Below are positions 1 through 64,000 of a DNA stretch of 64,000 nucleotides, in pieces (within the stretch, counting starts at the first letter, position 1; the number at the start of each line of letters is the position of its first letter). Below the pieces are notes generated by a model that was not told the DNA's origin, did no database searches, and saw only the letters and a list, made by a program, of their open reading frames with translations. The translations under genes were made by a program, and so were the position numbers. Source of the stretch: Alviniconcha marisindica (taxonomy: Eukaryota; Mollusca; Gastropoda; Provannidae); the NCBI GenBank assembly GCA_018857735.1, contig JABMCL010001071.1:618501-682500 (forward strand), written 5' to 3'.

Positions 1-288
1 AACAAGGAAACAAACTCACCAGTTATAAAATGGAAACTTATTTTATTAAGAAAAAGAAAAGGAAGTTGATCCTATCTTTCATTTTTAAATAATTTTCCCC
101 AACTTATTTTTCTTTGGTTGTCGTAACTATTCATTTTATGATTGGCATGAATGTGTGAGAGGGCACCAGGACATGTTTCTTATGTAATTGTTACTTGTTG
201 ACAGAGTTGTACTGTTGTATAGATGTGAAAGTGATGATGAAAGAACCAGCAGCATGAAATAATCCTTGTGCTTTCAGTACTACTACTA

Positions 289-292
<4 letters not shown>

Positions 293-351
<59 letters not shown>
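293..351. repeat. (TA)n microsatellite
   Basis: About 29 uninterrupted TA units, next to a fold-back element. It lies in the presumed intron or downstream part of the leftmost minus-strand gene. Confidence 0.95.
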
Positions 352-353
<2 letters not shown>

Positions 354-357
354 GGAG

Positions 358-563
358 TCATCTGGAGTTTTCTGCAATTTTTGTTTTAAAAAAATTAAAG
401 ACATTTCATAAGGCATGACATCAGAATTAATACATATATCTCTTAATTCTGATGTCATGCCTTATAAAACATATATATATATATATCTTAATTCTGATGT
501 CATGCCTTATAAAATGTTTTCTAAAAAAATATACAAAAAATTGCAGAAAACTCCAGATGACTT
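358..563. mobile_element. Palindromic fold-back (MITE-like) element
   Basis: The left arm starts around TCATCTGGAGTTTTCTGCAA (about 358-378). The right arm carries its reverse complement, TTGCAGAAAACTCCAGATGA, at 541-560. Inside, GGCATGACATCAGAATTAA (about 412-430) pairs with TTAATTCTGATGTCATGCC (about 444-462 and again about 488-506). The internal segment is duplicated around a short (TA)n run. No coding capacity is present. This looks like a non-autonomous inverted-repeat element; target-site duplications were not resolved. Confidence 0.6.
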
Positions 564-693
564 TAAAAAAATCAAAACTATTGTCAAGAATCAGTTATTA
601 TTAAATAAAAAAAACTAAGAGTCAGACAGAAAGAAAAGAAAAGAAAAAAAGAAAAAAAAGAAGAACAAAAGTTCAATAATCCCACAGCCATAC

Positions 694-890
694 CTGTTGG
701 TAGCTGAAGGGTGCTTGGGGAAATTAACTGACAAGTTGTAAAGAGAAAATGTTGCAAATGCAAAGATGACAGGAATCCAAAAAATTGATCGGGATCCATC
801 ACTAGCTTCAGTTTCAGCTGTCACTCTGCCTGCTTTATCTGAAGGTGTTGCTTTGGAGCTTGGCATGATTTTCAGTCCACAAATACCCAC
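694..890 (-). CDS. Exon of an unrecognised small single-pass membrane protein (partial gene)
   Basis: I do not recognise this gene. On the minus strand an AG acceptor (891-893) precedes an exon that contains ATG at 866-864 and ends at 694 before a GTATGG donor. It encodes 57 complete codons plus two bases. The peptide begins MPSSKATPSDKAGR, a polar, charged stretch of about 27 residues. One hydrophobic segment follows (about residues 28-45, SIFWIPVIFAFATFSLYNL). The exon then ends in a polar NFPKHPSATN stretch. There is no classic signal peptide; the layout suggests a tail-anchored or single-pass protein of the ER or mitochondria, which is inference. The remaining exons would lie to the left of the window. 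Two clean splice signals around a coding-like stretch support a real exon. Confidence 0.5.
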
Positions 891-2378
891 CTGCAAAAAC
901 AAAACAATAATGATCAGAATTTTGGTATCAATTATAAGAAACAAAAAAACTTTGCCTTCTAATTATACAATATCAGTTGTGTTTCTTTCAGAAATTTACA
1001 TAACTGATTTAGCTGACATTTCCTTTGACTTTAGCTTTTTTAAACAATTGTTTGTGACATGAGCAATCGTTCTCTTAATGGTGCACATAATGTGTCAATA
1101 ACATCACTGTAGCAGCAGAAAGAAAAAGTACACAGACAATTTGATGGTGCAAAAGTTCACTGACAGTAAGACATAGATAACGTTTCTTCTTCTTCTTTGC
1201 ATAGATAACTTGTTTTTTTACATGATCAGTGAACATTTGCACCATTGCTATTTATAATCTTGTGCTGATCTGTTAACTGGGGATGTGGACGAGTATCTGA
1301 AAAGTAACTCAAGTCAATACACTTTAATCATCACTCACAGGGCAGTTCATCTAACAACTAAAGGCTCATTAAAAAACAAAAACAAAACAACAACAGACAA
1401 ACAAACAAAAAATCAGTTATGTTTGAGTCCAAACACGTACTGAAAGTGAAACATTGCTTAATATTCATATATATATATATATTCATTTTCTCATTTCAAA
1501 TCCATGGGCTTGGTGCCGAATGTCCAGCATCCAATAGTTTCACTGTGTAACCCTAACCCTGGCAGAGCTCAGGAGCTGTGTAAAAATCGAGGTGGCCGTC
1601 CTGCGTTCCCGTCCCTAATAAGCCTACGGTTTCTGTGGACGTAAAGCAACACTCAACAAACCCAAACCCTGTGACTGGTACACGATGGGCCTGGTACATG
1701 ATGAGGCTGAAACGCTACGGGCGACCCCACTTGGGGCTGGGCTAGAGTAATCAATGCCGGTCAAGCACAAACAATACCGTCTGATACTGACGCGCAAATT
1801 TGCAACGCTCAGAGCCCAGTCCCTGACAGGAAGAAGAAGCGGAGGAAGAAGAAACAGCACTGAAGTCTGAAGCAGACGACAAAACTGTACCACTCCAAAG
1901 ATCAGTTCCAAAGTTCACAAAAATGACAGGTCACCACAGCAACATTGGATAAAAACTTCAAGCACAGCATTATGCGAATAACACTCACTCTTTTTTACAG
2001 GTATTTTCCGACCGACAACAGATTTTGTGAGTTAAAACGGATCTTTGACTACCTCCCAGGCCCTTTGGTCGTGCGCCAGTGGCGTGTTGTCGACTTTCGA
2101 TTCTAGATCTTGAACGACATAAAGAAAGATTAAAACAAAACAAAAATAGGTTGGTAAAAGACCTCTCAGGTATTCTGTATCATATTGTACAATACTGGTT
2201 CCTGTAACAAGAGTAGTTGTAAAAATAAGGGTGAGGGAAGGGGGTGACATTTTACGACAAGAGCGAACATTGAGTCTGTTTCCACGAGTATGACAGCCAC
2301 CGTTGAACCGAAGGGCAAGACCGTGTTTTGTGTTTAATTTTTCTTCACATTTCCAGCTCTAGAGACAAGCCTGGCATA
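891..2378. other. Intergenic/5' region between the divergent membrane-protein exon and MALSU1-like gene
   Basis: No gene is recognised. It holds a SINE tail (about 1557-1660), a short (TA)n run near 1469-1481, and the presumed promoter or promoters of two genes reading away from each other. The first in-frame ATG of the rightward gene is at 2379. Confidence 0.5.
1557..1660 (+). mobile_element. 3' part of a tRNA-derived SINE
   Basis: It carries the tail signature CCCTAATAAGCC followed by GTTTCTGTGGACGT and AAAGCAACA. This matches the 3' end of the full-length copy at 51467-51781, whose tRNA-like head supplies the identification. Confidence 0.6.
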
Positions 2379-5300
2379 ATGATTAACAGTGTGTGTTTAC
2401 GTGCCAGTGTGAGGTTATCACTCACATTTCGTGCACGTATTGCTGTGGAAAGACCCTTAAACGTGATGGCCAGCAGAAATTCGTCTGCTACAGCGCTGCT
2501 GGCACTGAGAGGAAAGAGCCACAACTGTGCGCAATTTTCATCTCATGCACGGCGCTGTTCATCGGAGACAGGCTCAGATGGCACTTCACTGGAGGGGAAG
2601 AATATTCAGCCGAAGCATGACCTAGAGATACAGGCATGGATGAGCCAGATTGAGCAAGATGTTGAAAAGGACAGAAAACCATTTCAAGATTTCACATACA
2701 GCCAAGACCACGAACAACCTCATACAGCGCCCAAAGTTGATGAAAGGATTGCAAGTAAAAGCATGGGAAGAGCACATGGTACACTGGACACAGAAATAGA
2801 AGACTTTGGGTACCTTGAAGATGATGAAGAAGAATTTCAAGAAGTTGCACCAAAGAGACGCGTGCCAATTTCTCTTGATAGTACGTAACTTTTGTCATTT
2901 ACAAATTACATCGTGTACATGAGGTCACGCTGGCCCAGTTTCTTTTCATCTATTTATTGTCACAAACAAAACATATATATGACTTGTCTTGTTAGATACA
3001 TTGCTACAACCAGATGTCTAGCGTTGGTCTTGTTAGATATATATTGGTGCAACCAGATGTCTGGCGTTGGCTCAGTGGTGGGGGACTTTTAGTGTATGTT
3101 GGGTTATTTTTGGTGTTTCCATAATTCACGAAATTCTGACATGGATTACAGGATTTTGATGTGCGTATGATATTTTTTTCATTATCCGTATGCACGTGGG
3201 GGACCCCTCATTTGAAGTACTTTAACTAGGATTGGATACAGACTGTGTTGATGTCAAAGTGATTTCGCTTTTAGTCGATGGCAGTCGTGATGGAAAAGTT
3301 CTTCAGCTGCTCTATACATTGATGTGAGGTGGTGTAAGACCTATTATTGTGCCTGGTGTAGCTGGGTAATTCCAGTTTTGGTATCAAAGACACTATTCAT
3401 ATACACTTATATATGAACCAGTATTAAAAACAATTTAACCAAGGTTATGCGCATTAGAAGTAGAAAAGCCTGAAAGAAAAAGAAAGAGAGGACATAATAA
3501 AGTTGATGTAATGGCAATGCATAAAAAATATTTTAATAATAGAGGAGGGGCCAAATAATGTACAGAATTTCAGTGATTACAAATGAGGTATCAAATAACT
3601 TTTCACTTTCAGCTACCAGAATCTATTACCTGTCTGTTAAGACAAACCCAGCTGAAGGATGTATATATTATTGCAGCGTTGCTTTTTTCTAGTACTGCAG
3701 TAGCACACAGGTGGATCTGTATCGATACTTAATTCTGCTGGTATGTCTGGTCACTGTGATAAAATATGTTATCATTTTCTGTTTTCCAGGAGGCCAGCAT
3801 GGCGTGTTTGATGTTGAGGAGATGGTTGCTGTGCTGGAGGATGAAAATGGCATTGACATCCAGGTCATTGACATCCCTCCAGAGATCCGATTTGTTGACC
3901 ACATGGTGGTGGTGAGTGCCAAGTCTCTCCGACACATGAGGGCCATGGCTTCGTCCATTGAGTGGATGGTAAGTTACCATTTCAAACTCAAACAAATAAG
4001 TCCCCCCAAAAAACAAAAAATAGGGACTAGGACTTGTAGTAGCTCTAAACAGCGTTTAAAAATATAAGATTCTTCGCCCACTGGGTTGTTTTATTGTTCA
4101 TTTTCACTATTCTTGTGTACCATTGCTGTTTGTTCTTTGCTTGAATGAAGGATTACTGAAAAAGATGTCAAAACAATGTTGAATACCAGCATTTTGAGGG
4201 TGAGAATCAAAACACAATAAAGGTGAAAAGGATGAGATTTTTGTTGTTTTTGATGGGACTGTGCAGAGCAACTTGCAATATTGGAACAGATCCCTTTGAC
4301 TAGGCAAAGCAGTTTAGGTACTGTGATGATGAAAAAAAGTAAAATTTATATTGCTTAGTGGATAAATGTTGCCCCCTTTCCCTTTTTATACTTGCCCATT
4401 AAAATTTGTGTGTTCTGGTCCAAACAAAGCGTTTCAGAAACACATGGCTCATAGATTTGTGTGGTATGAATAAATTGTGGCTACCAATGGATCATTAAAT
4501 CAGTGTGATATAAATTGCAACAGACATGGGATTGTAAAACAGGACTGATCATGTGGAAGTTGTTCCTCATCTGCATTTTCCATTTTTATGTGTATTGCCA
4601 CATATTCAGTTCCATCCAGTATTATCTCACCAAGTTTGAAAGACCTGATGGACGAAGGGAGGTAATCTGGAATTGAACATTTGACTGCCAGCCCCTTGGG
4701 CGTTTTCTTCTAACATCCCATTAGCAGTTTGAAAGTGCACTTACATTGGAAATCTACATGAAACTAAAGTCTCTGTGCAAATTTTATGAAAGAAAACTAA
4801 GAAATGAAGAATGTGACATTGTAAAAGCCTCAATTTTTTATGCTATGTGGGCAGGTTATTTTTTAATACATCTGCAAAACATTTGAACATTAGGAAATAG
4901 CGACATGTATCTAGTGTTAAATAATATCAGTTTGCCTTAGCTGGCATCTCTTTAGTGGATGTGGTTTTGTTTTCTTTATTGCTTTGACCTGTATCATATG
5001 ACCAAGGTTCACTCATCTTTCAAGCACTTCAGTTTTGACTTTTTATTTTTTATATTATTATTTCAGTACAAAAAGAAAAAGAGACAAAGTGACAGACAAT
5101 TCAAATTGGAAGGAAGAGAATGCAAGGATTGGTTTGCCATGGATCTGGGTAAGTTCCATACACATTTTAGGTGTGGATGGCTTTTTATATAACTTTACTG
5201 CGTGTAATCTGTGTGCGCACATGCATGCACTTACGTACTTTGTGTATTAGTCAGCTTACTGTTGCAGGGTAATTTTTAACCAAAACATATTTTCATGGGT

Positions 5301-5935
5301 AGTGCTTTATTTAGGCGTGAATCTTGCTGTTTTGGAAAGCAAATCCAAATGTTTATTTCTGATTGTTATAGCAGAATAGGAAGAAAAACTGTGGCAGCTG
5401 AGTCGAGTATTGAAGATTTTCCTTTTGATAACACTATCAGTATCAGTGAAAACATTCTTGCGTTTCATTGAGAAAGTATTCAAAAGATTGTTTTATGCTT
5501 AGATGCATTTGTCAGCCTGTTGAGGGTCAGTTTATTCTCCATCCCTTCACAGCATCTCCCATTGTTAACAATCTTTACCATGGCCCACCACCATTTTCAG
5601 CTCTGACCCACTTCTCTGCTTCAGGCAACATTGCAGTTCACATTTTCATGCCTGAAGCTCGGCAGCATTACGACATTGAGACTTTGTGGACACTTGGGCC
5701 GGAACACGATAATCAGCAACACTACGTCCAAGACGACAAGCTCAACCTCTCTGCTGCTGAACTCTTCTGGCTGGAGACCAGCTGGAACAAGGCTTCATCT
5801 GTTCAGGCAAATGAAGATGTGAACACAGAGAAAAGAGTGGGTAGTGCAGACGACAGGTTTCCCACCAAGGTGCCATTTGTGGGTGCAAGTTCAGGTAGCA
5901 TGGTGAAGGATGGCAATGAGAAAAAGTTGGACTGA
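2379..5935 (+). CDS. MALSU1: MALSU1-like mitochondrial ribosomal silencing factor (RsfS/Iojap family), 4 exons
   Basis: Exons 2379-2880, 3790-3968, 5067-5148 and 5625-5935 join in phase to give 357 residues plus a stop. Donors are GTACGT, GTAAGT and GTAAGT; acceptors are TTCCAG, TTTCAG and CTTCAG. The family binds the mitochondrial large ribosomal subunit (uL14m) during assembly and blocks premature subunit joining. The start (MINSVCLRASVRLSL) is the first in-frame ATG. It gives an Arg/Ser-rich, acid-poor N terminus like a mitochondrial presequence. The RsfS domain spans about residues 169-285. It shows FDVEEMVAVLEDENGIDI, FVDHMVVVSAKSLRHMRAMA and, across the last junction, DLGNIAVHIFMPEARQHYDI followed by ETLW. 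Human MALSU1, as I recall it, is about 234 residues. Here both the acidic pre-domain region and the polar C-terminal tail are longer. It is tail to tail with NOP58. Confidence 0.93.
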
Positions 5936-6366
5936 AAAAAGCTGTGAAAGAATTGGATGAAATAGTGGTTAGGCATGCTTTAAATTCAAGACAGTTGACA
6001 GGATTTCATGTCCCAAGTGCCATACTGTGTCTGCCAGTTGACTTTGACCAGTCAGTTGGTGCTTCCTGCACATGGAATATTCAGTCTTGCTCATCAGCAG
6101 ACACCAGGAACATACTTGCATATGGGATGCAATTGCTTATAACTATCTGAAAGGCACACAAAAAGTGTGCCATCTCTGATCTGGAAGATGGCAATCTTAC
6201 TTTTAACACCTGACTGAAAACTGCTTGTGTGAAACAGTGGAGTGTTTAATATTATATACAGCATCTCAAGAGCAGACCTTTTATGAAATACACACGCATA
6301 TACATGCATTTTTTAGATTTGTAGTACAAGATTATGTGGATATGTTCAAAATGTCAATGATATCCT

Positions 6367-6372
6367 AATAAA
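6367..6372 (+). terminator. AATAAA polyadenylation signal of the MALSU1-like gene
   Basis: Canonical AATAAA about 430 bases after the stop codon. It is the closest convincing signal before the convergent NOP58 3' end. No cleavage site was verified. Confidence 0.55.
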
Positions 6373-7058
6373 TATCAACAAGCTCCACTTTGTATCTGTG
6401 GAATGAAATTCAGCTGTTTGAAAAAAGCAAATATAATGTTGCTTTTAAACTTAAAAGTTTACATGCATTTGGAATATTTCCTTTCACTAGTTTCTGGAAA
6501 AAAACCCACCAGCAACACGCACAATTCTCATTTACAGGAACATTGCCCAGTGTTTTTGACTCGCATCATGTCCAGCATTACCGTTTTACTGTTTGACCAC
6601 TGGGCTGGCATGGCAAAAACTTGGATATTGTGATTGTCCTGGAAGCAAATGATTTGGTTGCTGATGGTCATTGCTTTAGCTCTTGGCTGTGTAGTGTACC
6701 CATCAACTTTATTTGAATGGTCCACCCATGCAATTTTGTTAATTCTGTTTGTTATAATGAAGATTCCATGTCTAGCTCAACAGTTCAGATATACATAAGT
6801 TATGAATAGGGTGGAGCTTGTGTGGCCATGATGCAATGCTCATTGTGTTTGGCTTGCTACTCAATATACTTTGAAAACTGAAAATTTGAAACGATCCAGT
6901 TGATGACCAAGTTGGACACTTTTTGCACAGCTTACTATTTCGCATAAGAGTCAACTTTGAAGAAATACAATGTACCTTTTGTGTGAATGCTTGCAAAAGA
7001 ATATGCACACATTTTACCAAAATAACAGAACACGATAATCAGATAATCAGTAAATCTC
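6373..7058. other. Intergenic gap between two convergent gene ends
   Basis: No gene or repeat is recognised here. Short open frames on both strands lack family resemblance or splice context. Confidence 0.5.
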
Positions 7059-7064
7059 TTTAAT
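7059..7064 (-). terminator. ATTAAA polyadenylation signal of NOP58
   Basis: Minus-strand ATTAAA (plus-strand TTTAAT), about 110 bases after the NOP58 stop. ATTAAA is the commonest variant of the poly(A) signal. No canonical AATAAA lies closer on this strand. Confidence 0.5.
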
Positions 7065-7173
7065 AAATCATTTACTTCAAATCTTTGTCAATATCTGAAC
7101 ACATCAATGGAATACAGCTGATCCCCCACATTCGTTCAACAGTCTTTCAACCCCAATCCCAACCCCATGTCCT

Positions 7174-10100
7174 TTAGTCGTCCACCTCCTCTTTCGCTTT
7201 CTTTTTCTTCTTCTTCTTCTTCTCTCCACTTGCATCAAGTGAGCCTGAAAAATACAAAAAAAATGTGACATGCCAATCAGGGAAATACAACAGCACACAA
7301 GGATAGACTGATAGCTGGTTTGTAATGCCCAATCAACCACAATTAAGTTATACCAAAAATGAGAACAAAATACTTCAAACTTCACTCACATCATCTTGCT
7401 AACAAAGCTGTTATTTTAAAGTGTGCAGGTGACATAACTTGTCAAAGCTTAGTGCTGAAATACTGAAAATGGCTATCTGCATGCAACAGAAGCTTACTGG
7501 GCAAGATTCATGATTTGAATAGTTCTGTTCTTTCTCTATCCCCCCCCCCCCCCCCCCCCCCCAATCATTGAATAAGGTAACTTTTCAAATGTGGATGCAT
7601 TGTTTTCAGTTTATAATAATAAAAAATTAATGTTAATGCAGCATCTTTAGATTATGAAGCATAATAATAAAATTGTGAAAGTAGTGTTTTCTCTGGTACT
7701 GTTGTGGGGGGGGGGGGGGTTCCTTAACTGTCAATTGCTTTTATCAGCCTTTTCCTTATGTGGCGCTGACTGTACCAGTGCAGTAAAGGGGACACGGAGA
7801 AATCCGGAGTCACTAAATGCTGAGAGAATGGTATCTACTGCCCAGCCTTACCTGTTGAGAGCTGGGACACATTCATGCTGTCCTCCTCATCTTCCTGTTT
7901 GTGCTTCTTCTTCTTCTTTTTCTTCTTTTCAGACATCGACTCTGCAAAAGAAAACAAATTGCATGCCTTCTACCAGACTATATCATATTCTTATACCACT
8001 GCCTTGGCAGAGGTTGCAAGACCCATTTATAAAAGACTCAAGCTTAGTGAGTGCATGGGCACTTAACTGCAGACATTTTGCTGCATCTAGCAAACTATCC
8101 TAGTTAAACACGATTCTCTGGGGAGGTTTGGGGCTCTCTGTTGCTAGTTTTGATAGTAGTCTTTGTACTTTGTAATTTCCTTAGACTGGGAGAGCTTTCT
8201 ACCATGTCTTTGTTAGCAGGCGGTTTAAAATGGGGGTGACATATCCAGCAGTGATTTACTTGACGCCAAATGCCAATGCTATCACCCTGTTGCAAAAGCA
8301 GTGTTATTTTGTTCAGCATTCACACAGGATAGTCGACTTCACCTAAAAAGTCCAGATTTGTTGTCGGGCACAAACTTCATTGTCCTCAGAAACTCCACAG
8401 AAGTACACAGGAACCACTGATAAAAATCAGAGCACTGACAAGAGAGGCTATCTGTCTTTTTAAAGACAACTTTATCTTCAACCCTTCCCATCATATATAT
8501 ATAAACCCCTCATCAAGGACTACCCTTAGTTCAAGACCACATCTGCTTCATTTCATACTGGTGGTTAAAGAGGGGTTCTACTGTATTCATCTGCATGAAG
8601 CCATGCACAAAAAGACGTGTACTCACCATCAGCAAAAGAAGTATCACCATCTGAAACTGGCTCAACCTTGACCTTTTTCTTGGGCTTGGGTTCATCCTCT
8701 GCTTCACTGTCACCTTTTCTCTTCTTCGGAACACTGGGCAAGGTGGAATCTGCTGCTGCATTGTAGACACGCACTTCACTGGTGACAGAAAAGGAGGGAA
8801 AAACAGAAGTTAGCACTGAGGGCCAGTTTTCGACTTCCTTCCAAGCCTCAACACACAAGGGAGTTAATTAGCACTCAAAATACATAACACAAGTAGAACA
8901 AAGACCTGAGTCCCCTCCTGTAACTCTCACCTGGCATGCAAGTAAACACAAGGTAAATCCTCTACCAAGACTTATTTTTCCTTTTCTTCTTGATTTCTCC
9001 AGGCTCTACATCAGCCATTGACCAGTTAACAGCCCAAAATGTCTGATTACTTACTGGAGGAGGCAGACAAATGCCCCATTCATTTCTGCTTGAGGCAGTC
9101 AATGTCTGTTCAATTTGGTTCAACAAGGTGCCTTAAAGAGCATGATACTCACTGGCTAAAAAATAACGGAGATGGCTTACTGACCAATTTGTCACGTGAA
9201 ATGAGCGTGTTTTTAGTCAGAACAGGTTCAAATAATTAACAAGACACAAGATACTGTTCGTCTTTAACTGATGGTAAAGCATGATGTATTTATCCTTTCT
9301 TTCAAGGACTTATTTCACAGTAAAGCATGTGCCATTTCTCTTTCGAATGACTTATTTCACTGTAAAGTACTAATATGTGGGACACTTCTCCTTTTCTTAA
9401 CAGGACCTATTTTGCGGTAAAACGGGCAAGAAAAAATACTCGTATTCACACACCACCGCTCAACCAATTCTCCAAGGAAATTCTGTATGAATGCTTACCT
9501 TTTGTTTTCATATTTCTCCCATTTTGCCTGCTTCTTTCCTGAACCACTGATTTTTTGTACCTGAAACAAACAAAAATACAAATTTAGGGGGCAAAGTTAG
9601 GCACAGATGTTTGTTTTGGTTTTTATTGAAACTTTTTCATTTTTTATTCCAGATTAAAAACACAGTGTGATTGCCTCAGAGGTAGTGACGAATAAAAGAG
9701 TAACATCAGCAGTCAGAAAACAAAAAGTTTCATCATTGGCAACCATCCTTGGATCAAGACTGCACCAGATTAACTACTGCATCACTGCACATATACAACT
9801 CAGATGTTTACTTTCCACTCTTTGCAGCACATACATACAAACATCATTTCCTTCAATATCAAACACAATGAGACCATTTCACATTCAAAAACACATCTTC
9901 AAACAGATTATCTGCAACACTTGTGACCAAAACTGTCATGTCACAAAACAGGGTTTGTACAGAAAAATCTATTCAAAATTCACAAACTGTTCACAAACCT
10001 TTGCAATATGGGCTGGGGCAAAAAAGCAACATGCAAGTACGCCACACATCTGGTAAAGGGGCGCAACCCTTACTGGAACCAAAGGCTGATGTACTCTTAT

Positions 10101-13100
10101 CAGTCAAAACTGATAGGAAGTGCATACTCTGTGATTTTGCACTACTGATTTTTTAACTACTGTTTGGTCTTGGGAAGTGCAGTTTCCAACTGATAAGCTG
10201 ATAGTTTTTCCCTAACACTCTGAAGACCACAAAATTCACAGACCCCACTCAGTTTTCACAGACTTTCAGGGCCTTGAAAAGCTTATCCCATTTTCCCTAA
10301 ACTTTCAAAGACCTTCAAAGACTGTGCGAACCCTACAAAAGTAATAACAAAATGGACAGGTCCACGAGTTGTCTGCCCTCATAACATACATGACCAGAAC
10401 AAAATGTAGTCACTGAACAACTTAGCATCTGTTGCAAAATGTCCAGATTGCTATCATCACACAGACTGACAAACCCACAGACTCTACTCACCCCTCTGTT
10501 CTCCAGCTGTCTGATGCGACTCTCCAGCTTGGCTCTGTGCTCCAACCCCATCTCACAGTTTGTCTCGTCACCCAAGGCGTCAACACGGATGGCCAATGCA
10601 GCTTTGCCAGCAAGCATACGTGACATCTGAAGAATTTGATGACACAAAAACCATCAGAAACTTGCACAGACAAGGTACAGCCAACACCTAAAATGCAACA
10701 CCCCATTAGTCATCTCAGTGTATGTATGTAAGTTGCCATATTCCTAAAATATTAAGAATTCACTGAGATTCCCAAACTACTAAGGGTTTGGTGGGATTCA
10801 TGGTCTGAGAAACTATCTCTGAAAACAAATTACTGCAAGTGCATACTGGATAGTTCCACTTTTCATATGTTCCTCTTCCTATTCACACACGCCAGCACTC
10901 CTGCCTGTAAAATAGGCAGGCTGGATGGAACAATGCTGCAGCTCGAGCAGACCACATTTATGGGTAGGCGAGGAGGCCAGCTTGAAATGGTTAAATATGT
11001 CATTCTGCCCGCCTTGATGTGAATAAAGTCTCATCATGGTAATTTGCTCCGGACGCTGGAGGCAACAAGTATGCTTGTGTACTATTACTACCAGTTACTA
11101 CTCCATCCCATTTGCTAAACACAAACCATTGATCATGTAGGTGTTCTGTCATACAAATCCTTGCAAGTGAGAAACTTAGTATTATGCGCTGATTTTAGCA
11201 TGAACACCAGAAACAGTTTGACTCGTGTTGCTGAAAGCAATGTCTATGCCTGCCTGCACAGAAGCCAAGATACAAACAAGTGGAGATAAAATAGAAATGC
11301 TCTCATAAAGTCAGAGGAAACCATAAAATCATAAACTGTTGTGGAGAATAAAAAAATAGCCTCAGAGGTAGTGACGAATTGTAAGGTAACATCACAAAGG
11401 TCAGACAACCATTTTTTCTTCTTCATTGGCTTTCTACTGTGTACCTGATGAAACAAATCTTTGTAACATGTCTAATGTATTACAAAACAAGACAAAAAAC
11501 AACAACCTCACCTTTCCTTTGTTCTTGGGATTTGCCTGTCCAACAAGAGAGGCATGGTAGATGAGACCGTACTTGGGTGTGTCATGCTTGGCCTTCAGCG
11601 CTCTGAACAGTGCCTTCTCAGCACCTAGAATCTGCACTGTCGATGATGGATGCTTTGCCAGGTTCATCAAAGACCCTGGAACCAGAAAGCAGTCATCATT
11701 TCCCTGTGAGGCAACAGTGGCTTGCAGTCACAAGACACCGGCCTTAAAATCTGTAACAGCATCCAAATTCTCAGGCAGTGGCACAGTTCTTGAACTCCTG
11801 ATTAACTACAGTATCTGAATGTAGAATATTCCTTCCTAACGTCTTCTGTGTGACCAGTCATTGGAATCTCTCATAGTCTGCCTTATCATTTGTCTTCACA
11901 GACTCTTGTCAGAGCTGGTGTTGTTTTGAATTAATCATTGAGATTCCATGGTCATGTTTGACAGAGTAATAAATACAAAATAAACAGCTAAACACTCATA
12001 CACACAACACTTAGCCTTTCATCCAAATTTTGTTTTATGTCATGGACCATTTGAATGAAAACCCCAGATCTGAGCAAATTTTCACTCTAATCACGTGCAA
12101 AGCTTCAAACTGACAGACGCAACAACTGCTGGGGTTATAACAGTTACTTGGGAACAAGGAAGCAATTTATACTAGTTACAGTACCTTTAAACAAATTTGT
12201 TCAATGCTTGGAACTGTTTTCTGGCACTTTTTTAAAATGGTGCAATATCAAACAAAAATTTATTTGATTGTGGAGGACAGTGCCCGTCAAGTCAAAATCA
12301 GGATTTTTTTCAAGGAACTCGACACGCACATATATATATATACACACACAGAGACTTTTTTTCTTCTTCAATTCCATGGTTTTTCCAGGACTTTACGAAG
12401 ACACAAAAATCCAATACTTTTCAAGGCCTAGAATTTTTCTCACAAATTCCTGGCCTTTTAAAGGTTTTCCAAACCTGTATGTACCCTCTGCTAAACCAAA
12501 AATTCCAAAACCTGGGCTTTGTTCAACATAAATCATGAACTAAAAAACTTACTCTCAGCAAAAAAAAAACCAGATTATTACACACACTTTTGGGTTGTTA
12601 AATTTTGTTATTAACCATACAATAAAACTGCACTGGAAGCATCTGCTGCTGGTGCTATCAGTTGGAAGCATCTGGAATCTCTCATAGTCTGCCTTATCAT
12701 TTGTCCTCACTGGCTCAATCAGAGCTGGTGTTGTTTGGAAGTAATCACTGAGATTCCTCAAAGAGACAGAAACAAGAAAAGAACATGCCTTTTCCATTAA
12801 CAAAACAAGCACTGTGTGACAGACCCTAGGAGCTCACCTGCATGTGAAATGAGACGTGCCCCGACCAGCTCTCCAACCAAGGTGGTGAGATTTGGTGCAA
12901 TGGCCACCATTCTGTTCTTCAGGTAATCATACAGCTGTGCTCTGTACTCGGAAATCTGTATCACCTGCCAGGGAGGGAAAAAGCAGTTTTGAAATTCTAT
13001 CAGTATCACCACCACAATGTAAACAGCCAGACAAATCAGCAAAAAACAATACCCCAAAATACTAAAACATTTGAAAAGCATTTGTATTCATCAGCATGTA

Positions 13101-16100
13101 TACAACATGTCAATCCTGTTCAGTATTTCCACACAATATTTCACACTTTAGCTACACTAAATGGCTTGAAATAAAAAGGACAAGGACAGATTTGACAGTT
13201 GTGTAGTAAGCACAGCACACGGGGCACAACATATTAGGGTCATTCTATGAAGCTGTGTACCAATAACTACCACCGTGGGTGGCCTGTATTAAACCAATAT
13301 CTTGAATCAGTCTTTCGTTACAACATCTACCCTTCAATTTTACTTTGTTGTATACTGATGAGATAGATTTCTTTTTTTTAACACTAAATCACAGTGTTCA
13401 GTTATAACTGGTGGATGCTGCAAACTGAAAATGGTGGCTTTTGTTTGTGACATTTTCTGCATGCAGAGCAAGAATGTATCACAGTATCAAAAGTACCAAC
13501 AGAATGTGAACAAAGTTGATTTCAAACATGCAATACTGATGTCTTTCCATGTTGGACATATGATAGGGAACATCTCCGGGCCAGCAACTTTCTGGTCTGC
13601 AAAGTTAACTCATGCAAAGAAAATGAAGATGCTCCTTTGACCAAATATGTCTTTAAGCGTCTGCGTATGTTGCATTCTTTTAACATTTTTGGCCAAGAAT
13701 GGGTTGGCAGACGAAGGTCATTTGGAGTTCCAGACAACCGAAACAGTCATCTGGTGTTCCAGACAGCTGCAGAGCAAAGCCCTGGCACTGTAATGCGAGT
13801 CTGCTTTGGGTTACATACAGCAAAATGCACTCTTCTTCAGAATATGAACTCTTCAACTCAAATCTATTTTATACAAAAATCATTAAATATCCACAGTTGT
13901 AATATTTCCCCATATTTTTAGCTCTCTGATGTTGCACCATTGTAACTGTCATGGTTGACTGGTGTTGCACTGCTGTAACTGTCATGGTCGACTGGGCATT
14001 TCCCAGGTCTCTGAGGACATTTCCGCTAGCAGGGAGCTCCACAGTCTAAGCCAACCTCATAAAATGCTTGCGAGAATGCTTGCCTCGTGAGTTTTGCACA
14101 ATGGTCAGATCTGTCCTACAGATTGCACAGAAGAAAAAATTATGAATGTACCTGTTCACACAAGAAACCTATGTTTTCAATATCCTCATCTGAGATTTCT
14201 GTACCCATGGAAATTTCCGCTGCATCTTTCACCTCCGCTTCAACCTCTTCAGGCAGGATGTCGGACAGATCACAAGTGGCCGCTTTTGTTCTGTCGCCTG
14301 TTAACATACACCCGTCTCATCTTTAGAGGTATGAAGGTGAGGAATCCTCTACCGATCTAAACCATTAACTGTAAGCTGCAGATCACCCAACCCCACCCGT
14401 AACCTTTCTTTGATTTCTAAAACATGTTCACCCCTTACAAGAGCACCTGTGGAAGGTGTCCTGCCATCACCATGCACCAGTCTCCGGTTTCTCAAAAGGT
14501 CTTAAAACCATGAAGGGATGAACAGCCACACTAAATATAATCGTAACCGAACAGTAAAAATGGTTTGCTTCAACTGACTGACAGCTGAAAATCAGACCCC
14601 CTGCAAGCGAGGAGAAGTTAAAAGTATCTTCTGCACTTGTAACAGGAGTAGTAGCAGCATCCACATTATATACATAGCAATGCATCATTTCAAACTGTTT
14701 TCCCTTTAACCATTCATTTATGCCATTTTGTTTAAAAACAGTGCTACAAGATCTTTAACATCTCCATCCACAAACGACTAAAAGCATTCAAGAAACTGGC
14801 CAATGACTGTATTGATCTGTTTCTGAAGCAAATAAATACAACTGATCCATTACTTGTATGACAAGATCAGATACCATAAACTCTTCATAAGAACTCAGAG
14901 ATTCAGACAGTCATCATCATGTCTTGTCTGATGTTACTAATCAGTATCAATATTATCATACAAGTGTCTCCATTTAGGTGGACCACAAACACCTTTCAGC
15001 ATAAATGTGTGGTGCGGTAATCAGGTGTACGGAGAAAAAGCACAACACGCAGCCTCATGTTCGCCTTACATCAGACGATAAATTTGTGACATATAATAAT
15101 AATGTACATTTATCATGCGCTCATCAACGCCCTGAGCGCTCACATGATGCACATTAACCTAAATATATTCTATACACATATAGAGCATAGTCCTACCAAA
15201 ACAATTTACATAAGTATTATAAAAGAATTTTTTTTTTTTAAAGCACTACAAATGCACACACACACCAACTGTAGCAGAAACTGGGTACTGATATTAGTTA
15301 GGATGAAAATACTGAGAAAAGGAAGGTTTTCAGTTTGGCTTTAAAAGATGACACGGTTGAGCAGTGTCTAAGGTCTTGTGGGAGTGAATTCAAAATGTGG
15401 GGTCCAAAGCAAGAGAAGGTGCAAAAGCCATGAGTCTTGCATCTGTATTGTTGGATTTCCAGCATGCGGGTGTCAGAAGAAGAGTGTAGTGTACGAGACG
15501 GAGTGTAGACATGCAGCAGTTCAGAGAGGTAAGCAGGACTAACCCAAAGAAACAAGCTGCAAGAGTTTACCCATCCGTTCACAGGTGTACTTAGTCCACC
15601 ACATACAAATGCAGCTCAGAGTGCCAAGCTACCAAACAAGAAAGAGTGTGCAGGACAAATGGAGCCAGCAACAGAGGCGAGCCAACAAACCTAGCTTGAT
15701 CACAGTGCGAGCAAAAGCGTTGTTGTCTGTGACGATCTTGGACAGCTCGGGAAAGTGCCAGCCGTACCACTCTCTGGCTCTCATGATATAGTTGTTGAGC
15801 TCTTTGTCAAGATCATCAAGCAGGGCTGTGGACAATAAATTATTATAACATTAACAAGATACTGAATGCTTTGTGCTTATCAAAATGCACAAAACCACAT
15901 TCTGTGATTTGATTTTACAAAGCCAAACAAGGCATAACTATCCACCAAAAATCTCCTTCTGGGCTTAAATGACATGCTCATTATGAACTTTCTGCAAAAT
16001 ATGGTTTCAAATCAGAAAGTGCACAGATATCCTTTTTCTTTTAGTGTCACTTCTGCCTTTGCTTTGATTAAATCATATTAGCTACGTCAAGTGATTCCAC

Positions 16101-19100
16101 ATTGTTTAGGACAAACTGTGTGTGTGTGTGTCTGGAATCTCTCATAGTCTGCCTTATCATCTGTCCTCACATTCTGTCAGAGCTGGTGTTGTTCTGAAAT
16201 AATCATCAAGATTCCAAGTGCAAGCACACACTTCTTAATCATTAATAAAAATAAAACAATATTAAAATAAACTACACATGGTTTCAACATAAAGCCACCA
16301 CAACTCACACACACGGTAAGTTTGCTCTTGTTCATTAAAAGTACAATTTACAATTGCATGCCATCAAAAACCAATTAACTTCCTGCTCAATATTGTTAAA
16401 AACAGACAAGCTTTTCTTAAACTCACAAATAGCTTGAACTATCATTGTGTCCACTTTGTCAGGGCTGAACTTCAGCTTGTACCGTGAAAGACTGAAACAG
16501 AAAGTCTGTGTAAACGTCTTGTAATTTTTTTGAATAAATCTACATGACCCAGAACTTTAAAAATCAGCATTGAAAAAATATGTGTGATCAGAAACTCAAA
16601 TGGCATCCTCACAGCGTGTCAGAGGTCCAGACACAAGTTTCATCATTTCACTTCCAATCTGAACTGCATCACCTAGTTACATTGTAATTTTAACACACAA
16701 TCAGTGCAGAAGTCCTGTACCTGAGCAGACTGATTACCAAATGTTACCATTCATTCTTTTAACAACAACAGTAACAAATCTGGCCACTGAAGACTATGTA
16801 ACTTTTAGATTTACTGTTCCACTGTAGCTCAACCAAATTTCCAGTTTATCTGCATCATTCGATCCAACTTTCATTAGTGAAGAAGCCCACTGTAAAGTTT
16901 GCACCTAATACAGTAATATTACAGACAAGCCCCTCATTTCAAGACCACACGAAAACAATCAAGAAATAGAAGTCGCAAAACTATGTAATATGTAAAACTT
17001 AAAAGGCGATCATGGGTGAAGAGCTCAACTGCACGGGAGTGTAAACAGAGTTACTGCACCAGCCACAGAAAGGGTGAGAGCCTAGAGTTGACTGTCCTGT
17101 GACGACCTTTGTGCTAATCATCTATATTATTATGGTCAGTGTCAAAGAATCAGTTATCTCTAATATAAACCTTCACGGTACTTACACTGTCAGTGTCAAT
17201 GTAGGGTTCAATGCTAAAAAACTCACAAATGCTTTAGTTAAGAAATCGGTGATCTGCGACTGAGATCAAGTAAGAGGTTTTGTGTTATACAAAATACTCT
17301 TTAGTTTACCAAACTGCGTCTCTTTGTGCTTAAGCTAAGGTTAATTATCAGTTAAACACACAAGGCACTACCACTGTGCAAGTATAATATTTATCTTTTA
17401 ATTCATTAATACAATGCAAAATGGCATTGACAAGATCAGAAACTCTTAAAATCCTCATGAATATTCAGAGGTCCAGACACAGTTTTCATCATGTCTTATC
17501 TGCCAAAATAATTCAGCTCAGTCCAGACAAGGCCCTCATTTCAAGACCACACAAAATCAAGAAACAGAAGTCACAAAACTATGTGTAAAAGGGTGATCAT
17601 GAGTGAAGAGCTCAACTGTACAGGAGCGTAAACACAGAGTTATTGCACCAGCTACAGAAAGGTGAGAGGCAGAGCCAAGAGTAGACTGTCCTGTTATGAC
17701 CTCTGTGCTAATCATCTGATATTAACTATTAAGACCAGTGTCAAAGGAAATCAGTTATCTCTAATATAACCTTCATGGTATTTACACTATCAACGCTAAA
17801 AACTCACAAATGCCTTAGTTAATGAACTGGTGATCTGTCACTGTGAGTAAGCAGTTTTGTATTATATAAAATAAAAAAATCTTTTACCAAACTGCATCTC
17901 TTTGTACCTAAGAACAGTTATCAGTTAAACACATAAAATTATGGCAGTACAACTGTGCGAGTACAATATTCCACTTTTAACACAATACATAATGGCACTG
18001 ACAGGATCAGAAACTCTTAAATCCTCATGAATACTCAGAGGTCCAGACACAAGTTTTCATCATGTCTTATCTGCCAACATAATTCAGCTCAGTCAACAAA
18101 AACAAATAACCTCCAAACAGATTATCTGCCTCTTTGAAAGAACCACTGTCACTGTAGTGTAAACCCCTTTCTTTTTTTCATTTGTTCAGTTGAACCATTA
18201 TTTGCTTGGGAAGGATGGGGTGGGGGCAACATGTCTTACATTAAAAAAAGCATCATTTTTTTTTTCCAGATCAGGCAGGTCAGCCAGTAAACTAACTGTA
18301 TTATTACAAAGTGCTCTCCTGGTCACAAATTGTATTCCTACAATGTAAGCAACTGAGCTGCATGTTGCCATATTTTTAACCAAACTACATGACATAGTAA
18401 CATTTTACATTCACGCTGGAGACTGCGGCACATAAAACCATTCTCTTCAAGTCCTAAATATCCCAATTTGCTGGACAAAAAAACAACAGCCCAACCCAAA
18501 AAAGATCAGTTTCTCATTTCAACTGTTTAACTGTTGTTTTGTAGCTTGACAAAGGGGATTACCCCCAAAATTTGCAGATTGCGTGTCTGTGTCAAAATAA
18601 ATAAGCGTTCTTTTGAACCTTTCTGTTTCACGCGTTTGGATCTATCCTAAAATCTGTAAGATGCCAAAAACAGTAGGAAACCTCTCCGTGAAAGGGGCCT
18701 CATCAATCCAGTTTTATCCCATTCCATTCACTCCTCTCTAAATTCAGCCACCATTCATGATTAGAAAGACCCAACTTTAGAAGTAGTGATTCTGACATAC
18801 ATATACTGCACAACTCAAGAGCTGTGTAAAGGAGGTGGACAATGATTCCTGTCCCTCGTCTTTGTGGACTTCAAGCAACACTGAAAGATACATACTGCAA
18901 AGGAAACTCTCATAGTCTGCCATATCATTTGTCCTCACAAGCTTCAGACCACTACTTTTATATATTAATCATAGAGTTTCCTTTGCATGCATGTTCATAC
19001 TTTCAGGATGAAAATTAATGCAAATACCTTGCACAGAATTAATCACGCAGTTGACTTCAGTTTTATTCACATATCAACAGAAGACTTGCAGAGATGGTCC

Positions 19101-22100
19101 TGTTCATACCTATGCACAACTCTTACACTGTTACTGTGTCTTGTTGCTAGTGTTACTACGCCATTTCTTAATTTTAATTCTATCTTCTGAAATTAAGACT
19201 GTAGTGACAAACGTTACCTTTTTTCAGTAGCTGAAGGTGCTACATAAAGTAAAGGTAACATCGGGGTGACCCTTTTTATTAATACCTGACAGCCCAAAGC
19301 ATTTTATTTTTTGAGTGACCAATATGTGCATCAAGACCAAGGTGACTTTCATGTGTGTGTGGTGTTTTTTTTATTGTTTATTATTCTAAGACTCAGGAAT
19401 CATATTTGACAGCTTTACTCAGTTACTGTACAAAGACATGCACTTTTGTTGTTGTTGTGGGGTGTGGAGCTCAAAACTAACACTATTACACAGTATTAGT
19501 ATTACATTGCTGCAGAGCTGCCTACCAGTACCCACAAATTTGCTCGTCGGTGTTCTGTACAGGCTAAGTTTGCATTTTGATGGTGCCAAACATATTTCAT
19601 CTGCACAGAAAATCCTCCATATGAGAGGTTTTCCTGCATGCGAACTGTGAAACATGGATTTAAAATATTTAAAAAAAAGCGGAGTACAGAATCTTACCAA
19701 ACGCATGTTACTTGCTGGAAACTCTCATAGTCTGCCATATCACATGTCCTCACACAGGTGTCAGACCACTACTTTTTATATCATTAATCATCGAGTTCCC
19801 ATGCAATTATATTGTCTGATTATTCTATCAACGCTAAACTCTTACATGATGAGTTCTCTAACTTTCAAGGAATATAACCATACAAGTGGTGACCTCTACC
19901 TTTTACACACACAATAACCCCTACCCCCAAAACTTCAATTTTATTTTCAAGCTCCAACCAAGAGGAAAGAACCTGCATAAATCTCAGCAGTGTTACTGTT
20001 CTCAACAAACAGCCAGAGTGGATGTAAACACAACATCCCATCCTAGATCCTCCCTACATCAGTGATCAGTGACTGATTTGCCGTTAGTTCACGGCACCAG
20101 TTTGGAAAACTGTTGCTCTTTCATGATAGTACACTAACTTACACGCTATTAAAAAATATATAAAAAACACACACACAAAAAAAAAAATGCAGACAGTGAC
20201 TACAGCCTCTACTACCTGTTCCCTCCCGTGTTACTTCAGTTTCTTTTTATCACAAAGCGAGGAAGAAAATGAGCACAGTACCTTGCTATAGTTCTACATA
20301 TATGAGAAGAGGTGAGCACAATGCATTGACATAATTATAACTGTGTTTGTTCATTCAGAATGACCAACTGACCAGCCTTTTCCCCCCTCAGTTTTCATCA
20401 TCACTTTCTTCTCCTGTTGGGAGTTTTTGTTCAGTGAAAACGAATTTCCGAAGTCTCTCCCACATAATTTTGCACCAACTGATTCAATACTAAGCAGCTA
20501 GATCTTTTTCTTCAGTTATTCACTGTCATTGGCAGCAAGTATTTAACAACACTTACAGCTGCACATATTCCTGCACTGATGCAGATTGTATTAATCATCT
20601 AATGTCACTCCAGCTGATGTTAACCAAAGCAACAAGTCAGAAACTCTCAAATCCTCACAGCAACTCGGCGGTCCAGACACAAATTTCATCATTCCTTGTT
20701 GTCAAAGCTTTGAAATGCAAGTTTCAGCCAAGCCCGCCACAGAGAAGTCTGCATCTTTGGTATCAAGTTGATCAACTGCTGTTTTTTTTATACTGTTTTA
20801 ACTGAGCATGCAGGTGCAATACACAGCCATGACAGCATTGCATCATTTATCTATTACATATATTCAGCCATGCTTGATAGTAATACAGAACAGGTACATC
20901 AAAATCCATGTTCTAAGTAAACAGCAAAAAAGTATGTTCTTTTCATAACTGTAAACGTACAAAGCTGCAACTAAATCTTAGAAATTTGGCCATATACACA
21001 GCTTACCTATCAAGTCCATATGTGGCCATCAGAAGAAACTCAACTGAATTAATTTAACTGAGACAAAGAGATCAATAATGTGTATAAAAATGTGTCAAGT
21101 CTCAAATTACGTGCAGCTAGTCAAGCTGCAGTTGTGGAAGTTTTGGAACAAACCTTTTGCCCATCAGCTCTACACATACAGCAAGCAAAAAGCCACTGGA
21201 TGCATAGTTCTTAATTACTACCGGTTTCACGCATGGAAATTGTTCAAAGAAAAAAACTCTCAAACTAAGGGGGTACAGGTGCATGCCCCCCTCCCCACCC
21301 TCAAATTTGTTTGGACTACAGCAAACTTGAGGAATCTTGGACAATTCCTGTGCCGGAGTTTGCACAAAATCATCTATACTCCTCCACCATTACAGCAGTT
21401 AATGGTCGTTACAAAGAGGAGTCTCATCACTACTGGTATAATATACTGTACTCTAGCCATCTAAGCAGAGGAAGCTCTCATAGTCTGCCATATCATTTGT
21501 CCGCACGTATTTGTCAGACCACTACTTTTGATACTAATCATTGAGCTTCCCCTCTGCAAGGCTACAACTTCTACTCTGAATGGTATCAATCAAAGCCGCA
21601 GACTCCAGTACATACCTATGAGCAAGACCGAGGGCCATGGCAGACAGCTCCCTGTCCCCAAGGCCGGTGATCAAGCTGTCCATCTGAGAACGGATGCATC
21701 TCATCAGCTCGTTAATGCTGTTGTTGGTCACACACTGAAGGTCAAACTTTTCCTGCAAAGTTTATCAGTACGTAAAACAAAGCCAAAGGTAAATTTCCAT
21801 GTCAACCATAAACCACAGAAATAAAAAAACTCTTACTTACATAAAGCATTATGAACCATAAAAACAGTATCTTTCTGCATTAAATTAAAAACAAAATGCA
21901 TACACCTACTCCGGGCAATTATCTATCTTAGCAAAGGAACAGTCTGTCAACTAAAAGGAGGGTGACAAAATCTTATTCTGAAATTCATCCCCGTTTGGCA
22001 TGTGCCTCTATGGTCAGTCATCACTGGTCAGGTGATCAGTCACAGGTTCAATGCTCAAGGGAGCTCCCCCCCTTAAAAATAAATCTCTTGCTGCTACAAA

Positions 22101-25100
22101 ATACGATGGACAATATCTGAACCTTTCCCTTTTCTAAACATTTGTTTTGTGCAACCCCCTCCCCCCCCCTCAGCTGCTAAAAAACAAGATCTATTCTCTA
22201 CACCAGTGCAACTGCATGACCTGGCTAAAGCAGGTATATAGAAAGAAAAATAATAACCTGTGAGGTCAGCTTATTATCAAGAGGCTGTATATATTATGCG
22301 GACCTGTTAATGTATCAACTGATTTGCTGGATAAAATGTCTGCCGAGTCCTCTGCAAGGAGCCTTTTCCGCTTTCTTACCTTGATGATGTTGCCAAGCTT
22401 GGCATCTGCCACAGCAAGCTCTTCTTGTGTGTCACTGCTGACCAATTTCTTCATCAATTTCTTCAGTGTCTTGCTCATTTTCCCCTCCACAGCTGCTGTT
22501 GCGGCTGAAAACAAAAGCAAATTCATAATAATCATTAGAGAAATAGCATTTTCCCCAAGTCCACCAAGATTGTGTAGTTAACACAATGATCTGCATACAT
22601 GTTAATCGTTATATATGCATGCAGATCTATACGAGGCCTTGCTTTTGTACAAACATGGATAATTTCCCATGTGCAGACCGTGGTATTAAAAAAAAAGCAG
22701 TCTTAATCTTATAGGACAGTGTCATCACTCAGAATTTTTGCTCATCAGCGTTTCTCTTGGAAACTCGAAGCGAGCTGGGATTATGGTTTACATCATTGTG
22801 ACAACAACTGCAACTGTTTAGGTCTGAATACTCTGATTTTCCAGACACTTTCCAGCCTACAGATTCAGCCAGGGTTCCCCATTTTTCATGACTCGAGGGG
22901 GTTGAGCCAACATGTTGCAATTTAAAAAGGTATGTAATTTAAAAAAAAATTTTTTTTAGAAAGAATACCAGGTATCCAGATCTTTGTTTTCTTTAATTTT
23001 GGAAGTTTGTGTGTCCAGGGCTCCCCTATTTTGTGTGAGTACTTCAACATGAATGAGAACATAAAATCTGAATTTAAACAAGGCACAAAAACTGCTGCTC
23101 TTCAAGGATGGTAATCTTTTCTTACAGAAGTTTTACCCTGTTCATTTCTTTAAATTCCAACAACTAGGAATTAAGCAAGCACTCTAATTAATCTAACGTA
23201 AATTTTAAAGTATTACAGTTAGTTATGCAAATTCGACAAGATCAACACATCCAGTGACACACACATTCTCTTTCTCTTACATGATAGTGCCTCTGTCATG
23301 TCTTTGAACTTCTGGAACTGTTTCAACTTGATACTGAAACAGAAGCAAAATCAACCAAAATTATACAGCCACAACTATAGTAGTATAAATGATGGACAGG
23401 GGAGGGAGCAACCACAATCCATTTACATTCAACTTCACTCACTTAGTGTATCCACTGCCCTATTTTAGTATAATTCACACATCAGTGTAATCACAATCTA
23501 TCTAGATTAGACCTAGAAGAAAAAGAAAGAAAAAAACTGGTGCAGTTTTCCACGTCACTCAGAAGTTTCATTCATCAGCGTTTCTCTTGGAAACTCGAAG
23601 CGAGCTGGGATTATGGGTTACATCATCGTGACCAGAAGTATTATTTTATAAAAAGCTCAAATTTATCTCAAAGTTAAACTTGTTAAAATTAACCAAAAAA
23701 TCATCTGTAGATAAACCATAATGAACAAAACATTTTGATCCAGTTTACTACATAAGACTAACAAAATGACTAATCTTCAAGTTAAAATTTCTATTTTTGC
23801 AAACCTCATGTTTTACTATCAACACAGACCAGAAGATCTCCAGAAGTGGACCCACTGTTGAAGTGCCATCAAACCTTTGCATCATCTTAAAGGGACACTG
23901 AGATAAGCACAGCCTGCGTGTGTAGGCAACAATCCAGTCAATGAAACCTATACACATCTGAACCATGTTGGGACACGCCAGTGTCACTTCAAGTCCATAT
24001 CATGGTCCACTGTAATCTAGCTCATTAGAGTGGTACACTATGTCATATAGAAAAAAGTCAATGCCACATTCTGAAGAACTGTAGTAGCAGCTGTATGCAT
24101 TATTTTTTTACAGTAGTTACACACTTGCAGATCAACATGTAGCCAGCTTTTAATATAGCTCCCCTTTTTGTTTAAATCATTGAATACTAGTCATGGTGCA
24201 AGTTTTCAATCAAATCAACATTTCACTCAGTTACATGGGTAAAATGCGTAGTTTCTTATGGTTGTGAGCCACCAACATCTTCCAATTCCTACAAGACCAT
24301 GGTGCACCTGTTATAAACTTTGTTATACATTCAAAATTATTTTTAAACAACATAAGAAATGCTCCATATATGTCTCTTAGACTATGACTCGCATGAGCAT
24401 GTTACTCTGCATAATTTTGTTTAAATTTTACAGAAGGCTATACTTATTACAAGGACCAGTCATTTTTTTCTCAGGACTCATTGTAGTTTTCTGTACCAAC
24501 CCATCACCAGTAATGCATGCATTTGTAGTGTGTATGTCATGTCTGTGTGAGAGAGAGTGTATGCATGCATGATGAAATGATCATATCCTTATGTCTTTGT
24601 AACAAAGTAAGTGCTCTGGGTTCTTACAAGATGGGTCACCATAAATAATCTATTACTTACACAGTTAATAAATACCAGTAGTGTTTTAGACAGGCAAAAC
24701 TATTATTATTAGTCTATTACTATTAGTTATTTAGCATGTTCCTATACTTAGTTATTACACTTACACTAGTTACAGTCACTGATCACTCAGAATTTTCAAT
24801 CATCAGCATTTCCATTGGAAATTCGAAGCGAGCTGGGATTATGGTTTACATCACTGTGAATCAGTGCTATTTATTCACAACTGAAATGAGGAATGGGGTA
24901 AAACATTGTAAAACACACATGTCTAGCCACACAAATTGAGAGAGTGCACAACAGTCAACATAGCATGCTTTGCTCAACTAAAGCTTAATAAATCCACATG
25001 GCTCCACTAGTGCTTAATAAATCCACATGGCTCCACTAGAGCTTAATAAATCCACATGGCTTAAAGTTTAAACTGTTAATCATAATGCTTACACTTGGCT

Positions 25101-27181
25101 GGCAGACTCTGGGTTTTCAAAATCAAGGTAAAGGTTTTCACTGTGTTTCAGCTTCTTCTCATTCAGCAACTGTAACATAAATGGACCAGTTAGTTGTACA
25201 ACTACAAGTGTTGTCCCTGGAGTGAAGGGAACTGACCAAGCAGATAGACTGGCCTCACAAGTGGCTTGCTTCTCAGAAGACCTGCAGTGTTGAGAAGCTT
25301 GAGACACTACCTGTGGGCACCAAGCCAAGGACATCACACCATCCATTGCCTGGAGGAGGCGTGGAAAGAGGAAGTGCTAGATGATCTTGCTTGAAAGGAT
25401 GAGATTGAGAGAGGGCCATCATCAGTCAGATGAACATTGGAACTGTTTCAAAGGCAACATTGGGGAAACTTCTGAAAGACAGGGTGCAGCGCACACATAT
25501 GGGCTTTTCTGAGAGAATAGATACCATCCTGAACAGAACTGTATGTAGTCATAGGACAAATGTTCAAAGTGATCCACATTCTTTTCATGCATATCATCAG
25601 CAACTGCAAACTGTCCAATTAGTTAGACAAGTCAAGTGCTCTGTGGGTTTGGGATTCTTTTCACTCAGCAAAAAACGTAGTGTGTGTGCACCTAAAAGGG
25701 GCGAACGGGCATGTCAGATATTGGCCATTAGTAAGAGTAACCCTGATGATGAAATGCACTGTCAATTTTTGTGGATTGTAGTAAATTGCTTCCACAATGA
25801 TCACTGGAAAAAGCATGTGTGTGAGTGTGTGTGTGCATGCCCCACACCCCCTTACTGGCACAGTTTGCTGAAAAAGAGAGCTTATGTGTTATGTGCATGT
25901 GGCAGAAAGATGCCAACAAGACAATAAGGGTGGTGACAAGTGATCACATGCTGGGCCATGCCAGCATATGTAATGGTCAACCCTCCATAAGATGGCCTCT
26001 ACAGTCTGAAATACAGCAATGCACTGGTACAATGGACAAACCAGCATAAGATCTCAAATCTGTGCTTACACCTGTATTTTGATTCTTACTGGGCTGTTCT
26101 GAAATACAGCAATGCACTGGTACAATGGGCAAACCAGTATAAGATCTCAAATCTGTGCTTACGCCTGTATTTTGATTCTTATTGGGCCGTTTCATGTATT
26201 GGTTCGCAACATTTCCATGATCCTCCCAACTCTGACAAGTGACATGGACACCAGGATCTTTGCAGTGACTGAGTGAGCAGCTCAGTCAATGCCCAATGGG
26301 GCATTTACCACTATGCTATTTTTAAAGCATTTTGGGGTTACTTCTCCTGGTTTCAGGCAAGCTTTCCATACCACTTTCCAGCTGACAGTAACTGAGTGTT
26401 GACACATGCAATGGATTTTTGGAAATTGGACTGTGACCACAATAAGTGATTTTATAACTGATATCCTCAAGAACAAGGAATTAGTACAACAGGATACAAG
26501 CAGCAAAATTCAATTAGGTGATCTCCATGTGCGAACATTTAAATTAACTTGAGGCAACCAGGCAAGTACACAGCTGAAGAAGCCAAAGACAAAAAAGAAG
26601 GAAATGGTGGAAAAATCAAAATAACTAAGAAGGGAAAAGATCAAGTTGGGCCACACATATTCATCAACACAAACATTGACAAAAGAGCACAACTGCTTAA
26701 CCCCTGCATTAACCGGTGGAACCCAACTTTCCGCAGTATCAATATCATTGTATCAGTGATACTCAGTCATACTGCGATAGTTGCACGGGCACCTGGACGT
26801 TTTTTGTGTGTAAACTGTACAATTACTAAATTCGAGCCATCGAGGAGCCCGAACGGAAAAGAAAAAAAAGAAAAAGAAAAAAACAATGTAGACCAATATG
26901 TGCACGCAATGAAATATCAACAGTCATGATAAAGAACATAGGAACATTCAATGTTTGAAAACAGAACTATTTAAATGGAAAACTAAACCCTCGAAATGCT
27001 CAGGAGGGAAAAACCACGTGCGCACGTGGTGGGGAGCAAGAGAAATCACACAAAAAATAATGTACATTATAACAGGTCGACACATGAAACATTTCGGACA
27101 CATAAAAACTCCGCGACGTATAATATATATGCAAACCTTAAATACGGCATAGCCTGCCGCAGTTTCAAATAGAACAAGCAT
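7174..27181 (-). CDS. NOP58: NOP58, core box C/D snoRNP protein, 15 exons, complete
   Basis: Exons, in transcript order: 27181-27137, 25169-25093, 23333-23281, 22504-22380, 21752-21616, 16491-16427, 15825-15691, 14297-14152, 12964-12838, 11675-11512, 10626-10492, 9560-9499, 8778-8627, 7941-7852, 7244-7174. All have AG acceptors and GT donors. Phases add up to 1584 bases: 527 residues and TAA at 7176-7174. The human protein is of similar length (529, from memory). NOP58 assembles with NOP56, fibrillarin and 15.5K on box C/D snoRNAs for rRNA 2'-O-methylation and pre-rRNA processing. Visible landmarks are [15 protein letters not shown] (NOP5 N-terminal domain), [20 protein letters not shown] (coiled coil), [35 protein letters not shown] and [20 protein letters not shown] (Nop domain). 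A Lys-rich C-terminal tail with [13 protein letters not shown] and poly-Lys runs follows. The introns host at least 16 snoRNA copies. Confidence 0.97.
8855..8970. mobile_element. Half copy of an inverted-repeat MITE (NOP58 intron 12)
   Basis: It shares GGAGTTAATTAGCACTCAAAA, an ACAAAGACCTGAGTC-type stretch and AACTCTCACCTGGCATG with the full palindromic element at about 53722-53978. Only one arm is present. Confidence 0.55.
9268..9440. repeat. Degenerate tandem repeat of about 65 bases, 3 copies (NOP58 intron 12)
   Basis: Copies are marked by GGACTTATTTCACAGTAAAG, GACTTATTTCACTGTAAAG and GGACCTATTTTGCGGTAAAA. No box motifs were found, so it is not counted as a snoRNA. Confidence 0.55.
9669..9744 (-). 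ncRNA. Box C/D snoRNA, family E copy 1 (NOP58 intron 11)
   Basis: Read on minus: 5' stem GGTTGCC (9744-9738), box C AATGATGA, D' CTGA (9716-9713), C' TGATGT (9708-9703), box D CTGA (9679-9676), 3' stem GGCAATC. The terminal stem has seven pairs including one G-U. The D guide TTCGTCACTACCT is complementary to the conserved 18S stretch AGGUAGUGACGAA. The fifth base above box D pairs with the A of GGUA, which I believe corresponds to human 18S Am484. This is the best-formed snoRNA in the window. Confidence 0.85.
11356..11433 (-). ncRNA. Box C/D snoRNA, family E copy 2 (NOP58 intron 10)
   Basis: It has the same D guide, TTCGTCACTACCT, in front of box D CTGA (11365-11362). C' TGATGT and D' CTGA (11404-11401) are kept. 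Box C is AATGAAGA, a one-base departure from the consensus. The terminal stem is shorter (AGCC with GGCT plus one outer pair). It targets the same 18S site as copy 1. The weaker box C may mean lower activity. Confidence 0.75.
11863..11947 (-). ncRNA. Box C/D snoRNA, family A copy 1 (NOP58 intron 9)
   Basis: The 8-bp terminal stem is GGAATCTC with GAGATTCC. Box C is AATGATTA, D' is CTGA (11912-11909), C' is GTGAAGA and box D is the variant ATGA (11874-11871). The D guide TGATAAGGCAGAC complements 18S GUCUGCCUUAUCA as I remember it for invertebrates. The D' guide ends AACACCAGCT; I could not assign its target. Confidence 0.7.
12674..12757 (-). ncRNA. Box C/D snoRNA, family A copy 2 (NOP58 intron 9)
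   Basis: Stem GGAATCTC with GAGATTCC, box C AGTGATTA, D' CTGA (12722-12719), C' GTGAGGA, box D ATGA (12685-12682). Both guide segments are the same as in copy 1 of the family. This is the second snoRNA in the same 1.2-kb intron. Confidence 0.7.
13925..13998. repeat. Short tandem duplication in NOP58 intron 8
   Basis: Two copies of a stretch containing TTGCACCATTGTAACTGTCATGG-like sequence (about 36 bases each), with a few differences. There are no box C or D motifs. Confidence 0.6.
14860..14928 (-). ncRNA. Box C/D snoRNA, singleton family G (NOP58 intron 7)
   Basis: It has a perfect 7-bp terminal stem, GACAAGA with TCTTGTC. Box C is ATGATGA, an internal CTGA serves as D', and box D is CTGA (14870-14867). 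The stem and boxes resemble family C, but the guide segments differ. The D guide contains GTTTATGGT, complementary to nine bases of a conserved 18S stretch (ACCAUAAAC), with a mismatch near the box. The target is therefore unproven. Confidence 0.65.
16134..16215 (-). ncRNA. Box C/D snoRNA, family A copy 3 (NOP58 intron 6)
   Basis: Stem GGAATCTT with GAGATTCC (one G-U pair), box C GATGATTA, D' CTGA, C' GTGAGGA, box D ATGA. Guides match the other two family A copies. It lies next to a short (TG)n run. Confidence 0.7.
16584..16651 (-). ncRNA. Box C/D snoRNA, family C copy 1 (NOP58 intron 5)
   Basis: Box C AATGATGA, D' CTGA after guide TGTGTCTGGACCT, C' TGAGGA, box D CTGA (16591-16588). There is a 4-bp stem, GTGA with TCAC. 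The D' guide complements 18S AGGUCCAGACA. The fifth base pairs with a C that I align with human 18S C1272, the site served by SNORD66 in vertebrates. Confidence 0.75.
17429..17500 (-). ncRNA. Box C/D snoRNA, family C copy 2 (NOP58 intron 5)
   Basis: Seven-pair stem GATAAGA with TCTTGTC, box C ATGATGA, D' CTGA after TGTCTGGACCT, C' TGAGGA, box D CTGA (17439-17436). It is the left member of a tandem duplication that also copied the flanking intron. Confidence 0.8.
18000..18071 (-). ncRNA. Box C/D snoRNA, family C copy 3 (NOP58 intron 5)
   Basis: Nearly identical to copy 2 in all boxes and in the TGTGTCTGGACCT guide. The terminal stem has one mismatch (TCCTGTC in place of TCTTGTC). It is the right member of the tandem duplication. 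Confidence 0.8.
18800..18890 (+). mobile_element. Degenerate SINE tail (NOP58 intron 5)
   Basis: Contains AGAGCTGTGTAAAGGAGGTG and TTTGTGGACTTCAAGCAACA, a diverged match to the SINE tail at 1557-1660. Confidence 0.4.
18902..18981 (-). ncRNA. Box C/D snoRNA, family B copy 1 (NOP58 intron 5)
   Basis: Stem GGAAACTC with GAGTTTCC, box C ATGATTA, D' CTGA (18947-18944), C' GTGAGGA, box D ATGA (18913-18910). The D' guide AAAAGTAGTGGT complements a conserved 28S stretch, ACCACUACUUUU. The D guide half is shared with family A, apart from one base. Confidence 0.75.
19717..19800 (-). ncRNA. Box C/D snoRNA, family B copy 2 (NOP58 intron 5)
   Basis: Stem GGGAACTC with GAGTTTCC (one G-U), box C GATGATTA, D' CTGA after AAGTAGTGGT, C' GTGAGGA, box D ATGA (19728-19725). 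Its loop is slightly longer than that of copy 1. Confidence 0.75.
20631..20700 (-). ncRNA. Box C/D snoRNA, family C copy 4 (NOP58 intron 5)
   Basis: Stem AACAAG with CTTGTT (six pairs, one unpaired base), box C AATGATGA, box D CTGA (20640-20637). The D' guide keeps TGTGTCTGGACC, but D' itself is degraded (CCGA). The 18S-directed half may therefore be weakened in this copy. Confidence 0.7.
21470..21550 (-). ncRNA. Box C/D snoRNA, family B copy 3 (NOP58 intron 5)
   Basis: Stem GGAAGCTC with GAGCTTCC. Compared with copy 1, one A-T pair has become G-C on both sides, a compensatory change. Box C AATGATTA, D' CTGA after AAAGTAGTGGT, box D ATGA (21481-21478). It ends only about 66 bases downstream of the 5' splice site of this intron on the minus strand (exon edge at 21616). 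Confidence 0.78.
22724..22802 (-). ncRNA. Box C/D snoRNA, family F copy 1 (NOP58 intron 3)
   Basis: Stem GTCAC with GTGAT, box C AATGATGT, C' CTGATGA, box D CTGA (22732-22729). A long conserved arm contains AATCCCAGCTCGCTTCGA. No canonical D' is present; a TCGA could substitute. The CCCAGCTCGC part complements 28S G(U/C)GAGCUGGG in the peptidyl-transferase region. Confidence 0.7.
23554..23632 (-). ncRNA. Box C/D snoRNA, family F copy 2 (NOP58 intron 2)
   Basis: Perfect 5-bp stem GTCAC with GTGAC, box C GATGATGT, C' CTGATGA, box D CTGA (23562-23559). The CCCAGCTCGCTTCGAGTTTC arm is identical to copy 1. The sequence between C' and D differs. Confidence 0.75.
24783..24859 (-). ncRNA. Box C/D snoRNA, family F copy 3 (NOP58 intron 2)
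   Basis: Box C AGTGATGT, C' CTGATGA, box D CTGA (24790-24787), 4-bp stem TCAC with GTGA. The CCCAGCTCGCTTCGA arm is conserved. It is the second family F copy in intron 2. Confidence 0.68.
24982..25062. repeat. 29-bp tandem repeat, about 2.8 copies (NOP58 intron 2)
   Basis: Unit begins GCTTAATAAATCCACATGGC and continues TCCACTAG; starts at 24983, 25012 and 25041. It lies directly downstream of exon 2 on the transcribed strand. No function seen. Confidence 0.85.
26006..26191. repeat. 93-bp tandem duplication (NOP58 intron 1)
   Basis: Two copies begin CTGAAATACAGCAATGCACT at 26006 and 26099 and differ at only a few positions. No box C/D signature is present. Confidence 0.85.
27013..27030. promoter_or_regulatory. 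Perfect 18-bp palindrome with two CACGTG E-boxes at the start of NOP58 intron 1
   Basis: ACCACGTGCGCACGTGGT is its own reverse complement and contains two canonical E-boxes separated by four bases. It lies about 107 bases inside intron 1. CACGTG is the high-affinity MYC/MAX (and USF/MITF) site. First-intron E-boxes in nucleolar protein genes are known MYC targets in vertebrates. Regulation here is inference. Confidence 0.6.
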
Positions 27182-27212
27182 TTTTTGTAATGAATTCGTC
27201 TCCCCTCAGCAT
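27165..27212 (-). other. Possible overlapping upstream ORF in the NOP58 leader
   Basis: An upstream ATG (27212-27210) opens a 15-codon frame out of phase with NOP58 and terminates at a TGA inside the first coding exon. Its context is weak (C at -3). It matters only if transcription starts above 27212, which is unknown. Confidence 0.3.
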
Positions 27213-27253
27213 GGGACGGACGGCCTTCTCGAGTGCTACTAATGCGCGCTAAT

Positions 27254-27266
27254 GTGCGCATGCGTG
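27254..27266. promoter_or_regulatory. NRF1-like GC-rich palindrome in the presumed NOP58 core promoter
   Basis: GTGCGCATGCGTG, about 75 bases upstream of the start codon, closely resembles the NRF1 consensus (GCGCATGCGC core). NRF1 sites are common in promoters of housekeeping genes. No TATA box was seen. Confidence 0.4.
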
Positions 27267-27422
27267 ATGTTAAATAAAAAGTGTATCAGTATTTAATAAA
27301 CTACAATATGTTCCACAAGATATGTAATAAAATTGAAAATTAAAAATGCGTCGTTTTAACATACATGTTTTTGTAAGGAGAAAGCCGTAAAACGATTTTT
27401 GGGAAAAGATGTCTCGATTTGA

Positions 27423-27428
27423 CACGTG
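27423..27428. promoter_or_regulatory. Upstream CACGTG E-box
   Basis: A third canonical E-box within about 420 bases, located about 240 bases above the NOP58 start codon. Supports the E-box theme of this promoter; function not shown. Confidence 0.35.
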
Positions 27429-28295
27429 TTTTGGTTCTGCCAAGTTTTTAAACAATTCTCGTGAATTAACAAGGATTCTCGTGGGAACTGGCAGAAACAC
27501 CAAACTTCCTGTCCAATTATTTTGGCTTCTGCTACACCGTGTCTGATGGTCACAGTGCATCAGGTTTGATTACATTGCCTCCTTCTGTTTTTGTGGATCT
27601 GTTTTAATGCTTTAAGTTTTATTCTGGTATCCTGTTTGCCATTCTTTATCAGGAAATCGCATTTCACTAGTCTGATTTTCTCGTGTACTGAATTTTTAAA
27701 ATCATAAATAACCTCTTCCAATCCACATCCGCACTGACTCATTGATTCATGCTGGCGATGGCTGCCGTCGGCTTAGCTGGGAGCACTTATGAAGGGGAAA
27801 TTGACAGTCTTTTTGTTGAAGCAACAGACAGAGGTTGTTACCGAAGCATGCAGACATGCAGTTAGGATCCTTACAAGCGCTGTGGGTCTTATTCTGTTTC
27901 ACATTGCGTAAAGGAAGCACCCCAACCCTCACCCTTAGCATCTCGAGAGTGTCAGTCCATCCACGTCTGAAAGTGAAACGTCGTTGTCGTTGTTGTTTTA
28001 GTTTGTTGATCTTTTCTTATGTCCTTATGTATTAAGTCACACAATGGTTTGCACCCCCTACTTTATGACAGTTTGTGTGCAGCCATACTTTTGAATCGTG
28101 GCAAGCGTGTGATGAACCACACAGTGTTTGCCACCTATTTAGCATTTGACCGGATGTTTACATGGTCAGGTCAATTAAAAAACACATGTTGTTTTGATGT
28201 TACCGTACCAGAGCTCCCCATTTTTCGTGATTCTAGGTGGTAACTCACTCCTACCATGCAATTTAGAGAGACCTGTATTTTCATCCACTCAAAGA

Positions 28296-28297
<2 letters not shown>

Positions 28298-28339
<42 letters not shown>

Positions 28340-28376
28340 TTTGGGGAGGGGAGCAAACAACAACACAAACACACAT

Positions 28377-28441
<65 letters not shown>
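28298..28441. repeat. Adjacent (TG)n and (CA)n microsatellites
   Basis: A (TG)n run of about 39 bases (28298-28336), then about 70 bases of (CA)n ending at 28441, separated by a short unique stretch. Opposed TG and CA runs on one strand can fold into a large hairpin. Confidence 0.95.
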
Positions 28442-28445
<4 letters not shown>

Positions 28446-29721
28446 CAAGACAAGCATTGCAATTTGACCAATTTTGGCAGTGTGGGTGCAGGTGTATGAG
28501 GGCTCCCAACTGTGTGGTTGTGTGTGTGTTTGAGAGAAGGAGTACTTTAAAGTTTAATGTTAATGAGACTTTGACCTTTAGATTTGGAATCAGGGAGATC
28601 CTGCAATGGTAAATTTATGCAAAGGCCAGTTTCACCTGCCATCTGCTGTATAGCATCTGTCACTGTCAGAGACAGTGCAGATAGTTTTATCAGAAGAGAA
28701 CAAAGCTACCATGCATACGCACATAAATTTCATTGGGCCACTAACACTCCTCTGAGTGAGCCTGGCCCAGTATTAGCATAATTATGTAGAAGAAGAAAAG
28801 GGAAAAAAGACTGTGCCAAGCTGGGAGTAAAGTTCTGTTAGTATTACAGGTAGATAACTCAGCTTTTTTCAGAGATGTCTGCACATTGTGGGGCTTGAAC
28901 TGTTGTCACATGGTGTCTAATCAGTTTCAAGTTTTCGACATTATGCACATTGCATTGTTGGTAAAAAATAAAAAGGGCCTTTCCCAATTTGAAAACAGAC
29001 ACAGACTAAAAGCTATCACTGTGGCTATTTGACAACTCGTGCATGTAGAAGGAAAGCTGAACTTATGGACTCTTTCGCAAATCAGGATTAGAGGCTATTC
29101 TTCTTTAACTTTATTTGCACATCATCATGTGTATAGGCCCTGATCACAGTTGCCAAGATAGAAACCAAAGAAGGGATGTGGTTCATGGCAAATAACCCAG
29201 TGAAGATTTGGACATGGATAGCTCACTGTTTTCATGTTAAGAACCAAGTGACTGAAGACACCAATTGGGAAATAGCACATCACCAAATCGGTGAAACTGT
29301 AGTAAGAACAGTCTTTTTGGGTTTATTTACACTTCACTGTGAATGGAAATGTTTCAGACAAAAATTATAAATGTTAAGAGAGGTGGCCTCTCAGTCTCAC
29401 TCTCAGTGACTGAGTCTCACTTTCAGTCTGTCAGAGTTGTCTATCAAGTTTCATTGGGGCTTCCACTATGATTTCATTTTCAGACAGCTTACATTTGATC
29501 TTACACTAGTTACAGAGGATACACTTCTTACATATTTTGACTACTTTATGTTATCATTTGATTCATGATCACGATGTATGGATGGGGAAAAAAGTTGATC
29601 AATTTTTTTCTTTTTTTCTTTGGACAGTTCAGAAGATGGTGAAACATGCATGATCAGATCTAGTGTTGCTGAAACTGAGATTCACACATAATTACAATGA
29701 AAACAGACTGAGCTAGATAGC

Positions 29722-29829
29722 ATGAATCAGACCTGCTGGTTGTTGCACTGGAAATGCAAGCACCACAACGCAAAGACAGGTACTGAATAACAGCGCTGGC
29801 TACTGCCATGCATTTTGTGAAAGAGTGAC
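29722..29829 (+). promoter_or_regulatory. Two upstream ORFs in the SOCS-like leader
   Basis: After an in-frame stop at 29714-29716, ATG at 29722 opens 22 codons (stop TAA at 29788-29790). ATG at 29808 opens 6 codons (stop TGA at 29826-29828). Both precede the main start at 29843. A pyrimidine-rich tract and AG at 29626-29627 look like the acceptor that begins this exon, so both uORFs would be in the mRNA. Confidence 0.4.
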
Positions 29830-29842
29830 GTTACAGAGATCA

Positions 29843-44776
<14,934 letters not shown>

Positions 44777-44968
44777 TTGGGGAAAAGCAGTGTTTGGGCA
44801 AGGCCACATTCTTGTCGTGCGGATTGTCATGTTCGTGGTGAGCAGCACAGGTAAAATTGTTTCAGAAGTTATTTTAATGCCTCTGACTCCGTTTGTAAGG
44901 CTGGTCTGTCTTGTGGGCTGAAAGTGATTTATTCGACGCAAACTAAAGCAGGGATTGTTTTGTTGAGG

Positions 44969-44974
44969 AATAAA
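44969..44974 (+). terminator. First AATAAA downstream of the SOCS-like stop
   Basis: AATAAA about 190 bases after the stop codon. Others at 45351-45356 and 45854-45859 would give longer 3' UTRs containing the CT arrays. Which one is used cannot be told from sequence. Confidence 0.4.
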
Positions 44975-45266
44975 CAAAATGCACGTCGGCTACTGGTAAG
45001 CTGGAACTGTGACTGAACAGCTGCGTGAGCTGAGAGCTAGTGGTAGTGTGTTGTTTCTCTATGAGTGGTTTGATGCATGCTAAAATTCATCATGAGTTGA
45101 CAGCACTGTAGATCAGTTCATGTAATTAATTTCTTATGTATAATTTATTATTGTACATTGATGTGTTGTAACCTATGCATGTGCTGTGGTACAAAAAGTT
45201 GTACTGTCATTAATCTCTGCTGTGGATAGATATCATCTCTCTTTGTATTTATGATGGAGAAAAAAA

Positions 45267-45338
<72 letters not shown>

Positions 45339-45364
45339 TTATCCCTGTGTAATAAAGTATTATC

Positions 45365-45457
<93 letters not shown>

Positions 45458-45476
45458 CCTCTCTTGCGCATGTATA

Positions 45477-45553
<77 letters not shown>
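45267..45553. repeat. Three successive (CT)n arrays
   Basis: Runs at about 45267-45338, 45367-45452 and 45480-45553, separated by short unique spacers. One spacer holds an AATAAA. Polypurine/polypyrimidine mirror sequence of this length can form triplex DNA. Confidence 0.95.
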
Positions 45554-45555
<2 letters not shown>

Positions 45556-48500
45556 CAGAAGATTTAAGGGGCAAGTACTTTTTTTTAATTATAGTATTAA
45601 ATAATGAATGTTTGGAGGCCAAACAATGAGTTGATGAAAGGAATATAATGTGAAAAATCATATATATATATCTTAAATAATTTATGTTATACTGCATTGT
45701 TATTTAAACATGTTTGTTGACCTTGGTTGGGTTTTACTCAAATCGTTTTTAAAACCTTTCTTTTGTTTTATGCAGTGTATTGCTTGAAGAAAAGATCATG
45801 ATGTGAAATTGTAAAACTCTAAATGTGGTGATCATGCAGTCCCATCTTGACCTAATAAAATCATTATTATAATACAGACATCAGATTCAGAAATATCAGT
45901 TTTGACAAAAATTCGCAAATCTGTTGCCAATATAAAATATTATATAAAATCTGCCCAACAGAGTACTCAAAAAGTCAGATACAATTTTGCATATTTTTCC
46001 ATTCTCGGGAATAACCTCAATCGACAGAATTCCATTTTTTCACGGAAAAGTCTGATGTCTGAAAGCAGAGTACAGGATTTGCAGATGTCATCTGTATTAC
46101 CATGTATCATGGTAGAAGCAGTTTTGCTTTGCTTTTTTTGCATGATGTACATTTCATAAAAATCTGGTACACATTGTGCTGCAATTATTTTTCTTCTGTT
46201 GTTTCAACATATCTTTCTGGATACTACGGTTATTCACTGAACAGAAGTTTTCTGTTATGTATGTGTACAAGTTAACAATGATGCTCACAAAATTTACATT
46301 TGGTGGGTTTTGACTTGGGGAAAATATGAAGTTATTTTGCTAATGTGTTGAAGATGATGTCAGATCTGTGTCATGGTGCTTTTATGGTGGTTTGATTTGT
46401 GTGTTTATGTGTTTCAAAGATGATTTGTGTGTTTCGAAGTTGCTTGTGATGAGAACAAAGTAACATTACTGTGGCATTAAACCGAAGGCTGCTGACATGC
46501 TGCATTTGCTTGCTCTATAACTGAGATTGGGACTTGCTTTTAAGCGTGTAAATAGCCCATTACTAGACAGCGTGATCATTCCTTAAGATCTTCTTCACTA
46601 TGTAGAACTCCAAGTATTGTAGAATCCGTGATAAAGCAAACTATCAAGGCATTGTGGCCTATCATATCACACGGTCTTCATTTGTTTTCAGTTGATGTTG
46701 TTCTTTGTACACTATTCTGAGTGTCTGCACTGCCTCCCTTTGGATTTACAGGCATTGGAATCTGAGCATTGCTACTACACTTACTTCACAAGCATGTGAC
46801 AGATCTCTAAACCTCTTGCTTTCATGCTTCGTCACGTTCATAGTCCAGTTGCTCAGAGAAAGGGGTTTTTCTTTTCTCTTTTCAATTTTAATTCATTGAT
46901 ATATATATTTACTCATGATTTATTTTTAGATTTGAGTTTGCCATACCAATTTTGTTTCTACCTGTGCAAAAAGATCTTGTTGCTTTTCTGACGGAAAGGC
47001 AACAGTGACAGAGTGGAGTTGCCCAACCTACCAATTAATTAATTACATTCAGCAGAACAGTGCCGCTCCTCTAGGTCCAGTTTGGCTTCTGCTTTGCCCT
47101 GTCAGCCCAAGTCATTTGTGGCAGCTGGTCAAAAAACACACATCCCATTCGGTCAGATGTGACCAGCTACATCTGCTTAACTTGACCACACTGCAGAGGG
47201 GTGGAGGAAATCTCTTCACACACAAGGCATGTTGTGGTCGAGTGTTCCATTCCCCAATCATATTAAATCAAACTGGAACTTCACCCAACCTGGTGCTTTG
47301 TCAAGCAACCTGAATTTCTCATGAGAGAAATTCTGAATGAGACAGAAAGATGTGTTTTCTTTTTTTGTTTAAAAATATAGATGTTTTGTTGGTTTGTCTG
47401 TCTCCCCCCCTCCCCACCAGCCAAAGATATTTTTTGGATTAAGAAACGTGCAAGTAAAACAAGAACACCTGCAGTCTTTGTGTTGGGTTTTGACCTGGGC
47501 ATGTACTCTTGTTGAGGTCTCAGCCAGTGCGTTGCCAGAGGTAAGAACAGGACTTGAGGTGAATGGTTTCTGTTTGGTCTGTCCTTGAATATCTTCCCCT
47601 CTGCCACCCATGTGCTCTGGGAATTTTGGAGTTGAAATCTGAGACTTTGTGCAATGTATCTTTTACTGTTATTTTGGTTGGCCATTTTGTTTAAGTTTTC
47701 TGGTGTGTCATTGATGATTGCAAATGGTTTATAATTGGCCATTGTTTTTTAAACTATGCTCTTGATGAAACTACTCTGAACTTTTGTATGGAAACTTTAT
47801 GGAGGATTGTGAAAGGTCATGTTTGTCCACCAGATATTGCTAATTGCTGATCAGGCTACATATGTGTTTGTGCGCCATGCTAATGTGGATTTCTTGGCTT
47901 TTCACTGACAAATTTTCCAAAGCACATCGAATCTGCATATATTTGTTTTTTAATTGAAAACAATATTTTGAGTGTACAGTTTTGTTGTGCATTGATGTTG
48001 TCAGTGTGTTTGTTGTTTGTTCAATTGCTGTGGGGTTTTGTTTTTGTTGTGTGTTTGTGACTGCATGTACCTGTGGGGGGGGGGGGGGACTTGGAGCACT
48101 TACAACATACAATCCAGAACAAGGTGAATTGAAACATTTTTCATATGTAGTAAATTTGGAACAAGATTTTCTTTTTTCTCTCTGCTTGCATGCAGTGTCA
48201 TCTGTTGTTTGGACAGCTGCACCCTCTTTGTGTAGTTGTAGTTTAAGCCATACACTTAATACAGTTGATGGAACATGTGTTCTTGAAAGCAGTAAATGAT
48301 TTTCAAGGTCACATGATGTGAATTTAGTCTCCATGAATGTGCATGCATATGGAGTATGACAAGCATGGAACAGTCTAATTTATTCACCTTATGTTGGTGG
48401 AATGGTGAATCTTTTTTTATTGGTTTGTTTTTTTGTTTGTTTTTGACAATCTCTTACAGTCTTAGCATAAGACTTAACCTTTTCTCTGTCTGCAGACCTC

Positions 48501-49012
48501 ATTTTTAGCACTAGCAACAAAATCCTCTTTCATATTATTAAAGACAGCTAGATACCAAGATAGCAGTCTTTAATGGCCTACTAAAAAAATATTTAAAAAA
48601 CAAAAAAACAAAAAAACAAAGGAAGGGAGGACAGATTTCAGTTACTTGCCTTGGATGAAGTAGGCATTTATGTTCGACTGTATTGCTGGCAACAGCAGGA
48701 ACATGACATGGACCACAGCACTGTCAAAAAACACACACCCAAAACCCCCATAATTTATATGTCATTTCCTTCCTTTTTAGATTTCTTTTTCACTCAAAGA
48801 CACCACAAACATGCCCACTTCATGCTTTCAGTCAGACATTAGCAAAGACTCTTTTTTTTTCACTCAAAGCAAAGACACCACGAACATGCCCTGTTCATGC
48901 CCTTAGTCTTTGCAGTGAGCCACTCATTGAGGGCAGTAACTCTGTGCCTGTCCTCCCATTTAGATGTGGATTGTGCTCTCTAGGAATATCTTTCAATTTG
49001 TCCAAGAACCTG

Positions 49013-49290
49013 GGGGGGGGGGGGGGGGGGGGGTGAGGAGTGAATCCATGTCCATTCTTAGAGAAAGAATTTGCCGAGGGGGGGGGAGTGTGAATCCATT
49101 TCCATTCTCAAGGGGGGGGGGGAGGGGAAGGGGGGGGGGGGGGGGGAGTGTGAATCCATTTCCATTCTCAGAGAAAGAATTTGCCGAGGGGGGGGGGGGG
49201 AGTGTGAATCCATTTCCATTCTCAGAGAAAGAATTTGCCAAGGGGGGGGGGGGAATCCATTTCCATTCTCAGAGAAAGAATTTGCCAAAG
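49013..49290. repeat. G-rich minisatellite, about 5 units of 45-65 bases
   Basis: Each unit has GAATCCATTTCCATTCTCAG, AGAAAGAATTTGCC and a run of 7 to 18 G. Poly-G length varies between units. The plus strand is a candidate for G-quadruplex formation. Confidence 0.9.
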
Positions 49291-49714
49291 CTGTGTCTTG
49301 TTGAATTGTAATTGGGCACTGGGCAAGAAGCAACCTCGCATCTGCCATCATTTGCACTTACATTTTGGCAGCACTTGAGAAAGTTCAATTGTTCTTGACT
49401 GTTGTGAATCTGTTTTCTAAAACATTATTGATCAGGGTATGCAAGCATTTTTTCATGCTTGCATAACATGGCCTGTACCACTTACAACTATGTAAATAGA
49501 GCTTTTTTCATATTATATTTCCTTTCACTTCTGTGCTCTGTAAGTTTTGTATACCTGTTTTTACAATATATTAGCGCAACTGTTGGAAATATTTTGTATG
49601 ATTCAATTTATTGGCTGTCTGTGATGGAGTTTGTTATGATACCAGTAATTTAAAAAAAAGAGGACATTATGTTGTTGAATTACCAATAATCTAGAGGGGG
49701 AAAAAAATCAGTTA

Positions 49715-50430
49715 TAGTTGCCGTATAATGATCATGCCATGAGCTACCTGTAAACTAGAGAAGCAAATCACTGACAGTTACTGAATGTGCTATTAGCTAC
49801 CATTGACCTAGAGGAGTAAACCATTTACAGTTACAAATACCACGTATGCTGCAATCAGTTGCAAACTGAGGGAGAGGGGAGGAAAGTAGTGAACATGCTG
49901 TGAACTACATGCAAACTAGACGTGCAAATTACTAACGTTTACTGCGCATGCTGCGATCTGCCAATAAAGTTAAGAAATTGATCAGTTAAAGTTTAACTGT
50001 CCATGCTGTGAGGCACTGGTAAACAAGAGAAATAACTACTTTACAATTTACCACACGTGCCGTAAGCAGCCAGCAACCTACAATTGTAGCACATGCTGTG
50101 AGCTACAAATAAAGTGTATATATATATGCTTTGGCTGCTGGTAAACATAAACAAATAACCCATATAAAATTACCATGCAATCTACCAGCATTCTAGAGAG
50201 TGAGAAAAAAACATCTGCAGTTGCCATACCTACTGTCAACTCTTAGTAATCAAGTGACACAAATCATTTACAGTTACTGTACATGCCATGCTATGAATTT
50301 CCAGCAATTAAGAGCACAGTGATTCTGCTTGATAGCAGAGAATGGCACCATGTAAAACTAAAAGCCATCAATTAGTTGAAATCATTTGCCATTTCTGTGC
50401 ATGCCACAAGCAACTGATATAGACTACAGA
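49715..50430. repeat. Degenerate minisatellite of about 65 bases
   Basis: Repeated landmarks are CATGCTGTGAGCTAC-like, AAACTAGAGAAGCAAAT-like and CATTTACAGTTAC-like motifs over about 700 bases, with heavy divergence between copies. Confidence 0.65.
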
Positions 50431-51466
50431 AATAAGCAATTTAAAGTAAATGCTTTTCCGCTTTCAAATATATGTTTTACCAGTAGACAGGGATGTCGTT
50501 TTTTATGCATGTACTGCTTGCTTACATGGCCTCATTTCTGAAGTAGATGTACAGAATAATTTTTGACTGCAAATTCTGGTAATGTTTTCAGAAGATTTTT
50601 CTTTTTCTTTGTTCATATAATGGCAATGTGTCCTGTAGAAATGGTAGATTTATATATTGTCTGTGTGTTAGCTAGTTAGGTAGCAAGTATGTCTGGATGG
50701 CTGTTTCCACAACAATGTTTTGTGTTGTGTATTGTAAAATAATAACATGAACTGAATTTCTGTGAAAATTTTGCTCTTGCCGAAATCATTCTTTCCTTCT
50801 TCCAGTTTATTTGGAAAAAGAAAACAATGTTATAAACAAATCTCAGGTTAAGAAAAAACACTTGTTTATCTTTCTTTCCCTTTTAAATTTTTTAATTTTA
50901 TTTTTTAAATCACTGCATATTGCATTGCATGTGACAGTCTGTTTTGCTTTGACTAGAGAAAGCTCTACTTCAGGTAGCGTTAGGACCAATCTCAGTTTTA
51001 TTTTGCAGTATTATCAATATTAGTCTTTTTGTCTCATATTTTTGCCAGCATACATGTGAAGTGTATTGCTAAAATAAAATTAAAAACTTTTCACATACTA
51101 TGACATACTGTGTGCTATATGTGATCAAGGGAAGTAATCAGAGAAAATCTGTAAGGTTACCAAGAGTTGAGGGCTACCCAAATCATTTACTTAGAAATTA
51201 TGATGCTCAGAACAAGCACCAGTGGTTGATCAATAAGCATAATTGATAATAATGCTGCACAGTGTTAAATTATTCTTACTGCAAGTGTGACCATAATAGA
51301 TTATACCCATTATGAAGGAGGGACAAGATAAAGTTATCCTTTAAAAAAATGTTTCATCCATCCAACACAACACATGAGCATTTTCAGGTAAATCATTCTG
51401 AAGTAGGTTTCTTGTTTCTGGTCAATAGAAGTCCTGACCCAGACCTTAACCTTTTTGGTCATGTAT

Positions 51467-51781
51467 GTAGGTAAACATGGTGCTTAACGTCCACAGAAAC
51501 TGCAAGGCTTATTATGGACAAGGGGAAGGGGGTATGGAGCTGGGGGAAGAGGGACATTATATACCTATCGCTACACTGTCGCCACCAGAATGATTCCTGC
51601 ATTAAGATGGGCAGCAATAAGAGCCATTATAATGTTTCAGTAGGAAGTGATGGACAAAGTCACAAGACAGTGTCCACAAACCACAACCTTTTTGAAGAGA
51701 AAGGAGAGCCGAAGCGGTATCAAACTGAGGTCCTTCCACTTACCAGCCTAACGTCTTACCGCTAGGCCAAACCGGCTCACT
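51467..51781 (-). mobile_element. Full-length tRNA-derived SINE
   Basis: On minus the head starts GAGCCGGTTTGGCCTAGCGG, with A box TGGCCTAGCGG (51769-51759) and B box AGTTTGATACC (51726-51716). The body is about 250 bases. The tail is AATAAGCCTTGCAGTTTCTG then TGGACGTTAAGCACCATGTT. Tail fragments recur at 1557, 55535, 56968 and 61555, so this is a dispersed family. Confidence 0.75.
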
Positions 51782-53721
51782 GGTCATGTATGTTGAACAG
51801 TAACCTTTTTGTTTGGAAGAGTCTGTAATTTGTGTCTGGACATGCGTGAGTGTGTGTATGTGTGTGCGTCTGTGTGTGTGCTTTGACGTGGATCTTCACA
51901 TCAGTTTGATATGGAGTGAATATATATCTCTTAGCAACTGCCACTGAAATAATATATCAGAGAACTTAGCAAGTAGGGTTTGGGCCAAAAGTAAGATTGA
52001 AGACAATGTTCCAAATAGCTGTCAGAGATCACATGTAGTTTTTGTGTACATGTGGTATTAAATATTGATGCATATACTACGTCTTGGCTTCTTTATGTTC
52101 TCTTATATCCAAAATGACTGCCATATGAAGAGAGTTGTTTAACAATAAAAATGATTTTTTTCTTTTCTTTTCAGAATGTTCATGAACACATTTTACACTG
52201 TTTAATAGCATACATAAGTGTTGTTGTTGTTTTGTAACCAAGGACGCTGGTGCTGTTGGTTTAAATGACCTTTTTTCTTCACTAAATTCTTTTTATTTAA
52301 CCACACAGAGGTTATTTATTCAAGACCTTAGTTGTGTTGTTACGCTTACAGTTTGTGTATGTATTTATTTTGCCGGACTGTATCAGAGATGTATATATTT
52401 TTGTCTAATGTTAAATCACATTAGTTCTTCTTAATTTATTCTGCCCTCACTTGAATCATGAACAGCTGCCACTGTAGGCAAAACTACTTGACATGCTATG
52501 TAGGTAAGGGTGTGCTTTGTTTGTTATGTTTTGCTTTGCAATTCACTATGCAGCTTTTTAAGTTTTGAATCTTGTCTTTTGTTTTTATTTTTTGTTTTGT
52601 AATGTCACTTTTATTAGTGTGGTTGGGAGCGGGTGGGTCTGTTCTTTTGCTCAATTAAATATCATCATCTGAACACATGCTTGCTTGTGCATCGCATCAC
52701 CAGTTTCCATATGTTTTTGGGGGTTGTTGTTTTTCCTGATCTAATCAGGGGGTTTTTGTTTGTTTTTTCTCCTCATTTTTTTCTTTTTCTTTTTTCTTTC
52801 TGGAATATGAACAGCTTGTGTTAGTGCTGAATTGTGATATATCATCATGTTAAAATCTGTTTTGTTTGTTCTGTAAGGCTAGGGGGTGGGGGGCGGGGGG
52901 GTGCTTTCCTTGGTGTTTCTATACAGGTAACTTTTGTTAACCCTTATAGTTGTCCCTTTCTTCTGTCATTTACCATGTGAAAAGTAAATGTGTGTGTTAG
53001 TTGGGTGCTTTTCTGACAACAAAAATGTAAATTGACTTGTGGTTTGCATTTTGTACTTTATGCATCTGTTCCATTACAAGTTTCAGTAAAAAAACACAAA
53101 AAAACAGACAAAGATATGCAGTTTTGACAGCTGCCTGGACTGCATACATAGGTACATATTCTGGACTGACAGGTGCATAGTTCTTGCCACTCTGGTGTTT
53201 ACCTGTGCAAGACTATATGATCTTAATATGGCATGACATTTTGACAGGGTTCATTGACAATTGCAAACTTCTTTCTTGCGTAGGTTTGATTCCATTCAGT
53301 TTGACACATATACCAGTCTGTAGTCTAACTTGCAGTGTTGCAAGCTTTTTTCTTTAGTTTTTTAGATTTTCTGTTTTCTCATGCAGAAGACAGTCAATGT
53401 TGATCTAAGTAATGATCAGTGTTTCTTCATTGGTAATAACAGTATGGTGATCCTGCCATTTTTACACCGTCACTTCTTTGAGATAGGACTAGGAGGGTTT
53501 GGCATGGTTGCCATCTTTTGTATGAGTGATTCAGGATCTTAACTGAAAAAGAAGGGTTAGGCCCTGTTCTGACTTCAGACATATTTAGGGATGATACTGT
53601 TCTCAAGCCGCTCACTCTGTCCTGTGCACAAAACAATACCGTTAATCTTTGTGATGAAATTGGATCATCATTATCTGCACATCAGATAATGTGCTTTTTC
53701 TTTTTATGAACAACAATTGAG

Positions 53722-53978
53722 TTCAACAAGCAATTAGCACTCAAAAGATGTCACACAAACACAGCGACAAAGACCTGACACTCGTACAGCAACTCTCACC
53801 TGGCATGAAAGTAAAAATAGAGGGTACATAAACTCCACCAGAGGTACATTTGAGGATGTACCTCTGGTGGAGTTTTATATTTTTACTCCCATGCCAGGTG
53901 AGAGTTACCATAGGTGACTCTGGTCTTTGTTGTGTTTGTGCGACATCTTTCAAGGGCTAATTAACTCCCTTGTTTGTT
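53722..53978. mobile_element. Palindromic MITE of about 255 bases
   Basis: The left arm contains AATTAGCACTCAAAAGATGT, CAACTCTCACCTGGCATG and AACTCCACCAGAGGTACAT. The right arm is its imperfect reverse complement, ending in AGGGCTAATTAACTCC. The centre is at about 53850. No ORF is present. A half copy lies in NOP58 intron 12. Confidence 0.8.
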
Positions 53979-54589
53979 GATTCTGCACAGGTGCTCTGGG
54001 CCTCATTTTGTTTCAGATTGTGATGATCAAGTTCAGCAACTTGACCACAGACAATTCAACAGAGGCATCTGACCTTTTTGTGTGTCTGGGAGGGTGGGCC
54101 ATGGTGGTAGTGTTACTCCTTGGAATTTATGGCACCCAGGAAGGATCTTACTGTCCGTGACTAGTCCCAGATGTCCTCCCCCACCCCACCACCATAAAAT
54201 GCGCCTGTATCATGTGCCTGTTGCCCTTATCAAAGTTTATGTGCACAGAATTGTGGGTCGAAGTAAGCTTAGAATCTGGTTTGCGTATTCATGCAGTGCT
54301 TGATTTTTTCAAATGTACGTCTGCTGTTTTAATTAAGATTGGATGAAATTGCCAGAATTTCAGTTTTAAGTAGTTTGTTTTTTCTTAGCAACACTGAACA
54401 AAGCTGTAGAAATGATATGCTGCATAGGCTAGGAGGTGCATTCATTTTTGTCTTTAAATTCAGCTAATGCGCATTTTAAGGTACCTGACCAATGACCAAT
54501 AAAATGTGAAACTTTTATGTGGATGGAAGTTTATATCAGTATGGTCGTGTGTGTGTGTGTGTGTGCAACAGGCAGGAATTGTTACTCTC

Positions 54590-55160
54590 AATGCTCTGAT
54601 TAACACAGATATTATTGCATTTGTAATTATGAACAGTGCAACACAGATATTATTACACAGGTAATGATGCACAGTCAACACAGACATTATTACATGGGTA
54701 AGTAAGTAACTTGGTGTTTTACACCCCGTCAACCATTACAGTTATATCAGGGTGATTATTACATGGGTAATGATGTACAATATAACAGATATTATTACAC
54801 ATGTTAATGCTGTATAATACAACAAAGCCATTATTACAAGTGGAATGCTGTACAATGCAACTAAGACATTACAATTAGACACTGTACTATACAGCAAAGA
54901 CATCATTACACAGGTAATGATGTATAATACAACAAGGACATCATTACACAGGTAATGATACACAATACAACAAGTACATTATTACATGTAATGCTGCACA
55001 GTACAATAAAAACATTACACTGGGAATTCTGTACAATACAACAGACATTATTGCAAGGAGAATGATGCACAACAAAGACATTGCTACACGGGGACTGCTG
55101 TACAATACAATAGCCATTATTACATGGGGAATGATGTACAACACCGAAGACATTTTTACA
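54590..55160. repeat. Minisatellite of about 35-40 bases, a dozen or more copies
   Basis: The degenerate unit runs ACATTATTACATGGGTAATG, ATGTACAATACAACA. It is interrupted at about 54700-54754 by a dispersed repeat fragment. Confidence 0.8.
54700..54754 (-). mobile_element. SINE-like fragment nested in the minisatellite
   Basis: Reverse complement starts CACCCTGATATAACTGTAAT and ends GTGTAAAACACCAAGTTACT then TACTTAC, matching the copy at 33059-33117. Confidence 0.6.
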
Positions 55161-55534
55161 CACCACCCAAAGTGTAGTGATCATCAAGCACAAAGCCTTT
55201 TCAATCAATACTTCATAGTGTCAAGAGCACTAGTGACAGATGCTGAAGCATGAACTGAACTTGACTCGATTCCCTGCCGGCAGTGTCAGTTGTACCACGC
55301 GTCAGGTCAGGTTTTACTCTCAATGCCATGTGTAGGTTAATGCCTAATTAGTATCAATTGAACACCCTTCAGCTCATTTCACTCACAAATAAATTTATCA
55401 TTCAATGTATAACAGAACTACACACTCATGTACTGATGTAGCCTAGCCTGCTCAGTATCGACAGACATCTGATATAATTATTCGTGTCGTGTGAGAATCA
55501 GGGTTGAAATGGCGCAAGCCTCAGAAGACGGAGA

Positions 55535-55582
55535 TCCCCGTCCCTAATAAGCCTTTCGGTTTCTGTGGACGTAAAGTAACAT
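55535..55582 (+). mobile_element. SINE tail
   Basis: CGTCCCTAATAAGCC and GGTTTCTGTGGACGTAAAGT match the tail of the SINE at 51467-51781. Confidence 0.6.
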
Positions 55583-56967
55583 TGTACTGAAAATAAGGAG
55601 AGAGGTCAACAGCACTGGGTGCCCCCCTCCCTGCAGTGCAGCTAGATCAACTGTGGGAATTCCCGCAATAACGCAATGAACTACTGAGTGGCTTGCCTAC
55701 GGGGGACTGGGAGGGAGGGGTGGGGGTGGGGGTGAGGCAATGGTCAGAATGGGTGTAGGGGTAGTAAGATAGTTCACAATTGTTACCTGTCAACTATCTC
55801 CACGTTGAAAGAAATCTTTATAAGCGCCCAGACTTTTGTTACATGACCAAAATATAATAAAAGATTATGTTCAGGTATTGTATTTCGCGGAGAACGGTAT
55901 TTTCGGTGGTAAAATATCGATGCGTAGTCACTTTGAAAAGCCACGTGCGCCTATGGAATCGTTGGCTTGCACATTTTTATTTTGTTTATTTTTATTTTTC
56001 CAGTGAAGTGAATAACCAGATACATTTTCAAGGATAGCAAGAAAGGGCATTAGGCCTATTGTGCGTGTTGATAAGGCTGGCGAGCTTTGTTTCATTGGCC
56101 TTAGAATTGTTTGTTCCAACGTGCAACAGTTGGATGGCGAGGCCCCATCAGGGATGTATAGAAATTGAAGTAAGAGCCACCCGGAAGCAGACGGATCAAG
56201 TGGACGCTGCAGACTGGAAGTTGCTTGGCCAGTTTGTGAGGTTTTGGTGGTGTACAGTGTGTTTCAGTGGGGCACCCACGTGACCAGGCAGGTTGGGACC
56301 AACTCGCACTGAGTGGTTCCCAGTCTGCCTGGCTCTTTTTTTATTTTATTTTTTAAACTACCTCCCCTTGAGACTCGTCGGTACAGCTCAGCTTTTTTGT
56401 GTCACTCAAAGCTCAGCGTGCCTGTCGCGCTACCACGGTCATTTTGGTGCTCGGCACGACTGAGAGGTACGTTGCTCGAGGGGAAATTGAACAAGGCCAA
56501 CTGTGACACGCCACTGATCCCGCTAATCGTCACTCACGAAAAATTCTTTTTTGTTTGTTGTTGTTTTGTTTGATAAGTTCCATAGCTTAACGGAACATTT
56601 TGAAACATAATCCATTCGTAACTCAACGATTCTAGGGGTTCCAGGCGAGATCAAGATGAGGGAGGTGGAGCTGGACCCTCAAGTTGGCCAGAAGAGATCA
56701 TGAGTAGGGAGGTGGAAATGGGCTGCGAAAGTTGGACTTCTTTCGCTTCGAGTTGTTCCTCAACAGCAGTGCAACGGACATTGTCCTTGTGACTCTGCCC
56801 AGCACAGCAGTTGAAACGGCAAGTGCGTTTCGCACTAGTCGCTGGGCAATGGCGAGGGGACACCGCCTTAACACTTCCATTGTTCTCGCGGCGGTCCACG
56901 GTCTCTCTGGTCTTTTTCGGGTGGTATCCGCGGTCGAGCCTTCACTCTTTCGTCCCCTTCCCCCCCT

Positions 56968-57012
56968 CTCCCCATCCCTAATAAGCCATCTCGCTTCTAT
57001 GGACGTAAAGCA
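56968..57012 (+). mobile_element. SINE tail upstream of the TRIM-type gene
   Basis: ATCCCTAATAAGCC followed by CTTCTATGGACGTAAAGCAA; about 275 bases above the presumed start codon. Confidence 0.55.
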
Positions 57013-57287
57013 AAATGTACTCGTACTCAATTCATTTTTAAAAATCCATTAAAAAAAAATTCGTTAAATCGCTTCTACCTGTTAGGAAAGATGATGCTTT
57101 GAGAAGGCTATCACCTGAACAGCGTTCAAACGTCATAATTATACGATGGCCATTTTCAGTGAAACCAGTGATTGTTGCTGATGCGCACAATGTAACAACA
57201 CTTCCAAATCTGGCTTTTCAGGCAAAATATACACACAGCTACAGTCGACTGCACACTCGTGACACGTTGACACGGCGAGCCGTAGTA

Positions 57288-59882
57288 ATGGCGATGTCAC
57301 TACCGCTCCACAACCAAGCCGGACGAGGTGCGGGCAACAGGAACCTGATCTGCGGGGTGTGCCGAGAGGTGTACCGATCCCCTCGATTCCTTCCCTGCCA
57401 CCACAGCTTCTGCCTGCACTGTCTCGAGGGTCTGGCGAGGGCATGTGGTCATCACTTCATGTGTCCGACGTGTCGCAAGGTGGCTCAGGTGCCTCCCGGG
57501 GGCGTCCAGCAGTTCATTCGCAACTTCTACATCCCTGACGAGGAGCTGGACAGGGAGAGAAACCTGAATGCTCGAACCATGTGCTCGAGCTGAGGAGCTG
57601 ATCTTCTTCTGCAAGATGTGCGACCTGTCCATATGCTCCAGGTGCAAAAGCACGAAGCACGAAGGGCACCATGGGACAGTGGACTTGTTCGAGGAGGCGG
57701 GGAGGTGCAAGGGCGAGCTGGCAGCGACCCGGCAGAGGCTGGAACGCAGCATCAACCGCCTGACGAAACGGTCCGCTTTGGCCCAGGACAACCTGAAGGC
57801 TTCGCGAGAGAAAACGGCGAAGCTGAAGGAGCAGGTATGTTCTGAAATGTCAAACGATTTGACTGTCACTGAATGACAATGCAAAAGGAATCCACCTATG
57901 CAGAGTGTTTATGTGTTGGTGTGTTGTTGGTTCTCTCCCCCCACCCCCTCTCCCCCCACACCGCACCCCCCTCTTTTTCAGTGCATAAGAGACGAACAAC
58001 ACGGCTTGCAAGCCGTAGGCATGAACACTCGTTGAAGAATACGATATAGTATCCTATAGATATAACTGCTTGGAAAAATGACCACCAAGAAGGAAATTCA
58101 AATACACAGTGTGCAGGTTTTGGTTGTATTAGGATTCTTCTGTCCACCTCGGTGTTCTCAGAAATAAACAGAAATATATTTAAATAAACACACAAACAAA
58201 ACTCTCTGTTGTACAGGGAACTAGACTTCACTGATCCATTTATTGCCACAGGTGCCGTGACGTCACTTGAAAACGACCAGTAAAGTGCGAAATTTGACAT
58301 CTTTAAGCCCTTTTTCTTTATTCCTTCTCCTTTTTTCTTTTCTTTTTTAAAAACAACTTTTAATTAGCATATGAAAGGATTTCCATCGAAAGTACTGAAA
58401 GTAGATTTATAATAGGACCAGAAAATATACTGTTTGCAGGCGTGCGTGTGCACTTTTCAGTCCGGGAATTTTACAGGGTTTGTCCGTAAAGGGATTAAAG
58501 ACGAATTATTGTTCCAGGTGCTTGCTCAGCACACCGCCATTGTGGCCAGAGCCACGGAACTTCGAGACAAGGTGCTGGAAGACCTGGGCAGGCTGACCCA
58601 GGAGATCGAAGAGGACCTCAGCTCAGACACCCAGAGAGTCCAACAGCACCTCGACGCCCTTGTCCAAATCCAGCAGCGGCTTTGTCACGCCCTGGACAGC
58701 GCCAACGACGCGGAGGTGGTGGCCGTGGAGAAGGAGATGAGGGAAGGAGAGGGGAGTGTCGAGGAGCTGGCCAAGGTGGAAAGTAGCTTGCCCACGACCA
58801 CTCAGCGGCCTGGTCTTCAGGGTGATGCTGGCGGCTTGAAGGACCACGACCTCCAGCTCTTCATCGGCTTCCCCGTCAAGCTGCAAATGTCCAACGTGGC
58901 AGCTGTGGATTCAGTTACGCCGATCTACCGTTGCGGTGAGGATGCATCGTGTCGAGAAGTGCATGCCATTTGCAAAGTAGGAGGTAATTTGTATGTTGCC
59001 TTTGGAGGCAAAGCGCCCGAGTACAAAGACGAGAGGGAAGTAATTACTTCCCTGTGGGACATCAAAAATATTAGAACCGAAGTAAGGAAAATTAGAGAAA
59101 GGATTACGTACAACAGATTTCGCTACTTTGCTTCCGGCGTATCATATGTCACAGGTGGCGAACTCCAGTTAAATGGGATTTCAAACAGCTCATTTCAGCT
59201 GAAGGTCTTTTTGGACAGAAAGGGAGCCGTGATTCGAAAGAAAGACCAAGACTTCGTCTCGATAGATTACTCTAGGCTACTCTTGAATGGCGTACAAACC
59301 GTCTGCGCGTTTGATGCTAACATCAGAGGAAATCTCTTCGTCATCATCGGCGAGGGAGAAGGAAGCTTGGATTCGACCTCGACAGGCAGCGACAGTGAAG
59401 GTAACACAGACGGGGAGAACAGAATCGGGAAACGTACGGTTATTCTCTACCGCCGTGACCACGAGGACCCTGTCGCCACGTACAGCCCACCTCAGCAGAA
59501 GTCCTTTCCCACCGCCGTCTCTTTCTGGAAACCGGATGACAGCGGCTGTGAGTTCCTGCTTGTGGCCGACTGGCTGAACGACAGTGTGGACGTTGCGCGC
59601 GTGGAGAACCACCAGCTCCACTTCGCCCGCTACCTGGCTGCCGGCTCCGGTGACCTCGTGCGTCCAACGGCTCTGTACGTGGACCCCGATGGCAAAACTG
59701 TCTGGATCGGGTGTGAAAACGGCTGGGTCCTGCGATGCGAGCCTGGTACAGATGGCCAGGAGGAAGAGCAGGAAGACGGCGAGTGGGATGGACAGTCGGA
59801 CCCCCAACAGCTGCTCCACGTTGACAACGAAAGTGGACGTACACCAGACACCATGAGCCAGGTCTCCGACGAGACAGCGTGA
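57288..59882 (+). pseudogene. TRIM-type RING/B-box/coiled-coil/propeller gene with a frame break
   Basis: RING domain (LICGVCREVYRSP, PCHHSFCLHC, CPTCRK) gives a full C3HC4 set, as in E3 ubiquitin ligases. The frame then stops at 57591-57593. The B-box (FFCKMCDLSICSRCKSTKHE) and coiled coil continue in another frame to 57834. Donor GTATGT; acceptor TTCCAG before 58518, both phase 0. Exon 2 runs to TGA at 59882. It contains coiled coil, then beta-propeller-like sequence (LLVADWLNDSVDVARV, PTALYVDPDGKTVWIGCENG) like NHL repeats of TRIM2/3/71 relatives. Compared with the paralogue at 62783, about 14 bases are missing at the break, including the first B-box Cys/His pair. Either a recent pseudogene or a sequencing error; the rest of the frame is intact, so decay is recent if real. 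Confidence 0.8.
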
Positions 59883-60154
59883 GCGACTGAAATATTTGCC
59901 AGTGACTATTGTACACCACGTGTTAGGGCTGCAGAACTGTAACTTGACCATCCCAGATACACAGTCAAAGCTCACCCTGGGTTAGGTCTACAGAACCGTC
60001 TGTGCTTGGACCACTCGATTAACAAAATCCACTGCTGGGCTCATTTTGCTAACCCTTAATCTACTTTTAGTGGTTCCTGAAAACATTTCTGAGGTGACCC
60101 AATGCAGATGACTGGACATCAAAATCCAAGAACTAACTTCCAAAGAAACGCGCC

Positions 60155-60390
60155 ACCATGACGTGCCTGATATGAGCAAGACCCTCCAAGGACTCTAACA
60201 CGTGCAACACGTTTAGCGCTTTGAGCCGCAGGGTAGGCGCTTTCGAAATTTCCAGTTTTTAATTATTATTTTATTATGGCAGTACCGTGACGTGCCTGAT
60301 ATGCAGCAGTACAGCTGCAGCAAGACCCTCCCAGGACTCTAACACGTGCAACACGTTTAGCGCTTTGAGCTGCAGGGCAGGCGCTTTAAA
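60155..60390. repeat. Tandem duplication of about 130 bases after the TRIM-type gene
   Basis: Two copies share TGACGTGCCTGATATG, GCAAGACCCTCC, AGGACTCTAACACGTGCAAC and TAGCGCTTTGAGC. The second has an extra AGCAGTACAGCTGC. Confidence 0.8.
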
Positions 60391-61129
60391 CATTTCCTTT
60401 TTTTATCATAGCAGTAGGCAATGCTATTGTTCAATGTTTATTATGTCTTTATGTGTACTGTTGTATAGAAACATGTTTTTTTTAATGTTTTATGTTTTAG
60501 TTAAGGTCTAGTATTGTAGAACTGATAGGTCGTGTTTATGTGTGTATATACATTAATTTTTCGCTGGCATGTTTTTGCATACATTTTTAAACCTTGCTTT
60601 GACCAAGAGCTGTGACAAGGCAGTGCAGCCGGTGTGCTAGGGCCACTTGAGATTGGGTAAGAGGGTGTCTGATGATGAAACATGGGCAGCATGTCCATCT
60701 GCTAAACATATTAAAGAGGCTGTAGGTTGCGTAGCTGCCGGCACCACAGGGATGGGAGAGTCGGTAAGACTTTGTTTAATAAGTTGAAATGTTTTGCCAG
60801 TAATCTTAATGACAGTGTTTGTGTAGCATAGACATGCGATAGATTTGATACATTTTACCGGTTAATTAAATTGTATTTTTTGTTGTGGTGGTGGTTGTTT
60901 GTTTCTTTGTTTTTGTTGTTGTTGTACATTTAGGAATTGTAACAGGGATTATTTGTGATCGTATGAGATAGCCAAATAAGGGTGTTGTCATAATGAAAAA
61001 GTTTTAGTCACTAGCCGGGGTTGAGTCCTTACAGATATGCCACACGTTTTCGACTGCTAGTGCCACGTGACAATGCATTTTAGAGGGCTGTTTACAGTGA
61101 GTTTTGGTGGAAAAGAGAGATGACTGCAA

Positions 61130-61314
61130 ACTCCAAGCACTGGTTTACGACATCCTTCCTTCAACTACTGCCGTATACGCCATAGGTCCCTGAAAACTGT
61201 CAGCTAACGAACATTTTTTTGTTCAGCGGCGCTCAAACAGTAGTGAGTTTGTTACAAACAGCTCAGATTATATCACACGTTTGTTTTATAACTGACCATG
61301 GTGCTTACGCCACT
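61130..61314 (+). repeat. Repeat R, copy 1
   Basis: CACTGGTTTACGACATCCTT, ACTGTCAGCTAACG and ATGGTGCTTACGCC in the same order and orientation as in copy 2 at 63552-63716. No terminal inverted repeats or coding capacity were seen. Confidence 0.7.
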
Positions 61315-61554
61315 CCCTTCCCCCACTCAACCCCCGCCTTTCTTTTGTTGTTGATACCATCCTCCTCATCCCTCTACGAATTATTCTGCTTCTTCTCTTT
61401 TTTCTTCTTTTTCCCTTGTGGACCTTCGGAATACAATAGATCATCGAGCACCATCTCCACAAACGACTGATGAAGGTTCCCGTGTTGGGAGCCCACGGAA
61501 TATAACCTAGCTTCAGATCATATGTATGTTTACAGTCAACTGGTGACAGTAAGT

Positions 61555-61620
61555 AAGTAAGTAAGTAAACATGGTGCTTAACGTCCACAGAAACCATAAG
61601 GCTTATTAGGGACGGGACTG
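61555..61620 (-). mobile_element. SINE tail with (TAAG)n end
   Basis: AGTAAGTAAGTAAGTAAACA leads into TGGTGCTTAACGTCCACAGA and AAGGCTTATTAGGGACGGGA, the reverse of the SINE 3' end. The TTAC-type simple tail is visible. Confidence 0.65.
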
Positions 61621-62098
61621 GTGACAGATCTTGAAGGGTGAATCTATAGTTATATCAGTACATGTATAGGCCTGTAGTGTGCGTATCATGGCAGTGGATT
61701 AGACCTTCGCTTGAACTGTGTTATTGCCTTTGTACCTTTTACGTTGCTAACTGTTGAATTGTTATAACGTGTTGTGTATTCTTTGAACTGTGACTCAGAG
61801 TTTCATTCACGTGCGTGCCTGCGTGCGTGTGTGTGCCTGCGTGCGAGCGTGCGTGCGTGCGTTTGTGTGTGTGTGTGTGTGTTTACTGTTGTTGTTATTG
61901 TTGTGGTTCTCCCCCCCTCCCCCCCCACACACACACACCCCCACTTACCGCGAACAAAACAAACTGCAAACAAAACTATTTTTTTAACACATACACAAAA
62001 GCACGCCATGTTTGAGTCAAACACAAAGCGAGTTAGACTCGAGCCTGATTACGGTCAGCGCCATCACGCAGATACAGTGGAACCCCTCTTCTTTTCTA

Positions 62099-62203
62099 CA
62101 CACACACACACACACACACGCACGCACGCACACGTACACATTCACGTACACACGCACATACACTCACACACACAAAGGCACAAGCACGCACGCATGCGCA
62201 CGC

Positions 62204-62260
<57 letters not shown>
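62099..62260. repeat. (CA)n-rich array
   Basis: CA repeats with CG and TA interruptions, longest pure run at the right end; a (TG/CG)n run lies at about 61810-61881. Confidence 0.95.
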
Positions 62261-62261
<1 letters not shown>

Positions 62262-62782
62262 TCCTCGTCATATTAAGAACGTATATGAACTTATTTTAAG
62301 CGTTTCGGTTTACGACACTTGTGGTAGCTAGATTCACCCAGAATCACGATTGTAAATCCTTCTGGGGGAAGTAAGCAAGTGCACTGGATACCGAAGAAGG
62401 CCTAGGCCCAACGATCCACTCATGCACGCATACGGGTTAATTTTATCGGCAACGACTTTGGAGGACACGGCAAGGCCGATCTACTCACAGCTGCGTAAGC
62501 AGCGCTTATATATGTATATATGGGCCTATGCTCGTTTTGTTATAGTGAGGAGTGCAGTTCACTACTTCAGCCACTCCTTTTAATCACCTTCCCTGGCGTG
62601 TAAATTTGTACCACCGTTTGTCAAACACGCTGATACTGGGAGATAGATCAGAAATCCACAACAGCAGTTAGTTTTGGTAAGCGCAATCTCATTCTGCAGT
62701 ATTGACTAACTGATGAACGTTAGGTTTGGAGGAGATAGTGAGTGGTCTAGCTGCTACCTGACACGGTTGGAGCGGTGAGGCC

Positions 62783-63331
62783 ATGGCGATGTCACTGACG
62801 GGATCAGGCTCAGGACGTGGGAAGAACCTGACGTGTGGAGTGTGTCGTGAAGTCTTCCGCTCTCCCAGACTGCTCCCTTGTTTCCACACGCCCTGTCTGC
62901 ACTGTGTGGAGGGTCTGGCGAGGGCTCACGGCGGTAGAGAATTCCAATGCCCGCAATGCCGGAGGTTTACAACTGTCCCACCCGAGGGAGCCCTCGGCTT
63001 TCAGATTAACTTCTACATCTCTGAAGAGGAGCTGGAACTGAAGCGAAAGGGGCCGAGCGCCTCCATGTGCTCCACAGAAAGCCATGGCCTGGAGCCGCTG
63101 GTCTTCTTCTGCTTGCAGTGCGACAGCGCCATCTGCATCCGGTGCAAACTGACCAAGCATGAAGGCCACGACACGGAGGACCTGTGTAAGGCAGCGGCTC
63201 GATGTCAGAGTCGGTTGAAGACGTCCAAGGAACGCCTGGACGACACCATCAGCTACTTGAAGAGGAAGTCAGAGGAAGCGCTCGGCAACATAAAGGCTGC
63301 CAAACGAAAGAGAACCGCTATAGAACAGGAG
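62783..63331 (+). CDS. TRIM-type RING/B-box protein, first coding exon (continues past the window)
   Basis: ATG in good context (GCCATGG) begins MAMSLTGSGSGRGKNLTCGV. The RING is complete: CGVC, PCFHTPCLHC, CPQC. The B-box shows CSTESHG, FFCLQCDSAICIRC and KHEGH. A coiled-coil start (RLKTSKERLDDTISYLKRKS) follows, up to ...AIEQE. The exon ends at 63331 (phase 0) before GTAAGA. This matches the intron position of the neighbour at 57288, and the start MAMSL is also shared, so the two are tandem paralogues. The predicted role is E3 ubiquitin ligase. The C-terminal domain lies outside the window. This copy has an intact B-box frame. Confidence 0.88.
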
Positions 63332-63551
63332 GTAAGACTAAGTCAGTGAAATCATTAAAAAAAACCCTTTGATCTCAGTCATTTTATTCGGCCGCTTCTC
63401 AGGATATGTGAGTCGCCGTTATTTGAGCCGCGCGGCATGCCTGAATTGTAGAACGTGACGAGTGTGACTGTTTGTGCGTGTCTGTGGTCGAGTGTGCGTG
63501 TGCGCACGTGTGAGCATGTGCAGTAAAGACGTGACGATGTCCGTCGCCCTA

Positions 63552-63716
63552 ACTCTAAGCACTGGTTTACGACATCCTTCCTCCAACCACTGCCACAATT
63601 GATTACGCCATAAGGTCTCGAAAAACTGTCAGCTAACGGATGCTCAAATGGCAGTAAATTTGTCAAACAGTCAACTCACAGGCATTTCTTTTATAACCGC
63701 CCATGTTGCTTACGCC
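63552..63716 (+). repeat. Repeat R, copy 2 (in the second TRIM-type intron)
   Basis: Shares CACTGGTTTACGACATCCTT, AACTGTCAGCTAACGG and TTGCTTACGCC with copy 1. The rest of 63332-64000 is presumed intron with no recognised feature. Confidence 0.7.
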
Positions 63717-64000
63717 GCCAGCAAAAACTGATAAAACCAAAATCGTTTGAACTAATAGATACGGAACTCTTTTTTTCCCACCCGGGGCGGACGGACGCCT
63801 CATGTTTGCGTGCGAGCTTGGACGCTATGTTACTTCCACAGTCTTAATAGTACACAGACCTTTCAGCAGACGCTGACAACGTTGATGGACAGCTGCGTGG
63901 ATATAAAGAGTACCCCTTTAGTGGCGTAGCCAATTCTGGCAGTGTTTGGAGGAAGATGCCGGAAAGCGATGTTCAGAGTGTCCGCGTTGCCTTGAGCCGG

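Follow-up and report, generated by a model that had tools for sequence, protein, structure and literature searches.

The NOP58 gene of Alviniconcha marisindica raises the question of how many box C/D snoRNAs its introns carry, what these could guide, and how they came together in a gene that encodes a core protein of box C/D snoRNPs. Within the window (the whole 64-kb stretch of DNA that was analysed), the gene was resolved into 15 coding exons with AG acceptors and GT donors, joined in a single open frame of 527 aa. The predicted protein showed 88% identity to Littorina saxatilis NOP58, the best among the 120 matches listed, and matched PDB 7mq8 'Nucleolar protein 58' with E=8.2e-208. The analysis confirmed 16 box C/D snoRNA-like elements in the introns: two each in introns 2 and 9, seven in intron 5, and one each in introns 3, 6, 7, 10 and 11. 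All 16 were intronic and lay on the minus strand, which is the transcribed strand of NOP58. The count, the sense-strand location and the distribution over introns given in the initial annotation were reproduced from the gene structure. The features were as follows.

7174..27181, minus strand: NOP58 host gene (spliced in-frame coding sequence; Littorina saxatilis match; PDB 7mq8)
16492..21615, minus strand: intron 5, 5124 bp, with seven snoRNA-like copies
9664..9749, minus strand: A1, SNORD70 homologue, intron 11 (Rfam SNORD70, RF00575, 52.7 bits, above the gathering threshold of 50)
11350..11439, minus strand: A2, second SNORD70-like copy, intron 10 (Rfam SNORD70, RF00575, 35.3 bits, below gathering 50)
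11862..11950, minus strand: B1, intron 9 (group alignment; group-built model R1, 94.2 bits; fold z -2.83)
12672..12758, minus strand: B2, intron 9 (group alignment and group-built model; 22.6 bits on Rfam U54 against a gathering score of 40)
16133..16216, minus strand: B3, intron 6 (group alignment and group-built model)
18898..18984, minus strand: B'1, long terminal stem, intron 5 (fold z -4.07, 0/200 shuffles; group alignment and model)
19716..19800, minus strand: B'2, intron 5 (group alignment and group-built model)
21468..21552, minus strand: B'3, intron 5, 63 nt from the exon 5 donor (Rfam U54, RF00206, 25.7 bits against a gathering score of 40, with E 0.0035 when 101 nt were searched; fold z -3.73)
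16585..16651, minus strand: C1, SNORD66/ceN106-like, intron 5, 93 nt from the exon 6 acceptor (Rfam SNORD66, RF00572, 23.7 bits against a gathering score of 32, with E 7.4e-4 when 96 nt were searched)
17432..17497, minus strand: C2, ceN106/SNORD66-like, intron 5 (33.7 bits on ceN106 against a gathering score of 60; E 0.001)
18003..18068, minus strand: C3, intron 5, also ceN106/SNORD66-like and duplicated in tandem with C2 (29.6 bits on ceN106, under the gathering score)
20633..20698, minus strand: C4, intron 5, also ceN106/SNORD66-like, with CCGA as its D' box (22.1 bits on ceN106, under the gathering score; alignment)
14860..14928, minus strand: E1, intron 7, a C-group copy that has diverged and whose guides are changed (79% to C2 over 75 nt; Rfam snoR38, 35.2 bits against a gathering score of 45)
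22725..22803, minus strand: D1, snoR69Y-like guide, intron 3 (UAAUCCCAGCUC in common with the snoR69Y consensus; 22.0 bits)
23555..23631, minus strand: D2, intron 2 (92% to D1)
24782..24860, minus strand: D3, intron 2 (90% to D1)
16922..18094, minus strand: tandem duplication of about 600 nt with C2 and C3 (16922-17523 and 17524-18094; 77% over 628 columns)

The claimed snoRNA anatomy was recovered, with boxes C and D near a closing stem. Box C RUGAUGA and box D CUGA were canonical in A1, C1-C4 and E1, and one-base variants of box C were found in A2 (UGAAGA) and D1-D3 (UGAUGU). The B copies carried UGAUUA together with AUGA, a paired change: box C position 5 and box D position 1 were U and A in all six B copies and G and C in the other ten. 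For 14 of the 16 elements, no more than 7 of 200 random intron pairs did as well as the terminal stem; the figure was 14 of 200 for A2 (-8.0 kcal) and 66 of 200 for C1. Here the script chose the best stem among the possible D boxes, a choice denied to the random pairs, and B3 was anchored on an overlapping UGAUGA. Among the eight copies that were folded, A1 and E1 were no better than their shuffles and D1-D3 slightly better, and the closing stem was absent from the predicted optimal fold of D2 and D3.

A covariance-model search had been proposed as a check, and its outcome was divided. In the whole 64 kb, Rfam gave a single gathering-level match, the SNORD70 at A1, so that 15 of the 16 copies fall under curated thresholds. 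A permissive scan (9001-26500, E<=10, 48 rows) touched 13 of the 16 elements. All 42 of its C/D-type rows were on the minus strand, and 40 of them overlapped these elements (three partially), the other two being sR20 and sR14; no row fell on B1, B3 or B'2. The plus-strand rows were mir-2229, SCARNA7 (a scaRNA) and CrcZ. A family-blind C/D scanner, to which the UGAUUA/AUGA box pair was added after the copies had been seen, recovered 9/16 elements at a score of at least 24 and 11/16 at any score. At the former score it also reported four other minus-strand sites in the gene (two overlapping exons 8 and 10), and two minus and two plus sites outside it. Models were built for the B and C groups, none for A or D, and the scores of their own members are high by construction. 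They found no further copies in the window: the next best hits reached 16.8 bits for B (six members at 85 or more) and 12.5 bits for C (five members at 75 or more).

By alignment, the 16 elements are four homology groups, A (2), B (6), C (4 plus the diverged E1) and D (3), instead of the six families of the initial annotation. E1 fell with the C group, as alignments of 75 nt join it to C2 and C3, and B fell with B', which has the same 3' half and a different D' guide. The six B copies had U54-like ends and two D' guides. Their closing stem showed covariation, with 91.7% of cells paired, eight double-changed cells and one pair occurring as UA, AU and GC. Only 0-1 of 500 shuffles reached four of the five measures, while 101 of 500 reached the fifth, and a slide by one column dropped the pairing to about 50%. 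The stem GCUC/GAGC, box C UGAUU and box D AUGA were in common with U54/SNORD54, whereas the guides were unlike and the snail copies scored below the threshold. In the comparison with the U54 guide, 13 consensus positions before D' had no counterpart in B'3, which was left outside U54.

The guides were compared with rRNA sequences that were contaminants, not from the snail, and that covered the LSU model without positions about 1752-2711. To fill the LSU gap, viral contigs were screened with a 15-base pattern, which gave 34 loci, none with any of four other LSU words; an 18S pattern matched no viral contig. With the target at +5, the pairing was clear for the C group, was supported for the A group by the match together with Rfam homology, and did not rise above shuffles for B, D and E1. 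The best supported reading of the predicted guides is that they match 18S at the SNORD70 (A512) and SNORD66 (C1272) sites. The D' guide of the C group formed about 13-14 pairs with 18S, and 0/30 shuffles were as good for C1, C2 and C4. This guide and the layout were in common with vertebrate SNORD66 (GUGUCUGGGCC) and C. elegans ceN106 (GGACC), and the snail differs in that its copies score below both Rfam thresholds and number five in NOP58. On the SNORD66 model, C2 and C3 reached 21.9 and 21.6 bits and C4 and E1 had no row, so that the C group is called SNORD66-like only; B2 scored 21.8, and such scores are therefore not group-specific. The D guide of the A group formed 10 pairs with 18S with A at +5 (in A1 at AGGUAGUGAC), and shared AUUCGUCACUACC with the SNORD70 consensus. 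The best guide score of A1 was on an LSU stretch, not on 18S. A sub-threshold SNORD11B on A1 was the sole SNORD11-like row of the permissive scan.

For the D group, the guide fitted LSU UGAGC with C at +5, and 25-33 of 100 shuffles were as good; the snoR69Y consensus itself did no better (51/100). D1 scored below the gathering threshold of 45 for plant snoR69Y (RF01198), with which a 12-base guide stretch alone was in common; the D group differs from it by an internal hairpin and a degenerate D'. We take snoR69Y to be related to yeast snR69 and SNORD35; complementarity of the D copies to U1 RNA was also considered as a possibility. For the B group, the best score of the D guide was reached by 12/30 (B1), 5/30 (B3), 12/30 (B'1) and 16/30 (B'2) shuffles. 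The best site of B1 and B3 was a different 18S stretch, not the U354 region, where a mismatch persisted in both subtypes; U354 as the B target is tentative here. The D' guide GUAGUGGU of B' may pair with an LSU stretch ACCACUAC.

Very probably, NOP58 is an intronic box C/D host in which four old lineages (SNORD70-like, SNORD66/ceN106-like, with a snoR69Y-like guide, and with U54-like ends) gave rise to 16 copies by local duplication; the flanks would have decayed while boxes, guides and closing stems were retained. The copies would be co-transcribed with NOP58. In single-copy introns the snoRNA would be freed by splicing, debranching and exonuclease trimming, whereas release from introns 2, 5 and 9 would depend on internal cleavage or on processing independent of splicing; otherwise the snoRNAs would stay linked. 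The mature RNAs would then act as 2'-O-methylation guides, for 18S A512 and C1272 in the SNORD70 and SNORD66 types, and extra copies may raise their dose.

Alternatively, function may be confined to A1, C2-C4, the B group and perhaps D, with A2, C1 and E1 as decaying duplicates. snoRNA pseudogenes are common, and the variant box C and weaker stem of A2, the weak stem of C1, and the altered guides of E1, in which the alignment shows a mismatch at the expected target position, are consistent with decay. Against this, A2 retains the SNORD70 guide, its D guide having the same end as that of A1; C1 retains its boxes and D' guide; and E1 has exact C, D and D' boxes and a stem reached by 4/200 random pairs. 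We regard a partly working set as possible, although on balance improbable.

We take HBII-234 to be SNORD70, HBII-142 to be SNORD66, and the target site of the chicken SNORD70-type snoRNA to be human A512. NOP58 is already known as a snoRNA host; what is new in this predicted set is the expansion and the seven copies in one intron. The claim that vertebrate NOP58 hosts few snoRNAs agrees with the chicken table of PMC2653536, in which two families (GGgCD13 and GGgCD12) lie one each in introns 3, 6, 8 and 9, in contrast to 16 copies, four groups and up to seven per intron in the snail. The same paper locates chicken HBII-142 in EIF4G1. Vertebrate NOP58 (SNORD70/SNORD11 types) and the snail gene are the same host with a SNORD70-type guide in introns; its presence in snail and chicken (PMC2653536, as tabulated) suggests that the pairing of host and snoRNA is old in animals. 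Among the papers listed from one open library (12 of 12 for one set and 10 of 3,901 for another), none was concerned, by its title or the opening of its abstract, with snoRNA host genes in molluscs. According to passages of PMC11426995, SNORD66 serves SSU-C1272, and SSU A512, C1272 and U354 are among the sites with altered methylation in overloaded skeletal muscle; copy number could therefore bear on partly methylated sites. The locus links a core box C/D protein gene with an unusual wealth of likely RNA partners, and the B and B' copies offer a case of guide change after duplication.

As had been stated, an intron usually carries a single snoRNA; passages of PMC11028025 describe this as the prevailing arrangement in animals. 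The intronic clusters and sno-lncRNAs treated there likewise have several snoRNAs per intron precursor; the snail case is seven predicted within a 5.1-kb intron of a protein-coding animal gene, in the transcript order B'3-C4-B'2-B'1-C3-C2-C1. With intron 5, the way in which animal cells release seven snoRNAs from a single intron can be tested in a natural case. The array could be mainly a cis sensor of the core protein, like human SNORD86 in NOP56, where a core C/D protein gene also hosts a C/D snoRNA; the same protein partnership and this published precedent (PMC11028025) speak for it. SNORD86, however, is described in that text as an orphan that yields little mature RNA, while the A and C copies retain rRNA guides, and intron 5 held no excess of hidden-exon signals. 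The one candidate, a poison exon (21057-21007, 51 nt, direct read into a stop), was rejected because 3.2 were expected from the minus-strand average, in a test that passes only 4 of 13 real internal exons. A cis sensor is unlikely. A more elaborate variant, to which we give a still smaller chance, is that intron 5 would yield a linked RNA from B'3 to C1 (21552-16585, 4968 nt), capped at each end by a snoRNP, carrying as many as five more in between and holding many NOP58 molecules; the snoRNP load would titrate the protein made from the gene's own mRNA and couple NOP58 dose to snoRNP demand, and introns 9 and 2 would form shorter versions.

The origin of the copies was examined by comparison of the gene with itself. 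Self-BLAST (E<=1e-3) gave 28 pairs, of which 27 were between elements and one was an unrelated tandem repeat in intron 1; 26 of the 27 did not run past the element borders by more than about 10 nt, and some covered part of an element. The 100-nt flanks of the 29 within-group pairs scored at most 21, except C2/C3 at 60 and 32 (random intron pairs: 95% point 20, maximum 32). Like copies neighboured each other, D in introns 2-3, B and C in 5-9, and A in 10-11. Similarity limited to the elements, unrelated flanks (one tandem duplication excepted) and the covariation of the B stem indicate that RNAs under constraint were multiplied long ago by local duplication. It is highly unlikely that the copies spread by retrotransposition of a snoRNA element: similarity does end near the RNA borders, as in a retrocopy, but all 16 copies are in a single gene, in the same orientation and with like copies adjacent, the rest of the window gave only six short matches (14-19 nt, E 0.009-0.05), and the C2/C3 tandem duplication can still be seen. 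H/ACA RNAs, first suspected from repeat pairs in intron 5, were rejected since these pairs fall within that duplication. Identical sites in the duplication numbered 63/65 in the element versus 411/484 outside (Fisher p=0.006), and the best-conserved 66-column stretches (17456-17523) extended past the element.

The host gene, NOP58, lies on the minus strand (27181-7174), and its 15 exons, joined at AG/GT borders, encode a 527-aa protein with an unbroken reading frame. Among the best 120 of 7992 proteins scored, the nearest NOP58 proteins were those of Littorina saxatilis (88%), Batillaria (80%), Pomacea (76%) and Haliotis (75%), and the best relative among solved structures was 7mq8, a human structure. 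By these identities, the source of the window would probably be a littorinid or a close relation. The 16 box C/D elements counted in the initial annotation were all located in the NOP58 introns (two in intron 2, one in intron 3, seven in intron 5, one each in introns 6 and 7, two in intron 9, and one each in introns 10 and 11), and 16 of 16 were carried on the transcribed strand. Along the transcript, with slashes marking a change of intron, the order was D3 D2 / D1 / B'3 C4 B'2 B'1 C3 C2 C1 / B3 / E1 / B2 B1 / A2 / A1. Five adjacent pairs (window 11862-24860) were spaced at 808-854 bp, namely B2-B1 (808), B'2-B'1 (816), D2-D1 (828), C2-C1 (846) and B'3-C4 (854); their flanks were no longer alignable, and the remaining spacings ranged from 435 to 2170.

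Conservation was limited to the elements. Self-BLAST of the 20-kb gene gave 28 pairs, 27 of them between elements, and 26 of these ran no more than about 10 nt past the element borders, the exception being the tandem duplication in intron 5 that carries C2 and C3. For 29 pairs, compared on both sides, flanks beginning about 10 nt beyond the elements did not align better than randomly drawn pieces of intron; excluding C2/C3 (60 and 32), the top flank score was 21, and the random intron maximum was 32. Within the C2/C3 duplication, 2 of 65 aligned sites differed in the element and 73 of 484 outside it (p=0.006), and the best-conserved 66-column stretches (17456-17523) extended beyond the element. 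The gene's only self-BLAST pair not between elements was a tandem repeat of 93-94 bp in intron 1 (95% identity; window 26005-26191).

A search with Rfam models matched 13 of the 16 elements permissively and left 15 of the 16 below the curated gathering thresholds, the single match at threshold in the 64 kb being SNORD70 on A1. The permissive scan of 9001-26500 returned 48 rows by hand count, 42 from C/D families and all 42 on the minus strand; 40 of these fell on the 13 elements (three of them partly), only A1's SNORD70 row reached the gathering score, and B1, B3 and B'2 had no C/D row. A family-blind scanner at a score of at least 29 gave eight matches on the gene's minus strand, six of which depended on a box variant added after the copies had been seen, versus 0.02 per shuffle (60 shuffles); the gene's plus strand and the sequence beyond the gene gave none. 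At a score of 24, it recovered 9 of the 16 elements together with non-elements (four within the gene; outside it, two on the minus and two on the plus strand; 0.57 per shuffle). As evidence for the elements, the scanner is weaker.

The rRNA reference for the guides was non-snail eukaryotic rDNA, taken from bacterial or MAG assemblies as pieces of four out of six loci, with incomplete LSU. Such rDNA was present in bacterial or MAG reference assemblies at loci L002-L006; one Planomonospora contig (L004), for example, gave a full-length match to eukaryotic 18S. In C1, C2 and C4, the copies on which the C-group test was run, the D' guide paired over about 13-14 nt with 18S AGGUCCAGACACAA, placing C at +5; position 1 was unpaired in C4, and 0 of 30 shuffled guides equalled the pairing. 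SNORD66 and ceN106 have this D' guide in common with the C group, and PMC11426995 gives SSU-C1272 as the site served by SNORD66; because the guide is shared, SSU-C1272 would be the C-group site. The A guide, with 13 letters in common with that of SNORD70, formed 10 pairs with 18S AGGUAGUGAC; the top score of A1 (10.9) fell on another stretch, in LSU and not 18S, and was equalled by 1 of 30 shuffles, and the 18S score of A2 by 2 of 30. The B guide approximated the complement of 18S CUGCCCUAUCA, with one mismatch in both B and B', and shuffles were as good in 12 (B1), 5 (B3), 12 (B'1) and 16 (B'2) of 30; for B1 and B3, a different 18S stretch scored slightly above. By offset from the A512 site, the B-guide site would be U354. 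The D guide, with twelve letters in common with snoR69Y, covered 13 nt of LSU UGAGCUGGGUUUA, with C at +5 and a single position mismatched, 25-33 of 100 shuffles being as good. The plant snoR69Y consensus was also not above shuffles (51 of 100 as good), so the LSU test was insensitive. The guides of E1, a diverged C-group copy, were altered, and no clear target was found in the guide-to-rRNA comparison.

In the closing stem of the six B-group copies, one pair occurred as UA, AU and GC, with more changes outside that pair, and 91.7% of cells were paired, against about 50% after a one-column shift of the partner. Four of five measures were matched by 0-1 of 500 shuffles, and the number of pairs changed on both sides was equalled by 101 of 500, counts that are not probabilities since the sequences are related. 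Subtypes B and B' had their 3' half in common, with C', the guide, the D box and the stem, but not the D' guide. Box C (UGAUUA) and box D (AUGA) of the group deviated jointly; as position 5 of box C pairs with position 1 of box D in the kink-turn, this pair has changed from G-C to U-A. The U54 Rfam consensus carries the same box variants and the same GCUC/GAGC stem, so the B-group variant is not new. Among the 8 of 16 copies folded, B'1 (z -4.1), B'3 (z -3.7) and B1 (z -2.8) were well below shuffles and D1-D3 slightly below (z -1.5 to -0.6), the optimum of D2 and D3 lacking the closing stem; A1 and E1 showed no fold advantage over shuffles (z 0.2 and 0.6).

Since like copies adjoin, orientation is uniform and a tandem duplication can still be recognised, local duplication followed by decay of the flanks is the simplest, and a likely, history of the copies. 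PMC2653536 places snoRNAs of two families in chicken NOP58, one in introns 8 and 9 and the other in introns 3 and 6; the host relation of NOP58 is therefore already known. The first family corresponds to the SNORD11 type and the second to the SNORD70 type. No description of a 16-copy NOP58 array, or of seven copies in one intron, was found in the open-access literature searched. The copies would be made along with the NOP58 pre-mRNA. One snoRNA per intron predominates in animals, and two in one intron can yield snoRNA-ended long RNAs because trimming halts at the outer snoRNPs, as the review PMC11028025 describes; the seven copies of intron 5 thus pose a processing question. The intron may be cut internally, its snoRNAs may be processed independently of splicing, or they may stay linked in one RNA. 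Feedback of the array on NOP58 is possible by analogy with NOP56/SNORD86, a precedent in the same review (PMC11028025).

Elsewhere in the window, the plus-strand ORF at 2307-2888 had no Pfam match, and domains were matched in the ORFs below. The RsfS-domain ORF is presumably MALSU1 of the mitochondrial ribosome.
3693-4067, plus strand, RsfS-domain ORF (Pfam PF02410), convergent with NOP58
44432-44776, plus strand, SOCS-box ORF (Pfam PF07525)
57042-57593, plus strand, RING-domain ORF (domain match), TRIM-like layout
62762-63349, plus strand, RING and B-box ORF (domain match), TRIM-like layout
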